Of a stretch of DNA of 64,000 nucleotides, positions 1-64,000 are shown piece by piece; position 1 is the stretch's first letter; each line of letters starts with the position of its first letter. The stretch covers positions 1 to 64,000 of the IMG/VR virus record IMGVR_UViG_3300037258_000374, one strand, 5' to 3'. Position numbers and translations under genes: made by a program. The notes under the pieces were generated by a model. That model saw only the letters and a list, made by a program, of their open reading frames with translations, had not been told where the DNA came from and did not search any database. The stretch comes from a virus.

Positions 1-193
1 CGTCGCCGACCTCAGCGTCTCCGAGGAAGGCGTAGTCGTCGGGGTCGTCGGAGAGCTGGACCTTTGGCCGCGTGCTGGAGCCGAACGCCTTCTCGCATCT
101 TCCGTCGCACGCGACCTTGGCGCGCTGTTCGCAGAAGGTGATCAGCTTCTCGAAGCGCGGACCGCCCTCGAGCTTGCGAAACTCGATGGTCAT
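1..193 (-). CDS. Hypothetical protein, 3' end outside window
   Basis: The first 64 codons of a minus-strand gene are visible; the reading frame is open to the window edge. The ATG overlaps the stop of the upstream gene (ATGA), as throughout this block. The visible part is hydrophilic with three cysteines in a C-x3-C-type cluster (VACDGRCEKAFG) and an acidic stretch. No family recognised; it is the last visible member of the small-protein run. Confidence 0.7.
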   Translation of the reverse strand, partial: MTIEFRKLEGGPRFEKLITFCEQRAKVACDGRCEKAFGSSTRPKVQLSDDPDDYAFLGDAEVGD

Positions 194-546
194 CGCTTCC
201 TCGATCCGTCGATGCGCCACTCGCGCTTGAGCGCAGCGACCTCGCGCTCGAGGTGCTTGGTCTCCGGCCTGCCGATGGTGCTGGCGAGCTCGCGGAGCGC
301 GCGCACGAGGTGAGCTTTCCGCGCCGCTCCGGCACTGATGACGAAGAGCTCGCCGCGCGCGAGCTGCTCTCGGACGTGGTGCGGCTCGCGGACCTGTCCG
401 CCGCCGCGAAACGTGACGCATGGTACGAGCGCGGCAGCCCCGCACTCCGGGCACTCGGGGAGCTTGTTGATCTTGGCGTTGACGATGTGATTCACCAGAT
501 GACCTCGTGTTGAAGTTGTGCGGTGCAGCGTGCGGGGGTCGCTCAT
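190..546 (-). CDS. Small zinc-knuckle protein (CPxC..C..H..R type)
   Basis: A 118-residue protein with a probable zinc site C32-C35-C43 followed by H56/H57 and R59, then a basic helical C-terminus ending in SRKR. The same spacing recurs in the genes at 1858 and 3468. The start was placed at 546 because it overlaps the preceding stop (ATGA); a longer reading upstream is only the shadow of the next gene. Role unknown; nucleic-acid binding is an inference from the basic tail and zinc motif. Confidence 0.75.
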   Translation of the reverse strand: MSDPRTLHRTTSTRGHLVNHIVNAKINKLPECPECGAAALVPCVTFRGGGQVREPHHVREQLARGELFVISAGAARKAHLVRALRELASTIGRPETKHLEREVAALKREWRIDGSRKR

Positions 547-938
547 CCCCACACCAAATCTACGAGCCCGTCGAGAGTCATTTCTCGGTCTGCGTGATAG
601 CGCTCGCGCAGGCCCTCCACCAGCTCGCGCAGCACGACCTCGGGCATGCTCGGCGGATCGCTGACCTGATCGGCGTCGATGTCGCCATCCACGCTCGACC
701 AGTAGACGCGGACCACCGATACGCTCGCCACGTCGTCGGCCTCCCACGTCACGAAGATGTGATCGGGTCCCGACGCATGCGGCTGGACGCGCAGCAGCAT
801 CGGCTGGTTTCCGACCGTGCCACCGGATCCCGTGTAGCCGCAGCGCAGGCAGCGATGGTTCGTCGAGCCGATGGGAAAGCAGCCACGATCGTGGCCACCG
901 CCGCACTTCGGGCACGTCCACCAGCAGCCGGTCACCAC
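543..938 (-). CDS. Zinc-ribbon hypothetical protein
   Basis: 131 residues. The N-terminus is a four-cysteine ribbon (C9-C12 and C30-C33, with further C and H residues between), followed by a mixed alpha/beta acidic region. It overlaps the genes on both sides by 4-7 nt. No family recognised beyond the ribbon. Confidence 0.75.
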   Translation of the reverse strand: MVTGCWWTCPKCGGGHDRGCFPIGSTNHRCLRCGYTGSGGTVGNQPMLLRVQPHASGPDHIFVTWEADDVASVSVVRVYWSSVDGDIDADQVSDPPSMPEVVLRELVEGLRERYHADREMTLDGLVDLVWG

Positions 939-1132
939 GACACCCCCAGCACCTCGGCGGCCTCGCCCGGAGTGAGCGGCTTACAGCCCGCGATGGAATA
1001 CATCAGGCGACCGTAGCCGCTCGGATCGCCTACGATGGCGATCGCGAGGCCAGCCTCGGCAGCCGCTTCGCGGATACGGGTAGCGAGCGCCTTGCGCTCC
1101 GTCGGGCTCGTGCTCGTCGTCGTCGTCATCAT
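932..1132 (-). CDS. Small hypothetical protein, leaderless start
   Basis: 66 residues, first gene of the leftmost sub-operon. The ATG at 1132 lies exactly 6 nt after a TATATT box and has no Shine-Dalgarno sequence, so initiation is probably leaderless. The N-terminus is Thr/Ser-rich and is followed by a basic amphipathic helix; the end (LTPGEAAEVLGVSW) looks like a short helix-turn-helix segment. Function unknown. Confidence 0.7.
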   Translation of the reverse strand: MMTTTTSTSPTERKALATRIREAAAEAGLAIAIVGDPSGYGRLMYSIAGCKPLTPGEAAEVLGVSW

Positions 1133-1138
1133 GGGATT

Positions 1139-1144
1139 AATATA
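1139..1144 (-). promoter_or_regulatory. TATATT -10 box, leaderless promoter
   Basis: TATATT is separated by 6 nt from the ATG at 1132. Upstream lies ATAGCTAGGACATGGC; the ATAGCTAGGAC part recurs before the 6115 gene and the TGGCTATATT part before the 6584 gene, suggesting a shared promoter or operator. Confidence 0.6.
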
Positions 1145-1267
1145 GCCATGTCCTAGCTATAAAGCAAGCCCCGAGATCGCCGGAAGTTCTGGCCATATTA
1201 CGGCTAGTTCGGGTGGGCGGCTGCGAATGACCTCGGACGCGAGCCCGAGATTTGAGCACGCTGCGGG

Positions 1268-1861
1268 TCACTCCTCGATTCCGTCCTCGCTGTGCAGCGG
1301 CAGCTCCGTTTGCATCGTGCGCGCGGTCGGTGCGGTCTCGTCGTTCTTGTAACCGGGCAGGAAGCGGACGCCGACGGTATCGGCCTTGGCTGGACGCCAG
1401 ACCATGCCGCAGCCCTGACACGCGTGCGTGTGATGGCGCTTGGTAGCGAACTCGCCCTCGTCGACATGGAGCGTCCCGCACGCAGGACACGTCAGCCGCA
1501 GCGGGATCGGAGCGCCGAGCTCGTGCTCGCGAGCGAGATGCTTCGCTTGCTCGCCCATCACATCAGACCTCAGACGTGCAACGAGAGCGCGTTGACCGTC
1601 GACCTCTTCACGGAGCGCACGAGCCATGCGAACAAGCTCTGACCGCTCGGTCACGCGCAGCACATCGGCGAGCAGCGAGAGCTGATTCGTAACTCGCGCG
1701 GATTCTTCGACTGCGGCGATGAGTTCGAGCGCGATCGTCGGACGATTGCGCGCCCACTTGTCGAGTTCTACGGCGCACTCGCGACAGTTGCACAGCACGG
1801 TGCAACTGAAGCACTGCCTATGCTCTGTGCAGGCGTGCTTGTGACATGCTTCGAGCGTCAT
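1268..1861 (-). CDS. Cysteine-rich hypothetical protein with two zinc clusters
   Basis: 197 residues. The N-terminus is packed with Cys and His (ACHKHACTEHRQCFSC, then CNCREC). A helical middle, probably coiled coil, leads to a C-terminal ribbon (CPACG ... CQGCGMVW). The start overlaps the upstream stop (ATGA). It is followed by about 135 bp without a gene that holds the promoter of the next gene. Function unknown; presumably a zinc-stabilised adaptor or DNA-binding protein. Confidence 0.75.
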   Translation of the reverse strand: MTLEACHKHACTEHRQCFSCTVLCNCRECAVELDKWARNRPTIALELIAAVEESARVTNQLSLLADVLRVTERSELVRMARALREEVDGQRALVARLRSDVMGEQAKHLAREHELGAPIPLRLTCPACGTLHVDEGEFATKRHHTHACQGCGMVWRPAKADTVGVRFLPGYKNDETAPTARTMQTELPLHSEDGIEE

Positions 1862-3090
1862 ACGCCAGCCTTCCCGCGGTCGATGTTGCGCTGCGTCTGT
1901 GCCGCCAATCCTCGAGCGGTGTGGTGCGCGATCGTGTGCTTCATGCCCATGCAGATCGACCCGGGCCCGGAGCCGCACTGCGGGCACACGACGTCGATCG
2001 CAAGCACGCCGTATTTATGCCGGCGGTCATCGGCGCTGATGCCCTGCACGATATCCCAGACCTCTGAGCACATCGGCTCGCCAGTACACGCGTGTCCGCA
2101 GGTCGGCAGATGACCGCCTATCTTGCGGCGCTCCTCGTCCGGCGGCTTGAGCTGGCCGGACTCGATGATCGCTGGGCCCGGCGCATCGTCGGCCGAGCGC
2201 TCGACGGTGACCGAACTCTGCGTCGTGATCGCGATCTTGAGCGTGCGCGACTCGTGAAGTGTCGCCGAGACGGTTCCGTCCTTGTTGCGGCATGCCTCGA
2301 ACGGCTTCGCGCCGCACTGCGGACACGGAACGTCGAAGCGGCGGTTTGCGAGACGCTCGACAGGTTCCTCGGCCTTCTCGGCGCGAGTCAGGGCCGCGTC
2401 GCGTTCGCCCATCAGACGCATCTCGCGAGCGCTGTACGCGAGCGGATCGAGATCGATCGGATGGATCGCATCCGCTCGCTCGAGATCGAGCTTCGCGTCG
2501 GCTAGCGCCCGCTCATCTTCTTGAACCGTCGCCGCGGCGTTGGCGGACAGCTGTGCCGGATCGATGCCGGAGCGTCGCGCGATGTCAATCGCCTCCGCCT
2601 CGGTGAGCACGCCGAGCTTGAGGTAGAGCCGAAGGGACGCAAGGCTGCCGGTCGCGTTCTGCGTGCGCTGCGCGATGGTCATCTCGATGCGCATGCGCTC
2701 GGCGCGGGCGAGCTTGAGAATGAGGAGCCGCGTGTGCGGATCGTGGAGATCGAATCCGCGGTCGGCCGCGCTCTCGATGTAGCCCATCGCGGCCAGGAGG
2801 TCAGCGACCAAGTTGCCGGTCGGCGGAGGCTCCGGTAGAAGCCTCTCGAGCTGCGGCGGCTTGTTGTTCGGGGCCAGCCCAACGGACAGGCAGCGGAAGT
2901 ACGCGTCGAACAGCTTCCACGCCGCGATCGGACCGCACTCGGCGAGCACCGTGATCGCCGCGAGCGCGAGCGCGGCGCCGGCAACGGCGGCGGCCGGGCG
3001 TTCCTTCTCGATCAGCTTGAGGATCTCGTCGGCCAGCTTCGGCCCGGTCTTCGTTAGATCTTCGTTGGTCATGAACGTCTTCTCGGTCAT
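1858..3090 (-). CDS. Protein with two CPxC..C..H..R zinc knuckles
   Basis: 410 residues. The N-terminal half is helical with an Ala-rich, possibly membrane-associating segment at about 33-50. The C-terminal half carries two copies of the same knuckle: C256-C259-C267...H279-R282 and C369-C372-C380...H389/H390-R393, with an extra Cys-rich loop near 331-341 between them. Duplication of a motif that neighbours carry singly suggests expansion of one domain within this block. Function unknown. Confidence 0.75.
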   Translation of the reverse strand: MTEKTFMTNEDLTKTGPKLADEILKLIEKERPAAAVAGAALALAAITVLAECGPIAAWKLFDAYFRCLSVGLAPNNKPPQLERLLPEPPPTGNLVADLLAAMGYIESAADRGFDLHDPHTRLLILKLARAERMRIEMTIAQRTQNATGSLASLRLYLKLGVLTEAEAIDIARRSGIDPAQLSANAAATVQEDERALADAKLDLERADAIHPIDLDPLAYSAREMRLMGERDAALTRAEKAEEPVERLANRRFDVPCPQCGAKPFEACRNKDGTVSATLHESRTLKIAITTQSSVTVERSADDAPGPAIIESGQLKPPDEERRKIGGHLPTCGHACTGEPMCSEVWDIVQGISADDRRHKYGVLAIDVVCPQCGSGPGSICMGMKHTIAHHTARGLAAQTQRNIDRGKAGV

Positions 3091-3314
3091 CGGATGCTCC
3101 TTGCTAGTCGGATAAGCGCTTGCTTGAGCGGCGAGCGTTTGCGGAAGTGGCGGTTGTGGATCCCGAGGAAGCCGCGAGATCGAAGCTCGGCGATGCCGCG
3201 CGGATCGGTGTCGCCAGGAAGCGCGAGCGGGCGCGGCCAGTAGGCGGCATCGTGACGCCCCTGCTCGGCCTGGAGCATGCGCCGGTGCGGCAGGCCGTAG
3301 CTATCGAGTCCCAT
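3087..3314 (-). CDS. Small basic hypothetical protein
   Basis: 75 residues, strongly basic, overlapping the genes on both sides (4 nt downstream, 14 nt upstream). No motif recognised. It could be a small DNA-binding or host-takeover protein; this is inferred only from size, charge and position. Confidence 0.6.
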   Translation of the reverse strand: MGLDSYGLPHRRMLQAEQGRHDAAYWPRPLALPGDTDPRGIAELRSRGFLGIHNRHFRKRSPLKQALIRLARSIR

Positions 3315-3471
3315 CGGTCCCCGTGAACGATTCCAGCAGCTTGACGCGATGTTCCTGCCACTTCCTGAGGAGCTCGGGCGTCGCGCCGTATCGGCCTGTC
3401 GGAATGTCCTCTATCAGTAGCGAAATCATGCGGTCGACGTAGACGATATCGGTGCTCGGCGGCGTGTTCAT
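3301..3471 (-). CDS. Small hypothetical protein
   Basis: 56 residues starting MNTPPSTDIVY. The start at 3471 is supported by GAGGT 4 nt upstream and by overlap with the previous stop. Mostly helical and hydrophilic; function unknown. Confidence 0.65.
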   Translation of the reverse strand: MNTPPSTDIVYVDRMISLLIEDIPTGRYGATPELLRKWQEHRVKLLESFTGTDGTR

Positions 3472-3683
3472 GTGGACCTCTTGAGTTCGTCGATCACTGC
3501 ATCGGTCGCCTTGTCGCTGGCGTGCTTCGCCGCGCGCTCGGACAGCGTTGCGTAGTGCGCGCGGCGCACGCGCGAGACGTGGTGGCCGGTCTTCGTGCGC
3601 GCCTCGTCGCCGACGCCGACATCGCGGCACTTGGCGCCGGGCTCGGCGTGGCAGTTCGGGCAGATCAACGCGAGCGCCCTCAC
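3468..3683 (-). CDS. Small zinc-knuckle protein (CPxC..C..H..R type)
   Basis: 71 residues with the recurrent motif C8-C11-C19 ... H34/H35-R38, then a helical tail. The GTG at 3683 overlaps the upstream stop (GTGA), the usual junction in this block, so it was preferred to a longer upstream ATG. It is the third gene in the first 4 kb to carry this knuckle. Confidence 0.7.
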   Translation of the reverse strand: MRALALICPNCHAEPGAKCRDVGVGDEARTKTGHHVSRVRRAHYATLSERAAKHASDKATDAVIDELKRST

Positions 3684-3982
3684 AGATCGAACTCCTTGCG
3701 CCAAGCGGCGATCTGCTCGCGCCGCTCGCTCACGGCGAAAGTGTTCAGCATGCGCGCGCCCTCGGCGACCGACAGCAGATGGCTGTAGTCATGCAGCGCG
3801 AAGGTCAGGGCATTCCGCAGCAGATCGACGGCCTCCTGCATGATCGAAGGAGCCTCCTGCGCGAGGGGCGACCTCAGCTTCGCGCGAAGCCCCTCGATCG
3901 CGACCGCATCGATGTCGTTGTAGTCGCTCGCGAGGCGACCCAGCGCGAGATCGATGATGTCTCGTTCGGGCTGCTCGAACAT
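3680..3982 (-). CDS. Hypothetical helical protein
   Basis: 100 residues beginning MFEQPERDII, entirely helical in appearance, acidic first half, overlapping its neighbours by 1 and 4 nt. No motif recognised. Confidence 0.65.
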   Translation of the reverse strand: MFEQPERDIIDLALGRLASDYNDIDAVAIEGLRAKLRSPLAQEAPSIMQEAVDLLRNALTFALHDYSHLLSVAEGARMLNTFAVSERREQIAAWRKEFDL

Positions 3983-4428
3983 CACAGGCCGCCAAGGCTG
4001 CGGAGCTCGTGGCACGTAGCGCACGTCGCGGACGCCGCGCCGCCATCGGATCGGCATTCGTTGCACAGCGGAGGATTGCGGAGTGCGAGCTGGATGGATT
4101 CCATCAGCTCGGCCGCGAACCCCGCGCTGCTGTTGTGTTCCGAATGCTGGAGAACCTGCATGCGCGCGATCTTGTCGGTCAAGAACAGATCGACATGCCG
4201 GATCGTTATCTCGAGCACGACGGCCTTCGCTTCGAGCTTCGCGATGGCATTCGCCAGTTCGGCGCGGTCGGGCAGCGCTTGGTCAGCACGCGTCTCGGCG
4301 AGGAGCTGCTCCTGCTTGTCGAGGCGCTCGATCAGCGGCGCGATTCCCGAGGCGATGGCTCGGCGCATCTCGACCCGATACTTGTCCATCGGCTCCGGCG
4401 TGGGCTCTTCATTGTCGAACTCGGGCAT
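3982..4428 (-). CDS. Coiled-coil protein with C-terminal Cys cluster
   Basis: 148 residues. A long heptad-like helical region (about 17-95) is followed by a compact C-terminal zinc site, CNEC ... CATCHEL. It abuts the gene upstream and overlaps the one downstream. Function unknown; the architecture suits a dimerising zinc adaptor. Confidence 0.7.
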   Translation of the reverse strand: MPEFDNEEPTPEPMDKYRVEMRRAIASGIAPLIERLDKQEQLLAETRADQALPDRAELANAIAKLEAKAVVLEITIRHVDLFLTDKIARMQVLQHSEHNSSAGFAAELMESIQLALRNPPLCNECRSDGGAASATCATCHELRSLGGL

Positions 4429-4743
4429 CTAGCGCTCCTTCCGCCGCTTCCGCGGCTTGCATTCTCCGTCATGTCCGCGCGTGCGCGCGCACTTGAACAT
4501 CGGCCGATCGGCGCGCGCGACCGTGATTCCGCATCGATTGCTTCGCGTCATCCGCGGAACGTTGTCAGCCGCCCAGACGGCGCCGAGCCACGCGTCAATC
4601 GCGACATCGAATTTGATCGCGGCGCGCACGATGCGGCCGATCACGATGCCTGCAGCTCGATGGCTGGCTATCGGCGCGAGCAGGAATTCGAGCATCGACA
4701 TCCGCACATGCGCGGCATCGGTGAGCGGCATGCGTCCGCTCAT
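4429..4743 (-). CDS. Hypothetical protein, basic C-terminus
   Basis: 104 residues. The start at 4743 overlaps the upstream stop (ATGA). The middle is hydrophobic (LLAPIASHRAAGIVIG), and the C-terminus has a Cys pair with an H and ends in KPRKRRKER. The same KRKKRKER-like ending occurs in the gene at 5187, suggesting related nucleic-acid binding tails. Confidence 0.65.
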   Translation of the reverse strand: MSGRMPLTDAAHVRMSMLEFLLAPIASHRAAGIVIGRIVRAAIKFDVAIDAWLGAVWAADNVPRMTRSNRCGITVARADRPMFKCARTRGHDGECKPRKRRKER

Positions 4744-5186
4744 CGCAGATGCCTCGCCCGGCATTCGGCGCGCGCGATTTCATCGCAGGAGCGGTAGCAG
4801 TGGTGGCCATCGCAATCGGCGCACGCGAGTTGTGGATGGCCATTGTCGCACTCGGTGAACGGATCCGAAGTCTCTTCGCTGCGGCCTTCGACGCCCATCT
4901 GCCGCACGGTGTCGATGTAGCCGCGCCATGCGCACCGCTCCATCTCGAAGCGCAGTTCGGGCGGCAGCTCGTCGCGCCTCGCCGGGTACCCATCGTCGAC
5001 GAACGCCTCGATGGTGGCCTCGCGATCGGCGCTGACGGCGTCATTGTCATTCCACGTGATCCTGACGACGCCGTCGCCGAACATCCCGACGACGACGCCT
5101 ACGCGCGCGCCAGAGCGAACGCGGTCCCCAACCGATATCCGACAGCGCTCACCGCCGGGCCCGACGATAGGCATCCAGCGCTTCAT
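4740..5186 (-). CDS. SH3-like protein with Cys/His-rich C-terminus
   Basis: 148 residues. The N-terminal part (ISVGDRVRSGARVGVVVGMF) has the look of a KOW/SH3-like beta barrel. The C-terminus (ECDNGHPQLACADCDGHHCY) is a dense metal-binding cluster. It overlaps the downstream gene by 4 nt and abuts the upstream stop. Function not known. Confidence 0.7.
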   Translation of the reverse strand: MKRWMPIVGPGGERCRISVGDRVRSGARVGVVVGMFGDGVVRITWNDNDAVSADREATIEAFVDDGYPARRDELPPELRFEMERCAWRGYIDTVRQMGVEGRSEETSDPFTECDNGHPQLACADCDGHHCYRSCDEIARAECRARHLR

Positions 5187-5342
5187 CTAGCGCTCCTTCC
5201 GCTTTTTCCGCTTCCGCAGCACAGCGTCCAGCTTGCGTTCGATCCGCTTGAGATGGTTCATCTGCTCATCGTGGAGTTGACAGATGACCCGCCTGAGTTG
5301 GTTCGATAGCCACGTCTGGATGCCGGTTTCATCAGCACTCAT
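5187..5342 (-). CDS. Very small basic coiled-coil protein
   Basis: 51 residues. One long amphipathic helix ends in a highly basic tail (RKRKKRKER). The start overlaps the upstream stop (ATGA). Possibly a small nucleic-acid-binding protein; the tail resembles that of the gene ending at 4429. Confidence 0.65.
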   Translation of the reverse strand: MSADETGIQTWLSNQLRRVICQLHDEQMNHLKRIERKLDAVLRKRKKRKER

Positions 5343-5695
5343 GGTCTTTGCCTTAGTGCGGCTTGTCGCGCCGCAATCGTTTTGCGCTGCTCTTCTTCGG
5401 TCTCCCACGCCTCGAGCGCAGCTACCGCGCGTTCGCGATACTGCTCCTTGATGCCGAGCGGGACCGCGAACCACTGCGCCGCGAGCTCGCCGCGAGCAGT
5501 CGCGTCCTCGGCGTGGATGACCTCGCTCGCGATGAAGTCGAGCGGTGACTGGTGGGCGGCAACGAATGCGGTCCACTCCGTCATCGACACAGCCATCACG
5601 CCGACCGCAACGCCATCCGCGAGTTGCACGGTGATGCGCACGCGGTTGTCTTCGAGCGCCTCGGGCTCGAAGGTCAGCGGTCCGATGGTGATCAC
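5339..5695 (-). CDS. Hypothetical protein
   Basis: 118 residues. A beta-rich N-terminus is followed by a long helix of Glu/Arg/Ala residues. Overlaps both neighbours by 4 nt. No family recognised. Confidence 0.7.
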   Translation of the reverse strand: MITIGPLTFEPEALEDNRVRITVQLADGVAVGVMAVSMTEWTAFVAAHQSPLDFIASEVIHAEDATARGELAAQWFAVPLGIKEQYRERAVAALEAWETEEEQRKTIAARQAALRQRP

Positions 5696-5865
5696 CGGAC
5701 ACCCAGCAGCGCGAGCTGGCTCGGCTGTGCGTTCGCAGCTCCGCAGTCGTCGATGTCGTGGTCGAGTTCGATCAGCTCGCCGTGTCGGTTGAAGGCGAGG
5801 AGCTTGCGGCCGGGCAGTCCCCTGGCTAGCCGCTTGTCACGATACGGTGCTACATTCTTCAGCAT
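5692..5865 (-). CDS. Small hypothetical protein
   Basis: 57 residues beginning MLKNVAPYRD. The start at 5865 has a good GGAGG 4 nt upstream. An in-frame ATG at 5892 was rejected because it abuts a strong hairpin and has no ribosome binding site. Function unknown. Confidence 0.6.
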   Translation of the reverse strand: MLKNVAPYRDKRLARGLPGRKLLAFNRHGELIELDHDIDDCGAANAQPSQLALLGVR

Positions 5866-5892
5866 CGAGCCTCCAGTTTCAGGTTCGGTCAT

Positions 5893-5921
5893 GGGCCCGA
5901 GCGTTGACGCGCTGCGGGCCC
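5893..5921 (-). terminator. GC-rich hairpin, possible terminator
   Basis: GGGCCCG/CGGGCCC plus AGCG/CGCT arms close a 6-nt loop with one bulged base, in the 76 nt between the 5942 and 5865 genes. There is no U tract, so it could attenuate or stabilise the transcript rather than terminate it. Confidence 0.4.
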
Positions 5922-5941
5922 GATTTGCGGTCGGCGGTCAG

Positions 5942-6115
5942 CTACTGCGCAAGAGCCTTCTCGGCTTCGGCGAGCGCAGCCTGGAGCGTGAACGATGACA
6001 CGCTGAGTCCGCGCGCGTTGGCGGCGGCGGTGATCTTCTTCTTCTGATCGCCGGGCACGAGGACGCGAATCATCTCGTCCTTGCGGACCTGCTTCCGAAC
6101 CTTGGGGCGTGACAT
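5942..6115 (-). CDS. Ribbon-helix-helix DNA-binding protein
   Basis: 57 residues, MSRPKVRKQV onward. A basic start, a short beta strand (MIRVLVPG) and two helices (DQKKKITAAANARGL, SVSSFTLQAALAEAE) give a typical Arc/CopG/MobC-like RHH pattern. The start at 6115 has AAGGAG 7 nt upstream. Upstream lies a copy of ATAGCTAGGAC, also found before the 1132 gene, so this protein is a candidate autoregulator of those promoters. Confidence 0.7.
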   Translation of the reverse strand: MSRPKVRKQVRKDEMIRVLVPGDQKKKITAAANARGLSVSSFTLQAALAEAEKALAQ

Positions 6116-6239
6116 GTCTTTGCTCCTTGTATCGCTGGAATATGGCCTGGTCAAGTCCTAGCTATGGTAAGGGCGCGCCATAGACGACCTTGGCTGATCG
6201 TGCGACCACATCTTAGGCGCGAGGATGCCGCCAAGTGGG

Positions 6240-6584
6240 CTAGCGCCCTGTCTGCGGACAACCGTCGCCGCCCGGACATCCGACCACGCCCTCGCCGGGG
6301 AGCGTCTCGATGTCCCACCCCTTGCGATGCGTGTGCAGCCACGAGGCGATCTCGCGAACCGCATCGGCCTGTACCGATGGGGAGTGTCCGGCGCGGATCG
6401 CGCTCTGGATCAGTACCTGGCCGCCAGGCATGTATCCAATGGCCTGGAGATGCGGCCCGTCGGAGGTGAGCGTGTTCTTCACCATGTCGTTCTCTTTGAC
6501 GAGAGTCACGCGAACGTTGTGAACTCTGATCGTGATTAAGGTCGGCGAGCCCTTGGGCGCCCTCTGGGTGGTCATCTTGGCCAT
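6240..6584 (-). CDS. Hypothetical protein, leaderless start
   Basis: 114 residues starting MAKMTTQRAP. The ATG at 6584 lies 6 nt after TATATT and lacks a Shine-Dalgarno sequence. An N-terminal beta-strand region (LITIRVHNVRVTLV) precedes a helix and a Cys-containing tail (GCPGGDGCPQTGR). Function unknown. Confidence 0.7.
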   Translation of the reverse strand: MAKMTTQRAPKGSPTLITIRVHNVRVTLVKENDMVKNTLTSDGPHLQAIGYMPGGQVLIQSAIRAGHSPSVQADAVREIASWLHTHRKGWDIETLPGEGVVGCPGGDGCPQTGR

Positions 6585-6590
6585 GGGATG

Positions 6591-6596
6591 AATATA
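6591..6596 (-). promoter_or_regulatory. TATATT -10 box, leaderless promoter
   Basis: TGGCTATATT, then a 6-nt spacer to the ATG at 6584. The ten bases match the promoter at 1139. Confidence 0.6.
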
Positions 6597-6657
6597 GCCA
6601 TATCCGTACCGGGTGTCAACTTCCTGTGCATGGTCGCAGTGAGCGACCTCGCAGATG

Positions 6658-7604
6658 TCAGGCGGCATTGCACACGCAATCGTTGATGTCGTCGAGCGCC
6701 TCGCCATCTAGGTCTGCCGGATCGAACGCCAGCATCGGCTGCTGAGACATCTCAAGCAGCGTGTGATAGCGCGGTGAATCGATGCGGAACGGATGACTCC
6801 GCGTCTCGGGCGGTCGGTTGTCGCGTGGCGCGAGCTCGTAGAATTCATCCCCAAGTTCGAACGCTGGCTGCGCACTGCTACTGATGGCCTTTGGCTTCTT
6901 GGCGATGCGCAACGGTTTGCGAGGGACACGCTGCTCCTGCTCCTGCATTCGGCAAGCTCCGGCCAATCGCGCATGATCCGCATCCGCTTGGCTCGGCCCT
7001 TGAGGAAACACAGATCGCAGTTACCCTCCCACTTCTTGAGTTGGAGATCGAACGGCTGCGCGCGCCAGAACGCATCGACATCTGCCACGGTAAGACCAGC
7101 GTCGGCGAGCGGCATCGACACGTCCCAGCGACCACCGCTGTCGTTGCGATTGCGGAGTTTGGAGACGCGTCGCGGCTCGTCGGCTCGCAGCCCGACGATA
7201 TTTGTCCAGTGCTCGTAGCCGCGCGCGAGCATCCACCCCTTCATCGCGCGAATCTTGAGATCGGTGGTGCAGAACCTAGTCACCGGATTCGGCAGATAGT
7301 TGCGGTCCAAAATCAGCCGAGCAAACGGCTCACCGTCTCGCGATGCGGTCTCGAACGTGACCTCGCGATAGTGGTGCTCGGAGTCCGGATCGCGCTCGAC
7401 CCAATGGATCGGCACGCGCCATCGCGTCTCGATCTCGTGGACAAAGTCGAGCGTCTCCTTGCGCTCCTTGCCGGTATTTGCGAATAGCACGTGCACATCA
7501 TCGGCGAGCCCAGCATTGAGGCACCGATGCAGCATGAAGCCGGACGTGCGACCACCCGAGAATGACAACTTCGCAGGTCCTACGATTTTGAATGGGTCAC
7601 GCAT
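6658..7604 (-). CDS. PAPS reductase-family protein, frameshifted
   Basis: Phage PAPS-reductase/ATP-PPase-like protein. The start shows the PP-loop-like LSFSGGRTSGFML. Later landmarks are FANTGKE, RFCTTDLKI and CDLCFLKGRAKRM. At about 6948 the frame breaks after PELAE; the family-typical end (SQQPMLAF ... DCVCNAA) continues in the -1 frame to 6658. Without the shift the frame ends at 6708 with unrelated sequence. The junction GAATGCAG is not an obvious slippery site, so a real mutation or a one-base sequence error is more likely than programmed shifting. In phages such proteins often sit beside DNA-modification genes, as here. Confidence 0.75.
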
Positions 7605-7631
7605 CGTCGTAATTATCCCCTTATCGGCATC

Positions 7632-9053
7632 TCAAGCGGCATCATCAGCGAGAGCTGAGCCGTGGACTCGGTCCCAGAGGATGACGAAGGCGACCGCCGC
7701 CGCGTGCGAGACGACGCCGTTGCCGAGTAGGTGGAGTTCGTCTGCATAGGCACTGTCGACCATCCCGAAGGCAATCCCATCATCCATCCCACGAACGCAG
7801 GGCTCAGGCGCGCGGCTCCACTCCCAGTGCTCTCGCCCGAGTTCGGCGATGCGCCCGATCTTTTCGATGGTGTGTCGAGACCACGTACCGCCACATCCGT
7901 CAGCGTTGCGCCCGCGTTGCGTCCGCTCTCCGGAGTCCAGTTGCCCGCGGTCCCGCTCGCTCGCGCGTCCTGCGCCGTAGGCGTCGGTAACGTCCCGCGA
8001 TTCCGCAGTCGGTTGATAGCCTCCGGCAGCGTCGGGCCTTCCTTCCCGTCGCGCTCTGGGATCGACTGCGCTCCTTTGGTCGCGTCCGATGCGCGCGGCG
8101 TCGGCAGTCGCGTCGCTGCCGATAGCAGCGTCAGCGGCTGGACGCCGGCTTCCGTCGTGCGGTCGTGACCGCTCCGATGTACGTTCGGCTTCGTCGTTGG
8201 CGTCGGTAGCAGCGCCTGCGCGATCGCCGCAGCCAGCGTCGGGTGCTCGTTCGGCTTGCGACGTGCCTCGGCCTCCGTCACTCGCCGCTTCGAATCGGTC
8301 GCGGTCGGCGTCGGCAAGAGTCCGCGCCGAGCTGCTGTCACGAGACTTAGTCGGGCGGCGCTTGGACGCTCGCGCTCCCCTCCGATCCCGTTGATCCCGT
8401 TCTGGCTGGAGCCGTACTGCGAGGCGCTCGGCGTCGGCAGCAAACAGGAAGAGACGATCTCGGAGGTGCGGGGCACCGACGGCTGCAGCGGAAACACAGT
8501 CCCAGCTCGCAGCCCACCCGCGCGCGCCCAGGTCCCGGAGGATCGCCTCGAACGCTCGGCCTCGATTAATGCTGAGGAGTCCGGGGACGTTTTCGAAGAA
8601 GAGCCACGGCGCGCCGGTTTCGATTGTGATCCGCCAGACGTCGGGCCAGAGCCATCGCGCGTCATCGACCCCGAGCCGTTTGCCTGCGACCGAAGCGCCT
8701 TGGCAAGGGAATCCGGCAGCGACGAGATCCACTCGGTCGCGATACGCCGTGCCATCGAAGGATTCCAGATCGTCGAAGATAGGGGCCATATCCAGGGCAC
8801 CTTCGACCATTCGACTTGCGAGGACGGCAGCTGCATAGGCTTGCCGCTCGACAGCACCCACAAGTCGAATTCCGGGCACAGCGAGAGCGATGGCTCGTTC
8901 GAGACCGCCATATCCGGCGCAGAGGGAGAGGACAGTCCGGGGACAAAGAGCAGCATCGATCACCGACCGCGAGGCTACCGTTCCCGTCTGACGCTCACGG
9001 CACAGCCGCCACAACCTCGGCGGCGAGCGGCCCCATCTGCCACTCGGTACCAC
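7632..9053 (-). CDS. DNA cytosine-C5 methyltransferase
   Basis: Transfers methyl from S-adenosylmethionine to cytosine C5. With the GTG at 9053 it has 473 residues: motif I LCAGYGGLE (about 44-52), catalytic GFPCQ (114-118), ENVPG (154-158), the RDRLFLFA motif VIII region, and a C-terminal LLGNGVVSHAAAVAF. Between VIII and IX lies a long Asp/Ala/Arg-rich target-recognition region with repeated ADAxR-like segments. An in-frame GTG at 8963 just before the first motif is an alternative start. Probably protects phage DNA from restriction. The recognition region is also open and family-like in a second frame (see findings). Confidence 0.9.
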   Translation of the reverse strand: MVPSGRWGRSPPRLWRLCRERQTGTVASRSVIDAALCPRTVLSLCAGYGGLERAIALAVPGIRLVGAVERQAYAAAVLASRMVEGALDMAPIFDDLESFDGTAYRDRVDLVAAGFPCQGASVAGKRLGVDDARWLWPDVWRITIETGAPWLFFENVPGLLSINRGRAFEAILRDLGARGWAASWDCVSAAAVGAPHLRDRLFLFAADAERLAVRLQPERDQRDRRGARASKRRPTKSRDSSSARTLADADRDRFEAASDGGRGTSQAERAPDAGCGDRAGAATDANDEAERTSERSRPHDGSRRPAADAAIGSDATADAARIGRDQRSAVDPRARREGRPDAAGGYQPTAESRDVTDAYGAGRASERDRGQLDSGERTQRGRNADGCGGTWSRHTIEKIGRIAELGREHWEWSRAPEPCVRGMDDGIAFGMVDSAYADELHLLGNGVVSHAAAVAFVILWDRVHGSALADDAA

Positions 9054-9145
9054 CGCTCAGCGCTCCAGCGGCGCTCTGCGATGTACATGCGGCGTGCCTT
9101 GATCAGGCTGCCATTCGCACGGCTCAAATGCTCAGCGAACGGCAT
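8975..9145 (-). CDS. Possible small ORF before the methyltransferase
   Basis: 56 codons starting MPFAEHLSRAN, overlapping the end of the 9434 gene by 14 nt. It is basic and rich in Arg, Trp and Tyr. It would fit only if the methyltransferase starts at 8963. No ribosome binding site is visible. Confidence 0.3.
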   Translation of the reverse strand: MPFAEHLSRANGSLIKARRMYIAERRWSAERWYRVADGAARRRGCGGCAVSVRRER

Positions 9146-9434
9146 GCCCGAGGCCGAGCGGCGTGATCCTGTAGGTGCCCGGCTTGACCTTGCGGACGAG
9201 CTTCTCGCGGACGAGTCGACGCATCCCATTGCGCGACGCAAGGCTCGCGAGCCACGCGGTGCGCGAGTCGGGGCTCACCGTCTGAGCGTACTTCCATCCC
9301 TTCTTGTTCGGCGCCTTGACGCGGCGACGGAAGACATCCACCAGGCCCTTGAGGGTGAACGTTGGCTTTTCGCTCGCGTGCTTGATGATGATGCGCTCGT
9401 TGTCGTTGAGGACGATCTTCGCCTGGGTCTTCAT
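9132..9434 (-). CDS. Winged-helix-like DNA-binding protein
   Basis: 100 residues beginning MKTQAKIVLND. A GGAG lies 6 nt before the start at 9434. The order of helices, with MRRLVREKLVRKVKPGTYRITPLG resembling a recognition helix and beta wing, suggests a winged-helix fold. Role unknown; possibly a regulator of this modification block. Confidence 0.6.
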   Translation of the reverse strand: MKTQAKIVLNDNERIIIKHASEKPTFTLKGLVDVFRRRVKAPNKKGWKYAQTVSPDSRTAWLASLASRNGMRRLVREKLVRKVKPGTYRITPLGLGHAVR

Positions 9435-9501
9435 GATCAGCTCCTGGCCATGTTCTGGCCTGCTGATCTTGTACCGTTCCGCCGAGCTCGGCGCAAGCGG
9501 G

Positions 9502-11259
9502 CTAGTTCTCCTCGTGATCATCGGCGGTCTCGATGGTGCGCGGGTCGTCGATGATCGTGCGGATGCGCTCGCTGGCGATCTGGTGGTGCTTGGGCAGCAG
9601 CTCCCAGCCGATGAATCGACAGCCCTCGACCAACGCCGCGAGCGCTGTGGTCCCGCTGCCGGCGAATGGATCCAGCACTCGACCGCCCGGTGGCGTCACG
9701 AGTCGGATCAGCCAGCGCATGAGAGCGATCGGCTTCTTGGTCGGATGGATGTTGCGGCGACCGCTCGTGCGGCCCGCGCCGGCGCGCGGATTGTTCAGTC
9801 CGGCCGAGCCTTCCGCGCGTCCGCCCGTGAGCTCGCCTGGCGTCGCGACCGGCAGCGCATCGAGTCCGGCCTCGGTCTCCGCGACCGATGGCTTCGGGCA
9901 GTAGAAGTACAGCGCTGGATTCTCGATGTCGTTGATCTCGACGCCGGGCCCGACGGCCAGGTGAGCGGGCCAACGCCCAACCGCTGTGGTTCCGTCTCCT
10001 TTGCCGCGCATGCCGAGCTGATAGACCTCGTCGCCATCCGGGGAACCACCACTCGGACCGTTGAATCGCTCCTCGTCGCCGATGCGGCATGCGCCGAGAT
10101 TGATTCCGCCGGTCCCATATTTCAGTGCGTTCTCGGTGACGGTGCCCTCGCATGGCTTGCGGACGAGCCACCAGTCCTCGAGCGCTGGCTTTAGGGCTGT
10201 GCCCCATCCTTCCAAGGCGGCGGCGGTAGTAATCGGTTCGTTGCTTCTGAGTTCGCCGCTGTGGCCCAGCCCGTATGTGGTCTCGTCATCGCGTCGATCT
10301 TTTGCCTCCGATATCACTGGGCGCTCTTCGCCGAGCTTCTTGTCCACGGCCTTGGCGATATCCAGCGACTTCGGAAAGCCGCTCAAAAACAGATGGCCGA
10401 CGCGATCGCGAATCTCGAAGCCAGCGTCCTCGAGCGCCGTGGCGGTCCAGTGAGATGTGCGCGGCAGCGCCCACACGAGCGCGTGCGCCCCTGGCTTCAT
10501 CACGCGGAATGCTTCGGTCATGATCTCGCGCAGCCATGCGATCCACTTGTCGCGCCCTCCCTTGTCGCTGTCCCACTCGCGACCCATGAAGCTAATCCCG
10601 GCCGGCGGATCCGTGACCATCGCGTCGATGCTGCTCGCGTCGAGCTCGCGCATCCCGAGAAGGCAATCGCCCAGGTGGAGCGTCCAGTCGTCGTGCGTCA
10701 TCTGCTCGGGCGGCCGCACCTTGTGACCGCCGATCGTGCGCGTGTGGCCTCCGACATCGATCTCGCGGCCGTCTCCGCCTTCGTCGTCATCGTCCAGTCC
10801 GAGCTGGAGCAGCTCTTCGAGTTCGTCGTGCTCGATGCCGATGCCTTCGAAGCTGGCGCCAGCATCCTGGAGTTCCCGCAGGAAATCGCCGACGTTGTCG
10901 GCCCATCCGGCGCGCATTGTGTTCGCGTTGTCGGCGACAAGGTAGGCGTCTCGCTCGACCTCGTTCTCGAATTCGATGCCGCGCAGCACGGGAACCAGCC
11001 ACTCTCCACGCTCGTTGATGCCGATGCCCATCGGGACGGCGACTCTGGCCGCGCGCATCGACTCTAACGCTTCGCAGCGGCCATGTCCGGCGACGAGGAT
11101 CTGCGTGCCCTCGTCGATCGTCGGCGGCGCGACGAATCCCCAGCGCTTGATCGAAGCAACGAGATCAGGGATCGAATGCTCCTTCGGATTCTTCTTGTGT
11201 CGCATCTCGAGCAGGCTCGGCAGCGGCATCATCTCGGTCGTGATCGCAACTCGCTTCAT
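9502..11259 (-). CDS. ParB-domain/DNA methyltransferase fusion
   Basis: 585 residues. The first ~140 form a ParB/Srx-like domain (AGHGRCEA at 57-64). The rest is a beta-class amino-methyltransferase with catalytic TDPPAG at 216-221 in place of the commoner DPPY, and the SAM-binding DPFAGSGTT near the C-terminus; order IV then I marks the beta class. It would methylate adenine N6 or cytosine N4. The ATG at 11259 lies 6 nt after TAGATT, so it has its own leaderless promoter inside the truncated gene upstream. Confidence 0.88.
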   Translation of the reverse strand: MKRVAITTEMMPLPSLLEMRHKKNPKEHSIPDLVASIKRWGFVAPPTIDEGTQILVAGHGRCEALESMRAARVAVPMGIGINERGEWLVPVLRGIEFENEVERDAYLVADNANTMRAGWADNVGDFLRELQDAGASFEGIGIEHDELEELLQLGLDDDDEGGDGREIDVGGHTRTIGGHKVRPPEQMTHDDWTLHLGDCLLGMRELDASSIDAMVTDPPAGISFMGREWDSDKGGRDKWIAWLREIMTEAFRVMKPGAHALVWALPRTSHWTATALEDAGFEIRDRVGHLFLSGFPKSLDIAKAVDKKLGEERPVISEAKDRRDDETTYGLGHSGELRSNEPITTAAALEGWGTALKPALEDWWLVRKPCEGTVTENALKYGTGGINLGACRIGDEERFNGPSGGSPDGDEVYQLGMRGKGDGTTAVGRWPAHLAVGPGVEINDIENPALYFYCPKPSVAETEAGLDALPVATPGELTGGRAEGSAGLNNPRAGAGRTSGRRNIHPTKKPIALMRWLIRLVTPPGGRVLDPFAGSGTTALAALVEGCRFIGWELLPKHHQIASERIRTIIDDPRTIETADDHEEN

Positions 11260-11584
11260 CGGTAGAATCTACGCTGGTTTTTAGCTCGGGCGGCAGCTGG
11301 TTCGCCTGCGTCATCGCGCCGCCATCGAAGTCCCATCCGGTGCCGCCGATCCAGACGCCTGGATAGAGCTGCTGCGCGCGCCGGCCGAGCGGCTTGCTCG
11401 ACTCGAAGATCATCGAGCCGTAGACGCGGCCCCACCCGGGATCGCCGAGCTCGGGCTCTAGCGATTTCATATTTCCGGCGTTGCGGAGCACGACGCGATC
11501 GCCGGCAGCTCGATGCCACGCCGCGAGCTTCATCAGCGCGAGGTTCGGCATCTTGCCGTCGAAGCGGAGGAGCAGAACGTTCAC
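11165..11584 (-). CDS. Truncated radical-SAM/B12-type protein
   Basis: 139 residues from a GTG at 11584. The first ~98 (VNVLLLRFDGKMPNLALMK ... YGSMIFESSKPLGRR ... GGTGWDFDGG) look like the N-terminal cobalamin-type domain of a phage radical-SAM protein. The radical-SAM core, with its CxxxCxxC, is missing. After LPPELK the frame runs into low-complexity acidic sequence antiphase to the next gene. Best read as a gene whose 3' part was replaced by the methyltransferase. Confidence 0.6.
   Translation of the reverse strand: MNVLLLRFDGKMPNLALMKLAAWHRAAGDRVVLRNAGNMKSLEPELGDPGWGRVYGSMIFESSKPLGRRAQQLYPGVWIGGTGWDFDGGAMTQANQLPPELKTSVDSTDEASCDHDRDDAAAEPARDATQEESEGAFDP
11266..11271 (-). promoter_or_regulatory. 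TAGATT -10 box
   Basis: TAGATT with a 6-nt spacer to the ATG at 11259, located inside the 3' part of the upstream truncated gene. Confidence 0.5.
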
Positions 11585-11877
11585 GGGAGAGCCCGAGCAG
11601 CCTTCGCGCTGAGATAGATGCCGTGGGCGACGCACCACTCTTCGTGCTCGGACTCGGTCTCCGCCTTCACGATCGGCCAGAGACAGAGGCAGCTTCCGGC
11701 CATGCCCTGGATGAGCGCTCGCGCGCGGAACGCCTCATCGCGCTGCGCGCGTGTGCCGCTCTGCGTGTGCAGCGACGCTCGCTCCTTCAGCACCTCGCGC
11801 ATCGGCCTTTGCTCGAGTTCGGCGGACTCCGTGTACGCGACATCTTCGACGTTCCGTTTTACGCGCTCGTCGCTCAC
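11581..11877 (-). CDS. Hypothetical protein
   Basis: 98 residues. The GTG at 11877 overlaps the upstream stop (GTGA). Charged helical N-terminus, then a Cys/Trp-containing segment (GSCLCLWPIV) and a final amphipathic helix. No family recognised. Confidence 0.65.
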   Translation of the reverse strand: MSDERVKRNVEDVAYTESAELEQRPMREVLKERASLHTQSGTRAQRDEAFRARALIQGMAGSCLCLWPIVKAETESEHEEWCVAHGIYLSAKAARALP

Positions 11878-12920
11878 TGCGCGCCGCCGGCATCGAACAG
11901 CGCGTTGTCGGCGAGCAGTCCGGCGCGTCCTTCGTCGATGACGTAGTCGAGGTTCACCAGCTTGCGCATCGCCGCCGATGTCGGTCCGCTGTCGGAATAC
12001 CCGGCGCGCGCGCGGATCTCTTCGCGCGTCAGCGACTGCGGCCACGCATCGCAGATCACCGTGAGCATATTCTTCTCTGCGGTGTTCAGCCTGGATCCCG
12101 ACAGCAGCATTGCGCGGAGGGCGTCTCCCTTGGGAAGCGGCGTGAACGGCCCGAGCGCCTGGAGGCCGGCGTTCGTCACAATGAGTAACTCTCGCTCCTT
12201 GATGGCCCAGCCGTTGGTGACGAGCGCGCGGATCGCGGCCGAAGTGGGGCCGCTGTCGGCGTAGCCGGTCGCGATGCGGAGCTTCTTGAGCGTCAGGCCC
12301 TCCGGGCGCTCGGCAAGCGCGGTCAACATCGACCGCTGGATGCGAGGTATCGCCCCGTCCGTCCGCGGCTTGGATTCGCGCCACGTCACGGTTCCATCGC
12401 CGTTATCGACGAGCGCGACCTTGCGCATGCGCATCGGCGCCCCCGTCGGCGGCGGCATCTTGATCAGCGTCGACTGCGATGGCATCGGCGGTAGCTGCGT
12501 GAGCGCGGTCGGCCGCGTCATCTTGACGAGGATCGCCATGATGGTGCGGTCGGTCTCGGCGCGGATGCCTTCGACGCGCTTGAGAACCGCCTCGGCGTCG
12601 GCGCCGAGCTGGCTGGAGACATCCTGCAGCCGCTCGATCATCTTGTCGGCGCGCTTCGGATCGAGCTGGACGATCTTCGCAGGCTTTGGTTGCTTCGTGG
12701 TCAGCGCGGCCGACGCACGTGCGGCTAGCTGCTTCTCGAGGTCGATGACGCGCGCCCGGAGCGCCCTCGGATCGTTTGCCTTCATCTGTTCGACCGTGGC
12801 GGCGATCGTTTTGCCAAGCCGAGCGATATCGACCTGGGCCAGAACCTTGGGCGCGAACGCACGCTCGCCGGCCTTCGGTCGACCTGGCCGAGGACGTTCT
12901 TCGATAGCACCTGCGGGCAC
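11874..12920 (-). CDS. Detached C-terminal half of ATPase: tandem winged helices
   Basis: 348 residues. A coiled coil (about 30-75) and two tandem winged-helix repeats are visible; each contains a near-identical GYADSGPTSAA / GYSDSGPTSAA segment. This arrangement is typical of the C-terminus of phage HerA/FtsK-like ATP-binding proteins. It starts inside the 3' end of the ATPase gene in another frame, where about 70-80 residues of the usual protein appear to be missing. The two ORFs are therefore probably one gene broken by a deletion with frame change. Confidence 0.7.
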   Translation of the reverse strand: MPAGAIEERPRPGRPKAGERAFAPKVLAQVDIARLGKTIAATVEQMKANDPRALRARVIDLEKQLAARASAALTTKQPKPAKIVQLDPKRADKMIERLQDVSSQLGADAEAVLKRVEGIRAETDRTIMAILVKMTRPTALTQLPPMPSQSTLIKMPPPTGAPMRMRKVALVDNGDGTVTWRESKPRTDGAIPRIQRSMLTALAERPEGLTLKKLRIATGYADSGPTSAAIRALVTNGWAIKERELLIVTNAGLQALGPFTPLPKGDALRAMLLSGSRLNTAEKNMLTVICDAWPQSLTREEIRARAGYSDSGPTSAAMRKLVNLDYVIDEGRAGLLADNALFDAGGAQ

Positions 12921-13462
12921 TGCGTGATCAGCGTGCAGCCGATGCCGCGCTGGCGACCACGGCGCACGATGTCTTCGGCGGCTCCGAGCGTGCGGGCTTC
13001 CTCTCCGAACGGCCGCTGCGGCGCGACTGTGTCGGCCTCGTCGATGAACAAGTGCAGCACGTCGCGGTTACGGCGGTACAGCGTCTCGAGGAACGCCGCC
13101 ATGAACCGCAGCGCCTCGCCCTTACGGAACGCCGACAGGTCAACGATCGCCGAGAAGTGCTCTGTCGCGATCGCATCGGCGATCACCTCTCCAGCGGTTG
13201 GCTCGAGCGGCACGTCGCCATGCTCGCCACCGAGGACCGCGATCGGATAGCCCGCCGATTTACCATCCGCTGATGAACGAAGCCCATGCCAAGCGCCTAC
13301 CGGGTCGACGACCACAATCTGCTGTCCAGCGTCGAGCAGTTCCTCGGCCTCGACACTAGCGGTGTAGCTCTTGCCACTGCCCTTTTTGGCGAGGATCGCC
13401 TGCGTCCATGTGACGAAGCCTATCGGCAGCGAGAACGTCGGAGAGATTTTCAGCTTCTTCAT
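12782..13462 (-). CDS. HerA/FtsK-like ATPase, truncated
   Basis: 226 residues. Walker A is AKKGSGKSY (25-33) and Walker B LHLFIDEAD (136-144). A sensor-like region RRGRQRGIGCTLITQ (167-181) runs up to QVLSKNVLGQV (184-194), after which the sequence changes to Arg/Pro-rich shadow. Phage relatives continue for another ~250 residues, present here in the next ORF in a different frame. The start overlaps the upstream stop (ATGA). Likely an ATP-driven DNA translocase when intact. Confidence 0.75.
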   Translation of the reverse strand: MKKLKISPTFSLPIGFVTWTQAILAKKGSGKSYTASVEAEELLDAGQQIVVVDPVGAWHGLRSSADGKSAGYPIAVLGGEHGDVPLEPTAGEVIADAIATEHFSAIVDLSAFRKGEALRFMAAFLETLYRRNRDVLHLFIDEADTVAPQRPFGEEARTLGAAEDIVRRGRQRGIGCTLITQCPQVLSKNVLGQVDRRPASVRSRPRFWPRSISLGLAKRSPPRSNR

Positions 13463-13788
13463 GATGGTTGCTTGTGCTCCACGATCAGCGTTGAAAGCTT
13501 GGTGCGCGAGAAGTCGTATTGGATGCGGATCGGCGGCTCCCCGCGCAGCGCGGCCGATTGGTCGAGCGAGCATGTCACGGTGAGCGCCATCATCTCGGCA
13601 TGCTTGGTGACGCCGAGCTTGCTCCACATCCCGAGACCGACCTGGACAAGGACCGCCGAGCGAATCATCAGCGCGAGCCGGCGCAGTGCGCTGTCATCGG
13701 CCTCGATGCCTTCGAGCTTGGATACTGCTGCGCGATGCGCGATGTCGATCAGTCGAGTCGCCTCGACGTTGGTCTGGAACTCACGCAT
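13459..13788 (-). CDS. Hypothetical protein upstream of the ATPase
   Basis: 109 residues, mixed alpha/beta, overlapping its neighbours by 4 and 8 nt. No motif recognised. The tight coupling suggests it works with the ATPase or recombination genes. Confidence 0.7.
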   Translation of the reverse strand: MREFQTNVEATRLIDIAHRAAVSKLEGIEADDSALRRLALMIRSAVLVQVGLGMWSKLGVTKHAEMMALTVTCSLDQSAALRGEPPIRIQYDFSRTKLSTLIVEHKQPS

Positions 13789-14032
13789 CGGCAGCCTTTC
13801 TGCTCATCGCTGCGTGAAGATCCGCGATCAAGCCGGCCGCGCCCTCGCCGCACTGGCATTCGTTGACGTGCTGGCCGATGAACGAGAGCTGCATCAGCCG
13901 AGCGTGCGCCGGCCACTTGTCCATGATGGCGGCGATGCCGGAGAAAAACTGCGCCTGCTCGTCGTCGGTCATCGCGCAGAACGACATCGCGAGTTCGGCT
14001 GGAGATAGCTGGACATCGACCGTGACCTTCAT
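13781..14032 (-). CDS. Small hypothetical protein
   Basis: 83 residues beginning MKVTVDVQLSP, with GAAGG 9 nt upstream of the start. Helical with a Cys pair (NECQCGEG) in the C-terminal third. It overlaps the DUF5131 gene by 4 nt. Function unknown. Confidence 0.65.
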   Translation of the reverse strand: MKVTVDVQLSPAELAMSFCAMTDDEQAQFFSGIAAIMDKWPAHARLMQLSFIGQHVNECQCGEGAAGLIADLHAAMSRKAADA

Positions 14033-15132
14033 GCCGCCGCCTTCGGGAACGCCGCGTGCTGGACGCCGTCGAGATACGGCAGCTCGATGACACCGCCGCT
14101 CTTGCGTTTGGAGCCGTCGCCGGCCCCGAGTGGAACGCCGACTCCATCTTCGGGTCCCTCGACGGTGCAACCGCACGAGTACACCGCCGTGTCATGGGAC
14201 ACGACGTACGCTTTCACCGGCCGTCCGCACGGCCTGTCGCCGTTCGGGTTGTCGGAGTCGCCGCATCTGCCGAGGTCGGTCTCTTGCGCCTGTTTTAGGA
14301 AGTACGGCACGCCAGCCGCCGCGCACTGATCGCGGATCGATCGCAGCCATTCGACGTTGCACGGCCGCGCTCCAGGTCCGCTCTCGCAGCCGGCGATTAC
14401 CCAGTCGACGCCGCAGCAGTGGTCGCTCGTAAGCCAATCTAGGCCGTCCTCGTGGAGCGTCACCGGACCGAGCAGCGGCTCACAACTCAGGAACCGCACC
14501 GCGGCCGGTGTCAGCAGTAGCTCCGGGATGCGCTCGTCGGCCGCTTCCTGATTCTCGACGCTGACGCCTAACCACAGATTCTCCAGCGGCCAACTCGAGC
14601 AGGTGTCTTCGGTCCCCTCGCAGTGCTTGAGCCACGCATCGCCAGTCATGCCGGCCTTCGACGCGAGGTGATTCAGATAGGTCGCATCGTAGAGCGCCGG
14701 AGATGTACGCGTCACGATGCCGTCGCTGGCAGCCCACTCGAACCACTCGCGCATCCGCTTCGCGCGCTTGGTCAACATCTGGTACGTGTGCTGCGGCGTC
14801 GCGGCCATCACGCCGAAGACCGCGGCGATCTGCTCGTTGGAATAGCCCTCGTGGAACATGTCGGTCATCGAGTTGACGAACACCGTGCTCGGCTGTCGCC
14901 ATCGCATAGGCTCGCCGAGCTTGTGCGGAGCGAGCCGGACCGTGCCGTTCCACTTGCCCGTGCGCAAGTTGATGAGGCCCTGCGACCAGCCGCTCTCCGC
15001 GAACCGCGCGGCAAGGCGTTCGGCATAACACGCCTGGCACCCCGCGCTCACGCGCGAGCAGCCCTGGCCCGGGTTCCACGAGCGACCGACGGTGCCGGGG
15101 CGATGCGTCCAGCTGATCGAGGTCTCACCCAT
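14029..15132 (-). CDS. DUF5131 (phage Gp37/Gp68) protein
   Basis: 367 residues. The hallmark N-terminus ISWTHRPG ... WNPGQGC is followed by a CxxxxxGCxxCYAE cysteine triad (GCQACYAER), then FVNSMTDMFHE, MLTKRAKRM, LGVSVENQ and a late VIAGCESGPGARPC. These match the Gp37/Gp68 family, whose cysteines resemble a radical-SAM/Fe-S site; the biochemical role is unestablished. Common in phages near recombination and modification genes. Confidence 0.85.
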   Translation of the reverse strand: MGETSISWTHRPGTVGRSWNPGQGCSRVSAGCQACYAERLAARFAESGWSQGLINLRTGKWNGTVRLAPHKLGEPMRWRQPSTVFVNSMTDMFHEGYSNEQIAAVFGVMAATPQHTYQMLTKRAKRMREWFEWAASDGIVTRTSPALYDATYLNHLASKAGMTGDAWLKHCEGTEDTCSSWPLENLWLGVSVENQEAADERIPELLLTPAAVRFLSCEPLLGPVTLHEDGLDWLTSDHCCGVDWVIAGCESGPGARPCNVEWLRSIRDQCAAAGVPYFLKQAQETDLGRCGDSDNPNGDRPCGRPVKAYVVSHDTAVYSCGCTVEGPEDGVGVPLGAGDGSKRKSGGVIELPYLDGVQHAAFPKAAA

Positions 15133-15790
15133 CGGAGCCGTCTCCTGGAATCGGCATCACGATCGGCGTCGGCAGCTCCTGGCGCCTGGGGACTGGCTGC
15201 GGGATCGGCCCCATGATCAGACGCTCCGGCAACAGCTTGAGCCGCTCGTCGAATGAGCGCTGGCCAACCTCGTCGATCACGCGTCTTAGATCGTCGATGT
15301 CGCTGTTCTCGTTGCACAGCGCGACTGCGGCTGCAGCAACCGGATGGTCGGCGCCGAGCTGGGCGAGCAGCTCGCGGATCCACTCCGCCTGCGCCTTGAG
15401 CACGCGCCCCATCTTCGCCATGTCGGGCACGAGATGAGCCGGCAGCCCAGGCGGCGGCGGAATCGGAACACCGCTAGCGGTGCCGATGCCCATCGAGCTG
15501 CCGGCGTCTTCCGACACGCGCCGCGGACCCGACCTCGGCCCACGGTCGCGCACGGCATCCTCGAGATTCTCGATCTTCGTGATCGCGTGCTCGATGTTCC
15601 AACGCGTGCGCTTGACCTCTTCGGCGAGCTTGCTGTCCTTTAGCCATTCGCGACGTCGCCATCGCAACTCCGACGCCATCGCTGCGATCTCATCGGAGTC
15701 GGAGTCGGCATCGTGCGCCACGGCCGATGCTTCGATCTGCACGAGTCGATCGTCGCTGAGGTGACCAGATTCTGCCTTGGATTTGCTCAT
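15125..15790 (-). CDS. Hypothetical coiled-coil protein
   Basis: 221 residues from MSKSKAESGH; GAGGTGA lies about 5 nt before this third in-frame ATG. It has an N-terminal coiled coil, a Pro/Gly linker near 110-120, a helical domain and a Pro-rich tail. Lies between the DUF5131 gene and the putative recombination pair; function unknown. Confidence 0.65.
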   Translation of the reverse strand: MSKSKAESGHLSDDRLVQIEASAVAHDADSDSDEIAAMASELRWRRREWLKDSKLAEEVKRTRWNIEHAITKIENLEDAVRDRGPRSGPRRVSEDAGSSMGIGTASGVPIPPPPGLPAHLVPDMAKMGRVLKAQAEWIRELLAQLGADHPVAAAAVALCNENSDIDDLRRVIDEVGQRSFDERLKLLPERLIMGPIPQPVPRRQELPTPIVMPIPGDGSDG

Positions 15791-15800
15791 GGTCATCACC

Positions 15801-17099
15801 TCATGCCTGCGAGCAGGCGTAGCACTGCGCGCCCTGCGGATCGGCCCTCGGTACCTCGATCACGACTCCGCACTTGGCGCAGTTGCGATCTTCGTAGCCA
15901 TCCTTCGGCTTCGAGTCGGACATCCAGCCTGGCTCCTTCTCGGGATCGGAGCCTTCAACGAAAGCCTTCGGCGCCGTGGCGCCATCGGCCGGCGTCGTTT
16001 TGGGCTCCGCGGCAGGCTTGTCCTTGAGCGCAGCCTTCGCTGCGGCGGTTCCCTTGCCGCCGCTCTTCTGGCTCTGCGCTCCAGGATGCTCGGTCTTCGG
16101 GTGATCGGTCTTCTCTGGAGCCGCAGCGCCGTTTCCGTTTGAGGCCGGCGCCGATGGCGCTGCGGGCTGCGCCTTGGGCGCTGGGGCCTTGACGCGGTCG
16201 CCCTTCGCGCGCGCCTTCTGTGCCTCTTCCACCGCCGACTCCCAGCTGATGTGCCCGTCGCGGATCGCGATCCACAGATTGCGGAGCTCGGTGGTCTCGT
16301 GCGGCGTGATGCGCTCGATCGCGTGACCGAGCCACTGCTCGAGGTCGCTCGGCAAGATGTCGAGCTTGGAGAACCCGTCGAAGACCTCGTTACGAGCAGC
16401 ATCCGGATCGCGCGCGTCGGCTTTCGCCATCGTGGCTTCGCAGATTTTCTCGCACTCGGACTGGATGTTGCCGGGGACGAGCCGAAGGATCGCGGTGCGC
16501 GCAGCCTTCGAGATCATCGCAGCCTCCTTGGTGGCCACGTCGTCGTCGTTCGCATCGACGATGTAGATCATATCGCCGTAGCTGTTGACGCGCGTGCGCA
16601 GCGCCCGCTGGCCGCGCTGGAGTTGCTTGCGTTCGATGGTCTTCTTGACCGTGATGTCGCGGTGCCAGCTCGCGTTCGTCTCGTAGTCGGTCGCGGTCAC
16701 GCGCACGAGCCGCTCCTCGTCGCTGTCGAACAGCGTCTGCGCCTCGCACGACATGTTGCCCATGCAGCGCATCGCGACCTCGGCGAAGCGGATGGAGAGG
16801 CCGGTGATTTTCGAACCGCCACGCGGAATCGTATACATCGCCTCCTTCGCAAAGGACGGCCGCTCGCACTCCTTGGTGATGAGCTGGCGGACGTCCTTCG
16901 GATTGCGCGGCCGCCGCATTGCCATTACCCACCGCGCTTGGATATCGGCCGTGGCCTTCGCGATGAGCGCCTGCGTCGCAGCGTTTTCGCCAGCGACCTC
17001 GATGCCGCCGAATCCGCGGCGAACCAGCGTGTTCGTCTGCGGCGCGTCGTAGTCGTCTTCGTCGTGTCCGTTGCCGTCGTTTCCGTTGTCGGTAGCCAT
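15801..17099 (-). CDS. Conserved phage protein, candidate annealing partner
   Basis: 432 residues. The first ~290 look like a conserved phage protein usually adjacent to exonucleases (recognisable stretches RPRNPKDVRQLI, GGSKITGLSIRFAE, RCMGNM). An Ala/Pro/Lys linker (about 295-400) and a C-terminal four-Cys ribbon (CAKC ... CYAC) follow. Its place next to the YqaJ exonuclease suggests the single-strand annealing role of RecT/Red-beta. That assignment rests on position and general look, not on a motif. Confidence 0.6.
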   Translation of the reverse strand: MATDNGNDGNGHDEDDYDAPQTNTLVRRGFGGIEVAGENAATQALIAKATADIQARWVMAMRRPRNPKDVRQLITKECERPSFAKEAMYTIPRGGSKITGLSIRFAEVAMRCMGNMSCEAQTLFDSDEERLVRVTATDYETNASWHRDITVKKTIERKQLQRGQRALRTRVNSYGDMIYIVDANDDDVATKEAAMISKAARTAILRLVPGNIQSECEKICEATMAKADARDPDAARNEVFDGFSKLDILPSDLEQWLGHAIERITPHETTELRNLWIAIRDGHISWESAVEEAQKARAKGDRVKAPAPKAQPAAPSAPASNGNGAAAPEKTDHPKTEHPGAQSQKSGGKGTAAAKAALKDKPAAEPKTTPADGATAPKAFVEGSDPEKEPGWMSDSKPKDGYEDRNCAKCGVVIEVPRADPQGAQCYACSQA

Positions 17100-17113
17100 G
17101 ATCGTCTCCTTGG

Positions 17114-18283
17114 TTATGCAGCCGTGTTGGTCTTGCCCCAGTAGCGCGGGCAGTTGAATGGCCTGTTACCAGGCACCTCTGACGTGTGCTCTTCTTCGAC
17201 CGCGGTCCCGGCGATCGCCTGCAGCGATTCGACGATCGCGCCGAGCGCAGTTGCGATGACCGGTCGCTCGATGCGATCGATCTCGGCATCCCAAACGGGA
17301 GCAGTCAGACGATCGATCGCGTGCTGCAGCGTGCCCTCGTGCGCGCCGAGCGTGAGCGCCGCGCGGTCCTTGCGGTCCTTGGCGATCGCGGCGTGATCGA
17401 CGACGATGCTCGGCTTGTTGAACTGCCACTTGATTGTGGACATCTGCGCTTTGTTGGAGCGCGAGATCGGCCGGCCCTGGTCCTTGTAGGTGATGCCGGC
17501 GTGCCCGTCGATGATCCGCTTGACGTGCTGGGACAGCTCCTTGACGCGCGTCTCGTCGCGATCGAGCGCAGCCTTCGCATCGCGCAAATCGGCGATGATC
17601 GACAGTGTGTACTCGTCATCGACGAGCAGGATTTTGTCGTCTGGCTTTGCGAATCGCTGCTCGAGATAGCGCGTCCAGGAGTCGCTGCCGTCGGGCTCGG
17701 GCGGCGTCTTGCTCTGCACATGGTCGCGCCAGAACTTCTCCGCTCGCTCGGCGAGCATGCCGAGCAGCTCGTCGTCTCGCTGGATGACGAACTCGGATGG
17801 TGAGCCGCCGAGAAAGGCGACGAGGTCCCAGCGGTCGAGCCCTGTGACCCCCATGCCCCAGACGCACTGGAAGAGCTCGTGGAGCGGAACTTGGTCGGTG
17901 CCGGGGTCTCCGTAGCTTAGGACCCGCAGCGCCTCGGGGCCGTGGACCTTGATCTCGAGGCCGCGGTCGGGCTCGATCGAACCGCGCGGATAAACGAGTC
18001 CGTCCGGTGTCGCGAGCCACCAATCGTGGTGGCGATGCTTCAGCGTGCCGGTCAGGTCGACGCGCACCTGATGGATCTCCTCGTAGTCGTCGCGGATGAT
18101 TGGCTCGAGAAGCATCCCCCATTTCGTTTTCAGGTTGCCTTCGAACGGCGGAGCCGCGCCGGTCTTGTCGAGCCACACATCGATCTCGCGCTTCCACGGG
18201 TTGACGCCGCAGATCGCCGAGATGTCGGTCGCCGTGATGCCGCCGAGCCGCTGCTCCAGCTGTTCAGGGCTCAGGCCGCTCAC
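17114..18283 (-). CDS. YqaJ-type phage exonuclease
   Basis: 389 residues. An N-terminal GGITATDISAICGVNPW is typical of YqaJ/lambda-exo-like nucleases. WGMLLEPIIRDDYEE, WWLATPDGLVY and LEIKVHG supply the acidic residues and E-x-K of the PD-(D/E)XK site. The C-terminal half is helical. It resects double-stranded ends for recombination, probably with the protein at 15801. The GTG at 18283 overlaps the upstream stop (GTGA); the open frame further upstream is a shadow. Confidence 0.82.
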   Translation of the reverse strand: MSGLSPEQLEQRLGGITATDISAICGVNPWKREIDVWLDKTGAAPPFEGNLKTKWGMLLEPIIRDDYEEIHQVRVDLTGTLKHRHHDWWLATPDGLVYPRGSIEPDRGLEIKVHGPEALRVLSYGDPGTDQVPLHELFQCVWGMGVTGLDRWDLVAFLGGSPSEFVIQRDDELLGMLAERAEKFWRDHVQSKTPPEPDGSDSWTRYLEQRFAKPDDKILLVDDEYTLSIIADLRDAKAALDRDETRVKELSQHVKRIIDGHAGITYKDQGRPISRSNKAQMSTIKWQFNKPSIVVDHAAIAKDRKDRAALTLGAHEGTLQHAIDRLTAPVWDAEIDRIERPVIATALGAIVESLQAIAGTAVEEEHTSEVPGNRPFNCPRYWGKTNTAA

Positions 18284-18513
18284 TTGGGCACCTGGACTGG
18301 ACGCAGCGACGCCGCGCGCGGGTGGTACAGGCGTCCGTTGACGCGCACGATGTACCATTCGTGATCGCGCGGCACCTGATAGCCGAACTTGTTCGGCGGG
18401 CGTGCGTTGGGAGGCACGATCACGACGACCTCGCCGATCTTGTCCTTCCGCCGTCCGCTGGCCTGTGACTTCCAACGGACGCGATCGCCGACCCTCCACG
18501 TGCGCGGCTTCAC
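18280..18513 (-). CDS. Small SH3/KOW-like protein
   Basis: 77 residues from GTG 18513, basic and beta-rich (WRVGDRVRWKSQ ... IGEVVVIVPP ... WYIVRVNGRLYH), resembling a small SH3-like barrel. It overlaps both neighbours by 4 nt. Function unknown. Confidence 0.65.
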   Translation of the reverse strand: MKPRTWRVGDRVRWKSQASGRRKDKIGEVVVIVPPNARPPNKFGYQVPRDHEWYIVRVNGRLYHPRAASLRPVQVPK

Positions 18514-18665
18514 TGGCGCACCTCGCTCGCTGCGGCGATCTGATGCCGGAGCGCGGACTCGGTGAACTCGGAGAGCGAGACCTCTTGCTCTGCTGCGGTG
18601 GCCTTCGCGAGTTCGAACAGCTCGCGGTTGAGCGATACCGACCGTCGTGTCTGCTTCTTTGCCAT
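18510..18665 (-). CDS. Ribbon-helix-helix protein, first gene of early block
   Basis: 51 residues. A basic N-terminus and strand (RRSVSLNRELF) with two helices (ELAKATAAEQEV, SLSEFTESALRHQIA) give an RHH pattern. The ATG at 18665 lies 6 nt after TAGGGT. As the first product of the leftward block it is a candidate regulator of the divergent control region 18666-18760. Confidence 0.7.
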   Translation of the reverse strand: MAKKQTRRSVSLNRELFELAKATAAEQEVSLSEFTESALRHQIAAASEVRQ

Positions 18666-18671
18666 ACGCGC

Positions 18672-18677
18672 ACCCTA
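18672..18677 (-). promoter_or_regulatory. TAGGGT -10 box of the leftward early block
   Basis: TGATAGGGT followed by a 6-nt spacer to the ATG at 18665. It faces the rightward gene at 18761; the ~95-bp divergent region is the main early control point. Confidence 0.6.
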
Positions 18678-18760
18678 TCAGGAGGGCCTGACATCGGACC
18701 GCCATCGCCATGGCTAGGCGCCATGTTCCAACGTCAGACCGTTGTGGTAACTCCGTGGGC

Positions 18761-19060
18761 ATGCCGAAGACGCCGATCCCGCTGAGGTCAAATGACCGGA
18801 TATCCCCGAAGACCACGCTCGTCAATCTCGCGAACAATTCGCTGCTCGACGCGCTGACAGGGCCGCAGCTCGTCGTCTATCTCAGGCTGCTGCGCGCGGT
18901 CGCGGAGCAGAGGTCGCGCAGCGTGCAGATCATCAACAGCTTGCTGTACCGCGACGCGCGCACGGCCGCTCGCGCATTACGCGAGCTCGAAGACATGGGG
19001 CTCATCAAGGTCGAGCAGGGCGCGCGTCCGCTCGATCGGAAGATCGAGGTATCGCGATGA
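18761..19060 (+). CDS. Winged-helix protein, first rightward gene
   Basis: 99 residues. The helical pattern around LTGPQLVVYLRLLRAVAEQ, then LLYRDARTAARALRELEDMG and LIKVEQGARPLDRKIEV, fits a MarR/replication-type winged helix with a beta wing. The start at 18761 was chosen because it follows the control region and no ribosome site supports the longer frame. Likely a regulator of the divergent early promoters. Confidence 0.65.
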   Translation: MPKTPIPLRSNDRISPKTTLVNLANNSLLDALTGPQLVVYLRLLRAVAEQRSRSVQIINSLLYRDARTAARALRELEDMGLIKVEQGARPLDRKIEVSR

Positions 19061-19257
19061 GCCTCGGAGTCTGCGAGGTCTGCCGCGGAATCGGTGCAAC
19101 CGAGATCCGATGCGGCGCCATCACAACCTGCGAGCGGTGCGGCGGTCGAGGTCTCGTGCCGCCGAGTCCTCCGCTGCCGCCGCTCGGCATCGTCTGGACC
19201 GATGCGCAGTGGGCGGCGGAGAAGCCGTGGCGGCCGGCGGACCGGAGCGCGTCGTGA
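19057..19257 (+). CDS. DnaJ-type zinc-finger small protein
   Basis: 66 residues. CEVCRGIGATEIRCG and CERCGGRG are two CxxC-x-G-x-G repeats like those of the DnaJ central domain, followed by a Pro-rich linker and Trp-rich tail. It overlaps its neighbours by 4 nt. Function unknown. Confidence 0.7.
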   Translation: MSLGVCEVCRGIGATEIRCGAITTCERCGGRGLVPPSPPLPPLGIVWTDAQWAAEKPWRPADRSAS

Positions 19258-19652
19258 GTGTGACCCGGGCCGACCTCCAGCGCTGGAAGGTGCTCGCGGT
19301 CTCGGCGACGCCGGGGCCGTGGCGTTACGACGGCGTCGACATCGATCAGCTCACCGATGCCGGCAAGGGCTACCCGCTCGACGCCTACCCGGACTCGCAC
19401 ACCGTCGTCGTCGGCAAGTGCGAGTGCGGCAATCTGAATGTCGCGATCATGCGGCGAGACGACGCCGCTTTTATCGCTGAGTCCCGCGTCGCCGTCCCCG
19501 CGCTGATCGCGGAGGTGGAGAGGTTGCGGGCGGCGCTGCGCGAGGCGTGCGACCTAGCCGACGAAGCGAACGGCGATCCGTCCCAGTGCTCGCACAACGT
19601 ACCGATCGGCGAGCGCATCGACGAGCTTCGGAAAGTCGCAGGCCAGCCGTGA
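19254..19652 (+). CDS. Phage Ead/Ea22-like hypothetical protein
   Basis: 132 residues from GTG 19254 (GTGA overlap). ATPGPWRYDG near the start and FIAESRVAVPALIAEVERLRAAL near the middle resemble the small Ead/Ea22-like phage proteins. Function unknown in that family. Confidence 0.65.
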   Translation: MSVTRADLQRWKVLAVSATPGPWRYDGVDIDQLTDAGKGYPLDAYPDSHTVVVGKCECGNLNVAIMRRDDAAFIAESRVAVPALIAEVERLRAALREACDLADEANGDPSQCSHNVPIGERIDELRKVAGQP

Positions 19653-19870
19653 AGTTCGCGTGGCGCGTCGGTCCGCCTCTGGGCGCCGATGCCGAGTACT
19701 CGCTCACCGTGATCGAACGCGAACTGTTTCGGCAGTGGAAGACACTCGCCGAACTCGAGGTCAAGGTCGAGCGGCTGAAGTCCGCGCTGCGCTACCTGCG
19801 CCGCAAGATCGACGGCTACGACGGCACATTCGAGGCGTGCGGCTTCGAGGAATTCAAGGAGTCGCCATGA
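19649..19870 (+). CDS. Small coiled-coil protein
   Basis: 73 residues from GTG 19649 (GTGA overlap). A central helix (FRQWKTLAELEVKVERLKSAL) looks like a coiled coil; acidic end. Function unknown. Confidence 0.6.
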   Translation: MKFAWRVGPPLGADAEYSLTVIERELFRQWKTLAELEVKVERLKSALRYLRRKIDGYDGTFEACGFEEFKESP

Positions 19871-20334
19871 CCCTACTCTCTGACCTCGAGCGCGAGCACG
19901 AGTCCGACCTCCGCAAGCTCCTCGAGGACCACGCCGCGAGGCTGCGGGCAGCGCTGACGAAGATCAGCGCGATTCGCGACAGCATCGTCGGCATGCAGGG
20001 ATTCAATTTCTCCGAGCATGCCTATCCGCTCGTCGCGGCGCTCGGCGAGGCTGGATTCGATGGTGCGGGATATGAGATCGCGCGCGTTAATCTCGGCACA
20101 CTGATCGAGCAGCGCGATCGCGTCGTCGCCGAGCGCGACCAGCTGCGCGGCGAGGTAAAGCGCATGCGTCCCGTGTTCGATGCGGCGCTGGCTTGGAACG
20201 CGAATGAGCGCGCTCTGTTCTCGTGCGAGTTGCCAGAAGGCTCCACGCACCTCACGCGACTTCGGCAGGGCGAGTGGCAAACAGTCAACGCACTTCGTGC
20301 GGCCGTCGACGCTGCCCGCGACGGGGAGGGATAG
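19867..20334 (+). CDS. Hypothetical helical protein
   Basis: 155 residues from an ATG overlapping the upstream stop. Several long helices, among them LIEQRDRVVAERDQLRGEV with coiled-coil character. Function unknown. Confidence 0.65.
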   Translation: MTLLSDLEREHESDLRKLLEDHAARLRAALTKISAIRDSIVGMQGFNFSEHAYPLVAALGEAGFDGAGYEIARVNLGTLIEQRDRVVAERDQLRGEVKRMRPVFDAALAWNANERALFSCELPEGSTHLTRLRQGEWQTVNALRAAVDAARDGEG

Positions 20335-20336
20335 CC

Positions 20337-20531
20337 GTGGCGAGCGTCCAAATTGATCCAGCCTCGATTCGCCATTCGACGCCGTGGGTCAAGCTTCCAA
20401 ACAGTGACGCGCCGAGGGCGTGTCCACATGCATGGGAGTTTCACCTTTGGGATGACAGCGAAGCGTACTGCCCGCTGTGTGGGTCGTTCGCGACGTGCAC
20501 GAATCACCCGCACGCTACAAAGGAGCCCTAG
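20337..20531 (+). CDS. Small zinc-binding protein
   Basis: 64 residues from GTG 20337 with GGGAGG upstream. CPHAWEFHLWDD ... CPLCGSFATC gives a probable four-ligand zinc site. Function unknown. Confidence 0.6.
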   Translation: MASVQIDPASIRHSTPWVKLPNSDAPRACPHAWEFHLWDDSEAYCPLCGSFATCTNHPHATKEP

Positions 20532-20533
20532 CC

Positions 20534-20794
20534 GTGGCGAGACTGACTGACGAATACGTCAACGAGATCTGTCGCGACACCGGCGATTCCTATGGACCGT
20601 CCTTCGCGACCGCCGACGAGGTGCGATCGATGGCCGCCGAGCTGCGCGAGCGCCGCGGCGCCGACCTGACCAGCGAGGAGCGAGAAGCGTTGCGGACAGC
20701 CCGCGCGATGATCGAGGTGCGCTTTCCGAGCGGTCACGTCGCCCGGTTTGCGCTTTCCGCGCTCGACAAGCTGCTCGGAAAGGCTGACTCGTGA
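20534..20794 (+). CDS. Small hypothetical protein
   Basis: 86 residues from GTG 20534, two nucleotides after the previous stop and preceded by GGAG 8 nt upstream. Helical, with LTSEEREALRTARAMIEV in the middle. Function unknown. Confidence 0.6.
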   Translation: MARLTDEYVNEICRDTGDSYGPSFATADEVRSMAAELRERRGADLTSEEREALRTARAMIEVRFPSGHVARFALSALDKLLGKADS

Positions 20795-21069
20795 TCGCGT
20801 CGGAGGTGCCCCCGCGCGAGCACAAACGTTGCGGCTGTCCGGCATGTTGCCGCGCGGATCGCGCGGGTCATGCGCCGGCGCCGGATTGGCCGGTGGATCC
20901 CGAGAGCGGCCGACTGATCTGCACGCCAGATCGTCCGATGCCGGGCGGCTCCAGGGGGCAATGGCTGCACCCTGGAGCCGAGATCGTCGGCGGATGGGGA
21001 ACCGGATGCTGCGACGACATGCGATGCCCGGCGTGCGGCGCGGAGTGGCGCGTGGAGTGGTCAGATTGA
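20791..21069 (+). CDS. Cysteine-rich hypothetical protein
   Basis: 92 residues from GTG 20791 (GTGA overlap). N-terminal RCGCPACCRADRAGH and C-terminal GCCDDMRCPACGAEW are probable metal sites. Function unknown. Confidence 0.65.
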   Translation: MIASEVPPREHKRCGCPACCRADRAGHAPAPDWPVDPESGRLICTPDRPMPGGSRGQWLHPGAEIVGGWGTGCCDDMRCPACGAEWRVEWSD

Positions 21070-21227
21070 GCCGCTGCATCACGCCGAGCGGTCGCCACCG
21101 CTGGCTCGATGTCGCCGGTCAGCCACCAATGCAGTTCGACGATCCGGCCGAGCGCTGCTGCTGCCACTGCGGCGCGCGCGGCCGAGTCGACAAGCAGGGC
21201 GTCGTGAAAGCTGTCCCAGCTCTATGA
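21066..21227 (+). CDS. Small zinc-binding protein
   Basis: 53 residues; the proposed TTG start at 21066 overlaps the previous stop (TTGA), with an in-frame GTG at 21057 as alternative. CCCHCGARGRVDKQG is a zinc-ribbon-like end. Function unknown. Confidence 0.5.
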   Translation: MSRCITPSGRHRWLDVAGQPPMQFDDPAERCCCHCGARGRVDKQGVVKAVPAL

Positions 21228-21421
21228 AGCGGTGGAAAGTGGATGTGTACGGCTACGATTCCGCCGCCTTCGATGCTGTGTCGCGAGGAGCTGCGCGATA
21301 CGCGGCGTTCCGCGCCTTCCGTGAAGCCTTCGGTCAGAGCATCAGTTTTCGCGATTTCATCGCGCGTGGCGTTCGCGTCGTGCCGCTCGAAGATGAGGTC
21401 GCTCGTGTCGGTCTACGTTGA
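21224..21421 (+). CDS. Small hypothetical protein
   Basis: 65 residues, ATG overlapping the upstream stop. Starts MKRWKVDVYGYDSAAFDAV and has an aromatic-rich helical centre. Function unknown. Confidence 0.6.
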   Translation: MKRWKVDVYGYDSAAFDAVSRGAARYAAFRAFREAFGQSISFRDFIARGVRVVPLEDEVARVGLR

Positions 21422-21695
21422 TCGCTCGCTCTACAGCTGGGTCATGTGCCACATGATTGCTGATACGCCGACCGAGCTCGTCGCAATGGCGGACCGCATC
21501 GGCGTCGCGCGCCGCTGGTTTCAGTCCAAGGCGAGCGCTCCGCACTTCGACATCGCGAAGTCGAAGCGCGAGCTCGCGGTCGCGGCCGGCGCGCTCGAGG
21601 TCGATCGCGTGGCCTTCGTCGAAGTCGTCCGCCGCATCCGCACAACCTGGCCGCGCGCGAATGATGCGTGGCTCCTCACTGACTCGAAAGGATGA
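21405..21695 (+). CDS. DUF4031 protein
   Basis: 96 residues. VSVYVDRSLYSWVMCHMIAD followed by ELVAMADRIGVARRWFQ and APHFDIAKSKRELAV matches the DUF4031 phage/bacterial family. The GTG at 21405 has GAGGT 6 nt upstream and was preferred to the ATG at 21393. Biochemical role unknown. Confidence 0.75.
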   Translation: MSVYVDRSLYSWVMCHMIADTPTELVAMADRIGVARRWFQSKASAPHFDIAKSKRELAVAAGALEVDRVAFVEVVRRIRTTWPRANDAWLLTDSKG

Positions 21696-22129
21696 ACGTG
21701 TCAACGCAGATCACTATCGACATCACGCAGGAAGAAAACGTCAAGATCATCTGCGGCAGCTGCGAGCGCCGCGTCGAGATCGTCTGGCGAGAATGTCAGC
21801 CCAGCGGTTTCCTCGGACTGATCGCTCACATCCGATGCCACGGTGTCGATCGCTTCGTCGAGATTTCGCAGTTCCAAGTTCGAGTCGCCGAGTACTGCGG
21901 GCTGCCCCGGCTCGTGCTGCTGTGGGAGCAGCTCGGCGACATGGACAATCCCGCCGCGGCGGCGCGCTTCCTGGACGAGCGCCTCGCCGAGATCGCATCC
22001 GATGCGAGGCGAAACGATCCGGAGATCGCCCACGTAATCAGACGCGCCGAGGATCTGCTCGGGGCGCGCCGCGATGCCATTCGACGCTTCGTCGCCGCGA
22101 AGGAGCGCGCGTGCGCGTCATCTCGCTGA
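21692..22129 (+). CDS. Hypothetical protein
   Basis: 145 residues, ATG overlapping the DUF4031 stop. An N-terminal beta segment with a Cys pair (IICGSCERRVEIVW) is followed by a helical C-terminus. Last gene before the replication initiator. Function unknown. Confidence 0.65.
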   Translation: MNVSTQITIDITQEENVKIICGSCERRVEIVWRECQPSGFLGLIAHIRCHGVDRFVEISQFQVRVAEYCGLPRLVLLWEQLGDMDNPAAAARFLDERLAEIASDARRNDPEIAHVIRRAEDLLGARRDAIRRFVAAKERACASSR

Positions 22130-22167
22130 GCCAGCCGATCAGACCGATCGCATAGGACTAGAGGAGT

Positions 22168-23220
22168 ATGAGTTACACGAAGCTGTTCGGCAGCATCATC
22201 GGATCGACGATCTGGCGTCAGTCTCTCCACGTAAAGGTCGTGTGGATCACCATGCTCGCGATGAAAGATCAGGACGGCATCGTTGAGGTGTCGCTCCCCG
22301 GCCTTGCGCATCTTGCTGGTGTAACCCTGGAGCAGGCCACCGAAGCGATTCGTGATCTGATGGCGCCTGACCCCCATTCGAGCACCAAGGATCGCGAGGG
22401 TCGCCGCATCGAAGAGGTCGATGGCGGGTGGCGAGTTCTGAATCACTTCAAGTACCGGGACAAGGAAGACCAGGACGAGAGACGTCGCAAAGATGCGGAA
22501 AGACAGCAAAGGAAGCGTGGGCGTGGGCGTCACGCCCTGTCACGGACAGTCACGGACAGTCACGGTGTGTCACGCGTGGTCACGCCATCAGATACAGATA
22601 CAGATCCGGAACAGGACTCTATATCGGTTCCGGATCGGGCCTTAAGCCCTTTCAAGCTTCCGGATCCGGATCGTGGGCCCCTGCGAGATCTAGTACAGGC
22701 GCCCCCTCCGGTTGATCGCTCCGCCGCGCGCGACTCCGGCCGCCGCATTCCAGCCGCTCCCGCGCTCCCAGCCGCGTCCGCAGGCCCGGACGCGCCGTTG
22801 CCGCCGGCAGCCCCGCGCACGGCAGCGCGGCTCGTGGCGCTCTTCGTGGAGCTCGTCAACGCGGCTCGCGCGCGGGTGGCCGAGCACCACCGCGTGCAGC
22901 TGCGGCCGATCTACGAGCAGGGGGTAGGAGCCCCCGAGTTGCTGGCGCGCATCCGAGGCGCGCCCGATCCCGAGGCCGAGGTAAGGCACGCGATAGCCGC
23001 CGCCGAGGCGCAGGCGATCAGGGACCCTGACGCGGCGCGCTGGCTGAGCTGGTCGATCGCGGAGCCGAAGGCATGGCGCGCGCATCTCGCCGCCGCGCCA
23101 GCGCGCACGCGCAGCAAAGCCGGACGAAGCGAGCCAGTCCGCCGCTCCGGTGCCGAGGCCTCCGCGGAGGCTGCCGAACTCGGTGTCGACATGAAATCCT
23201 ACGGCGAGGAGGACGACTGA
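22168..23220 (+). CDS. Primosome-type replication initiator
   Basis: 350 residues. The first ~100 have the winged-helix look of phage replisome organisers (TIWRQSLHVKVVWITMLAMK, LPGLAHLAGVTLEQATEAI). A charged linker encoded by the 10-bp repeats, an Ala/Pro-rich linker and a C-terminal helical domain follow. GGAG lies 4 nt before the ATG. It is coupled to the DnaC-like gene (TGATG overlap), so it probably opens the origin and recruits the loader. The repeats inside its own gene are the likely binding site. Confidence 0.75.
   Translation: MSYTKLFGSIIGSTIWRQSLHVKVVWITMLAMKDQDGIVEVSLPGLAHLAGVTLEQATEAIRDLMAPDPHSSTKDREGRRIEEVDGGWRVLNHFKYRDKEDQDERRRKDAERQQRKRGRGRHALSRTVTDSHGVSRVVTPSDTDTDPEQDSISVPDRALSPFKLPDPDRGPLRDLVQAPPPVDRSAARDSGRRIPAAPALPAASAGPDAPLPPAAPRTAARLVALFVELVNAARARVAEHHRVQLRPIYEQGVGAPELLARIRGAPDPEAEVRHAIAAAEAQAIRDPDAARWLSWSIAEPKAWRAHLAAAPARTRSKAGRSEPVRRSGAEASAEAAELGVDMKSYGEEDD
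22529..22588 (+). repeat. Six 10-bp GTCACG iterons inside the initiator gene
   Basis: Six consecutive 10-nt units, each beginning GTCACG (endings CCCT, GACA, GACA, GTGT, CGTG, CCAT), with no gaps. One helical turn per unit puts the cores on one face of the DNA. The same core and period recur at 35863. Confidence 0.8.
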
Positions 23221-23894
23221 TGGCGAGCGAGCGCGAGAACAAGCCGGTGACGGCCGCCGAGGCTCTACAGCGCGTGCTGTCCGGGCTGCCGATGCCGGAG
23301 GTCGACGGCGCTCGCCCGGATTTCGAGATCGAAGATCCCGTCGATCCGATCGCAGAGATCGCCGACATGCGCGCTAGGCAGATGCGAGCGAAGCTCGAGG
23401 TCTTCGGCTGGCCGACACGCGCGCTTGAGATCGCGGCCGCTGCCGATCTCGAGCGGCCGGCGCTGAAGGCGATCCGAGGCTGGGATCACCGCAGCGGAGG
23501 AGCGCTCGTGATCAGCGGCGGCATCGGCGTCGGAAAGACCGTCGCGGCGGCGTGGATCGCCGCCGACCGCGGACTGCGCTGCAGCTTCCTTCGGGCCGCA
23601 GAGTTTGCGCGCACATCGCGCTACGACGCCGAGGCCTTCGGGGCCGTGCTCGGTGCTGCTGCGCTGTGCCTCGACGATCTCGGATCGGAATGGGCGGACG
23701 AACGGGGTTCCTTGCGCGTAAGCCTCGACGAGCTGATCGACCGCTTCTACGCAGAGCGGCGCGTGCTCATCGTGACCACGAATCTCGGCGTTGCCGAACT
23801 CACTCAGCGCTACGGCGAGCGCGCGGTCGATCGCCTCCGCGAGTGGGCGACGTGGGCGCACGTCGGCGGCAAGAGCATGCGAGGCCGCAAGTGA
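23220..23894 (+). CDS. DnaC-like helicase loader ATPase
   Basis: 224 residues. Walker A GGIGVGKT (100-107), Walker B LDDLGSEW (151-158) and a later TTNL (sensor-1-like) place it with DnaC/IstB-type AAA+ ATPases. The N-terminal ~80 residues probably contact helicase or initiator. The start overlaps the initiator stop. A replicative helicase gene was not found, so host DnaB is the likely partner. Confidence 0.82.
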   Translation: MASERENKPVTAAEALQRVLSGLPMPEVDGARPDFEIEDPVDPIAEIADMRARQMRAKLEVFGWPTRALEIAAAADLERPALKAIRGWDHRSGGALVISGGIGVGKTVAAAWIAADRGLRCSFLRAAEFARTSRYDAEAFGAVLGAAALCLDDLGSEWADERGSLRVSLDELIDRFYAERRVLIVTTNLGVAELTQRYGERAVDRLREWATWAHVGGKSMRGRK

Positions 23895-24241
23895 CCGCCG
23901 TGCTTACAACGCCGTGCGGCGAGTGCCTGTGCTGCCAGGCCGGGAAGCGGTGCGCGCGGATGCTGATGCTGTCGCCGAAGGACAACAAGGCGCTCGCGAA
24001 GGTGTCGCGCATCGCGGGCCCGACTCCTGGCGAGCGCAACATCGATCTTCGCCCTCGCGCGATCGTCGAGGAGCGGCAGCGTCACGCCGACGAGCCGACG
24101 ATCACGGCGAAGTGCTCGCGATGCGGCGACGACATGAAGGTGCTCGCGTTCATCGCGCACTCGATGAAGCTGCGCGGGATCCCATTGCCGCCGTGCGAGT
24201 ACTGCCGCGGCGCCGCGCCGGAAAGGGCGGACCTTCGATGA
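23891..24241 (+). CDS. Zinc-binding hypothetical protein
   Basis: 116 residues from GTG 23891 (GTGA overlap). Two cysteine clusters: CGECLCCQAGKRC at the start, and CSRCGDDM ... CEYC near the end. Function unknown. Confidence 0.65.
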   Translation: MTAVLTTPCGECLCCQAGKRCARMLMLSPKDNKALAKVSRIAGPTPGERNIDLRPRAIVEERQRHADEPTITAKCSRCGDDMKVLAFIAHSMKLRGIPLPPCEYCRGAAPERADLR

Positions 24242-24589
24242 TGGATCTTGGTGATGATCAAGGCTCTGCGCCGATCGATGCGCTGCGCGCGCCATTCCCA
24301 TGGTTCGGCGGCAAGAGCCTCGCGGCGCCGTTGATCTGGCGAGCCTTCGGCAACGTGCGAATTTTGTCGAGCCATTCTGCGGATCGCTCGCTGTTCTTCT
24401 CGCGCGCCCGCACGCGCCGAAGGTCGAAACGGTCAACGACAAAGACGGATTCATCGCGAACGTATGCCGCGAGGATGGACGCAGATCGCGTGGCGCTCGA
24501 AAGGCAGCGGCAAGAACCGCGGCAAAGAACGGATCTGGTTCTCGCCGCTCTGCGAAGCCTCACTCGCGCAAGGGAGTCTCTTCTGATGG
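24238..24589 (+). pseudogene. D12-class adenine-N6 methyltransferase remnant
   Basis: Three family-typical pieces lie in three frames. FPWFGGKSLAAPLIW is at the start; NFVEPFCGSLAVLLARP and VNDKDGFIAN follow after a one-base loss near 24360; then comes a jump to IAWRSKGSGKN ... RIWFSPLCE and a terminal QGSLF before the TGA. Most of the catalytic centre (the DPPY region) is gone. An intact Dam-like protein would be about 250-300 residues, so roughly half the gene has been deleted. Confidence 0.75.
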
Positions 24590-25014
24590 GCCGGCAACCA
24601 ACGCTCGTGCACATCTGCGTCGACTGCGGCGCTCGGGGCCAGCTCGGCGCGCTGCAGGCAAAGCGTGCAGGATGGAAGCTGTGGATCGGCGGCGGGTGGT
24701 GTCCGAAGTGCTACCCAAAGCACGAACCGCAGATCCGAACGCCGCAGCCGACGGGCACGCAGCCAGATCCGGTCTACGTGCGATGTTCGGCGTGTGGACG
24801 AGCCCCGCTACGCGGTGCGGAGATGACCCCCGACGCGTGGTGGCCAACGTTTCACTGGCTAGCGACCGAAGAGAACAAGCTCGCGCTCAAGGAGCGCAAG
24901 CGTCCTATCCCGCTGTGCCCGGGCATCCACAGGCCGGGCGCCGTCGTCAAGGTCGAGCGCGTTCCTCTCGACGAGGAGCAAGGAGACCGCGATGCGCCTG
25001 TTGAGGCACCATAG
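24586..25014 (+). CDS. Hypothetical protein with two zinc ribbons
   Basis: 142 residues from ATG 24586, overlapping the end of the methyltransferase remnant. CVDCGARGQLG ... CPKCYPKHEP and CSACGRAPL ... CPGIH give two metal sites. Function unknown. Confidence 0.6.
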   Translation: MGRQPTLVHICVDCGARGQLGALQAKRAGWKLWIGGGWCPKCYPKHEPQIRTPQPTGTQPDPVYVRCSACGRAPLRGAEMTPDAWWPTFHWLATEENKLALKERKRPIPLCPGIHRPGAVVKVERVPLDEEQGDRDAPVEAP

Positions 25015-25351
25015 TCCGATGTCAGACGAGAACGGTATGCATCAAGCGATGGCCGATTTGCTTGATGACGACGCGGAGGGCTGGGCACGCCTTCAAGGCT
25101 TGTTCGCGATGCTCGCCCTTCCCCTCATCCACGATAGCGACGGTCGCTTTCGCAAGCGGATCATCGAGGTCGAGATCTCGGCTGGCCGATGGATAGCGAT
25201 CGATGGCGCCGCGCTCGAGATGCAGCGGCTGATCGTGTGGTCGGGGATGAACGGTACGCGCAGCACCTATGAGTTCCGTCGCTCCGAAGGCGTCCCGCAG
25301 TGGCGCGCTCCGAAGGAGGAGTCGCGCGCGAAAGGATTCATCGTCCCGTGA
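24992..25351 (+). CDS. Hypothetical protein
   Basis: 119 residues; AGGAG lies 7 nt before the ATG at 24992. Helical N-terminus, beta-rich middle, basic end. It overlaps the HAD-family gene by 4 nt. Function unknown. Confidence 0.65.
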   Translation: MRLLRHHSPMSDENGMHQAMADLLDDDAEGWARLQGLFAMLALPLIHDSDGRFRKRIIEVEISAGRWIAIDGAALEMQRLIVWSGMNGTRSTYEFRRSEGVPQWRAPKEESRAKGFIVP

Positions 25352-25893
25352 TCAGGATCGTCTTCCTCGACTTTGACGGCGTGCTGAACAGCACCGACTG
25401 GTACAAGCGGCGCCCGAACAAGGTCGAGTGGGCCGCGCGCCTCGGCATCTCCGAGGAGCAGTTCTGGAACGACCGCTTCGAGTGGGCTCTGCGATCGATC
25501 GACCCGGACGCGGTCGCGGCGCTTAACGATCTCGTGACGAAGACGCAGGCGCGCGTCGTCATCAGCAGCACGTGGCGCACGATGTGGTCGCTGCCGAAGC
25601 TCGAGAAGATACTCCGGTGGTTCGGGTTCGCTCACCATCTCGTCGGCGCGACGCCAGACCAGTGCGAGCAGGTCGATGGTGGACTGTTCGTCGGCGCGCG
25701 CCGCGGCAACGAGATCGCGGCGTGGCTCACCACGATGTTCGGAGCAGTCCGACCGGCAGATGTCGAGTTCGTGATCATCGACGACGACTCCGACATGGGC
25801 CCGCTCTGCGACCGGCTGTTCAACACGAGCCACGATGTCGGCCTCCGCGTGGGCGACGTCGAGGCGATCGCGGCGATGTTCGAGGTCGCGTGA
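25348..25893 (+). CDS. HAD-superfamily phosphatase-like protein
   Basis: 181 residues. Motif I LDFDGVLN (nucleophile Asp), motif II VVISSTWR and motif IV VIIDDDSDMG match the HAD domain seen in phage and RNA-repair-associated proteins. Could act on nucleotide or nucleic-acid phosphates; substrate not inferable. GTG start overlaps the previous stop. Confidence 0.85.
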   Translation: MIRIVFLDFDGVLNSTDWYKRRPNKVEWAARLGISEEQFWNDRFEWALRSIDPDAVAALNDLVTKTQARVVISSTWRTMWSLPKLEKILRWFGFAHHLVGATPDQCEQVDGGLFVGARRGNEIAAWLTTMFGAVRPADVEFVIIDDDSDMGPLCDRLFNTSHDVGLRVGDVEAIAAMFEVA

Positions 25894-26306
25894 CCGCCTG
25901 CGCCAAGTGCGGCTACGACTCCGATGCCGTCGTCGTGGCCTCGTGGTCGTTCTTCATTGACCGCGATCCGCCGTCGCTCAACAGCCGCGTAATCAACCTC
26001 GGCGCGACCCGCTGGCGATACGCGAAGGAGCGCGATGCGTGGGGATGGGAGTTTCGCGCGGTGCGACTGATGAAGAAGATCCCGCCAGCGGAGGGCCTGC
26101 GCCGAGTGACGCTGACGCGCTGCTACTACGGGCGCCAGCAGGAGCGAGATCGAGACAACCTCGCGGGCGGCATGAAAAATTGCGTCGATGCCATGGTGCT
26201 GGAGCAACTGCTAACAAGCGACGACCCGGCGCACGCGGAGATCCACTACCAACAGGAGCGCGGCTCGCCGACCGGCCTGCGCGTGCTCATCGAGGAGCTA
26301 GCGTAA
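25890..26306 (+). CDS. RusA-like Holliday-junction resolvase
   Basis: 138 residues. An N-terminal CAKCGYD is followed by the RusA signature: PSLNSR near the start, then RDRDNLAGGMKNCVDAMV and a later TSDDPAHAEIHY. The aspartates in DxDN and DD match the metal site. It would cut recombination or replication junctions. The Cys pair is an extra. Confidence 0.75.
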   Translation: MTACAKCGYDSDAVVVASWSFFIDRDPPSLNSRVINLGATRWRYAKERDAWGWEFRAVRLMKKIPPAEGLRRVTLTRCYYGRQQERDRDNLAGGMKNCVDAMVLEQLLTSDDPAHAEIHYQQERGSPTGLRVLIEELA

Positions 26307-26506
26307 TGGCACGAGGGAAGCTGCTCAGCGATGTCGAGCAATACGTGCTCGAGATGAACCAGCTCTGCGAGGGCGTGCTCGCGCTACGCAGACGCGGCAC
26401 GAGGATCTGGAACCGCGCAGCCCACGGCGCGCCGCCGCTGACGAACGTCGAGATCCAGAAGATGCGCGCCGCACTTAAGCGGCTGCAGACGGTGGCGCGA
26501 ACGTGA
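26306..26506 (+). CDS. Small helical hypothetical protein
   Basis: 66 residues, ATG overlapping the upstream stop (TAATG). Basic and helical. Function unknown. Confidence 0.6.
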   Translation: MARGKLLSDVEQYVLEMNQLCEGVLALRRRGTRIWNRAAHGAPPLTNVEIQKMRAALKRLQTVART

Positions 26507-26967
26507 ACCATCTCGCCGAATCGGACCGCGCGCGAGCTCGCGCGTACATCGAAGCGCGATCGATCCCGGTCCCGCACTGCGGGTGCCGCCTCTGGCTGCT
26601 CGCGCCGCGCTCGAACGGATACGGAGCAGCGACGTTCAACGGCGAGCAGTGGACGGCCCATTGCCTAGCGTATGAGGCTTGGGTCGGTCCCGTCCCGGAT
26701 GGCGCGCTCCTTGAGCACCGCATTTGCGACGAACGGATGTGCTGCGAGTGGACGCATCTGCGGCCAGGCAGCATCGCGAGCAACATGGACGACGCGGCGC
26801 GGAAGCTGCGGCTTGGGCAGAAGCTGAACGCCGTCCAGGTACGCGCGATCCGCGAGCGCTACGGAGCAGGCGGCGTCATCAGCCTGCGACGGCTCGCGCT
26901 CGAATACCGCGTATCGAAGACGTCGATCGCGATGATCGTTCGCCGCGAGCATTGGAGCTACGCGTGA
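26503..26967 (+). CDS. HNH endonuclease
   Basis: 154 residues. GCRLW ... AHCLAYEAWVGPVPDGALLEH with H/CD/CC/H ligands, then SNMDDAARK, match phage HNH_3-type nucleases. The C-terminal ~50 residues (LNAVQVRAIRERYG ... SKTSIAMIVRREHW) form a helix-turn-helix typical of homing HNH enzymes. Here it is integrated in the operon (4-nt overlaps), unlike the two antisense HNH genes. Confidence 0.82.
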   Translation: MNHLAESDRARARAYIEARSIPVPHCGCRLWLLAPRSNGYGAATFNGEQWTAHCLAYEAWVGPVPDGALLEHRICDERMCCEWTHLRPGSIASNMDDAARKLRLGQKLNAVQVRAIRERYGAGGVISLRRLALEYRVSKTSIAMIVRREHWSYA

Positions 26968-27146
26968 GGACGTGGCTCTTCTGGCTCCTCGTGCGCGGCG
27001 GCGTTTTGTATGTGCTGAACTGGCTGTGGTTCAACGAGGCCGAGGCGACGATCGCGCTGTTCATCGTCTTCTCGATGTTCCACGCGATGACCATCTACGA
27101 GCGGCGCGCCGAGGAGCGCGAGCGCTGGAGGACGATCGAACGATGA
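26964..27146 (+). CDS. Small membrane protein
   Basis: 60 residues from GTG 26964. Two hydrophobic segments (WLFWLLVRGGVLYVLNWLW and ATIALFIVFSMFH) are followed by a charged tail. Could be a holin or other inner-membrane protein, but no lysis gene is adjacent. Confidence 0.65.
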   Translation: MRTWLFWLLVRGGVLYVLNWLWFNEAEATIALFIVFSMFHAMTIYERRAEERERWRTIER

Positions 27147-27334
27147 GCAGAGCATCGACCAAGCCGATCGCGAGCGACCTCTTCGCAGCGGGCTGGCTCT
27201 CGCCCAACGCTGCGGCCGACGCTCTCGGTATCACCCTGCGTCAGCTCGAGCTTCGAGCGCGCCGCCGCGAGATCAAGCGGCGCGAGCTCGCGCCGGGCAC
27301 CGGCCTGTATCTTTACGAAGTGGCGCGGCGATGA
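27143..27334 (+). CDS. Small helix-turn-helix protein
   Basis: 63 residues. WLSPNAAADALGITLRQLELR is a clear MerR/excisionase-like HTH, followed by basic residues. ATG overlaps the upstream stop. Possible regulator or excisionase-like factor. Confidence 0.65.
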   Translation: MSRASTKPIASDLFAAGWLSPNAAADALGITLRQLELRARRREIKRRELAPGTGLYLYEVARR

Positions 27335-27783
27335 CCGAGCCGGCTCGCGAGGCAATCAACGCGGTTCGCCGCGCGCTGTCGGGCTACGTGTTCCAGGTCG
27401 ACGACGAGGCGAGCGTTCAGCGGCAAGTGCTCCAGGCGCTCGGCGAGCGCGGAGTCGAAGTGCTAGGCAGCGAAGTGATCGCGCGCGTGCCGGAGAAGCG
27501 CGAGCCCGCGCCTCCGCGGCTGCGTAACATGCCTGCACCGAAGGGTGGACGATACGACATCTTGGTGTGCCACGCCGGCGTGCGCCTCGTGCTGGAGTTG
27601 AAAGTCTCGGGCTCGGCGCCAGCCGTCGAGCGCCAGGCGCAGCGCTACGCCTTGACGCATGGGATCGATGCCGTGGCGCTGGTGACGACCTCCAACCGCC
27701 TCGCGCGCGGGGTCGCTGCGATCGAGGACGACGAGATGCTCGGCGGTAAGCCGTTCGGCGTCGTGCTCCTCCGGTGCTTCTGA
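27331..27783 (+). CDS. PD-(D/E)XK nuclease
   Basis: 150 residues. GGRYDILVCHAGVRLVLELK supplies the D ... E-x-K of a PD-(D/E)XK site, followed by a helix with QAQRYALTHG. Sits directly before the SNF2-like helicase, the usual phage pairing of a VRR-Nuc-like enzyme and helicase. Likely a DNA-junction or end-processing enzyme. Confidence 0.75.
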   Translation: MTEPAREAINAVRRALSGYVFQVDDEASVQRQVLQALGERGVEVLGSEVIARVPEKREPAPPRLRNMPAPKGGRYDILVCHAGVRLVLELKVSGSAPAVERQAQRYALTHGIDAVALVTTSNRLARGVAAIEDDEMLGGKPFGVVLLRCF

Positions 27784-29666
27784 TGCGGCCGGGCAGCATC
27801 TCGCTCGATGGCGCAGGCGACTTCGTCGTCCGCTGTCCGCCGCACGTCGCGATCAAGCTGCGGCGCGTGTTCGGCGGCGTGCAACGGCGCGGTGCCGGCT
27901 ATTTCACTATCAGCGCGACGTCGGGCAATGCGTACGAGCTGCAGTGGTTCCGGCAGCGGTATCCGCTCGATCTGGAGCAGGACGCGGCCGACAGGTTCGA
28001 AGCTCTGCGCCTAGCCGAGGAGCATCGGCTCGCGTCGATCGCCGAGCTCGAGGCGGCCGACTACATCCCTCGGAAGTTCGATCTCGCGCTGCCGCCGCGC
28101 GAATACCAGCGCGTCGCGGCGGACCTCGCGCTGCGCACGGGCTCGCTGCTGGTCGCCGACGAACTCGGGCTCGGCAAGACGATCACCGCGATCTGCGCGC
28201 TGACGGCGGAGGGCAAGCTGCCGGCGCTCGTCGTGACGATGACGCACCTGCCGAGGCAGTGGGAGGTTCAGCTGCAGAAGTTCGCGCCGTCGCTGCGCGC
28301 GCATCGCATCCGCAAGGGAACGCCGTACGACTTCGCGAAGATCAAGTTCGAGACGGACGCGAGCGGCAAGCGCATGCGCATCCCGCGGCCGGGCATCCCA
28401 GACGTGATCATCTGCAACTACCACAAGCTGTGCGGATGGGCCGATACGCTCGCGCAGCTATGCAGGTCGGTCGTCTTCGACGAGGTCCAGGAGCTTCGGC
28501 ACGCCGGGACGAACAAGTACATCGCGGCGCACGCGATCGCCGGCAGCGTCCCGCTCCGAATCGGGCTGTCGGCGACGCCGATCTACAACTACGGCGCCGA
28601 GATCTACTCGGTCGTCGAGGCGATCGCGCCCGGCGCGCTCGGCACGCGCAAGGAGTTCTACGACGAGTGGTGCGGCGGCGCGAACCCTGGCTCCGACCAG
28701 GACGCCCGGAAGGTCTGCGTCGCGGATCCGGTCGCGCTCGGCACGTATCTGCGCGAGTCCGGCCTCATGATCCGCCGCACGCGGAAGGAGGTCGGTCGCG
28801 AGCTGCCGCCGCTGACCATCGTGCGGCATGCGATCGAGGTCGACCCGGCGCGCATCAACGAAGCGACGGCGGACGTAGCCGAGCTCGCCTCGCGCGTGCT
28901 CGCGCGCACTGGCAGCAACTTCGAGCTGATGAAGTGGTCCGGCGAAATCGACTACCAGATGCGCCAGGCGACCGGCATCGGCAAGGCCGGCGCGGTGATC
29001 GACTTCGTGCGGATGCTCGTCGAGGCCGGTGAGCGCGTGGTGCTCTACGGCTGGCATCATGAGGTCTACGCGCTGTGGCGCTCGGCACTCGACAAGCACG
29101 GCATCTCCTTCGCGATGTACACGGGCAGCGAGAGCGAGACGCAGAAGTCTGATAGCGTGCAGGCGTTCATCGATCACAAGGTCAACGTGCTGATCATCTC
29201 GCTGCGTGCTGGCGCCGGGCTCGACGGGCTGCAGCACGTCAGCCGCACGGTGGTGATCGGCGAGCTCGACTGGTCTCCGCAGGTCCATCAGCAGAACATC
29301 GGCCGCGTCTATCGCGATGGCCAGCTCGAGCCGTGCGTTGCGTACTACCTCGTCGCCGAGGAGGGCAGCGATCCGGTGATCGCCGACGTGCTCGGGCTGA
29401 AGGATGCGCAGGCGACCGGCATCATCGATCCTGATCGCGCGGGCGTCGCGCATCTGGTCGGCTCCTCCGAGAGCCACGTGCGAAAGCTCGCCGTCGAAGT
29501 GCTGCGCCGGCGCGGTATCGAAGTGCCAGACGAACAAGACGACTGCTCGCAAGGCGATGATCGCGGCTGCAGCATGCACGGCGATCCCGGCAATTGCCCA
29601 GCGCCACCGGAGCCGTCGCTCGAACTGGCTCCGCAACTCGGCCTAGCGCTAGGGTCCTCGCGATGA
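27783..29666 (+). CDS. SNF2-like superfamily 2 helicase
   Basis: 627 residues. Motif I DELGLGKT (126-133), II DEVQ (233-236), III GLSATP, and C-terminal motifs LIISLRAGAGLDGLQ and QNIGRVYRDGQ mark an SF2/SNF2 ATPase. The ~100 N-terminal residues resemble a HARP-like extension. It starts by TGATG overlap with the nuclease and probably remodels forks or junctions with it. Confidence 0.87.
   Translation: MRPGSISLDGAGDFVVRCPPHVAIKLRRVFGGVQRRGAGYFTISATSGNAYELQWFRQRYPLDLEQDAADRFEALRLAEEHRLASIAELEAADYIPRKFDLALPPREYQRVAADLALRTGSLLVADELGLGKTITAICALTAEGKLPALVVTMTHLPRQWEVQLQKFAPSLRAHRIRKGTPYDFAKIKFETDASGKRMRIPRPGIPDVIICNYHKLCGWADTLAQLCRSVVFDEVQELRHAGTNKYIAAHAIAGSVPLRIGLSATPIYNYGAEIYSVVEAIAPGALGTRKEFYDEWCGGANPGSDQDARKVCVADPVALGTYLRESGLMIRRTRKEVGRELPPLTIVRHAIEVDPARINEATADVAELASRVLARTGSNFELMKWSGEIDYQMRQATGIGKAGAVIDFVRMLVEAGERVVLYGWHHEVYALWRSALDKHGISFAMYTGSESETQKSDSVQAFIDHKVNVLIISLRAGAGLDGLQHVSRTVVIGELDWSPQVHQQNIGRVYRDGQLEPCVAYYLVAEEGSDPVIADVLGLKDAQATGIIDPDRAGVAHLVGSSESHVRKLAVEVLRRRGIEVPDEQDDCSQGDDRGCSMHGDPGNCPAPPEPSLELAPQLGLALGSSR
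29650..29655 (+). promoter_or_regulatory. TAGGGT -10 box
   Basis: TAGGGT and a 7-nt spacer lead to the ATG at 29663; it lies inside the 3' end of the helicase gene. Confidence 0.6.
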
Positions 29667-30232
29667 TCGCAGCGCTGATCCGGTGCCTCGCGCTCGCCGC
29701 CCGCGCCCATGCGGCGTGGCCGGAGTACTCGATCGCGGACGTAACCGCCGCATCCTGCGCGGCGGTTGGCGCCGCCGATCCGGGCGTCCCGGCCGAGCTC
29801 CTGCTCGCAATCGCGCAGCACGAGAGCGACCTGCATCCCAATGCGGTGAGCTGGGTCGCGACCAGCGGCCGAAGGGTGGATATCCTGTGGACGCGCGACC
29901 GCGCGCCGCCTGAAAACAAAGCGTTGGCATGCGGTTACGGGCAGACGATTGTCCACACCAGCCGCGCGTGCGCCGATGTGATCGCCGATCACGGTGGTCT
30001 CGTGACCGCGGAGCACGAGCTCGCCGCGTGGCTGCGGTCGCCGCTGAGCGGCGGTTCTCTGCGTGTCGCGCTCGGCGGCTACGCCGGCGGGATCGCTGGC
30101 GCGCGCGCGGCGCGCGAGGGTATCGACGCTCTGGCGGTCCGCTTCGCCGATCTCTTCATCGCTCGCGCGAGACGGTTAACGATGCAGTCGGTGACTGTCA
30201 TAGTAGGGTCCAATCAGTGGAGGAATCGATGA
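29663..30232 (+). CDS. Lytic transglycosylase-like muralytic protein
   Basis: 189 residues. A hydrophobic N-terminus (MIAALIRCLALAARAHAA) looks like a signal peptide or anchor. ELLLAIAQHESDLHPNAVS carries the catalytic Glu of SLT-type enzymes, followed by CGYGQTIVHTS. Probably cleaves peptidoglycan in lysis or entry. The leaderless box at 29650 fixes the start and separates it from the helicase. Confidence 0.75.
   Translation: MIAALIRCLALAARAHAAWPEYSIADVTAASCAAVGAADPGVPAELLLAIAQHESDLHPNAVSWVATSGRRVDILWTRDRAPPENKALACGYGQTIVHTSRACADVIADHGGLVTAEHELAAWLRSPLSGGSLRVALGGYAGGIAGARAAREGIDALAVRFADLFIARARRLTMQSVTVIVGSNQWRNR
30204..30209 (+). promoter_or_regulatory. TAGGGT -10 box before a 170-nt leader
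   Basis: TAGGGT, 7-nt spacer, then GTG at 30217 that opens only a six-codon ORF (M/V-E-E-S-M-I). The next gene starts at 30388, so the transcript would have an unusually long leader containing hairpin element R1. Confidence 0.5.
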
Positions 30233-30246
30233 TCTAACCGCACCCC

Positions 30247-30310
30247 GCACCGCGTCGCAGCGCAGCGCTGCGCCCCGCAGCACAGCGCAAAGCAGAGCCC
30301 TAACGGGTCA
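30247..30310 (+). repeat. Hairpin element R1
   Basis: GC-rich region with a 14-bp perfect palindrome (GCGCAGCGCTGCGC at 30260-30273) that ends in GAGCCC-TAAC-GGGTC, a short stem with a UAAC loop. Its end matches elements R2 and R3 further on. The rest of 30233-30387 is non-coding leader. Confidence 0.6.
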
Positions 30311-30387
30311 ATCGGCCAGCGAGTCCAGTACCGACATTATGTCCGTCAGCGACTCCAGCGCCCCAAACGACAGCAAGAGGAATCTCA

Positions 30388-30972
30388 ATGCAGACGGTAC
30401 GCGCAGTTCTGAAATCCATCAGTCCCTATTCGCAGTCCAAGTATGTCGACAAAGACGAGCACCCCAAAAACGGCAAGGAGAGCGCCGACGACTACGAGAA
30501 GCGCACGTGGCAAGCGCGAGTGCATCTCGACGACAAAGGCGCTCCGTACATGCCGCCGATGGCGCTGAAGAAGTCGCTCGACGCCGCGAGTGCCTACCTC
30601 GGGAAGATTCCCGGCGAGCGCAATGCGACCTACGTGAAGCGATTCAAGTCTGGGCTGCTCGTTACCGACAACATCCCGCTCCGATCGAACGGCAAGCCGG
30701 TCACGAAGATCGACGACTTCGAGGGCGAGTGGCTATTTCTCGATGCTGGTGGCAAGGCCGGCCAAGGATCAACGCGCGTCAAACGCCGCATGCCTCGGCT
30801 CCGCGAGTGGGAGGTCACAGCAACGATCTATCTGATCGACGAGATCATCACACTCGATGTGCTGCGCCGCGCCCTCGAGGATGCCGGCCGCTTCGTCGGC
30901 GTCGGTCGCTTCCGCCCGCAGGTCGGAGGATTCTACGGTCGCTTCCTCGTCAAATCGCTGGAGGCGGTATGA
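30388..30972 (+). CDS. Putative RAMP/Cas7-like fold protein
   Basis: 194 residues. SPYSQSKY near the start, PPMALKKSLDAAS, and a C-terminal glycine-rich GVGRFRPQVGGFYGRF resemble the beta-sheet and G-loop layout of RAMP (Cas5/6/7-like) RNA-binding proteins. Similar proteins seem to occur in other phages without cas genes. No other cas gene or CRISPR array is present. A GAGG precedes the ATG by 7 nt. Flanked on both sides by hairpin elements R1 and R2/R3, so RNA binding is a reasonable guess; identity unproven. Confidence 0.6.
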   Translation: MQTVRAVLKSISPYSQSKYVDKDEHPKNGKESADDYEKRTWQARVHLDDKGAPYMPPMALKKSLDAASAYLGKIPGERNATYVKRFKSGLLVTDNIPLRSNGKPVTKIDDFEGEWLFLDAGGKAGQGSTRVKRRMPRLREWEVTATIYLIDEIITLDVLRRALEDAGRFVGVGRFRPQVGGFYGRFLVKSLEAV

Positions 30973-31463
30973 CGTTCAAGAGCGGTCGCCGGCCGATCGA
31001 AATCGTTTCGAATCGTCAACCTCACAAGCTCGCGATCATCGCGCTCGTGGTCACGACCAAGCCAGGCGATATCATCCACGATCCAGAGATCGATCGCGCA
31101 ACGAACTCCACGCTACAGGTCTGGAGCAGCGCCATGCAGTCTGCTCGGCGCGTGCTCGCCGTGGAGCACGGCATCGAGCTCAAGCGCGAGACGAAGCTCG
31201 GATATCGGCATCTCAAACCGGAAGAGAAGCCTGGCGCGGCAGATCGTCAAATGAACCGCGCGCGCAACCGCGTGAAGACCGCGAAGCGAATCGTCGATTC
31301 GATGACACAGGGCCAGTTTGACGAGCTGACGCCAGCCAATCAGTCGGTGCACGTCCAGACCCGCGCGCGCGTGCTCTTGACGCATGACATGATGTCGCCC
31401 AAGCGTCAGCGCGAGATCGCGGTCGCGGCGAACTCGAAGGAGAGGCCGATGCTGCCCAAGTAG
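30969..31463 (+). CDS. Partner of the RAMP-like protein, unknown function
   Basis: 164 residues, very basic, ATG overlapping the previous stop. An N-terminal beta region (LAIIALVVTTKPGDIIHD) precedes a helical basic C-terminus (MNRARNRVKTAKRIVDS). Translational coupling suggests it acts with the upstream protein. No family recognised. Confidence 0.6.
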   Translation: MTFKSGRRPIEIVSNRQPHKLAIIALVVTTKPGDIIHDPEIDRATNSTLQVWSSAMQSARRVLAVEHGIELKRETKLGYRHLKPEEKPGAADRQMNRARNRVKTAKRIVDSMTQGQFDELTPANQSVHVQTRARVLLTHDMMSPKRQREIAVAANSKERPMLPK

Positions 31464-31478
31464 AATCGACGATGCGCA

Positions 31479-31537
31479 GCGCTTCGCCTCGCATCGCGTC
31501 GCTCCACAACGCACTGCAGAGCCCGCAAGGGTCACCA
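31479..31537 (+). repeat. Hairpin element R2
   Basis: 59 nt, aligned without gaps to R3 (about 80 per cent identical by eye). It ends GAGCCC-GCAA-GGGTCACCA, a stem with a GNRA loop. Confidence 0.65.
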
Positions 31538-31556
31538 ACGATTTCATCGCCACGCG

Positions 31557-31615
31557 GCGCGTCGCTCCGCATCGCGGCGCATCGCAACGCATCACAGAGC
31601 CCGCAAGGGTCACCA
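31557..31615 (+). repeat. Hairpin element R3
   Basis: 59-nt direct repeat of R2, starting 78 nt after it, with the same GAGCCC-GCAA-GGGTCACCA end. Non-coding region 31464-31651 holds R2, R3 and the next promoter. Confidence 0.65.
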
Positions 31616-31638
31616 CGCAGCCGACGCCGACAATGAAG

Positions 31639-31644
31639 TATCGT
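31639..31644 (+). promoter_or_regulatory. TATCGT -10 box
   Basis: TATCGT and a 7-nt spacer lead to the ATG at 31652. Confidence 0.5.
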
Positions 31645-31651
31645 CGGCGTC

Positions 31652-32098
31652 ATGAAACCGCCCGAAGAGCTGGTCGCAGCGTTCCGCGCGCTCGTCGACA
31701 AGGCGAGCGAAGGGATAGCGATGCTGCTGGTCGACAATGGATTCGACGCCGCGACGATGCGCGTGCTCGCGGCGTGGCCGCATCTCGAGCATGGGTGGGA
31801 GCAGCCGAAGCGGCCGTGCCCGAGCTCGATGCCCACGCCTGCCGCATGGCGCTGGCTTGTCAGCGGACACCGATACGAGGCGCAGCAACTCGCCGACGCC
31901 GCCGGCGTAACGATTGCGATCGCACGCGCGAAGGCCACGATGCTGCTCGGCGCTCGGCTCGCGCTGCCGGACGGGACGATCACGTCCAGCGCGAGCGCCG
32001 CTCTCGCAGCGCATGCACGGCGCGCGCTGGGGCTCAAGTCGAAGGCCAAGGACAAGCAGTCGCGCGGTCGAATCGCTAGCGATGACGATGCGAACTGA
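31652..32098 (+). CDS. Hypothetical protein
   Basis: 148 residues, leaderless ATG. Helical, with WRWLVSGHRYEAQQLADAAG and GVTIAIARAKATMLLG suggesting an HTH-like part, and a basic C-terminal tail (KSKAKDKQSRGR). Function unknown. Confidence 0.65.
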   Translation: MKPPEELVAAFRALVDKASEGIAMLLVDNGFDAATMRVLAAWPHLEHGWEQPKRPCPSSMPTPAAWRWLVSGHRYEAQQLADAAGVTIAIARAKATMLLGARLALPDGTITSSASAALAAHARRALGLKSKAKDKQSRGRIASDDDAN

Positions 32099-32333
32099 GG
32101 CACGATGCCGATCGATGCCGTGTCCGCACAGCACGCGTCCCGATGCAGATCCGAAGTCGTGTTCGCTTTGCATCGGCGCAGTCGCGCGACCTGTGTGCCG
32201 CGATCCGATCACCGGCCTCTTCACGATCGACGGGAAGCTAGTCACCACGCGCGCGTTTCAGCCACCGACCGCATCACGCTACGCTCAGGTACTGAAGCGG
32301 CGCCGAAGCGCTGGCGAAGATCCAGACGAGTAG
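32082..32333 (+). CDS. Small zinc-binding protein
   Basis: 83 residues if ATG 32082 is used (ATG 32088 is possible). CPHSTRPDADPKSCSLC ... VCRDP looks like a zinc site, followed by a beta hairpin (TGLFTIDGKLVTTRAF) and a basic helix. Overlaps the preceding gene by 17 nt. Function unknown. Confidence 0.55.
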   Translation: MTMRTEARCRSMPCPHSTRPDADPKSCSLCIGAVARPVCRDPITGLFTIDGKLVTTRAFQPPTASRYAQVLKRRRSAGEDPDE

Positions 32334-32461
32334 TTGCGTTCGCGATCCGCTCCGGACTATCGGATGCACGGGATGCGTGAACGTCAGCGGCGGATGGACC
32401 AGCTGATCGGTGAGCTCGTGGCGATGAGGCTCCGAGTCGACGAGATGTCAGCTGCCCGTGA

Positions 32462-32467
32462 TAGGGT
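32462..32467 (+). promoter_or_regulatory. TAGGGT -10 box
   Basis: TAGGGT and a 7-nt spacer lead to the ATG at 32475. Confidence 0.6.
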
Positions 32468-32474
32468 TCGCAGC

Positions 32475-32675
32475 ATGGAAAACAAACCGACCATCGGGCG
32501 CATCGTGCACTTCCTCCACAGCGATGGAGGCAAGCGCGCCGCTATCATCACCGCCGTCCACAACGACGAGTGCGTGAACCTCGCGGTCTTCCCGCCGAGC
32601 GGTCCTTCGTACAGCGAGACCAGCGTGCTGATGGGCGCCGACGCTGGGCGCTGGTGCTGGCCGACGCGCATCTGA
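32475..32675 (+). CDS. Small beta-barrel-like protein
   Basis: 66 residues: MENKPTIGRIVHFLHSDGG ... AAIITAVHNDECVNLAVF ... WCWPTRI. The order resembles a small family widespread in actinobacteria and phages (GRIVHY ... AAIVTEV ... HWP). The leaderless box decides the start; an upstream in-frame ATG at 32388 would add a helical extension. Function unknown. Confidence 0.65.
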   Translation: MENKPTIGRIVHFLHSDGGKRAAIITAVHNDECVNLAVFPPSGPSYSETSVLMGADAGRWCWPTRI

Positions 32676-33079
32676 GGATTGCCCCGGTACGCGACACAGC
32701 CAAGCTGCTGTACGAGGCGTACATCGCCAACAGCGAGGGCCTGAACTACCAGGGCTTGCCGTGTCCGCAGTGGGATGACCTGACGCCAGCGGTGCGCTCG
32801 CATTGGTGCGCGTCCGCGATCGCCGCGACCACCGGTCAGCCAGTGATCAGCCTACGCGCGCAGGGTGTCGACTGCGGGATGTGCGAAGACAACGTGCCGC
32901 ACATCCACGTCCACCAAGCTACGCCAGCGCAGCTCGTGCTCGCGCTCGGCGAGGCTTCCACGGCCCATCGCCAGCTCGTGCTCGACAACATGGCGCTCAA
33001 GCGAAAGGTCCAGCACTGGAGGCAGCGCGCCGCTCAGCATGGCTGCAACATCGATGGCGGCGACGCGGACTGCGGATGA
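32654..33079 (+). CDS. Hypothetical protein with CGxC and HIHVH motifs
   Basis: 141 residues if GTG 32654 is the start, which is uncertain. KLLYEAYIANSEGLNYQGL, then CGMCEDNVPHIHVHQ, probably a metal site, and a C-terminal helix. Overlaps the next gene by 4 nt. Function unknown. Confidence 0.55.
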   Translation: MLADAHLRIAPVRDTAKLLYEAYIANSEGLNYQGLPCPQWDDLTPAVRSHWCASAIAATTGQPVISLRAQGVDCGMCEDNVPHIHVHQATPAQLVLALGEASTAHRQLVLDNMALKRKVQHWRQRAAQHGCNIDGGDADCG

Positions 33080-33819
33080 TCGCGTACCTGAGCCACACGC
33101 TCGGCAGCTCGAACGGCATCGATTCCGTTCGCCGACAGGACAACATCGCGAACGCGATCTCGTGGCTCGACTTCCTCGTGATGCACACGACCTGGGCGAT
33201 CACGTTGCCGTGGCTGCCGTTCGTCATGACCGAGCACGGCGCGCGAGAGGTGCATCGGCCGCGCGGTTTCGCGGACCAGATTCGCATCCTGCAACGATGC
33301 GATGCGATCGTGCTGGTCGGCGGCATTATCAGCCCACACATGAACCACGAGATCGACATCGCTCGTCGAGGCCACATCGCCATCGTCGACCTGAGCGATC
33401 TTGGACGGCATCCGCCGGACAGCGAGGTTACGGACAATGCGTTCCGAGCGCTGCTAGCCGATCGCGCCCCGCGCTGCGCTCGCCGAGCGTGCCAGCGCGC
33501 AGTAGGTGTTCGCGCGGGGCGCCGCGCCCGTGTTAGCCTGCTCGGCATGCCGACCAACGACGAGACCAAGAAGCCGGACGTGGCCGGGAACGCCCCGGGC
33601 ACGTCGCCGGAGACCAGGAAGCCGGACGTGGTAGCCGCGAGCGCGAAGGCGGTCGAGCCATCCAGGGCCGAGGCCGCGAAGCCGGCCGCGCCGGTGGCGC
33701 GCGTGATGCGCACGGACACGCCAGCGCGCCCTTCGATGAAGGCGGCCGCGCCCAAGAAGGGCGGCAGCAAGCCGCCGTGGAAGGGCGGCCACTGGAGGCA
33801 CTTCCACCCCTGGAAGTAG
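33076..33819 (+). CDS. DUF4406/deoxyribosyltransferase-like domain, open into next gene
   Basis: The first ~130 residues (MIAYLSHTLGSSNGIDSVRR ... RCDAIVLVGG ... MNHEIDIARRGHIAIVDL) resemble the nucleoside-2-deoxyribosyltransferase-like DUF4406 domain of phages. The frame has no stop before 33819, so translation would run through a promoter-like stretch into the Lys/Pro/Ala protein at 33547. Either a 247-residue fusion is made or a stop was lost between two genes. Confidence 0.6.
   Translation: MIAYLSHTLGSSNGIDSVRRQDNIANAISWLDFLVMHTTWAITLPWLPFVMTEHGAREVHRPRGFADQIRILQRCDAIVLVGGIISPHMNHEIDIARRGHIAIVDLSDLGRHPPDSEVTDNAFRALLADRAPRCARRACQRAVGVRAGRRARVSLLGMPTNDETKKPDVAGNAPGTSPETRKPDVVAASAKAVEPSRAEAAKPAAPVARVMRTDTPARPSMKAAAPKKGGSKPPWKGGHWRHFHPWK
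33534..33539 (+). promoter_or_regulatory. TAGCCT -10 box
   Basis: TAGCCT and a 7-nt spacer lead to the in-frame ATG at 33547. Confidence 0.5.
33547..33819 (+). CDS. Low-complexity Lys/Pro/Ala protein (internal start)
   Basis: 90 residues from the leaderless ATG. Repeats KKPDVAGNAPGTSPETRKPDVV in two similar halves (KKPDV, RKPDV), a Lys/Pro/Ala-rich middle and a Trp/His end (PPWKGGHWRHFHPWK). Probably disordered and basic; function unknown. Same frame as the upstream domain. Confidence 0.55.
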   Translation: MPTNDETKKPDVAGNAPGTSPETRKPDVVAASAKAVEPSRAEAAKPAAPVARVMRTDTPARPSMKAAAPKKGGSKPPWKGGHWRHFHPWK

Positions 33820-33850
33820 CGCCGCGGCGCTGATCGTCAGAGCGGCGCAG

Positions 33851-33856
33851 TAGGGT
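33851..33856 (+). promoter_or_regulatory. TAGGGT -10 box
   Basis: TAGGGT and a 7-nt spacer lead to the ATG at 33864. Confidence 0.6.
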
Positions 33857-33863
33857 CGCTCGC

Positions 33864-34481
33864 ATGTCACACGCGAAACATGCAGAGCAGATCTACGGCG
33901 CTGTGGAGCCGGGCTCGATCGAGCCGCCCGCGCCGATTCCATTTCGACCAGCGGGCGACCGCATCGTGGTCAAGCAGAACGCGCTCGACCCGATGACGGT
34001 CGGCGGCGTGATCAAACGACCAGACCGCGAGTCGGACTGGACCGCGTTTGGTGTCGTGGTCGCTGTCGGGCCCGGCGAACGCAACAAGCTCGGCGAGCGC
34101 ATCCCGCTCACGCTCAAGGTCGGCGATCAGGTCGTGTACGACTTCCGCCGCGGGCGCGAGGAGCGCGAGGTGCAGCACATCTGCGGTCCTCGGATGGTGA
34201 TCCTGCACGAGCACGAGGTCGCAGCCGTGATCGACGCCGATGACACGTGCGAGCATCCTGCGCTCACGCGGTGCACGAGCTGCGCGACGGTGATCTGCAG
34301 CGACTGCATCGAGCCCGTGCTCGAGCATCGGTTCGCGAGCAGCTACATGCGCGAGAGCGGCGCGACGTGCATGCCATGTCGTGTCGCGACCGAGGATGTC
34401 GACGACACCAACAGGTTCAAGCGCGAATCCGATTGGACCGCGCGGGACGCGGCCGGCGTGCCGGATGGCGGTCCGGCGTGA
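33864..34481 (+). CDS. GroES-like co-chaperonin fused to zinc domain
   Basis: 205 residues. Residues about 28-122 read as a Cpn10/GroES fold: FRPAGDRIVVKQ, GGVIKRPD, GVVVAVGPG, LKVGDQVVYDFRRG, ILHEHEVAAVID. A C-terminal B-box/ribbon-like zinc domain follows (CEHPALTRCTSC ... CSDC ... CMPC), then a charged tail. It may redirect host GroEL for capsid folding, as phage co-chaperonins do; the zinc module is unusual. Confidence 0.75.
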   Translation: MSHAKHAEQIYGAVEPGSIEPPAPIPFRPAGDRIVVKQNALDPMTVGGVIKRPDRESDWTAFGVVVAVGPGERNKLGERIPLTLKVGDQVVYDFRRGREEREVQHICGPRMVILHEHEVAAVIDADDTCEHPALTRCTSCATVICSDCIEPVLEHRFASSYMRESGATCMPCRVATEDVDDTNRFKRESDWTARDAAGVPDGGPA

Positions 34482-34723
34482 TGTCGTCATCGCTGATTGG
34501 CCGCATCGCGTGGTTCATCGGTGCTGAACTCGAGCACGAGCAAATCGGCCAGATCGTTGCGGTCAATTTTCGCGAGGTCGGCGCCGAGCTGCTCGTGTTG
34601 CTTGGCAACGGACGCCTTCAGGTGTGGCCGACCGATCGGGTAGAAATCAACAAGCCCGTGGAGAAGCCGTACGAGCGACCACCGCCAACGAGCATGCCTG
34701 GCTCCGACAAGAGCATAAAATGA
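34478..34723 (+). CDS. Small beta-rich protein
   Basis: 81 residues from GTG 34478 (GTGA overlap; ATG 34481 possible). Strand-rich (IGQIVAVNFREVGAELLVLL) and ends in a Pro-rich basic tail. Function unknown. Confidence 0.55.
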   Translation: MMSSSLIGRIAWFIGAELEHEQIGQIVAVNFREVGAELLVLLGNGRLQVWPTDRVEINKPVEKPYERPPPTSMPGSDKSIK

Positions 34724-35037
34724 ACGGCTACCAGACCCCGGACGGGACCCGTTACGTCATCGGGCCCGGCGGTGATCCGGTGCGCGCGCGGTTCCACATG
34801 ATCCTCGGGATGACGTGGATCGGATGGCTGAACTTCTGCGTGCTGCAGTGGTTCGGCGTGCGCCTGATCTACACCGTGCGCGACGATGGAGGCATGCGTG
34901 TCAAAGGCGCTCGGCTGCGGTGGCCGATGACGCGCTGGCACATGACGTGGGACCTCGCGGGCATCGTGCCGCTGATGTTCAGCTTGCCGGTGCTCGTGAT
35001 CGCCGCGCTGGTATGGTGGTGGGCATGCAGTATGTGA
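34720..35037 (+). CDS. Small membrane protein
   Basis: 105 residues, ATG overlapping the upstream stop. Hydrophobic stretches MILGMTWIGWLNFCVLQWF and IVPLMFSLPVLVIAALVWWW imply two membrane segments. Possible holin-like or superinfection-exclusion protein; no proof. Confidence 0.6.
   Translation: MNGYQTPDGTRYVIGPGGDPVRARFHMILGMTWIGWLNFCVLQWFGVRLIYTVRDDGGMRVKGARLRWPMTRWHMTWDLAGIVPLMFSLPVLVIAALVWWWACSM
35012..35017 (+). promoter_or_regulatory. TATGGT -10 box
   Basis: TATGGT and a 7-nt spacer lead to the ATG at 35025, inside the end of the membrane-protein gene. Confidence 0.5.
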
Positions 35038-35252
35038 TCGCCATCATCGGATTCGTTACGATCGTCTCGCTTGCGGTGTTCGCGGTCGTCCACCGCAAGC
35101 CGAGCGTGATGCACGCGCCGACTCCGATGCACTGCCCGGATGCCCTGGACAGGTCAATGGAGTGCGTGGGCGACGACCAGCGCGTGTACATCTGCGTGAA
35201 GGAGTACGGCGACGAGCAGCTCGACATCTTCTGCGCGGTGCGCACGCCGTGA
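35025..35252 (+). CDS. Small membrane-anchored or secreted protein
   Basis: 75 residues. One hydrophobic N-terminal segment (YVIAIIGFVTIVSLAVFAVV) precedes a short domain with four cysteines (HCPD ... ECVG ... ICVK ... FCAV), likely disulfide-bonded outside the cytoplasm. Next to the other membrane gene; a lysis accessory (spanin-like) role is only a guess. Confidence 0.6.
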   Translation: MQYVIAIIGFVTIVSLAVFAVVHRKPSVMHAPTPMHCPDALDRSMECVGDDQRVYICVKEYGDEQLDIFCAVRTP

Positions 35253-35398
35253 AGGTCGGTAAGTTGCCCGAGTCGCTGCCAGCGGTGCGGACGCGAGCGC
35301 TCACGTTCGACGACCTCGACGACCTGCTCCGGCAGATCCGCGAGTCGGTGAAGGCGCCCGAGCCGTGGCCTCGAGCGCCGAGACCGGTGCAGCGATGA
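35249..35398 (+). CDS. Very small hypothetical protein
   Basis: 49 residues from GTG 35249 overlapping the previous stop (GTGA). Acidic helix then Pro-rich end. Function unknown. Confidence 0.5.
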   Translation: MKVGKLPESLPAVRTRALTFDDLDDLLRQIRESVKAPEPWPRAPRPVQR

Positions 35399-35601
35399 AG
35401 CGCCTGCTCCTGCTCCGCATACTCGTGCACCTCGTGATGCGTGCGCGCTCGTACGCGATGCAGGCAGCGATGGACCTATGCGCCCGAGGCGAGCCCGTAC
35501 CCGAGTTTTTGCTGCTGTACGAGCGGGCGCTCGACTACCTGCTGACCCCCGAGTCGGCGGTGTACGGCCGGGGCGCACAGCCAACGCGCGAAGGCCGATA
35601 G
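35395..35601 (+). CDS. Small hydrophobic helical protein
   Basis: 68 residues, ATG overlapping the previous stop. Starts MKRLLLLRILVHLVMRAR and continues helical. Function unknown. The following 189 nt (35602-35790) hold no gene with a usable start. Confidence 0.5.
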   Translation: MKRLLLLRILVHLVMRARSYAMQAAMDLCARGEPVPEFLLLYERALDYLLTPESAVYGRGAQPTREGR

Positions 35602-35778
35602 CCCGCACGTCGGAGCCGGAGCCGACCCCGAGGCCGAGCCCGCGTTCGACCTCGACCTCCGGCGCTGTCCGTGCGGGTCGACTATCGGGGTGCCCGTCGT
35701 CGCATGATCCCGCTGTGCTCGATCGATGGCCCTTGAAGGGCGGAGAGCAGGCAGATCCTCGTCACGACCCGCGGTAGC

Positions 35779-35784
35779 TACTCT
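35779..35784 (+). promoter_or_regulatory. TACTCT -10 box
   Basis: TACTCT and a 6-nt spacer lead to a GTG at 35791 that opens a frame through the iterons. Confidence 0.4.
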
Positions 35785-35790
35785 GAGCGT

Positions 35791-36018
35791 GTGGCGTTAT
35801 GCCCGTCAAGTCCGGAGTGGTTTCGGCGCCACGAATCCGGAACAGACCCCATCCGTAGCGTCGTCACGCGATGTCACGCGATGTCACGCGATGTCACGCG
35901 ATGTCACGCGACGTCACGCGACGTCACGCCCGTTCCGAACAGGGCTGCGTCCGGCCTCCGCGCTGCTGCGTCGGTCCTGACCTCGCTCCGTAAGTTCGCG
36001 ATTCCTCGTTCGTGGTAG
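35791..36018 (+). CDS. Doubtful ORF across the iteron array
   Basis: 75 codons from GTG 35791, preceded by a leaderless-type box. Its middle is simply the translation of 10-bp repeats (SRDVT/CHA patterns), so coding is uncertain; the region may be an origin transcribed from this promoter. Confidence 0.3.
   Translation: MALCPSSPEWFRRHESGTDPIRSVVTRCHAMSRDVTRCHATSRDVTPVPNRAASGLRAAASVLTSLRKFAIPRSW
35863..35932 (+). repeat. Seven 10-bp GTCACG iterons, candidate origin
   Basis: Seven units without gaps: four GTCACGCGAT, two GTCACGCGAC, one GTCACGCCCG. Same core and same 10-bp period as the array in the initiator gene at 22529. Lies in the largest poorly coding stretch (35602-36056). Confidence 0.8.
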
Positions 36019-36021
36019 GGT
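36016..36021 (+). promoter_or_regulatory. TAGGGT -10-like box
   Basis: TAGGGT 35 nt before the ATG at 36057. No start codon lies at the usual 6-7 nt, so a short leader is expected. Confidence 0.4.
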
Positions 36022-36056
36022 CAGGATATCCGGACCAAGCCGGGTCAGCCGTGTCG

Positions 36057-36506
36057 ATGACCTCGAAGCCCCACAAGCCGCCTAGTGCTCGAACGCTGCG
36101 CGCGATGGAGCTGATGCGGCAGATGCGCCGGTCGGAGGCGGTGCGCGAGCAGATGGCGCAGTGGAAGATCGGCCGCACGCAGGCGCAAGAGGACATGAAG
36201 GCGGCGGAGCTGTTGCTCGCGGCCGAGCTCGTCGAGAAGCTGCCGGCCTACCGCGCCGTGAGCATCAATCGCCTGGAGCGGTTGCTGGACAAGGCCGAGG
36301 ACATCGGCGACCTGCGCGCGGCTGCGCTGCTCCAGCGCGAGATCACGCGCATCTCCGGCATCGCGGCTCCGCAGGAGATCAAGCACAGCGGCGCGATCGA
36401 CACGCGGCCTAGCGAGCAGAGCTACGCCGACCTCGAGCAGCCCGAGCTCGACCTGCTGGCCAAGATCGGCGCGATCCCTGCGCCGGCGAGCACGACCGAG
36501 CACTGA
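36057..36506 (+). CDS. Putative small terminase subunit
   Basis: 149 residues from ATG 36057 (MTSKPHKPPSART). Basic N-terminal helices, central coiled region and a C-terminal part (LRAAALLQREITRISGIAAP then IKHSGAI) resembling phage small-terminase/HTH proteins. It would recognise packaging DNA; the iteron array just upstream could matter for that too. The large subunit is 4.4 kb downstream, so the assignment is tentative. Confidence 0.55.
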   Translation: MTSKPHKPPSARTLRAMELMRQMRRSEAVREQMAQWKIGRTQAQEDMKAAELLLAAELVEKLPAYRAVSINRLERLLDKAEDIGDLRAAALLQREITRISGIAAPQEIKHSGAIDTRPSEQSYADLEQPELDLLAKIGAIPAPASTTEH

Positions 36507-36522
36507 AGTCAGCCCCGCGTTG

Positions 36523-36528
36523 TAGGGT
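36523..36528 (+). promoter_or_regulatory. TAGGGT -10 box
   Basis: TAGGGT and a 7-nt spacer lead to the ATG at 36536. Confidence 0.6.
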
Positions 36529-36535
36529 CGCGATC

Positions 36536-37537
36536 ATGAAGACCCAGCACAACGACATCCCGGCCAAGGCGAAGGTCAACTTCGACCTCGCGCTCGTGAA
36601 GCTCTACAGCGGCAGCCACGGCAACGACATCCCGAGCGGTCCAGACGACTGCGCGGTGTGCTTCAACGAGCTCGTCTCGCTGTTGCCCGGTGGTCATTCG
36701 AAGCCCGAGATGACGGACCGCCCGGACAGCGAATGTCCGGCTCTCAACGAGTTCACGATCTGGCTGAATGATCGCTGGTCCGACGAGGACCGCCAGAAGC
36801 TGATCCAGTTCGCCAACCTCGTGATCGGGACGCGTGGCTCGGACGCGTTGACGAAGGCGCGCCGCGAGTTCCTCGCCGATGGCTCGCTCAAGATCTTCGC
36901 CCAGTTCTTCCGCGAGCTGCCCGGCGCGCCCCAGAACGACGTAGCCGACCGCATCGCGAACCTGCCGTTCAACGATCGCGCGGCGCTACTCCGCATCTTG
37001 TACGATCAGACGAACGAGGCCATCCGCGTGTCACTGCCCAAGCTGCTCCGCGAGCTCGCGCACAAGCCTCGTCCCGACATCGCTGTGCGGCTCGAAGCGC
37101 TCGCGCCGATCATCGACCTCAATACCGCGCGCCTCGCGCGAGATCTTGTTTGGCGTATCAGGGACGAGAACGGTTGGTACGGCTGGACGTGGCGATCGCT
37201 GATCAGGAAGGCGGTCGAGGCGGTCGAGGCGGGCGCGGCGGGCGCGGCGGTCGCGGCGGGCGCGGCGGTCGCGGCGGTCGCGGCGGTCGCGGCGGTCGCG
37301 GCGGTCGCGGCGGTCGAGGCGGGCGCGGCGGTCGAGGCGGTCGCGGCGGTCGCGGCGGTCGCGGCGGTCGCGGCGGTCGAGGCGGGCGCGGCGGTCGAGG
37401 CGGTCGCGGCGGTCGCGGCGGTCGAGGCGGTCGAGGAAGATCTTGCGCCGAAGTATCGCGAGCTGCAGCAGCGCACCGTCGAGCGCACGCTCGCGCTGTT
37501 CAAGGCGGCGATCGAAATCCAAGAGCCGCCCCAATGA
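36536..37537 (+). CDS. Protein with Ala-Val/Glu/Gly tripeptide repeat
   Basis: 333 residues. The first ~225 are a globular helical region with a Cys pair (CAVC) and no recognised family. Residues 226-300 are 25 tripeptides of type A-V-A, A-V-E or A-G-A, then a helical end. The repeat probably forms one long alanine-rich helix. The leaderless box fixes the start. Function unknown. Confidence 0.7.
   Translation: MKTQHNDIPAKAKVNFDLALVKLYSGSHGNDIPSGPDDCAVCFNELVSLLPGGHSKPEMTDRPDSECPALNEFTIWLNDRWSDEDRQKLIQFANLVIGTRGSDALTKARREFLADGSLKIFAQFFRELPGAPQNDVADRIANLPFNDRAALLRILYDQTNEAIRVSLPKLLRELAHKPRPDIAVRLEALAPIIDLNTARLARDLVWRIRDENGWYGWTWRSLIRKAVEAVEAGAAGAAVAAGAAVAAVAAVAAVAAVAAVEAGAAVEAVAAVAAVAAVAAVEAGAAVEAVAAVAAVEAVEEDLAPKYRELQQRTVERTLALFKAAIEIQEPPQ
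37211..37435 (+). repeat. 25 x 9-nt tandem repeat
   Basis: Units GCGGTCGCG, GCGGTCGAG and GCGGGCGCG in tandem within the gene at 36536. No frame is closed on either strand, so the length can change without breaking the gene. Confidence 0.85.
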
Positions 37538-37662
37538 CGCCAGGCGATGATGAAGCGATCGACAGCGACTTCTTCATCTCGACAATCCGCGAGCACCAAC
37601 ACTGGTGCGCGTGGCTCGTCATGTGGGGCTGCGTCGGCATTCGCTACGCGATGGGCGGCTGA
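37534..37662 (+). CDS. Very small hypothetical protein
   Basis: 42 residues, ATG overlapping the previous stop: MTPGDDEAIDSDFF onward with a Trp/Cys-rich hydrophobic end. Function unknown. Confidence 0.5.
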   Translation: MTPGDDEAIDSDFFISTIREHQHWCAWLVMWGCVGIRYAMGG

Positions 37663-37665
37663 TCG

Positions 37666-37803
37666 ATGACACGCGCCGAAGCCAGTTCGAATCTTTACGA
37701 TGCGGCCTACAGAGTGATCGAGGCAGGCGACGACAAGCGACACCTTGATCGCGTCGCGCTCGCGTTCACTCTGGCTTACATGCAAGAGCGCGATGATCGA
37801 TGA
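37666..37803 (+). CDS. Very small hypothetical protein
   Basis: 45 residues, MTRAEASSNLYDAAYRV onward, one amphipathic helix pair, followed by an overlapping gene. No ribosome site beyond GATCG. Function unknown. Confidence 0.5.
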   Translation: MTRAEASSNLYDAAYRVIEAGDDKRHLDRVALAFTLAYMQERDDR

Positions 37804-37885
37804 CGCCACGCTGCAGTGGATGGTGCGTAAGTTCGAGGAGGACGACGCGCTGTATCCCGAGGTCAGCGATGACTTGGCACCATGA
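37793..37885 (+). CDS. Very small hypothetical protein
   Basis: 30 residues, MIDDATLQWMVRKFEEDD onward, overlapping the genes on both sides. Reported because its frame is clean and coupled; evidence is weak. Confidence 0.35.
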   Translation: MIDDATLQWMVRKFEEDDALYPEVSDDLAP

Positions 37886-38060
37886 TCAGAAGCCCGGAGC
37901 GCGCTACCTGCGCTTCGAGCGCGATGGGGAGTTTCGCGAGCGCCTGCGCGTGATCGGCGCTCCGCACTACATGCTCGTCAGCAAGGCGCACGACACGCTG
38001 GACGAGTACGCATGGGACAGTCACCGCATGCAGCGGAGAATCGTCGAGGACGAAGCATGA
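37869..38060 (+). CDS. Small hypothetical protein
   Basis: 63 residues with GAGGT 5 nt before the ATG at 37869. MTWHHDQKPGARYLRF onward, charged. Overlaps the next gene by 4 nt. Function unknown. Confidence 0.55.
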   Translation: MTWHHDQKPGARYLRFERDGEFRERLRVIGAPHYMLVSKAHDTLDEYAWDSHRMQRRIVEDEA

Positions 38061-38275
38061 GCAACGAAAAGCAGCCGACGTCATTCGATATACGAGGCCA
38101 GCTCGATGGGCTGACGCTCTCGCCGATCGTCGACGACGCTGGGAAGCTGATGTGCATCGACGCGACCTGCGATCGATTGCCCGGCCTGCGGCTCACCGTC
38201 CAGGCTGGTGCAGCCGAAGAATTGTGGACCGCGCTCGGCGCGCTGCTCGGCAAGGACAGCCTACTACCGCGATGA
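38057..38275 (+). CDS. Small hypothetical protein
   Basis: 72 residues, ATG overlapping the previous stop. Beta-rich centre (LRLTVQAGAAEELWTAL). Function unknown. Confidence 0.55.
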   Translation: MSNEKQPTSFDIRGQLDGLTLSPIVDDAGKLMCIDATCDRLPGLRLTVQAGAAEELWTALGALLGKDSLLPR

Positions 38276-38463
38276 CCAGGATCATCAAGGTCCATCTGCC
38301 AGGCGAGCTCGGCGACCCGACGCTGTGCAACCTGAAGTGTCGACGCTGGCTCCGCGGCGAGCTCGTAGCGACGTCGCCGACGATCGTCACGCGCCAGGAG
38401 TTCGATCGGCTGCCAGAGCACGAGCGATGCGGGCGCTGCGTCTCGAAGACGAGGGCCGCGTGA
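38272..38463 (+). CDS. Small zinc-binding protein
   Basis: 63 residues, ATG overlap. LCNLKCRRWLRG ... CGRCVSKTRAA gives a four-cysteine site. Function unknown. Confidence 0.55.
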   Translation: MTRIIKVHLPGELGDPTLCNLKCRRWLRGELVATSPTIVTRQEFDRLPEHERCGRCVSKTRAA

Positions 38464-38631
38464 TGGTCTGGCCGCTCGCATCCTGGTGGCGGCTCGACGG
38501 CAGCGATCGCGGCGCGCAGCTGCTGTGGCTGACGTCGACGCGAGCGCGTCGAGTTCAAGTTCGCCGACGAGTCGCATCCGCGCCGGATGAGCGCGCGCGG
38601 GTTCCTAGTCAAGTTCAGGCGCGTATCGTAA
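38463..38631 (+). CDS. Small gene, probably frameshifted
   Basis: Starts MVWPLASWWRLDG in one frame to about 38543. There the convincing end (RVEFKFADESHPRRMSARG, stop 38631) continues one frame over. Joined, it would be ~56 residues. A one-base insertion in the GACGCGAGCGCG stretch, real or a sequence error, explains it. Confidence 0.4.
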
Positions 38632-38634
38632 GCT
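38629..38634 (+). promoter_or_regulatory. TAAGCT -10 box
   Basis: TAAGCT and a 6-nt spacer lead to the ATG at 38641; the box overlaps the preceding stop codon. Confidence 0.45.
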
Positions 38635-38640
38635 GGAGCG

Positions 38641-38940
38641 ATGATCGGCCGTCGCCTTCCGCTCGGGCAGTTCCCGCAGCAGCCCGGCGACTACATGGGA
38701 CCGATCGACGGCTACACTGGCGACAAGCCGGCGGTGTTCTTCTACAAGCCGAACGCGCGAGATCCTGGCGCGCCTGCAGTAACTCGAGCGATGCAGCACG
38801 TCGTCTCGCCTCCGCATCGGTTCCGCGAGTGCCCGGACGGCAGCTTAGAGATCCGCGAATCGCTCGGCGACATGCACAACGGCAAGAGCGACGGGTGGCA
38901 CGGCTTCCTTGATGCCGGCCACCGCTGGCGCAAGGTCTAA
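38641..38940 (+). CDS. Hypothetical protein
   Basis: 99 residues, leaderless ATG. Begins MIGRRLPLGQFPQQPGDYMG; beta-rich with several aromatic residues. Function unknown. Confidence 0.6.
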   Translation: MIGRRLPLGQFPQQPGDYMGPIDGYTGDKPAVFFYKPNARDPGAPAVTRAMQHVVSPPHRFRECPDGSLEIRESLGDMHNGKSDGWHGFLDAGHRWRKV

Positions 38941-39017
38941 GCAATCAGTCCGCGACCGCGCGCGAGCTCGGCATCCCGCGCGGCCGGCTACGTCGCTGGC
39001 TCAAGAAGCGGCCGGAG

Positions 39018-39425
39018 CTACGAACCGCCAGGCTCGTTGACCAGCCGTGACGTCTTCGCGCGCGCGTTGATCATCGAGCGGCGCTCGGGATGCGCGAGCA
39101 CCTCGGCGGCATCTCGAACGACATGCGGGTTGAAATGCTTCCAGCTGTCGCCGTGCCCAATGAGAACGTGACACTCGTGCTTGTCCATGCAGAGCGTGAT
39201 CAGATTGCGCTCGTCGAGCTCGAGCTCGGGATGCGAGTGGAACGGCTTCTCGTGGTGCACCTGTAGCTTCGTGCGTCCGCCACACGCCGCGCACGTCGGG
39301 TGCGCCTCGAGATGATGCTTCTCGACTGTCCGCCAGTGCGGCGAGCGCGTAATGCCGTCGCTCTTCTCGCGCTCGTGCTTGTTCGCCTGGTGGACGCGGA
39401 TCAGATGCCTGAGGAACGCGATCAT
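39018..39425 (-). CDS. HNH endonuclease, antisense to the surroundings
   Basis: 135 residues. The HNH core is CAACGGRTKLQVHHEKPF, then DERNLITLCMDKHECHVLIGH (CxxC, HH, N, H ligands). The ATG at 39425 is 6 nt after TAGCAT, so it is expressed from its own promoter. Short size and orientation suggest a mobile homing-type gene or a packaging-associated HNH. Confidence 0.82.
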   Translation of the reverse strand: MIAFLRHLIRVHQANKHEREKSDGITRSPHWRTVEKHHLEAHPTCAACGGRTKLQVHHEKPFHSHPELELDERNLITLCMDKHECHVLIGHGDSWKHFNPHVVRDAAEVLAHPERRSMINARAKTSRLVNEPGGS

Positions 39426-39431
39426 GCCGCG

Positions 39432-39437
39432 ATGCTA
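39432..39437 (-). promoter_or_regulatory. TAGCAT -10 box
   Basis: TAGCAT and a 6-nt spacer lead to the HNH start at 39425; it diverges from the box at 39472. Confidence 0.5.
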
Positions 39438-39471
39438 CAGGGAGCGCGTGACCGTGAACAGCGGGCCGCGG

Positions 39472-39477
39472 TAGGCT
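39472..39477 (+). promoter_or_regulatory. TAGGCT -10 box
   Basis: TAGGCT and a 7-nt spacer lead to the GTG at 39485. Confidence 0.5.
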
Positions 39478-39484
39478 CAGCCGC

Positions 39485-39880
39485 GTGATGGTTCACGTGC
39501 TGTGGTCGGAGCAGACCGGCCCCATCGTTTGCTACTGCGACAAGACGAAGGCTGAGAATCACCAGCGCACGATGCTCGGCGTCGAGCTCGCGATGTGCGC
39601 CGCCGACTTCGGTAGCGTCGCTGCAGGCAGAATGGTCAGCGTCGTGTGGTCGAAGACCAGCGGACCTATCGCTGCATTCGTCGAGGCCGCGTCGGCACAC
39701 TCGGCCGCAATGCTCGTCGAGACGATGATGGTCAACTCGTGCGAGGTGCGCCGCGACTTGCCAGATATCGTCACCGATGACATCGCATCTGACTTCGACG
39801 GAGACGACGACACGCCAGAGATCGCGAGCGACGAACACCACGAGATCGATGTGCGGATCGTGGATATCGACGACGCTTGA
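39485..39880 (+). CDS. Hypothetical protein with internal duplication
   Basis: 131 residues from a leaderless GTG. Residues 3-37 and about 50-84 are similar halves (VHVLWSEQTGPIVCYCDKT and VSVVWSKTSGPIAAFVEAA), followed by an acidic tail. Function unknown. Confidence 0.65.
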   Translation: MMVHVLWSEQTGPIVCYCDKTKAENHQRTMLGVELAMCAADFGSVAAGRMVSVVWSKTSGPIAAFVEAASAHSAAMLVETMMVNSCEVRRDLPDIVTDDIASDFDGDDDTPEIASDEHHEIDVRIVDIDDA

Positions 39881-39912
39881 CGCGGCGTGTTCCACGTGTT
39901 CGGCTTGCTGCC

Positions 39913-40932
39913 ATGCACAGTGTGTTCGCCCCGCACCTCAACAAGAATATCAAGCTCGGCGGCCGCAAGGCGCCGCGCATCCCGCACACCAAGCTGAAGG
40001 CGTCGAAGGTGATCGACGTGCCATCGCTCGTCGTGCCGGACACGACCAGCTTTCGCAACAGCGCGCCGACCGTTCTGCGGAACGTCTATGGCAATGACGA
40101 GCTCGGCGACTGCGTGCCGGCGTGGCTCGGGCACTTCCTTGGCCTCGTCACCGCGAACGCGGGCGATCCGTTCACGCCGACGCTCGACCAGGTCATCGCG
40201 ATGTACTCGGCGATCGGCGGCTACAAGCCCGGCGACCCGAGCACCGACCAGGGCTGCGACGAGGACACCGCGATCAGCTACGTCGAGCAGACCGGGTGGC
40301 CGAACGGTACCAAGGCGCTCGGCGCGATCTCGGTCGACGCGACCAACGCAGCTGAGGTCCACGCGGTCAACTGGCTGTTCGAGGGCACGATGTTCGGAGT
40401 CGGTCTGCCCGAAGCGTGGATCTCTCCGTTCCCGTCTTCCGATGGCGTCGTGTGGGATGTCGCTGGCGATCCGGTCCCGGAGAACGGCCACTGCTTCGGC
40501 GGCGTCGACAACGATCCGCGTGGGCTCGTGGTCGATAGCTGGGGGCTGTTCCTCATCGTCACGTTCGGGGCGATCGCGAAGTACGCGGTGAGCAACTCCG
40601 GCGGTCAGCTGTTCGCGATCCTGACGCCCGACCAGCTCGCCAAGGGCATGGCGAAAGCGCCCAACGGCGTGGACTGGGCGACCATCATCCAGTCGTTCGA
40701 CGCGCGTGGCGGCAGCGTGCCGATGGTGACGCCGCCGGCGCCACTGCCGCCCGCACCGCCAGCCCCGATGCCGCCGCCGGGCCCGGCGCCGAGCACGCCG
40801 ACGCTGCAGCAAGCCGAAGCTGCCGTCGCGCACGGCATCGGAAGCGTCGCGGGGTTCGGTCCGTACATCCAGAGGAACTCCGCGCAGCACGCGGCGCAGG
40901 CGGCGCTCGTCAGCCTGTTCGAGAAGCCGTAG
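39913..40932 (+). CDS. Papain-like cysteine peptidase
   Basis: 339 residues from ATG 39913 (TTG 39877 possible). NDELGDCVPAWLGHF gives catalytic Cys67, ENGHCFGGVDND His193 and VVDSWG Asp208, the order of C1/C39-like peptidases. A Pro-rich linker (about 248-275) and short helical end follow. Similar proteins lie in phage structural regions; it might process virion proteins or act on host cell-wall peptides. Confidence 0.75.
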   Translation: MHSVFAPHLNKNIKLGGRKAPRIPHTKLKASKVIDVPSLVVPDTTSFRNSAPTVLRNVYGNDELGDCVPAWLGHFLGLVTANAGDPFTPTLDQVIAMYSAIGGYKPGDPSTDQGCDEDTAISYVEQTGWPNGTKALGAISVDATNAAEVHAVNWLFEGTMFGVGLPEAWISPFPSSDGVVWDVAGDPVPENGHCFGGVDNDPRGLVVDSWGLFLIVTFGAIAKYAVSNSGGQLFAILTPDQLAKGMAKAPNGVDWATIIQSFDARGGSVPMVTPPAPLPPAPPAPMPPPGPAPSTPTLQQAEAAVAHGIGSVAGFGPYIQRNSAQHAAQAALVSLFEKP

Positions 40933-40943
40933 CCGACACGTTG

Positions 40944-40949
40944 TAATCT
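40944..40949 (+). promoter_or_regulatory. TAATCT -10 box before terminase
   Basis: TGTAATCT with a 9-nt spacer to the ATG at 40959; a slightly longer spacer than the norm in this genome. Confidence 0.4.
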
Positions 40950-40958
40950 GTAGTTCGG

Positions 40959-42698
40959 ATGTCCGCGGCTGCAGCGCCGAGAATCTCAGCGGAGGCACGC
41001 ACCGCCATCGCGGGTGGTGCGTGCGCCGAGATCATGCGGCGCAGCTTCCTCGCGTTCGTTCGCGGCGGAGCCTACGAACAGATCGACGGCACGCCGCTCG
41101 AGGACAATCCTCACATCGACGCGATCTGCCTGCATCTGCAGGCGGTGTTCTTCGGCTGGCTCGTCGCCGAGGGCCGCGTCAGCGAGAAGACCGCGCGCGG
41201 GCGCCAGATCATCCGCGAGGTCAACGCGCATTGGGCGAGCCACGGCCTCGGCCGACATCGCGGCGAGCTGCTCGTCCAGAACCTGCTGATCAACATCGCG
41301 CCTGGCACGCTCAAGAGCCGCATCGTGATGGTGCTATTCCCGGCGTGGGTCTGGCTCCACGCGCCGGGATTCAAGTGGGGATGCGGAAGCGCGAGCGACC
41401 AGAACGTCGAGCGTGATTCTAGCGATCACAGAGCTGTCGTAGAAAGCTCCTGGTACCGCGAGACCTTCGACGTTGAATGGACTGTCCACAAAGACAAGGG
41501 CGGCGTCAACAGGTGGTCGACGACAGCGGGCGGTCTACGCAAGAGCCACACCATGCTGTCCAAAAAGTGGACTGGCATGCATGCCGATGGAATCCTGGTC
41601 GACGATCCGGACGATGCCCACGGCGTGTTCAACCAGCCAGAGCGATTGAATACGCAGAGCAAGTGGACGAAGGCGATGGAGAACCGCATCGTCTCTCCGA
41701 TTCGCAGCTTTCGAATCATCATCCAGCAGCGCGTTCACGTTCATGACCTAAGCGCATACGTGCTTGCGCAGAAGCGGTGGTCGAAGGTCCATCGTGATGG
41801 GTGGGCATGGCTGTGTATTCCGCTCGAGTGGGGCAAGCAGCCGGCGAACGCCCCGGCCGAGACTCCATTCGGATGGAGAGACTGGCGGACCGAAGAAGGA
41901 GAGGTGCTCCAACCCGAGCGCTTTACGGCTCGGGTCATCGCCGACAACAAGCTGACGCACGGCTTGCACGGATACGAGTCGCAGTACAATCAGAACCCCG
42001 AGCCGATCGACGGCGGCATGATAAGCCGCGGATGGTTCGGGTGGTTCCGTCCGTACGACATGCCAGATAACGGGCGAACTCGTCCGGATGGCTGCGCGAA
42101 GGATAATGACTCGCCGCTCGTCGAGCTCGGACCGAAGCTCGATGGACGCGGCTACGCACTCGACGAGTTGGTCATCAGCATCGATTCGACCTTCGGCTCC
42201 ACGTCAACGACCGCGAGCGCGGTTGGCTTGCTGGTGGTCGGCGTCAAGGACCTGAAGTTCTACGTTCTCGAAGACCTTACCGAGGTGCGCAGCTTTGACA
42301 AGACGCTCGATGCGCTGCGCGAGATAGTCGTCCGCTGGAGACCGCGCAAGCTGCTGATCGAAGACAAGGCGAACGGCGATAGCGTGATGTCGACGCTGCG
42401 GCGTGAGATCGCCGAGGGCAAGATCAAGGATGCCGATGGCGCGCCGATCATCGTCGTGATCGAGCCGTACAACCCCGGCAAGGACAGCAAGGAAGCGCGC
42501 GCGCATGCGCTGTCGATCCACGTGCAGGCCGGGCTCGTCTATCTGCTGCAAGGCGCCCAGTGGCTCGACGATTTTCTCGCCGAGGTCTGCGTCTATCCGA
42601 AGTCGCCGCGCGACGATCGCGTCGACGCGCTCGGCCAGGTCGTCGCGCGCTACCTCAAGAAGAAGAGCATCAATCCGCTACTCGCATCGCGGTGGTAG
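40959..42698 (+). CDS. terL: Terminase large subunit
   Basis: 579 residues. A deviant Walker A (APGTLKS, 114-120), Walker B GILVDDPDD (211-219), and a C-terminal RNase-H-like nuclease with ISIDSTFGST, LLIEDKANG and a final RDDRVDALGQ match phage TerL. It cuts concatemers and drives DNA into the prohead through the portal. First core gene of the virion module. Confidence 0.9.
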   Translation: MSAAAAPRISAEARTAIAGGACAEIMRRSFLAFVRGGAYEQIDGTPLEDNPHIDAICLHLQAVFFGWLVAEGRVSEKTARGRQIIREVNAHWASHGLGRHRGELLVQNLLINIAPGTLKSRIVMVLFPAWVWLHAPGFKWGCGSASDQNVERDSSDHRAVVESSWYRETFDVEWTVHKDKGGVNRWSTTAGGLRKSHTMLSKKWTGMHADGILVDDPDDAHGVFNQPERLNTQSKWTKAMENRIVSPIRSFRIIIQQRVHVHDLSAYVLAQKRWSKVHRDGWAWLCIPLEWGKQPANAPAETPFGWRDWRTEEGEVLQPERFTARVIADNKLTHGLHGYESQYNQNPEPIDGGMISRGWFGWFRPYDMPDNGRTRPDGCAKDNDSPLVELGPKLDGRGYALDELVISIDSTFGSTSTTASAVGLLVVGVKDLKFYVLEDLTEVRSFDKTLDALREIVVRWRPRKLLIEDKANGDSVMSTLRREIAEGKIKDADGAPIIVVIEPYNPGKDSKEARAHALSIHVQAGLVYLLQGAQWLDDFLAEVCVYPKSPRDDRVDALGQVVARYLKKKSINPLLASRW

Positions 42699-42701
42699 GC
42701 T
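42696..42701 (+). promoter_or_regulatory. TAGGCT -10 box
   Basis: TAGGCT and a 6-nt spacer lead to the ATG at 42708; the box overlaps the terL stop. Confidence 0.5.
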
Positions 42702-42707
42702 CGCGGC

Positions 42708-43007
42708 ATGGGCGATCAACCAACGAAAGATCCGATCCTGTTCGGCACCGAGAAGGACTATGCATGGGACGCGTACGAGAAGGCGTTCGACGCGAACGCG
42801 CTCCAGCCGGACCACGCAGTCTTCGACAAGTGGTTCGACGACGTATATCTGCAGCTCGGCTCGTACAGCCTGCACGATCGGCTACACGCCGCGTGGGGAG
42901 CTGGCGTTCAAGCGAGGAACATCGCGTGCACCGTTGGATTCGGCGCGTGGTGGCAGAAAATCCTCGACTCGCAGCCGGTGATCAGCGAGCAGCAGCAGCC
43001 ATCATGA
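42708..43007 (+). CDS. Hypothetical protein
   Basis: 99 residues, leaderless ATG. Aromatic-rich and helical (WDAYEKAFDAN, FDKWFDDVYLQLGS). Function unknown; sits between terminase and portal. Confidence 0.6.
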   Translation: MGDQPTKDPILFGTEKDYAWDAYEKAFDANALQPDHAVFDKWFDDVYLQLGSYSLHDRLHAAWGAGVQARNIACTVGFGAWWQKILDSQPVISEQQQPS

Positions 43008-43210
43008 AGCTTCGCATGACGAGTGGTCGCGACGAGCGCGAACCGAAGCAAGGCGACGTGGTCAAGCTCGCGAGCGGCGGACCGCAGATGACGGTCTGCA
43101 AGATCAGCGATGACGGGAACGCATGCACGTGCGTATGGTTCCCCGATCACGCATCGAAGCCCGAGCGATCGAGCTTCGAGACCTACCTGCTCGTGATCGT
43201 CACTCCCTGA
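43004..43210 (+). CDS. DUF2158 (YodC-like) small protein
   Basis: 68 residues, ATG overlap. GDVVKLASGGPQMTV followed by CVWF and the FETYLLVIV end matches the DUF2158 pattern, a small beta barrel of unknown role. Confidence 0.7.
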   Translation: MKLRMTSGRDEREPKQGDVVKLASGGPQMTVCKISDDGNACTCVWFPDHASKPERSSFETYLLVIVTP

Positions 43211-43475
43211 TACAGCCGTCGATCGTCAGCACAGGCACGCGCACATCGGTGTCGTCGTTCACCACGACCAGCTCGTAGCATTGGACCACTTGCTCGACGA
43301 TGACCGGCGCGACGATCTGCGTCGCACGCGAGAGCATGGCGGCGATCGAGATGATGATCACCGCGACGACTGCGGACGAGACGCACGCCGCAAGCAGGAG
43401 TTGTGTTGGCGTCGGCGGTGGTGGCAGTACCTCGGAGCGAAGCGTTGGATCTTGTTCGAAAGGCGACATCCTCAT
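43200..43475 (-). CDS. Antisense membrane protein
   Basis: 91 residues. One strong membrane segment (LLLAACVSSAVVAVIIISIA) lies after a Pro-rich N-terminus, with a Cys-containing outer domain. The ATG at 43475 is 6 nt after TATCAT. Converges with the DUF2158 gene by 11 nt. Could be an exclusion or lysis-related protein; not recognised. Confidence 0.6.
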   Translation of the reverse strand: MRMSPFEQDPTLRSEVLPPPPTPTQLLLAACVSSAVVAVIIISIAAMLSRATQIVAPVIVEQVVQCYELVVVNDDTDVRVPVLTIDGCIRE

Positions 43476-43481
43476 GCTCGG

Positions 43482-43487
43482 ATGATA
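43482..43487 (-). promoter_or_regulatory. TATCAT -10 box
   Basis: TATCAT and a 6-nt spacer lead to the ATG at 43475; diverges from the portal promoter. Confidence 0.5.
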
Positions 43488-43541
43488 GCCGAGCGCAATG
43501 ACATCTTGTTCGGCGGTTTACAGCCGTGGTTCTGCGTGGGA

Positions 43542-43547
43542 TAGGAT
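43542..43547 (+). promoter_or_regulatory. TAGGAT -10 box before portal
   Basis: TAGGAT and a 7-nt spacer lead to the ATG at 43555. A TTTACA lies 19 nt upstream as a possible -35. Confidence 0.55.
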
Positions 43548-43554
43548 GCTCGGT

Positions 43555-45759
43555 ATGTCAACCTGGTTCGGTCGCATGTTCGGCCGCCGCGATGCCGCAC
43601 CGCGACAGCTGAGCAGCGGCGAACTCCGGCCGTTCTCGGGCGCGCAGCGCCTCGATTCATTCCTGGCGGAGCGTAGCGACGGATGGGGCAACGTCATCAC
43701 CGGTCTGATGACCGGTCGTGACAAGCGCCGCGGCGCGGTGCAGCAGTACCGGCCGATGGTCGACCTCGAGGCGCGCGAGTGGTGGCTCGGCGACGACATC
43801 GCCAAGCGCATCATCGAGACGCTGCCGAAGCTCGCGATGCATCGCGGCTACGACCTCAAGATCGCCGACGACGAAGACAGGGAGATGTCCGAGCAACTCG
43901 TCGCCAAGATGGAAGATCTGCAGTTCGATCAGAAGGTCACCAAGGCGATGATGATGAAGCGCGCGTACGGGGGCGCCGCGCTGTTCCCGGTCATCGATGG
44001 CGCGCAAGACGATCTGCGCCTGCCGATCGACCTCACCAGGATCCGCAATGTGGTCGCGCTGCATCTGCTCGAACCGCGCGAGCTGCTGCCGACGAGCTGG
44101 TACACCGACCTTCGGAATCCGAAGTTCGGTACGCCCGAACGGTTCATGTTCATCCCGGTGCTCACGGGTGGAGTGCCGCCGCCGCAGACGCTGTCGGAGA
44201 TCCACGAGTCTCGGCTCATCCTGTTCCAGGGCACGAAGGTCAGCCGCCTGTACCAGCCCGGAGATCGCATCGGCTGGGGCGACAGCGTCCTCACGCCGAT
44301 CCGCGACGTGATCATGGACTTCGGGCTCGCGTGGAGCTCGGCGTCTGCGCTGCTGCAGGACTTCGCGCAGGCCGTGCTCAAGATCGAAGGGCTCGCGAAT
44401 CTGATCACCACCGATCAGGACAAGGTCGCGCGCGCGCGCATCGAGCAGATCGACTTCATCCGCTCGGTGATGCGGATGATCGTGATCGACAAGAACGACG
44501 AGTTCTCGCGCGAGGAGACGCCGATCAGCGGGCTCGCGCAGCTGCTCGATCGCTTCTGCGTGCGCATGGCCGCTGGCGCCGACATGCCGATCACATGGCT
44601 GATGGGCCAGTCGCCAGCGGGACTGAATTCGACCGGCGAGAGCGACCGCGAGATCATGTACGACCGCGCGCGCGCCGAGCAGCACGAGACGGAGCCGCAG
44701 ATCGAGCAGGGCATCCGGCTCGTGATGCTCTCGAGTGAGGGTCCTTGCGAAGGCAAAGAGCCCGACGTGTGGGGTATCAACTTCCGACCGCTGAGCTCGC
44801 CGGACGATCAGGACATCGCGAAGACGCACAACCTCGACGCGGTCAGCGATGACTACTACATCAAGAACGGCACGCTCACGACGGACGAGGTGCGCAATCG
44901 CTGGCGCGGCGACAAGTACGGCGACATCCAGCTCGACGACGATGCGTGGCAGAAGCAACAGGACCTGCAAGCGAAGCAGATCGACGCTGCTGCGCGCGCC
45001 GCGCTCAAGGCTCCGGCGGACAGCGCGACCGGCGGCGGCACAGCGCGACCGCTCGACGTGCCGAACGCCGACGGGAAGGTGCAGCCCGGCGACTCCACGC
45101 AGAAGCTACCCGACAGCGACAATGCGCCGGCGCAAGGCGTTACGCCGCTCAACGCCGGGGCCGGCCAAATCATGATCAAGCCGCACGTCCGCAGCATCCC
45201 GAAGCGCGGCGCGATCGCGGCGCCGGTCACCGCCGGCGGCAGCGCGGCTGGACGAGCCGATCGCGATCGGTTCGATGACGAGCTCGCGGACGAGATCGCC
45301 AAGGAGCTAGCCAGCGACTATCCGCCCGAGGCGCTCACGTGGATTCGCTCGATCAAGTGGGAGGGACCGGAGCGCGTCGACCTGGCCGACATCGACTTCT
45401 CGAACGCCGATCAGTGGCAGGCATCGCGCGAGCCGGACAAGGTCGAGAAGTTCGTGCAGCGCATCAACGCCGGATGGTCGAAGCCGATCCTGCTCGTCAA
45501 GCGGCCCGGGATGGACAAGCTGATGATCGTCGATGGCCACCATCGCGCGCTCGCGTATCAGAAGCTCGGCCGCCGCGTCATCGCATTCGTGGGCACCGCG
45601 ACGAGCAACGTCGGGCCCTGGGATGACTTCCACAATTCGCAGCGGAGCAGCCCGGATAAGCAGATCCAGCGCGCAGCAATGACGAACGGAACCGCCGCAG
45701 CGCCATCCACCGACACTGCGGCACCGATGGCGCAACCGGTCGCGTCGTCGATGAGGTAA
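43555..45759 (+). CDS. Portal protein (DUF1073-like) with ParB-like C-terminus
   Basis: 734 residues. The first ~470 match phage anti-CBASS/DUF1073-type portals (WWLGDDIAKRIIETLPK, LLEPRELLP, FGLAWSSASALLQDF, MPITWLMGQSPAGLNSTGE). After a linker, residues about 606-690 form a ParB/Srx-like domain (IDFSNADQWQASR ... IVDGHHRALAYQKLGRR). Start at 43555, not the longer ATG at 43498, because of the leaderless box. Forms the dodecameric DNA channel. Confidence 0.87.
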   Translation: MSTWFGRMFGRRDAAPRQLSSGELRPFSGAQRLDSFLAERSDGWGNVITGLMTGRDKRRGAVQQYRPMVDLEAREWWLGDDIAKRIIETLPKLAMHRGYDLKIADDEDREMSEQLVAKMEDLQFDQKVTKAMMMKRAYGGAALFPVIDGAQDDLRLPIDLTRIRNVVALHLLEPRELLPTSWYTDLRNPKFGTPERFMFIPVLTGGVPPPQTLSEIHESRLILFQGTKVSRLYQPGDRIGWGDSVLTPIRDVIMDFGLAWSSASALLQDFAQAVLKIEGLANLITTDQDKVARARIEQIDFIRSVMRMIVIDKNDEFSREETPISGLAQLLDRFCVRMAAGADMPITWLMGQSPAGLNSTGESDREIMYDRARAEQHETEPQIEQGIRLVMLSSEGPCEGKEPDVWGINFRPLSSPDDQDIAKTHNLDAVSDDYYIKNGTLTTDEVRNRWRGDKYGDIQLDDDAWQKQQDLQAKQIDAAARAALKAPADSATGGGTARPLDVPNADGKVQPGDSTQKLPDSDNAPAQGVTPLNAGAGQIMIKPHVRSIPKRGAIAAPVTAGGSAAGRADRDRFDDELADEIAKELASDYPPEALTWIRSIKWEGPERVDLADIDFSNADQWQASREPDKVEKFVQRINAGWSKPILLVKRPGMDKLMIVDGHHRALAYQKLGRRVIAFVGTATSNVGPWDDFHNSQRSSPDKQIQRAAMTNGTAAAPSTDTAAPMAQPVASSMR

Positions 45760-45763
45760 CCGA

Positions 45764-47677
45764 GTGGTCGCGAAGGCCATCAAGCCGCTCAAGCTGTCGC
45801 AGCTGTCGCCGGACGGACAACGGTTGCACCGTCTCGTCCACATGCACCGCTCGATCGGAACCGCGTCGGCTCCGACACTGATCCCGCGCGTGCAGTATCC
45901 GCACGCGCTCGAAGTGAGCTACGCGAATCAGCTCGTCGGGATGATCACGGTCGCCCGCGAGGCCACCAAGCCAGCGATGGACCAGCTCGGCAAGCTGCTC
46001 GATAGCGCCCGCGCCGCGCGCGGTGACGCCGACGATCCATCGCCGTCCCGGCAGCAGTGGTACGCCGGGCTGCCGGTCGTAGTCGAGAATCCTGCCGGCA
46101 GTGTGCGCCGTTGGACCGACGAGCACGACAACACGACCGGCGAGACGCGTATGCACTACGCGTACGGCTATATCGACGGCGTGCGCGGAGCCGATGGCGA
46201 AGATGTCGACTGCTATCTCGGGCCCGACGAGAACGCGCCGTGGGTCTACATCGTCCGGCAGCTACGGCCGCAGCAGGCCGAGCCTGACAAGGGCCTTGGT
46301 GATCGACGGGGGTTTGACCTTCAAGCGACGCGCGATCTCAGCGCGTGTGAGCCCTCGGCCGAAGAGCTCGACCAGCTTCGCGCGATCGAAGCGCAGTTTT
46401 CGTGGCGGAGCGGAGGTGGAGTATCCGCGGCGCTTGAGCACGCGGTTGATCGCGCTATCGCTAACGCCAAAATGGCGCGCGATGCTGGCAATGGTGGCGC
46501 CCTTAGCGCGGAGGCGAAGTGCTTTCTGGATGTCCCAGAGGCGAGGTCCTCCGTGCTCGCGTCGATGGTCGGCTTGCTTCATGACGCTAAGATTCGAGAT
46601 GTCGTTGTTGAGACCGTTCCCGTCGATATGGTGAACGATCTCATCTCGAGAAAGACTTCGCCCGAGCGAGCGCTCCATGACTACGCGGTGCTCCAGGCGC
46701 TGGCGTCCGCAATCGTAGATGAGGCGATAGAGCGTGTCACCACCGAGCCTTCGAACGTGTCCATTCTTGCGCGGCCTGCCCATGAAGCCGACCATAACTC
46801 ATCATCGTTGCCGTGGGTCTTTGACGAGCAAAAGATCATGCTTGGATTTTCGAGCGCAGACATCGCGAAGGCGGCCTACCTGCTCCAGTACGATGATCCG
46901 AAGTTCTACGGCGGGATGACCGTCATGTCGCTCGACGACTTCAAAGCCGAACTCGCCGAGCACACGGGCGGCATGATCTCGCACAGAGATTCGGCTCCGC
47001 GCGCATGGCGCATGGACGCCGGCGAAGGAGCTCGAGCGCGCGCGCTGATCGAGGGAGCTCGGCTGAGGTTGACGGATGCGATCCATCCGAATCGCGTCGA
47101 CGCGATCGCAACGAAGTTCGCCAAGCAGACGAGCGATTGGCAGCGAATGCAGCTACGCCGACAGGCGAAGGCCGCGCTCGGCATCGACGTCACGACGACC
47201 GACACCAACATCCCGGCGCTCATCGAGCACTTCGTCTCGGAGAACGTCTCGCTGATCAAGTCATTCGGCAACAAGACGATGGACGATGTCGAGAAGATCG
47301 TCACGCGCGCCATCACGAGCGGCCGCCAGACCGAGGATGTAGCGAAGGACATCGGCGATCGATTCGACATCGGTGAGCGGCACGCTCGGATGATCGCGCG
47401 AGATCAGATCGGCAAGCTCAACGGCCAGATCAGCGCGACTCGGCACCGCGAGCTCGGCCTGCGCCGATTCATCTGGCGCACGGTCGGCGACGACCGCGTG
47501 CGCGACGAGCATACCGACCTGCAAGAGGAGAGCGAGTCGGAGCCGTTCGAATACGGCGATCCGCCGGACACCGACGACGGCCCGGCGATGCCAGGCGAGC
47601 CCATCCTTTGTCGTTGCAGCGACGAGCCGGTGTATGCCGACATCACGGATCCATCCGGCGAAGACGACAACGACTGA
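45764..47677 (+). CDS. Mu gpF-like head morphogenesis protein, HNH-interrupted
   Basis: 637 codons. Residues about 90-166 form an InPase-like domain (YGYIDGVRGADGEDVDCYLG). Codons ~167-345 are the antisense of an HNH gene and read as low-complexity sequence. The InPase domain then resumes (WVFDEQKIMLGF ... YDDPKFYGGMTVMS). The C-terminus is SPP1 gp7/Mu gpF-like (IARDQIGKLNGQISATRHRE, RDEHTDLQ). The frame stays open throughout, so a 637-residue protein with a ~180-residue insert would be made unless spliced or defective. Confidence 0.8.
   Translation: MVAKAIKPLKLSQLSPDGQRLHRLVHMHRSIGTASAPTLIPRVQYPHALEVSYANQLVGMITVAREATKPAMDQLGKLLDSARAARGDADDPSPSRQQWYAGLPVVVENPAGSVRRWTDEHDNTTGETRMHYAYGYIDGVRGADGEDVDCYLGPDENAPWVYIVRQLRPQQAEPDKGLGDRRGFDLQATRDLSACEPSAEELDQLRAIEAQFSWRSGGGVSAALEHAVDRAIANAKMARDAGNGGALSAEAKCFLDVPEARSSVLASMVGLLHDAKIRDVVVETVPVDMVNDLISRKTSPERALHDYAVLQALASAIVDEAIERVTTEPSNVSILARPAHEADHNSSSLPWVFDEQKIMLGFSSADIAKAAYLLQYDDPKFYGGMTVMSLDDFKAELAEHTGGMISHRDSAPRAWRMDAGEGARARALIEGARLRLTDAIHPNRVDAIATKFAKQTSDWQRMQLRRQAKAALGIDVTTTDTNIPALIEHFVSENVSLIKSFGNKTMDDVEKIVTRAITSGRQTEDVAKDIGDRFDIGERHARMIARDQIGKLNGQISATRHRELGLRRFIWRTVGDDRVRDEHTDLQEESESEPFEYGDPPDTDDGPAMPGEPILCRCSDEPVYADITDPSGEDDND
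46262..46783 (-). CDS. HNH homing endonuclease inside the head gene
   Basis: 173 residues from MGRPRKNGHV. LEHRVVMERSLGR ... EIVHHIDGNGLNNDISNL gives the HNH core. The C-terminus has repeated HTH/AsnC-like segments (GATIASIARHFGVSDSAINR, GLTRAEIARRLKV). The ATG at 46783 is 7 nt after TATGGT, so the gene carries its own promoter. Typical free-standing homing nuclease. Confidence 0.85.
   Translation of the reverse strand: MGRPRKNGHVRRLGGDTLYRLIYDCGRQRLEHRVVMERSLGRSLSRDEIVHHIDGNGLNNDISNLSVMKQADHRREHGGPRLWDIQKALRLRAKGATIASIARHFGVSDSAINRVLKRRGYSTSAPPRKLRFDRAKLVELFGRGLTRAEIARRLKVKPPSITKALVRLGLLRP
46791..46796 (-). promoter_or_regulatory. TATGGT -10 box of the embedded HNH gene
   Basis: TATGGT and a 7-nt spacer lead to the ATG at 46783; it decides between this start and an ATG at 46795. 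Confidence 0.5.
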
Positions 47678-47743
47678 CCGGAACGCTCGACGGTAAACGG
47701 TCGCCTGAACCTGAGGGTCTTGTTCCCGGAACGGTGTTGGTGT

Positions 47744-47749
47744 TAGCGT
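47744..47749 (+). promoter_or_regulatory. TAGCGT -10 box
   Basis: TAGCGT and a 7-nt spacer lead to the GTG at 47757. TTGTTC lies 18 nt upstream, followed by a GTTCC-C-GGAAC inverted repeat. Confidence 0.55.
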
Positions 47750-47756
47750 GCTCTTC

Positions 47757-49244
47757 GTGTTCGGTTTCCGAACTGATGTAGCAACGCTCCGGCCCCCTAA
47801 GCGCATGCCCGATGGAAGGCTGCGCTTCGATGCGTTCATCACGAAGCCCGGCGTCTTCGAGTATGCCGACCCGACGTATCCGGGCGGCATTCGTCGCGAG
47901 CTCCGTGACGATCGCGAGGTGTACTCGCAGCGCACGATGGAATCGTTCGCGCAGGTTCCGGTCACGCATGGTCATCCGCCGACCATGCTCAATGCCGAGA
48001 ACGCGAAGTACCACATGGTCGGCAGCACGGGCGATCAGGTGCAGCGCCTGTCGCCTGGCGTGGGCGAGCCGGACCATCTCGCGACCTCGGGCATGGTCGC
48101 CGACCGCGCGACGATCGATGCGATGGAGTCGGGCGACACCGAGGTCAGCTGCGGCTACGGCTGCGCGATCGACGAGACGCCGGGCACGCATCCGGTGTAC
48201 GGCAAGTACGACTGCGTTCAGAGCAATATCATCGGCAATCATCTCGCGGTGGCGGTCGGTCGCGGCCGCGCAGGTCGCACGGCGCGCGCGCGCATGGATG
48301 CCGAACTCACCGCAGACGAGCGTAACAAGCTTCGCGATTCGCAGTTCGCAGTTCCCAGCACCGGTCAGCTGCCGATCAACGACGAAGCGCACACGCGCGC
48401 GGCGATGTCTCGCTACAACCAAACCGACTTCCCGTCAGCCGCGGCGAAGAAGACGGCCTACGACAAGATTTGCGCGGCGGCGAAAAAGTTCGGCATCGAC
48501 TCGACGGACTTCGAGAAGAAGTACGGCGGGGACGATCGGGCCGATTCACATCAACGAGGAGCCAGTATGGCGGACGAGAAGAAGAACGAGACCACGACCA
48601 CCACCACCGCTCCCGCCGGCGACATGTCGATCGCCGTGCTCGGCCACAAGCTGCGCGACGCCGAGACGCGCGCCGACGCTGCCGACCGCGCGCGCGACGA
48701 AGCCGTGACCGCTCGCCAGCACGCCGAGGGCAAGGTCAAGACGCTCGAGGAGCAGATCGTCGATCTGCGCACCCAGGTCTCGGCCCGCGTCGACGCGACC
48801 GAGACGGCCGCCATCACCGCGATGCGCGAGCGCGCGCAGACGGCCGAGGCTGCGGTCTCGCACTTCGACTCGCGCTTCGACGCAGCGGTCAAGCAGCGCG
48901 TCTTGATCGTCGCGAAGGCGCAGGCGTACCTCGGCCCGAAGTTCCGCTTCGACGACATGAGCGAGCGCCAGATCATGGCGGCCGTCGTGTCGAAGCTGAA
49001 CCCCAAGGCCGACGTGAGCGCGAAGGTTCCCGACGGCGAGATCAAGGGCCGCTTCGATGCCGAGACCGAGCGCGAAGACGGCTATGCGCAGAGCCTCGCG
49101 CGTTCGGCCGAGGTGCTCGCGGCCAACGTCACCGAGAAGCCGCGCACCGACGCGAAGTCCCAGTCGCAGGAGACGCTGCGCAACCTCTGGAAGCAGCCGC
49201 TTCCCAACGACATCCGTGCCGCGCACATCGCCGGCGGAAAGTGA
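47757..49244 (+). CDS. Prohead protease (DUF2213) with scaffold region
   Basis: 495 residues from the leaderless GTG. Residues 1-~180 match DUF2213 proteases (LRFDAFITKPGVFEY ... VPVTHGHP ... EVSCGYGCAI), with His and Ser in the usual places. A ChaB-like stretch (SRYNQTDFPSAAAKKTAYDK) and a coiled-coil scaffold end follow. Would cleave scaffold and capsid after prohead assembly. Confidence 0.8.
   Translation: MFGFRTDVATLRPPKRMPDGRLRFDAFITKPGVFEYADPTYPGGIRRELRDDREVYSQRTMESFAQVPVTHGHPPTMLNAENAKYHMVGSTGDQVQRLSPGVGEPDHLATSGMVADRATIDAMESGDTEVSCGYGCAIDETPGTHPVYGKYDCVQSNIIGNHLAVAVGRGRAGRTARARMDAELTADERNKLRDSQFAVPSTGQLPINDEAHTRAAMSRYNQTDFPSAAAKKTAYDKICAAAKKFGIDSTDFEKKYGGDDRADSHQRGASMADEKKNETTTTTTAPAGDMSIAVLGHKLRDAETRADAADRARDEAVTARQHAEGKVKTLEEQIVDLRTQVSARVDATETAAITAMRERAQTAEAAVSHFDSRFDAAVKQRVLIVAKAQAYLGPKFRFDDMSERQIMAAVVSKLNPKADVSAKVPDGEIKGRFDAETEREDGYAQSLARSAEVLAANVTEKPRTDAKSQSQETLRNLWKQPLPNDIRAAHIAGGK
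48567..49244 (+). CDS. Nested scaffold protein
   Basis: 225 residues from an internal in-frame ATG (MADEKKNETTTTTT) preceded by GAGGAG 6 nt upstream. Long coiled coil, ending like the parent gene. Protease genes with a nested scaffold start are known in tailed phages. Confidence 0.6.
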   Translation: MADEKKNETTTTTTAPAGDMSIAVLGHKLRDAETRADAADRARDEAVTARQHAEGKVKTLEEQIVDLRTQVSARVDATETAAITAMRERAQTAEAAVSHFDSRFDAAVKQRVLIVAKAQAYLGPKFRFDDMSERQIMAAVVSKLNPKADVSAKVPDGEIKGRFDAETEREDGYAQSLARSAEVLAANVTEKPRTDAKSQSQETLRNLWKQPLPNDIRAAHIAGGK

Positions 49245-49253
49245 GCTGACGCC

Positions 49254-49793
49254 ATGACGATGCCCGTTCCTCAGACCTCGGTGCTGACCAGCCAGGACTT
49301 CGGCGTCCCGGGTCAGCTCGCCGATTTCCAGTCCGTCTCCGATGCGGTCGTCGACATGGCGATCAACACGGACACCGTCGACATGCCGTTCGGCACCTGC
49401 GTCAAGCAGGGCACGAGCGACGACGGTGCGCTCATGCCGACCTCGCTCGCCGACTTGCTCAAGGGCATCGTCGTGCAGGCGAACGACTTCGAGCGGCTCA
49501 CGCAGCTGAACTCGGACGGCATCACGCCGGGCACGCCGCTCGGCCTGCTGAAGCGGGGGCGGGTGTGGATCCTCCCCTACACCGACGTCACGCCGACGAG
49601 CGAAGTGCACGTGCAGGTCGTCGCGAACACCGACCATCCGGTCGGCACGATTCGCGGCACGGCCGACGCGAACAAGACGCTCGATATCACCGCGTTCGCG
49701 AAGTGGCTCACCACGGCCACGGTCGCGAGCGGCAATCCCGCCAAGCTCGACGTCGACTTCACGAACGTCAGCCTCGCCACCCAGGACACCTGA
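49254..49793 (+). CDS. Head decoration-like protein
   Basis: 179 residues just before the capsid gene. Beta-rich, with a repeated TP motif (TPGTPLGLLKRGRVWIL) and a conserved-looking N-terminus. Position and size fit a capsid-decorating or stabilising protein; ATG 49260 is an alternative start. Confidence 0.6.
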   Translation: MTMPVPQTSVLTSQDFGVPGQLADFQSVSDAVVDMAINTDTVDMPFGTCVKQGTSDDGALMPTSLADLLKGIVVQANDFERLTQLNSDGITPGTPLGLLKRGRVWILPYTDVTPTSEVHVQVVANTDHPVGTIRGTADANKTLDITAFAKWLTTATVASGNPAKLDVDFTNVSLATQDT

Positions 49794-49813
49794 GAGAAAG
49801 GGCCGACGCCACC

Positions 49814-50785
49814 ATGCGCGCATACAATCCTCCCCAGTCCATCGGGCGTCTGGATGCAGACGACACGATGTTCTTCCTCCGCGAGCTGGAGTCGATCGAC
49901 CAGCGTCCGTACGAGGTGCTGTTCGCGGCCATGCTCGGTCGCCGTTACCTGCCGATGCAGGACGGCGTCGATCCGACCGCGGACGTGTACACGTACCGGA
50001 TGTACGAGCGACACGGCTCGGCGAATCTCGGCGGACCGCGTTCGAACAACTTCAACACCGTCAACGTGACCGGTGCGGAGCGCTCGAGCAACATCCGCCA
50101 GATCCCGGTCGGCTACGGCTGGTCGGTGCGCGAGATCCAGCAGGCGGCGAAGCTGAACAAGCCGCTCGACCAGCTGACGATCCGCGCAGCGCAGGCGGCC
50201 GTTGCTCGTCGCGTCGACAACATGCTCGCGTTCACGGACGCGCAGGCGGGCACGACCGGCATCTACGGATCGCAGGGCACGCCGATCGGCACCGCGTCGA
50301 CGGCATCCTCGAAGACGACCGCCCAGAAGTGGACGGACTCCGAGGACCCGACGAAGATGCTCGCGGACCTCAACACGATCGTCAACGACACCCACGGCCG
50401 GCTCAAGCAGGCGGGTGACGATGCGGCCGTGTTCCCGCGCTTCCTGCTCGTGCTGCCGAGCAACGAGTACGCCATCGCGGCGTCGACGCCGCGCTCGGCG
50501 AACTCGGACACCACGATCCTCAAGTACGCGATCCAGAACAACCCCTGGATCGAGTCGATCGAGGAGTGGTGGCAGGGCGAGACCGCGGGCGCGAGCTCGG
50601 CTCCGCGGTTCATCTGCTTCCCGCGTGACCCGCTGTGCCTCGCGGCGATCATCCCGCAGGAGTTCACGTCGCTCGCGCCGCAGCCGGAGGGGTTGAACAT
50701 CAACATCCCGGCGTACGGCTCGTGCGGTGGCCTCGCGATCCGCTACACGGTCGCGATCGGCTACATGGACATCGCGCAGAGCTGA
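49814..50785 (+). CDS. Major capsid protein (DUF2184)
   Basis: 323 residues from ATG 49814. DTMFFLRELESIDQRPYEVLF, GYGWSVREIQQAAKLNKPLD and the late IRYTVAIGYMDIAQS match the DUF2184 capsid family with the HK97 fold. It forms the icosahedral shell. Confidence 0.85.
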   Translation: MRAYNPPQSIGRLDADDTMFFLRELESIDQRPYEVLFAAMLGRRYLPMQDGVDPTADVYTYRMYERHGSANLGGPRSNNFNTVNVTGAERSSNIRQIPVGYGWSVREIQQAAKLNKPLDQLTIRAAQAAVARRVDNMLAFTDAQAGTTGIYGSQGTPIGTASTASSKTTAQKWTDSEDPTKMLADLNTIVNDTHGRLKQAGDDAAVFPRFLLVLPSNEYAIAASTPRSANSDTTILKYAIQNNPWIESIEEWWQGETAGASSAPRFICFPRDPLCLAAIIPQEFTSLAPQPEGLNINIPAYGSCGGLAIRYTVAIGYMDIAQS

Positions 50786-50823
50786 ACGAGCAGGAGTTCG
50801 GGCCGCTGTGTCGGCGGCCGTGC

Positions 50824-50896
50824 TGCGGGGTGGAGCAGTTGGTAGCTCGTCGGCCTCATAAGCCGAAGGTCGCTGGTTCGAGTCCGGCCTCCGCAA
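50824..50896 (+). tRNA. tRNA-Met (CAT)
   Basis: Full cloverleaf: acceptor TGCGGGG/CTCCGCA, D stem GAGC/GCTC, anticodon stem TCGGC/GCCGA with loop CTCATAA (anticodon CAT), T arm GCTGG-TTCGAGT-CCGGC, discriminator A, no encoded CCA. The anticodon stem lacks the three G-C pairs of initiators, so it is an elongator-type Met tRNA, or Ile if lysidine-modified. Confidence 0.88.
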
Positions 50897-50905
50897 CGAA
50901 GATAG

Positions 50906-51937
50906 ATGCGCAACATCCAGTTCCAAACCGGCTCGCCCGCGCTGCTCTGCAGCGCTGCGACGGCGCTGGCGTTGCCGCCGCCCGACTTCGCGCTCGTGCC
51001 GGGGTACTGGTCGGGCAAGGGCACCACGGTGCCCGAACTGGAGGTCGCGATCTGGGCGGATGGCGCGGTCGACCTTACCGGCGCGACGCTCTACGGCGCG
51101 CAGCTGCGGCCGTACGCGCCGTCCGCACTCGCTGTGACCGGCACCGCTGCGGTCGCTGGCAGCCTCGACCTGTCCACGAAGACCACGGATTGCGACACGG
51201 TCATCGAGGCTGGCATCGCAGGCGCGGCGCCGACCGAGCCGGGCGACGGCATCACGATCGCCTTCGCTCATTCCGTCGGCGCGCCGAACGCCGGGGTTCT
51301 GACGAATGTCGGGCTCGCATACACGTTCACCTTCAAAACGGCGGTCACGACCGTCGCGAACTTCGAAGCTGCGATCGCTGCGCTGCCCGCGAATCCTGCG
51401 ACCGGTCGGCCGGACCTCGTCGTCAAGACGCCCGGCACCCCGACGAACGTGCTCGCGGTAACCGTCGACGAGTTCGCTGCGGCGCCGCTCACGGGCGCAG
51501 CCGACGCGGTCCTGACGCACACCGCGCATGGCTTGCTGATCGGCGATGGGCCGTTCCAGCTGACCGATGCCGGCGGGTCGCTGCCGACTGGCCTCGCGCT
51601 CCTCACCGACTACTACGTGGTGAAGGTCGGCGCGAACACCTTCAACGTGGCCACGAGCATCACGACTGCGCTGAGCGGGGTCGTCGTCGAGTTCACCACG
51701 AACGGGACCGGGACGATCGACCTCAACTCCAGCTCCTCCACCAAGCGCGTGCACTGGCACTCGATGGGGCTGCTCGGGCTCGCCGGCGACGGCGCGATCG
51801 ACCTCGATGCGCAGTCGTCGTACTGGGACGTGCGCAAGCACAGCCCGATGACGATCGCCTACGCGCTCGTCGCTACGATCGCGAGCGGCAGCGGCGCCAT
51901 CACGGCCGGCATCATCCCGCGCGTCGACCGCGAGTGA
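50906..51937 (+). CDS. Structural protein with two shuffled domains
   Basis: 343 residues, starting 9 nt after the tRNA. Residues about 113-185 and 203-275 are domains that recur in other head-tail proteins of this window (GTPTNVLAV; GDGPFQLTDAGGSLPTGL). The remainder is beta-rich. Between capsid and connectors, so a head or neck decoration is likely. Confidence 0.65.
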   Translation: MRNIQFQTGSPALLCSAATALALPPPDFALVPGYWSGKGTTVPELEVAIWADGAVDLTGATLYGAQLRPYAPSALAVTGTAAVAGSLDLSTKTTDCDTVIEAGIAGAAPTEPGDGITIAFAHSVGAPNAGVLTNVGLAYTFTFKTAVTTVANFEAAIAALPANPATGRPDLVVKTPGTPTNVLAVTVDEFAAAPLTGAADAVLTHTAHGLLIGDGPFQLTDAGGSLPTGLALLTDYYVVKVGANTFNVATSITTALSGVVVEFTTNGTGTIDLNSSSSTKRVHWHSMGLLGLAGDGAIDLDAQSSYWDVRKHSPMTIAYALVATIASGSGAITAGIIPRVDRE

Positions 51938-51940
51938 TCC

Positions 51941-52309
51941 GTGGCCTCGATCACCTGGGATGACGTCAAGGCGGTCGCGGCGAATGACCCAAAGGTGTCC
52001 TCGGCGCCGCCAGCGACGCAGGCGATCGTCCTCGCGTACGTCAACGCCGAGCTCGATCCGTGTGCGTTCCAAGGCGGCGAGGGCGGACCTCGCATCAAGA
52101 TCGCACGCGCCTACCTGGCGGCGCACCTCGCGTCGCTTGGACCGCATACGGCGGTGCTGACGTCGATGAAGGAAGACGACGTGTCGATCGGCTATACGCT
52201 GCCGCCGATCCCTGTCGGCGATGACCCGTTCTGGCAGCGCACTGCGTACGGCTCGGCATACCGCGCGCTGGTGAACACGAGCTACGCTCGCTTGCCGTTC
52301 GTGACCTGA
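51941..52309 (+). CDS. Head-tail adaptor (DUF4054-like)
   Basis: 122 residues from GTG 51941. Helical, with AYVNAELDPCAFQGGEGG, IARAYLAAHLASLG and a C-terminal tyrosine-rich part, as in DUF4054 connector proteins. Joins portal to tail. Confidence 0.7.
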   Translation: MASITWDDVKAVAANDPKVSSAPPATQAIVLAYVNAELDPCAFQGGEGGPRIKIARAYLAAHLASLGPHTAVLTSMKEDDVSIGYTLPPIPVGDDPFWQRTAYGSAYRALVNTSYARLPFVT

Positions 52310-52998
52310 TGCTCGCCGATGAGATGAATGGTGATCTGGCGACGGTCATCGACACCTTCGGCACCGGCAGCTATCAGGTCTGGCGGACGGCATCTGGCCC
52401 GATCACGAACGGCAACTACGCGAGCGGATCGTTCAGCTACTTCGCTGTCGCCGGCAGCATGCGACCAGACAACGGCGCCGAATTCCAGAACATGCCGGAC
52501 TCCACATACGGCCTGGAGATCCGCAAGCTCTACCAGCACGATGCCGCGCTGTGGACCGTCCGGCCCGGATACGAAGCGGACAAGGTGCTCGTCGGGACGC
52601 TGTCGGCGTCGATCGATCTGGGCGAGCACACGGCGCACGCGGATGGCGTCCTGAGCACGATCGCCTTTGGCGCACCCACAGATGTCGTGACGCTCCAGCT
52701 CGAGGCCGGCTCCGTCGCGGAGGCAGGCGTGCTCGATGAGAGCGCCTATCCGGCGATCGTCTACACGTTTCTCGATGGCGTGACGACCGAGCTCGACCTC
52801 GAGACGGCCATCACCGAGACGTCGCGGTACCTCCAGGTCGCCACAGCCGGAACGCCGACGAATGTGCTGCACGCAAGCGGCGATGTGCTCGCAGCGACCA
52901 ACCTCACGGGCGGCGATGGCGAATGGTGGCGCGTCATCAAGGCGAAGGCGCTGTCGACGTTCTGGAAGGCGTGGATCGATCGCCTTCCGAAGCCGTAG
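52309..52998 (+). CDS. Head-tail connector protein with shuffled domain
   Basis: 229 residues, overlapping the adaptor by 1 nt. The N-terminal half resembles phage neck proteins (YQVWRTASGPITNGNY ... GSMRPDNGAEFQNM). Residues about 120-190 are the GVTTELDLETAI ... GTPTNVL domain also found in the gene at 50906. The 3' end overlaps an antisense glycosyltransferase. Confidence 0.6.
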   Translation: MLADEMNGDLATVIDTFGTGSYQVWRTASGPITNGNYASGSFSYFAVAGSMRPDNGAEFQNMPDSTYGLEIRKLYQHDAALWTVRPGYEADKVLVGTLSASIDLGEHTAHADGVLSTIAFGAPTDVVTLQLEAGSVAEAGVLDESAYPAIVYTFLDGVTTELDLETAITETSRYLQVATAGTPTNVLHASGDVLAATNLTGGDGEWWRVIKAKALSTFWKAWIDRLPKP

Positions 52999-53869
52999 CG
53001 ATCGCCGCATCGAACGCCATCGACCAGCAGGGCGCGACCTGCGACCACGTGCGCTGCTCGAGCATGCGCTCCGCGTTTGCTCTGCCGGCAGTGCGCACGA
53101 AGTCGAGGTGGCCGCGGCACCAGTCGAGCGCGAGCGTGAAAGCTTCGGGCGTGCGCTCGACGACGAGGCCGTCGATGCCATCGCGCACGAGCTCGGGCAC
53201 GATTCCCACATCCGTGGTCACTGGGAAGCAGCCGGATGCCATGCTTTCGATCAGCGTGCGCGGATCGCCCTCGGCTCGGGATGCGATCACGAACACGTCC
53301 AGGTCGTTGTAGAAATCGCCCATCTCACCCTGCGTGAGACAGCGGTCCGCGACGAGCATCCCCGGTGCCGCAGCGCGCAGGACCTCCACGTGCTTGTCGG
53401 CCGCGTCGGCATTGCCAGCCCAGCCGATGCGCATGTCGCGGCCGTTGCGCCGGCGTTGGTCCATGCAGACGGACGGTTCGAACCCCTTGGGACCGAGCGC
53501 GATCGATCTCGCTGGTACCGGGTCATGCTTGGTGAGCAAGCGCTGCAGGCGAACCGACGGGACGATGACCGAGCAGTCCTTCGCGTACCGCTGCAGCATA
53601 TTCGTCGCGCTCAGCCCGCGCCAGCGCGTCTGCGACCAGCGGTGGCTGCTGATCTGCTTCAGCACCGGAGCGTGCGTCTTCCGAATCGCGCCGTGCCACC
53701 ACATGTCGACATAGAGGTCAGCGGGCCACGAGTTCATCTCGCCGTTCATCAACGAATACGAGTACGCGATGCGGATCTCGTGGCGGCCGCGGAGCTCGCG
53801 CTGCAGCGCCTTCGCTGCCGTGTCGTACGACCAGCCGGGGCTGTAGGCGATCATCCAGATCTTCGCCAC
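52937..53869 (-). CDS. Glycosyltransferase family 4-like, antisense
   Basis: 310 residues from a leaderless GTG. The C-terminal GT-B half shows MRIGWAGNADAADKHVEV, FYNDLDVFVIASRAEGDPR and LIESMASGCFPVTTDVGIVPE, with the E-x7-E type donor-site glutamates. It would transfer sugar to phage DNA, capsid or host surface. It overlaps the connector gene by 62 nt; on the minus strand amid structural genes it is probably a late acquisition. Confidence 0.83.
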   Translation of the reverse strand: MAKIWMIAYSPGWSYDTAAKALQRELRGRHEIRIAYSYSLMNGEMNSWPADLYVDMWWHGAIRKTHAPVLKQISSHRWSQTRWRGLSATNMLQRYAKDCSVIVPSVRLQRLLTKHDPVPARSIALGPKGFEPSVCMDQRRRNGRDMRIGWAGNADAADKHVEVLRAAAPGMLVADRCLTQGEMGDFYNDLDVFVIASRAEGDPRTLIESMASGCFPVTTDVGIVPELVRDGIDGLVVERTPEAFTLALDWCRGHLDFVRTAGRANAERMLEQRTWSQVAPCWSMAFDAAIATASEGDRSTPSRTSTAPSP

Positions 53870-53875
53870 GCCGGC

Positions 53876-53881
53876 AGCGTA
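53876..53881 (-). promoter_or_regulatory. TACGCT -10 box
   Basis: TACGCT and a 6-nt spacer lead to the GTG at 53869. Two bases (53880-53881) are shared with the rightward box. Confidence 0.5.
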
Positions 53882-53885
53882 TCCT
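53880..53885 (+). promoter_or_regulatory. TATCCT -10 box
   Basis: TATCCT and a 6-nt spacer lead to the GTG at 53892; it overlaps the leftward box, so the two promoters cannot both be occupied at once. Confidence 0.5.
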
Positions 53886-53891
53886 CAGCTC

Positions 53892-54386
53892 GTGCCCAAG
53901 TCGATGAAGACCACGGCCGACGACCGCGTGTGGCGTCGGCTGCGCGCGAAGGTCAAGGACGTCAACAAGCGCATCGTCAAGGTCGGCATCCTGTCCGGCG
54001 AGGCGTACGAGGACGGCACGACGATCGCCGAGGTCGGCGCGTTCCACGAGTACGGCTCCGCTGATGGCCGACTGCCCGAGCGGAGTTGGATGCGGCGCAC
54101 GTTCATCGAGCAGCGTCAGAAGCACATCCGCCTTCTCGCGGACCTGGCGCGCAACATCCTCAGCGAACGCATGAGCCCAGACAAAGCGCTCGGAGTACTC
54201 GGCTCGTGGGCGGTGACAGCTATCCGCACGACCATCAGGCAGAACATCCCGCCAGCGCTGAAGCCCGAGACCATCAGGCGCAAGACCGTCGGCGGCAAGC
54301 AGGGATTCATCGCACTCATCGACACGGCGCGTCTGTGGAACAGCATTACGTGGGCGCTCGGTAGCCGATCAGGCAGCGGAACGTAA
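53892..54386 (+). CDS. Tail-completion protein (gp10/virion morphogenesis-like)
   Basis: 164 residues from GTG 53892. VKVGILSGEAYEDGTTIAEV, GAFHEYGSADGRLPERSWMR and the final helical part match HK97 gp10-like/phage virion morphogenesis proteins. Caps the tail at the neck. Confidence 0.75.
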   Translation: MPKSMKTTADDRVWRRLRAKVKDVNKRIVKVGILSGEAYEDGTTIAEVGAFHEYGSADGRLPERSWMRRTFIEQRQKHIRLLADLARNILSERMSPDKALGVLGSWAVTAIRTTIRQNIPPALKPETIRRKTVGGKQGFIALIDTARLWNSITWALGSRSGSGT

Positions 54387-54392
54387 GCCAGC

Positions 54393-54411
54393 GAACAGGG
54401 CTGCCCTGTTC
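54393..54411. promoter_or_regulatory. Inverted repeat GAACAGGGC-T-GCCCTGTTC
   Basis: Perfect 9-bp arms around one base, between two tail genes. As RNA it forms a 7-bp stem without U tract; as DNA it looks like an operator. A TACGAT box lies 19 nt further on. Confidence 0.45.
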
Positions 54412-54433
54412 CGCGCGAGGTTCGGGTGTTACG

Positions 54434-55327
54434 ATGGCGCCGCGCATGCCGGCGATCGACTGGACTACCATCGCGAACGCGATCCAAGCGTGGGTCGTCG
54501 CGGGCTCTGGGCTCGCGGCCGACCACGTCATCTGGTCGTTCAAGGGGCCAGGTCGACCGAGTACGCCGTACATCCAGCTGAACATCATCGCCGTGCGTCC
54601 GGTCGGATTCGACTACGAGGTGCGCCAGGACAACACGTTCACCTTCGAAGCGATGCCGATCGAGGTGGTGGACGTGGACGGCAACCGGTTGCAGATCACC
54701 GGCCATGGCTTCATCACTGGCGACGGTCCCATCGAGCTGGAGCTTGGCGGTGGAGCAACGGCGCCGGCGCCGCTCGCGCAGCTGACCAGCTACTGGGCGA
54801 TCGTCCTCGATGCGAATCACATCCAGCTCGCGAGCACCTTCCAGAACACCGGCGGCAACTACGAAGGCAATCCGATTACGCCGATCGTTCTGGAGTCGAC
54901 CGGCAGCGGCGATCTCAGCATCATCGACACCGACGACACGGTGCACGCTGGCATCGAGCTGGAGAATCGAGCGCGAGGAACGCGCGAGGTCTCCATCAGC
55001 ATGCAGTGCTTCCCGCCGGAGAACAGCGGACTGCAGTCGATGCAGATCATGACCGACGTCGGCGCATCGCTGCAGTTGCACATCGACGATCTCGACGCTG
55101 CTGGATTCGGCGTATCCGATCTGAATGGGGCCTACTTCGAGGGCGGCGCCAAGCTCGTCGAAGGTCGCCTCGGCAGCATCCTCGAGCCGCGCACGGTCTG
55201 GACGATGACGGGCTACGTCGCGTCCGAGGTCGTCGGCTTCGAGACGTTCGTCGAGAAGGTCTCGGTCACGTTCACGGAGACCAGCACGGACACGGAGACG
55301 ACCTTCCCAGTTCTTCCGCCACCCTGA
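54434..55327 (+). CDS. Tail terminator/neck-like protein with inserted domain
   Basis: 297 residues (ATG 54446 is an alternative start). The N-terminal part (IDWTTIANAIQAWV ... VIWSFKGPGRPSTPYIQL) is typical of LIC12616-like neck proteins. Residues about 86-165 are the GDGPIELE-type shuffled domain, then the parent fold resumes. Confidence 0.65.
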   Translation: MAPRMPAIDWTTIANAIQAWVVAGSGLAADHVIWSFKGPGRPSTPYIQLNIIAVRPVGFDYEVRQDNTFTFEAMPIEVVDVDGNRLQITGHGFITGDGPIELELGGGATAPAPLAQLTSYWAIVLDANHIQLASTFQNTGGNYEGNPITPIVLESTGSGDLSIIDTDDTVHAGIELENRARGTREVSISMQCFPPENSGLQSMQIMTDVGASLQLHIDDLDAAGFGVSDLNGAYFEGGAKLVEGRLGSILEPRTVWTMTGYVASEVVGFETFVEKVSVTFTETSTDTETTFPVLPPP

Positions 55328-55342
55328 CGAGGAGCAGATCCA

Positions 55343-56998
55343 ATGGCCGGCATCGACCAACACATCAGCATCACGATCTCGATCAAGAACACCGGCATCG
55401 CTCGCGCGGGATTCGGGCTCGCGATGATCTTGTCGTACAGCAGCGTGATCGCGCCCGACTTCACGCGCCTGTACAGCGATCCGTCGGACATGGTCAACGA
55501 TGGTTTCGCAGAAGACTCGCCCGAGGTGCTGGGCGCGGAGGCGCAGTTCGATCAGACGCCGCACGTCACAGGCGTGCTGATCGGCCGCGGCACGAACATC
55601 CCGACGCTGAAGTATCAAGTGTCCGCCAACCAGGTCGTCAACAGCGCGGCATACGGGGTTAACGTGACCGGCGAGGGCGTCACGCCGAGCTCGCCGTCGA
55701 TCACGTCGGCCGCGGACGCGACGCTGCAGGAGATCCATAACGATCTTCTGACCGCACTCAACGCTGTCGTGGGAGCTAACTACACGGCGGCGTTCGCGCC
55801 GCTGGCGTCGCTGACCGCGAAGAATTTCACGGCAGACCACACCACGCCTGCGCTCACCTCCGCCGCCCACGGGTGGAACACCGGTGACGGGCCGCTTCAG
55901 CTGTCGGAGGTTGGTGGCGCGCTGCCGACGGGACTCGCAGCAGCCACGAACTACTGGGTGATCAAGCTCACCGCCAACACCTTCCTGCTCGCGTCGACGC
56001 TCGCGAACGCGCTGGCCGGCACTGCGGTCGCGTTCAGCGACAACGGATCAGGCACCTTGACGGCCACGCCACAGGGCGCGTGCCTGTCGCCGATCCTTCC
56101 GTTCTTCGTGACGGCCAACGCTGCCGGCGACTACTTCACGCTCGAGGCGGTCAAGCTCCGCTACGTGCGTATCGCGATCGTCAACGTCGACCCCGGCGTG
56201 CAGGCGGACCTGACGAACATCCTCACCGAGGACAACACCTGGTACGCGATCGTGACGCCGATGCTGTCGAGTGCGATCGCGCTCGAGGTGGCGGCATGGA
56301 CCGAGTCGAACGGCGCGCACGTCTACTTCCTCGATCTGAACGAGAGCGACTCGGTCAACACCAGCGTGACCGATGCGACCGACACGCTCGCGCAGCTGCT
56401 CGCGCTCGGATACAAGCGGACGCTGTACAGCTTCCATCACTCGCAGGCCGAGCAGATGAGTTCGGCGTGGCTCGGCGTGCTGCTGCCGAAGACGCCCGGC
56501 ACGTGGAACGCCAAGTTCAAGTCGCTCGCCGGCGTGACGGTCACCAAGCTCGATGACACGCAGCGCGCCAATCTGATCGCGCGCCGCGGCAACGCGTACA
56601 CGAACGATGGCGTCCCGATGACCTGGGAGGGCACCGTTGCGAACCTGGTCTACGGCTTCATCGACGTCGTGGATAGCCTCGACTGGTGGTTCAATGCCGC
56701 GCAGACCAACGTGCTCGGCGTGCTCGTCGGCCACGACAAGATCGGATACGACGATCACGACATCGCGATGGTCGGCGGAGCGATCGAGGCCTCGCTGCAC
56801 GATGGCGTCGAGAGCACCGTGTTCGCGCCCGGCACGCCGGGCGACCCCAACGACCCGGCGCCCGAGGTCGACGTGCCGCTCGTCGCGAGCATCGATCCGA
56901 GCGTGCGCGCGCTGCGTGAGTTGCCCGACATCAACGCGAGCGCGCGGCTCGACGGATCGGTCAACAAGGTCTTCATCAACGCCACGTTCACCTTCTAA
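55343..56998 (+). CDS. Tail sheath protein (DUF3383)
   Basis: 551 residues. SITISIKNTGIARAGFGLAM at the start, GYKRTLYSFHHSQAEQMSSAW, LAGVTVTKLDDTQ and TWEGTVANLVYGFIDVVDSLDWW match DUF3383 contractile sheath proteins. Residues about 168-241 are a third copy of the shuffled GDGP...LPTGL domain, probably on the outside of the sheath. AGGAG precedes the ATG. Confidence 0.85.
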   Translation: MAGIDQHISITISIKNTGIARAGFGLAMILSYSSVIAPDFTRLYSDPSDMVNDGFAEDSPEVLGAEAQFDQTPHVTGVLIGRGTNIPTLKYQVSANQVVNSAAYGVNVTGEGVTPSSPSITSAADATLQEIHNDLLTALNAVVGANYTAAFAPLASLTAKNFTADHTTPALTSAAHGWNTGDGPLQLSEVGGALPTGLAAATNYWVIKLTANTFLLASTLANALAGTAVAFSDNGSGTLTATPQGACLSPILPFFVTANAAGDYFTLEAVKLRYVRIAIVNVDPGVQADLTNILTEDNTWYAIVTPMLSSAIALEVAAWTESNGAHVYFLDLNESDSVNTSVTDATDTLAQLLALGYKRTLYSFHHSQAEQMSSAWLGVLLPKTPGTWNAKFKSLAGVTVTKLDDTQRANLIARRGNAYTNDGVPMTWEGTVANLVYGFIDVVDSLDWWFNAAQTNVLGVLVGHDKIGYDDHDIAMVGGAIEASLHDGVESTVFAPGTPGDPNDPAPEVDVPLVASIDPSVRALRELPDINASARLDGSVNKVFINATFTF

Positions 56999-57012
56999 CC
57001 CGGAGAACGACG

Positions 57013-57471
57013 ATGCTCCTCAAGTACAATCCAAAGCGCGTGACGCTGTCGTTCACCGGCACGCTGCCGAGCGGCAAGAACTTCGCCGTGCAGTTCGAGG
57101 CATTCATGGACGGCACGATGATCGAAGCCGAATTCGACGTCGATCAGGTGACCAAGCATGTCGGCGGCGATGGCGTTGCCACGGCCACGCTCAGCGCCAA
57201 CCGTGGCGTCAAGGTCACGGCGACGCTGCTGCAGGGCTCGCCGACGAACGACGACCTGACGCTCCTCATCCCGAACGCCGATCTCAACTATCTACCGGTC
57301 GGCGTGCTCACACTGCGTGATCTCAACGGCACCGCCAAGCTCGTCGTGAAGAACGCGTGGATCGTCAAGCCGCCGAAGATCGAATACGCCGTGGCCGTCA
57401 CCGGTCGGCCGTGGATGTTCGATTGCGAGAAGGCCGACGCGTATCAGGTCGGCAGCGCCGGAGAGTTCTGA
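57013..57471 (+). CDS. Tail tube protein (DUF3277-like)
   Basis: 152 residues immediately after the sheath. LKYNPKRVTLSFTG, FMDGTMIEAEFDVDQVTKHVG and the later NDDLTLLIPNAD fit DUF3277 tube proteins. Forms the inner tail tube. Confidence 0.8.
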   Translation: MLLKYNPKRVTLSFTGTLPSGKNFAVQFEAFMDGTMIEAEFDVDQVTKHVGGDGVATATLSANRGVKVTATLLQGSPTNDDLTLLIPNADLNYLPVGVLTLRDLNGTAKLVVKNAWIVKPPKIEYAVAVTGRPWMFDCEKADAYQVGSAGEF

Positions 57472-57986
57472 TGGCACGTCGCAAGACAGAGACGTTCGAG
57501 TTCGAGGGCGCCACCGTCGAGGTGACCGAACTGCCGTGGGACAAATCGGAGGACCTACTCCCCGAAGTGTGGCAGCTCGTCACGGTCGTCTTCGAAACGA
57601 TGCGCGGGCACGCCGATGCGCTCGCTCTGCTCGAGATGCTAAAGGAGAACGCCGAGCAGGAGCTGGCGGCCGCGCTGCCAGCGATGCTGCCCAAGCTGAT
57701 CCCGATGCTCACCGAAGCGGCAAGCGCGATCGGCGTGAAGCTCGGCAACGGTCGGCTCAAGGCGCTGGCGCCGCAGCTGCTCTCCTCCACCAAGGTGATC
57801 CTCACCGATCCGGAGACCGGCCAGAAGGAGCGCTGCGAGCTCGCGCGCGCCGAGGACCGAGCGAAGGTATTCGAGACGTACCGCTACCTCTACTTGCCGG
57901 TGCTGTTCTTGGCCGGCAAGGTCACGTACGCCCCTTTTTTCTCCGGACGCGCCCTCCCCAAGTCCCTCGGGAAGGCGAGCACGTAA
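57471..57986 (+). CDS. Tail assembly chaperone, upstream frame
   Basis: 171 residues, ATG overlapping the tube stop. Mixed alpha/beta protein between tube and tape measure, the classical place of the lambda G-like chaperone. Near its end, CCCTTTT in zero frame (C CCT TTT at 57932-57938) is a -1 slippery site leading into the next ORF. Confidence 0.75.
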   Translation: MARRKTETFEFEGATVEVTELPWDKSEDLLPEVWQLVTVVFETMRGHADALALLEMLKENAEQELAAALPAMLPKLIPMLTEAASAIGVKLGNGRLKALAPQLLSSTKVILTDPETGQKERCELARAEDRAKVFETYRYLYLPVLFLAGKVTYAPFFSGRALPKSLGKAST

Positions 57987-58192
57987 AGCTCGAGGGGCTG
58001 CAGCCCGAACACGAGAAGTACTGGAGGGGGTACCGGCTCGTCGTCGACGAATTCGCAACATGGTCGGAGGTCACAGAGATGAGTCTCAACGAAATCGACC
58101 TCGCGAATCTGTTGCTCGACGCAGTGGCTGAAGCGCGCGCGCGCGCCAACAAGGGCAAGAAGCACGACCACGAAGAAGTGGTGATCCCGTGA
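57938..58192 (+). CDS. Tail assembly chaperone, -1 frame extension
   Basis: 84 codons reached by a -1 shift, giving a ~240-residue fusion. It reads LEGLQPEHEKYWRGYRLVVD and MSLNEIDLANLLLDAV. There is no good independent start in the first part. Compare lambda GT; the extension would recruit the tape measure. Confidence 0.65.
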   Translation, partial: FLRTRPPQVPREGEHVKLEGLQPEHEKYWRGYRLVVDEFATWSEVTEMSLNEIDLANLLLDAVAEARARANKGKKHDHEEVVIP

Positions 58193-59715
58193 TCGTAGCC
58201 GAATTTGCCGCGGCCTTAGGCCTTAACGTAAACGAGGGCGAGTTCGCCAAGGGCGACAAGCTCATGGATGGGCTGCGCCACGCCGTCGAGATCTTCATCG
58301 GCGTGGAGGCGATCCGCAAAGTCGGACAGATGGTGTCCGGCTTCGTGGAGTCGGCCGTCGCGGCGAAGCGACTCGGCGAGCGCATCGGAGATACCGCGCA
58401 GGCAGTCCAGGAGCTCGGCTATGCCGCACAGACCGAAGGCGCGAGCGCCGATGACCTTCAGGTCTCGATGCAGCACCTCGCGGTCGCACTTCAGGAGTTG
58501 CAGCGCAGCGGGACGGGCCCAGCCGCCGACGGGATGCGCGCGCTCGGCGTCAGCGCGGCGGCGCTGAAGAACAAGAAGCCGTCCGAGGTGCTCGGGATCC
58601 TCGCCGATCACTTCGCAAAGCTGCCGGATGGATCCAAGAAGACCGCCGCTGCGATGGACCTGTTCGGGCGCTCTGGCACCGCGCTGATCCCACTGCTGAA
58701 CAAGGGCAGCGCCGGCATCGCCGATCTCCGGGCCGAGGCCGAGAAGCTCGGCGTGGTCATCGGCGAGGATGCCGTCAAGAACGCGGAGAAGCTCGAGAAG
58801 GAGAACATCAAGCTCCACGCGTCGTTGACCGGCATCAAGAACCAGGCGATCTCCGCGCTGCTGCCGGCGATCACCGAGCTCGTCGAGCAGATGTCGGCGT
58901 GGATTGCGAAGAACAGGGACCTGATCGAGTCGCTGATCGAGGGCGTCGTTACCGCGCTGACGTACGTCGGCAAGGGGCTCGCGATCTTCATCCAAGCAGT
59001 CGGCTCCGCGATTGGCTTCCTGCAGGAGCACAAGGATCTCGCCGAGGCGGTCCTTGTAGCGCTCGGTACGGTCATCACCGCATTCGCGGTACAGGCCGCG
59101 ATCGACTGGCTGCTCGCGTTCTGGCCCATCCCGCTGATCATCATCGCGATCGCTGGGGTGGCCTACGGGGTCAAGAAGCTGTGGGACCTGATCAAGGCGA
59201 ATTGGCACTACGTCGTCGACGCCTTTCACCGAATCAAAGACGTTGTTGTCGAACTATTTCACGCGCTCACCGATGTGCCGCTAGAGGTCTTTGAACGCTT
59301 TAAGAGCGGAGCAGAGAACGTGAAAAAGAAGTTCGAGGAGGTCATCGACTGGATCAAGAAGAAGATCAACGAGAGCGAGGATTGGTTCAACAGCAGTTGG
59401 TTTGGCAAGGCGATCAAATGGAGCTACCACAACAGCCCTGTCGGATTGGTCCGCGATCATCTGATGAGCAACGGCAGCGCTCCGCCTGGCCCCTCTGCGA
59501 ACACGACCGGATGGATGAACCCCTATCGGAATGGCGTGATGGGACAAGCCGGCGCCACCTACACCTTCACGGGCGACATCAACAGCAACGTCACCGCGAA
59601 GACTGACTCCGACCCGGTCCAGATCGCGAACGCCAGTGCGGCGCAGACGAAGAAGATGATCGAGGAGCAGCTTCGCCATGCGAGAGGCTCGCTGATCTCT
59701 GGAGAGAAGCCGTAG
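58189..59715 (+). CDS. Tail tape measure protein
   Basis: 508 residues from GTG 58189. Long helical regions, SADDLQVSMQHLAVALQELQ and AMDLFGRSGTALIPLL typical of tape measures, and a hydrophobic cluster at about 285-330 (WLLAFWPIPLIIIAIAGVAY). At ~0.15 nm per residue it implies a tail of roughly 75 nm. Confidence 0.85.
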   Translation: MIVAEFAAALGLNVNEGEFAKGDKLMDGLRHAVEIFIGVEAIRKVGQMVSGFVESAVAAKRLGERIGDTAQAVQELGYAAQTEGASADDLQVSMQHLAVALQELQRSGTGPAADGMRALGVSAAALKNKKPSEVLGILADHFAKLPDGSKKTAAAMDLFGRSGTALIPLLNKGSAGIADLRAEAEKLGVVIGEDAVKNAEKLEKENIKLHASLTGIKNQAISALLPAITELVEQMSAWIAKNRDLIESLIEGVVTALTYVGKGLAIFIQAVGSAIGFLQEHKDLAEAVLVALGTVITAFAVQAAIDWLLAFWPIPLIIIAIAGVAYGVKKLWDLIKANWHYVVDAFHRIKDVVVELFHALTDVPLEVFERFKSGAENVKKKFEEVIDWIKKKINESEDWFNSSWFGKAIKWSYHNSPVGLVRDHLMSNGSAPPGPSANTTGWMNPYRNGVMGQAGATYTFTGDINSNVTAKTDSDPVQIANASAAQTKKMIEEQLRHARGSLISGEKP

Positions 59716-59717
59716 CC

Positions 59718-60716
59718 ATGGCCGGTCCGAGCAAATTCGTGATCGATGGGTACCCCATCGATGTACAGATTCGATTCGAAGGCCGCTACGAGAGCGAGGT
59801 CACGAAGTTCCCCGTCGAGAAGGGTAGCGATCCAACCGACAACATCCGCCAGAGGCCGCGCGTGATCGATGTCGAAGGCGTGGTCAGCTCGACGCCGATC
59901 GGAGCCATCGCGCTCGACCCGACTCGCGCATCGCTCCAGGGCTCGAAGCTGCCGCCGACCGATGCGTATCAGCGGATGATCGCGATCTGGACTGCGAAGC
60001 GATACGTCACCGTCCAGACGACGCGCGACACGTATCAGAACATGGCGATGACGTCGTTCGTCGACACCATCGAGAGCGGCGAGGCGAACTCGCTCATGTT
60101 CCAGGCGACTTTCGAAGAGATCGTCATCGTCGACACGCAGCGCGTCACGGTCAACAGCATCCAGCACCAGGGCCTCGGCTTCATCGCGCCGACAATCGCA
60201 AACCTCAACGCCTTCGGAAAGTTCGTGCTGAGCAAGGTGAGGGAATCGGATTTCGCCGGCTACTCGTACGAAGGGAATGCAGATACGGGGACACCGATCA
60301 TCAAATACACGAAGCACATCCCAGTCAACGACAGCATCTATGGCAGTCCGGTGCTTTCGACGACCCACGAAGACCGAATCGCGACGAACGGCTACGATCC
60401 GTTCCCCGGATTGAACTGGGTCGATCACTACATCATCCCTGGCATCACCAACGACGAGAGCGACAAGAAGCGAACTCTAGTCGACGGATACATCCAGACT
60501 CTCGATCAAGGCGTCAATCAGGCCAAGGGCTACTATGCGATTGCCCTAACGCGGAGTCAGGCGCCGACGGGGTCAAAACAAACCAACAGCGCGCCGACGC
60601 AGAACTACGGAGATGGGACCGTTCGCAACAGCAGTGGGCAGTCCATTACGCAAGCCCCGCCTGCGCCGAGCAACGTCACCACGTGGAATCATCTGGCCGA
60701 GAACGACGGAACATGA
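59718..60716 (+). CDS. Baseplate Dit-like protein
   Basis: 332 residues after the tape measure. N-terminal beta-rich part with GYPIDVQIRFEGRYESEVTK and TRDTYQNMAMTSFVDTIESG resembles the central baseplate/Dit-like proteins of small-baseplate myoviruses. The C-terminal third is low complexity (Gln, Ser, Pro). Confidence 0.6.
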   Translation: MAGPSKFVIDGYPIDVQIRFEGRYESEVTKFPVEKGSDPTDNIRQRPRVIDVEGVVSSTPIGAIALDPTRASLQGSKLPPTDAYQRMIAIWTAKRYVTVQTTRDTYQNMAMTSFVDTIESGEANSLMFQATFEEIVIVDTQRVTVNSIQHQGLGFIAPTIANLNAFGKFVLSKVRESDFAGYSYEGNADTGTPIIKYTKHIPVNDSIYGSPVLSTTHEDRIATNGYDPFPGLNWVDHYIIPGITNDESDKKRTLVDGYIQTLDQGVNQAKGYYAIALTRSQAPTGSKQTNSAPTQNYGDGTVRNSSGQSITQAPPAPSNVTTWNHLAENDGT

Positions 60717-61093
60717 TCACCGAATATATATTGCCGTTGTCGCCATCGATTCCATCGTACGATTTTATCGCTACGATAGAAGGCCGCGCATTAGCATTCA
60801 ATGTCCGGTGGAATCAACGAGAGCCGTCTTCGAACCCCGTCGGCGCTGGCGCATGGTTCATGGACATCGCCGAGATCGACGCCACTCCGATCATGACCGG
60901 AATCAAGATCGTTCTCGGAGCATTCCTCGGTCGCGAGTCAACGCACATCATCTTCAAGCGCGGCGTGTTCATCGCCTACGACACGAGCTCGAATCAACAG
61001 GACGCTGGATACGACGACCTCGGAACGCGCGTGATGGTCAAGTACATCCCGGCGATCGATTGGCTTCGTCGACTCACACAAGAGACGCTGTGA
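60713..61093 (+). CDS. Baseplate plug (DUF6983-like)
   Basis: 126 residues. YILPLSPSIPSYDFIATIEG, FNVRWNQREPSSNPVGAGAWFMDI and IMTGIKIVLGAFLG match the plug protein of Pam3-type baseplates. ATG overlaps the preceding stop. Confidence 0.72.
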   Translation: MITEYILPLSPSIPSYDFIATIEGRALAFNVRWNQREPSSNPVGAGAWFMDIAEIDATPIMTGIKIVLGAFLGRESTHIIFKRGVFIAYDTSSNQQDAGYDDLGTRVMVKYIPAIDWLRRLTQETL

Positions 61094-61983
61094 CACTGCT
61101 GTTCGGACGCGTCGCGCGCATGACCTTCTGGCGCCAGCCCGCGCCGGCAACGTTCATCGGCGCGAATCCGCAGTTCTTCGACAGGATCGATAACGGCATC
61201 GAGATCACCGCGCTCCGATTCAAGTTCTCGGTCGACAAGCACATCGGCCCGGAGCCGAATACGTGTGACATCACGCTGTTCAACGCAAACGACGAAACGC
61301 GCAGCTTCATCGACCACAAACCGATGATGGTCAAGCTCGACGCCGGCTACGACGGCATCTATCGCAACCTGTTCATCGGGAACATCAGGTACAGCGACAG
61401 CATCCGCAAAGGAACCGAATGGGAGACCACGATGCAGGTCGCCGATGGAGCTCGGGCGTTCTCGTTCGGCCGGATGAATCGCAGCTACAAGAAGCCGATC
61501 AGCGTGCTCCGCGTGCTCCAGGATGCCGCCAACTCGATGAGCCTGCAGCTGCCGCCTGAGGTCGAGCAGAGCGTCGAGCTGAAGCAGGCGCTCTCGACCG
61601 GGATTTCGATGCACGGTCCGGCGCGCGATATCCTGACAAGGCTGCTGGCGCCGTACGGCTACTCGTGGAGCATTCAGAATCAGCGCCTGCAGATCCTCCG
61701 CGACGATCAGGTTCGCGAAGACCAGGCGGTGCTCATCAACCAGGGCACCGGGCTCGTGGGAACGCCAGCGCGCTCGACTCCGACGAACGACGGCAAGCCG
61801 TCCACGGTGTCGTGCGTCGTGCTGCTCTATCCCGAACTGACTCCTGGTGCGAAGATGAAGCTCCAGAGCCAGAAGATCAACGGCGAGTTCCGCATGCAGA
61901 AGATCGTATCGGAGGGCGACACGCACGACGACGGGGAGACCTGGACCTCGAAGATCGAGGCGCGTCCGCTAGGGCCTGCCTGA
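61090..61983 (+). CDS. Baseplate hub protein
   Basis: 297 residues from GTG 61090 (GTGA overlap). FKFSVDKHIGPEPNTCDITL, KLDAGYDGIYRNLFIGNI and the late LQSQKINGEFRMQKIVSEGD are typical of gp27/gpD-like hubs. Connects tube to spike. Confidence 0.78.
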   Translation: MTLLFGRVARMTFWRQPAPATFIGANPQFFDRIDNGIEITALRFKFSVDKHIGPEPNTCDITLFNANDETRSFIDHKPMMVKLDAGYDGIYRNLFIGNIRYSDSIRKGTEWETTMQVADGARAFSFGRMNRSYKKPISVLRVLQDAANSMSLQLPPEVEQSVELKQALSTGISMHGPARDILTRLLAPYGYSWSIQNQRLQILRDDQVREDQAVLINQGTGLVGTPARSTPTNDGKPSTVSCVVLLYPELTPGAKMKLQSQKINGEFRMQKIVSEGDTHDDGETWTSKIEARPLGPA

Positions 61984-62663
61984 TGCCGGAGCGCTCGCTA
62001 ACCGTTCGACTCGAGGAGCTCGTGCGAGACGCCGTGCAAGAGCAACTCTACGTGGTGCGCGTCGCGATGCCGGCGATGATCACCGAGTACGACAACACGA
62101 CGCAGTTCGCCTCGGTGCAGCCGCTCATCAAGCATGGCTATACGAACGAACAGGGCGACCGCATCGCGGAGACGCTACCGATCATCCACGATGTTCCGGT
62201 GCACATGTTCGGAGGATTCGGCGGGAACGCCCGCATCACGTGTCCGGTCCAGAAGGGCGACGTCTGCCTGATGGTGTGCAGCTCGAGCGCGATCGATCGC
62301 TGGCTGCAGCGAGCCGGCGCGGCCATCACCGATCCTATCGATGATCGGCGACACGACATCAACGACGCGATCGCGTACGTCGGGCTCCACAACTACAAGA
62401 CGGTGCCGACGACGGCGCCGCTCGATGCTCTCGTGCTCCATGCGTACAACGGTATCCTGATCCGGCTCGGCAGCCCTGATGCGGCCGGGGATGTCGTTGT
62501 GCAGTCCGCCCTTGACGACTTCGGCACTGCACTTGGGACGGCGATCATCGCGCTCGGCGCCAATCCTGCCGCTGCTGCGCTCACGGCGCTGCAGACCGCG
62601 CTCGGAGCCCTCAATACCGGAGCTGGCTGGAAGGCCGGAACCACAAAGACGAAGGCGGAGTGA
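61983..62663 (+). CDS. Baseplate spike (Gp138/gpV-like)
   Basis: 226 residues. PAMITEYDNTTQFASVQPLI, DVPVHMFGGFGGNARITCPV and KGDVCLMVCSSSAIDRWL match the OB-fold of gp138/gpV-type spikes, followed by an Ala-rich end. Tip of the tail that pierces the envelope. Confidence 0.8.
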   Translation: MPERSLTVRLEELVRDAVQEQLYVVRVAMPAMITEYDNTTQFASVQPLIKHGYTNEQGDRIAETLPIIHDVPVHMFGGFGGNARITCPVQKGDVCLMVCSSSAIDRWLQRAGAAITDPIDDRRHDINDAIAYVGLHNYKTVPTTAPLDALVLHAYNGILIRLGSPDAAGDVVVQSALDDFGTALGTAIIALGANPAAAALTALQTALGALNTGAGWKAGTTKTKAE

Positions 62664-62664
62664 C

Positions 62665-63048
62665 ATGGCGACGACGACGCTACCGCTCGAGACCGACTTC
62701 ATCTGCTGGGCGATCGATCCGATCACGGGCGATCTGATCTTCCCGATCGTCTGGCTGTCGGGCATCCCTGCGATCGTTCAGGGCGTCACGTGCCGGTTGC
62801 GCCTGTTCCTCGGAGAATGGTTCCTAAAGCTGACCGATGGTGTGGACTGGCAAGACATCCTCGGCGAGAAGTTCAACGAGACGCTGCTGTACACCGAGGT
62901 CTCGAAGCAGATCCTCGCAACACCAGGAGTCACCGGCATCGTGTCGCTGACGGCTACTTTCGACAACCCGAGTCGAGCCGCGACTGTTACCTTCGTCGCG
63001 AGTTCGGAGTTCGGCAACACGCCTTCGACGACCCTCACCGTGCCCTAG
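62665..63048 (+). CDS. Baseplate wedge protein (gp25/W-like)
   Basis: 127 residues after the spike gene. WFLKLTDGVDWQDILGEKFN and ILATPGVTGIVSLTATFDN match the small baseplate wedge (DUF2634/gp25-related) family. Confidence 0.72.
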   Translation: MATTTLPLETDFICWAIDPITGDLIFPIVWLSGIPAIVQGVTCRLRLFLGEWFLKLTDGVDWQDILGEKFNETLLYTEVSKQILATPGVTGIVSLTATFDNPSRAATVTFVASSEFGNTPSTTLTVP

Positions 63049-63056
63049 GAGCTGCC

Positions 63057-64000
63057 ATGGCCACCCCAGGATTGTCCCCGACCGGCCTCGTCATCGACAC
63101 GATCGATACGATCATGGCGGCCATCACCGCCGACGTCCAAGATCGGTGGGGGCAATCGATCGACAACAGTTCGGCGACGCCGAACGGGCAATTCTCCGGG
63201 ATCGTCGCCGAGCGACTAGCATCGGTCTGGCAGGGACTCGAGTCCGTGTACTCGGCATGGGATCCCGACAAGGCGACGGGGCAGGGTCTCGACGCCATCT
63301 GCAAGATCACCGGAACGTTTCGAACGCCGGCCACGAGCTCGACGGTCACCGAGACGCTTGCCGGAGATCCATCGACGGTGGTTGCGGCTGGATTCACCGT
63401 GGCGACCTCGAGCACCGAGGAGCCATTCGTCTCCCAGGTCGACATCTCGCTCGATGCGCTAGACGATTGGGCGACCTCTACCAGCTACGATCTGGACGAT
63501 CGAGTCACGGCGAATGCACGCTGCTACCAGTGCATCACCGCGGGCGAGAGCGACTCGACCGGCAGCGGACCGAGCACGACTGATGCCGACATCACGGACA
63601 ACGATGCTCATTGGACGTACATCGGAGACGGCACGGCGGTCGGCGATGTGGTCTGCGCGAGCCAGGACACGGGGCCGATCGTCGGCACCGCGCGCGACAT
63701 CACGGACATCCAGACGCCGCTCGGTGGCGTGAACACGGCCATCAATATCGATGACGCCGAACTCGGATCGCTCGAGATGAGCGATCAGAACCTGCGACTT
63801 CTCCGCGAGGAAGAACTCGCGAAGCCGGGGTCGACGACGCAGGATGCGATTCGCGCGCTGCTGCTCGAGATCAGTGGCGTTACCAGCGTGACCGTCTACA
63901 TGAACGTCGACGACGTCACCGACGATAACAGCGTGCCGCCGCACGCGGTGATGGCGCTCGTCGTTGGCGGTGCCGATCAGGACACCGGGAACGCGCTTTG
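63057..64000 (+). CDS. Baseplate J-like protein, 3' end outside window
   Basis: 314 codons visible, with AGGAG 6 nt before the ATG. SIDNSSATPNGQFSGIVAER, WDPDKATGQGLDAICKITG and LLREEELAKPGSTTQDAIRA are hallmarks of baseplate J/gp47-like wedge proteins. Cut by the window edge. Confidence 0.85.
   Translation, partial: MATPGLSPTGLVIDTIDTIMAAITADVQDRWGQSIDNSSATPNGQFSGIVAERLASVWQGLESVYSAWDPDKATGQGLDAICKITGTFRTPATSSTVTETLAGDPSTVVAAGFTVATSSTEEPFVSQVDISLDALDDWATSTSYDLDDRVTANARCYQCITAGESDSTGSGPSTTDADITDNDAHWTYIGDGTAVGDVVCASQDTGPIVGTARDITDIQTPLGGVNTAINIDDAELGSLEMSDQNLRLLREEELAKPGSTTQDAIRALLLEISGVTSVTVYMNVDDVTDDNSVPPHAVMALVVGGADQDTGNAL

Follow-up and report, generated by a model that had tools for sequence, protein, structure and literature searches.

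GTCACG iterons at two sites of a phage contig: a likely replication origin inside the initiator gene and a putative accessory site of the same initiator

The initiator gene, the two arrays and their surroundings

The phage contig studied here is 74,804 bp long with 65% GC; "the window" denotes the whole stretch that was analysed, 64,000 nucleotides in length. The features relevant to the argument are as follows.

17114..18724, minus strand: RecE-like recombination exonuclease (phrog_434, E=5e-61)
22168..23220, plus strand: ORF 22168, replisome-organiser-like replication initiator, 350 aa (PHROG 2447, Pfam matches of homologues, fold)
22529..22588, plus strand: array 1 within the initiator gene, six GTCACGnnnn iterons (cores at 22529, 22539, 22549, 22559, 22569 and 22579)
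22589..22605, plus strand: CAGATA tract (2.8 copies) directly following array 1, putative DNA-unwinding element (AT content)
22603..22636, no strand assigned: perfect 10-bp inverted repeat GATCCGGAAC / GTTCCGGATC with a 14-nt loop, just past the A-rich tract
23220..23894, plus strand: DnaC-like helicase loader directly downstream of the initiator (phrog_50, E=3e-22; phrog_3277, E=3e-15)
35520..36040 (centres of the scoring windows), no strand assigned: longest low-coding stretch of the contig by codon-usage score, holding array 2
35863..35932, plus strand: array 2, seven GTCACG units (cores at 35863, 35873, 35883, 35893, 35903, 35913 and 35923)
36012..36506, plus strand: ORF 36012, annotated start 80 bp downstream of array 2, no family match
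40959..42698, plus strand: terminase large subunit, 5 kb downstream of array 2 (phrog_38, E=7e-66)

The product of ORF 22168 has a winged-helix N-domain (about residues 1-97), a long helix (94-125) and then a linker encoded by array 1. Employing AlphaFold2, we modelled the N-domain of the family as a winged helix (pLDDT 84). In a Foldseek search against BFVD, this model matched viral models named replication initiator and replisome organizer; a fold search of the PDB gave weak winged-helix matches only (best E 0.016). The protein itself matched PHROG 2447 ('replication initiation protein') weakly (E=0.0011), and among 46 aligned homologues Phage_rep_org_N of Pfam was matched by 8 and PHROG 2447 by 5. 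The family of ORF 22168 thus has a winged-helix N-domain and family-level profile matches in common with Phage_rep_org_N / PHROG 2447 proteins, an assignment that is weak for ORF 22168 itself and rests mainly on its homologues. These results support ORF 22168 as a replisome-organiser-type winged-helix initiator with an adjoining loader gene, in agreement with the first-pass annotation, which had taken the gene for a putative initiator.

Array 1 and array 2 are 13.3 kb apart and have the core, the exact 10-bp spacing and the strand (+) in common; the positions, unit numbers and phase given for them in the first-pass annotation were confirmed. Five different spacers occur among the six units of array 1 (CCCT, GACA, GACA, GTGT, CGTG and CCAT). 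Array 2 is composed of four units of GTCACGCGAT, two of GTCACGCGAC and then one of GTCACGCCCG (spacers CGAT x4, CGAC x2 and CCCG), and because it is nearly homogeneous, its 10-bp phase may reflect tandem duplication. A count of tandem GTCACG units, which had been proposed as a check, revealed no further three-unit array in the whole 74,804-bp contig. Single GTCACG hexamers were not enriched in the window (76 found vs 70 +/- 8 expected), and in 20 third-order Markov shuffles no exact core of any kind was repeated four times at 10-bp spacing. The exceptional feature is the tandem arrangement of GTCACG, not the hexamer count. An 11-mer, ATCCGGAACAG, is found beside both arrays (22604 and 35835); we rejected it as evidence because 12% of random 240-bp pairs from the contig share an 11-mer.

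The gap holding array 2, in which short spurious ORFs are present, had been described as the emptiest stretch, and codon usage bore this out; the second-longest low-coding stretch of the contig is the array-1 region (22480-22800), despite the ORF there. The left arm carries the RecE-like exonuclease, which is compatible with recombination-dependent late replication, and DNA methyltransferases. To the right of array 2 are genes for the terminase large subunit, portal, head and contractile tail; by this gene order, array 2 stands between the metabolic genes and the structural block. ORF 36012 showed no significant match in PHROG, Pfam or NCBIfam, or in the phage collection by tblastn, and its single-sequence model was all-helical with a pTM (0.30) too low for use.

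Some other features of the contig were recorded in passing. ORF 9502-11259 (minus strand) has a ParB-like N-terminal part joined to DNA methyltransferase domains. A pair of 63-bp direct repeats (31475-31615; 83% identity, spacing 78) occupies the gap between ORFs 30339-31463 and 31633, and its second copy holds 10-bp units of the CGCATCGC type. At 37210-37433, about 25 copies of the 9-bp repeat GGCGGTCGC encode the (Ala-Ala-Val)-rich tail of ORF 36536-37537.

Arrays in homologous initiators and in other phages

Using a profile of the N-domain only, we found 103 relatives and kept 80, of which 68 were left after removal of most near-duplicates. No array was used in the profile search, but 4 of the 5 seed proteins came from the array scan. 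A 10-bp tandem array was present at most 300 bp after the N-domain in 33 of the 68 homologues, a count that includes a few hexamer tracts or misplaced cases (e.g. L110, L113 and L178) not to be taken as iterons, compared to 0 of 1,097 control windows. The cores included GTCACG, GTCAAC, GTAGAC, GTCCAC, GTCAGC, GTCCCG, GTTCAA and GTAACG, among others, and core similarity tracked N-domain identity (Mantel r=0.29, p=4e-4, a statistic that ignores shared ancestry), as expected if the N-domain reads the core. Since the core changes between homologues, a host protein was judged unlikely as the reader of GTCACG. Across 54 distinct GTCACG arrays within initiator genes, the reading frame of the first core was 0 in 20 cases, 1 in 21 and 2 in 13. 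With all three frames used, the conserved thing is the DNA, not the peptide, and a peptide-level reason for the repeat was ruled out. An A-rich tract usually follows the in-gene arrays of the homologues. The comparison of these sequences supports the in-gene array as a conserved feature of the initiator family.

At L013, L025, L074 and similar loci, which belong to one initiator group, two GTCACG arrays lie about 270 bp apart in a single gene, the first being a three-unit array situated upstream, in the portion that encodes the N-terminal region.

A scan of viral contigs for four-unit GTCACG arrays yielded 91 stretches; of the parsed arrays, 76 were inside initiator-type ORFs that form a linked set, and 18 were not. 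GTCACG was more frequent than GTCCAC (17) and GTCAGC (16), the two alternative cores scanned. The commonest in-gene unit of other phages was GTCACGCGAT, the unit present four times in array 2, and the array 2 spacers CGAT and CGAC ranked first and third among 180 in-gene spacers of those phages. From these similarities, it appears very unlikely that array 2 shares its core with array 1 by chance, and the two arrays most likely bind the same protein, the product of ORF 22168. This part of the first-pass proposal, one initiator acting at both arrays, was retained.

A distant second array is rare. In the GTCACG-selected set, 0 of 69 full records had a pair of GTCACG arrays separated by over 1 kb; the 69 include G044, which has a distant array and no intact in-gene array. 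In the profile-found set, a distant GTCACG array was seen in 1 of 31 homologue records read nearly in full, again G044, a distantly related phage in which the array lies about 10 kb from the homologous initiator, is apparently intergenic and has no A-rich tract, and in which the sites inside the gene are degenerate and differ in orientation. Many homologue records are possibly fragments, so these frequencies give a rough impression only. Searches with the initiator, ORF 36012 or the terminase returned essentially no close relatives, and Myxococcus phage Mx4 and MW202816, which have the nearest terminases, showed no GTCACG array in the parts examined.

Mx4 (L257) has two AGTCCC-type 10-bp arrays at 3684-3780, in or near gene p08, possibly a myxophage relative of this origin design. 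L046 and L064 have clusters of GTCACG sites outside genes, some in tandem and some scattered, and no detectable homologue of the ORF 22168 initiator; the clusters resemble origins or promoters of a different system.

Origin anatomy beside the arrays

AT content in 50 bp peaked at 0.54 at position 22587, which is the 99.7th percentile of the contig. The 34 nt after in-gene arrays had a mean A content of 0.41 and AT content of 0.56, compared to 0.22 and 0.42 after arrays outside initiators. After the last core, the respective values were 0.38 and 0.53 at array 1 and 0.09 and 0.24 at array 2. The A-rich tract was absent on both sides of array 2 (AT 38% before, 24% after), and the best 50-bp AT content in the array-2 gap reached the 95th percentile only. 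Since an A-rich, AT-rich tract directly follows array 1 and none is found at array 2, we place the likely origin at array 1 and take array 2 for an accessory site. The GC-skew minimum, also proposed as a check, fell at 17.3 kb and localised the origin at neither array; gene strand confounds GC skew.

Array 1 and its surroundings show four features of lambda O / SPP1 gene 38-type in-gene phage origins: a DNA-binding initiator, in-gene iterons, an AT-rich element and an adjoining loader gene. Considering the initiator family, the loader, the arrays at the same place in homologues and the A-rich tract together, array 1 is best read as an in-gene origin. Judged from its sequence, it is likely the iteron cluster of such an origin, and we regard it as one more well-supported case of an established type. 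Binding of the initiator within its own gene for feedback, as first suggested, is possible but is not needed to explain array 1.

In lambda O / ori-lambda, and in Stx phages, iterons and an AT-rich tract lie in the middle of the initiator gene and the loader gene is next, as here. Lambda has four longer iterons, each itself an inverted repeat, whereas the units described here are 10 bp long and in exact helical phase; lambda is not known to have a second array. Ori-lambda likewise lies inside the initiator's own gene (PMC7466680). The O-like gene of Pseudomonas phage MD8 is also reported to contain repeats, and the pertinent excerpt of the MD8 report, unlike the present case, describes no distant second array (PMC8508860).

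SPP1 has two origins, oriL within the initiator gene and oriR some 12-13 kb from it, and both are bound by the initiator (PMC6316719, PMC3485210). As with gp38 (initiator) and gp39 (loader) of SPP1, direct repeats in the initiator gene are followed here by the loader gene, and a second site with the same repeat is found at a distance of 13.3 kb, a likeness by layout and distance. SPP1 oriR has an AT-rich unwinding element, whereas array 2 has none. For this reason we classify array 2 as an accessory site made of iterons alone, one that would work like a part of oriR without belonging to its class.

Possible functions of array 2

On balance we consider it probable that array 1 is the origin and array 2 a non-firing accessory site of the same initiator. 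Several observations weigh against this explanation: array 2 is homogeneous, like neutral minisatellites; a second array was rare in both sets of records; the AT-rich element of oriR has no counterpart at array 2; and the GC-skew minimum lies away from both arrays, with the confounding noted above. Were array 2 a neutral 10-bp minisatellite with GTCACG in its unit by coincidence, its homogeneous spacers would be accounted for, and homogeneous GTCACG repeats without evident function do occur in bacterial genomes, outside initiator genes. However, a random, unrelated 10-bp unit carries the core on this strand with a probability of 0.0034, five-unit homogeneous repeats of the GTCACG type are very rare (53 cases in 257 Gb), and GTCACGCGAT is the favoured in-gene unit of other phages; we hold the minisatellite to be improbable. 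To about the same degree we doubt that array 2 serves as a full origin in its own right, the second of the phage. It has seven units with the core of array 1, and SPP1 sets the precedent of two origins (PMC6316719), but the low AT content after its last core (24% vs 53% at array 1) and the modest AT maximum of the gap are at odds with this. The first-pass annotation had offered the gap array as one option for the origin; that part of the proposal was changed, the origin anatomy being at the in-gene array.

The position of array 2 suggests an operator instead: bound upstream of ORF 36012, the initiator would repress or activate the structural block and so tie late transcription to replication. 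The array ends 80 bp before the annotated start of ORF 36012, in the largest gap, between the metabolic genes and the terminase/head/tail block. No sigma-70-like promoter was found in that gap, although sigma-70 may not be the promoter type of the host, and the array-2 layout was seen in no other family member, the distant array of G044 not being known to adjoin late genes; an operator is unlikely, if less so than the two preceding readings. Recognition of array 2 by the small terminase subunit as a pac/cos-type site, the other role initially proposed, has the least chance, and we do not favour it. The large terminase gene does lie 5 kb beyond array 2, and in SPP1 the pac site overlaps the small-terminase gene (PMC6316719), but ORF 36012, the putative small terminase of the first-pass annotation, matches no small-terminase family and has no detectable terminase homology, and the core of array 2 is that of the initiator gene.

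For an origin at array 1 with an accessory site at array 2, we propose the following mechanism. The winged-helix domain would bind GTCACG once per helical turn and form a one-faced filament, the adjacent A-rich CAGATA tract would melt, and the DnaC-like loader encoded by the next gene would place the helicase at array 1. Array 2 would be a second site for the initiator and, with no unwinding element, most likely does not fire as an origin. As to its function, our first choice is a roadblock like SPP1 oriR, which would stall the fork and promote the switch to concatemer-making replication; in SPP1, the fork is thought to stall at initiator-bound oriR, triggering concatemer replication (PMC3485210). 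Control of the late operon starting just downstream, or titration of the initiator, would be the next choices.

More broadly, and only tentatively, we suggest a family of phage initiators with in-gene 10-bp iterons in helical phase, in which the core sequence diversified along with the DNA-binding domain; in some members a second, melting-incompetent copy would lie about 10-13 kb away and serve as a dedicated initiator-bound switch (a fork barrier or a late-gene gate) and not as an origin. A 10-bp array after a winged-helix domain, followed by an A-rich tract, provides a sequence rule for origins in many uncultivated phages, and the natural variation of the core across homologues is a ready data set on DNA reading by these initiators. 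Should array 2 be bound and not melt, binding would be separated from firing, and this phage would allow a direct test of the long-standing idea from SPP1 that the initiator itself triggers the switch to concatemers.
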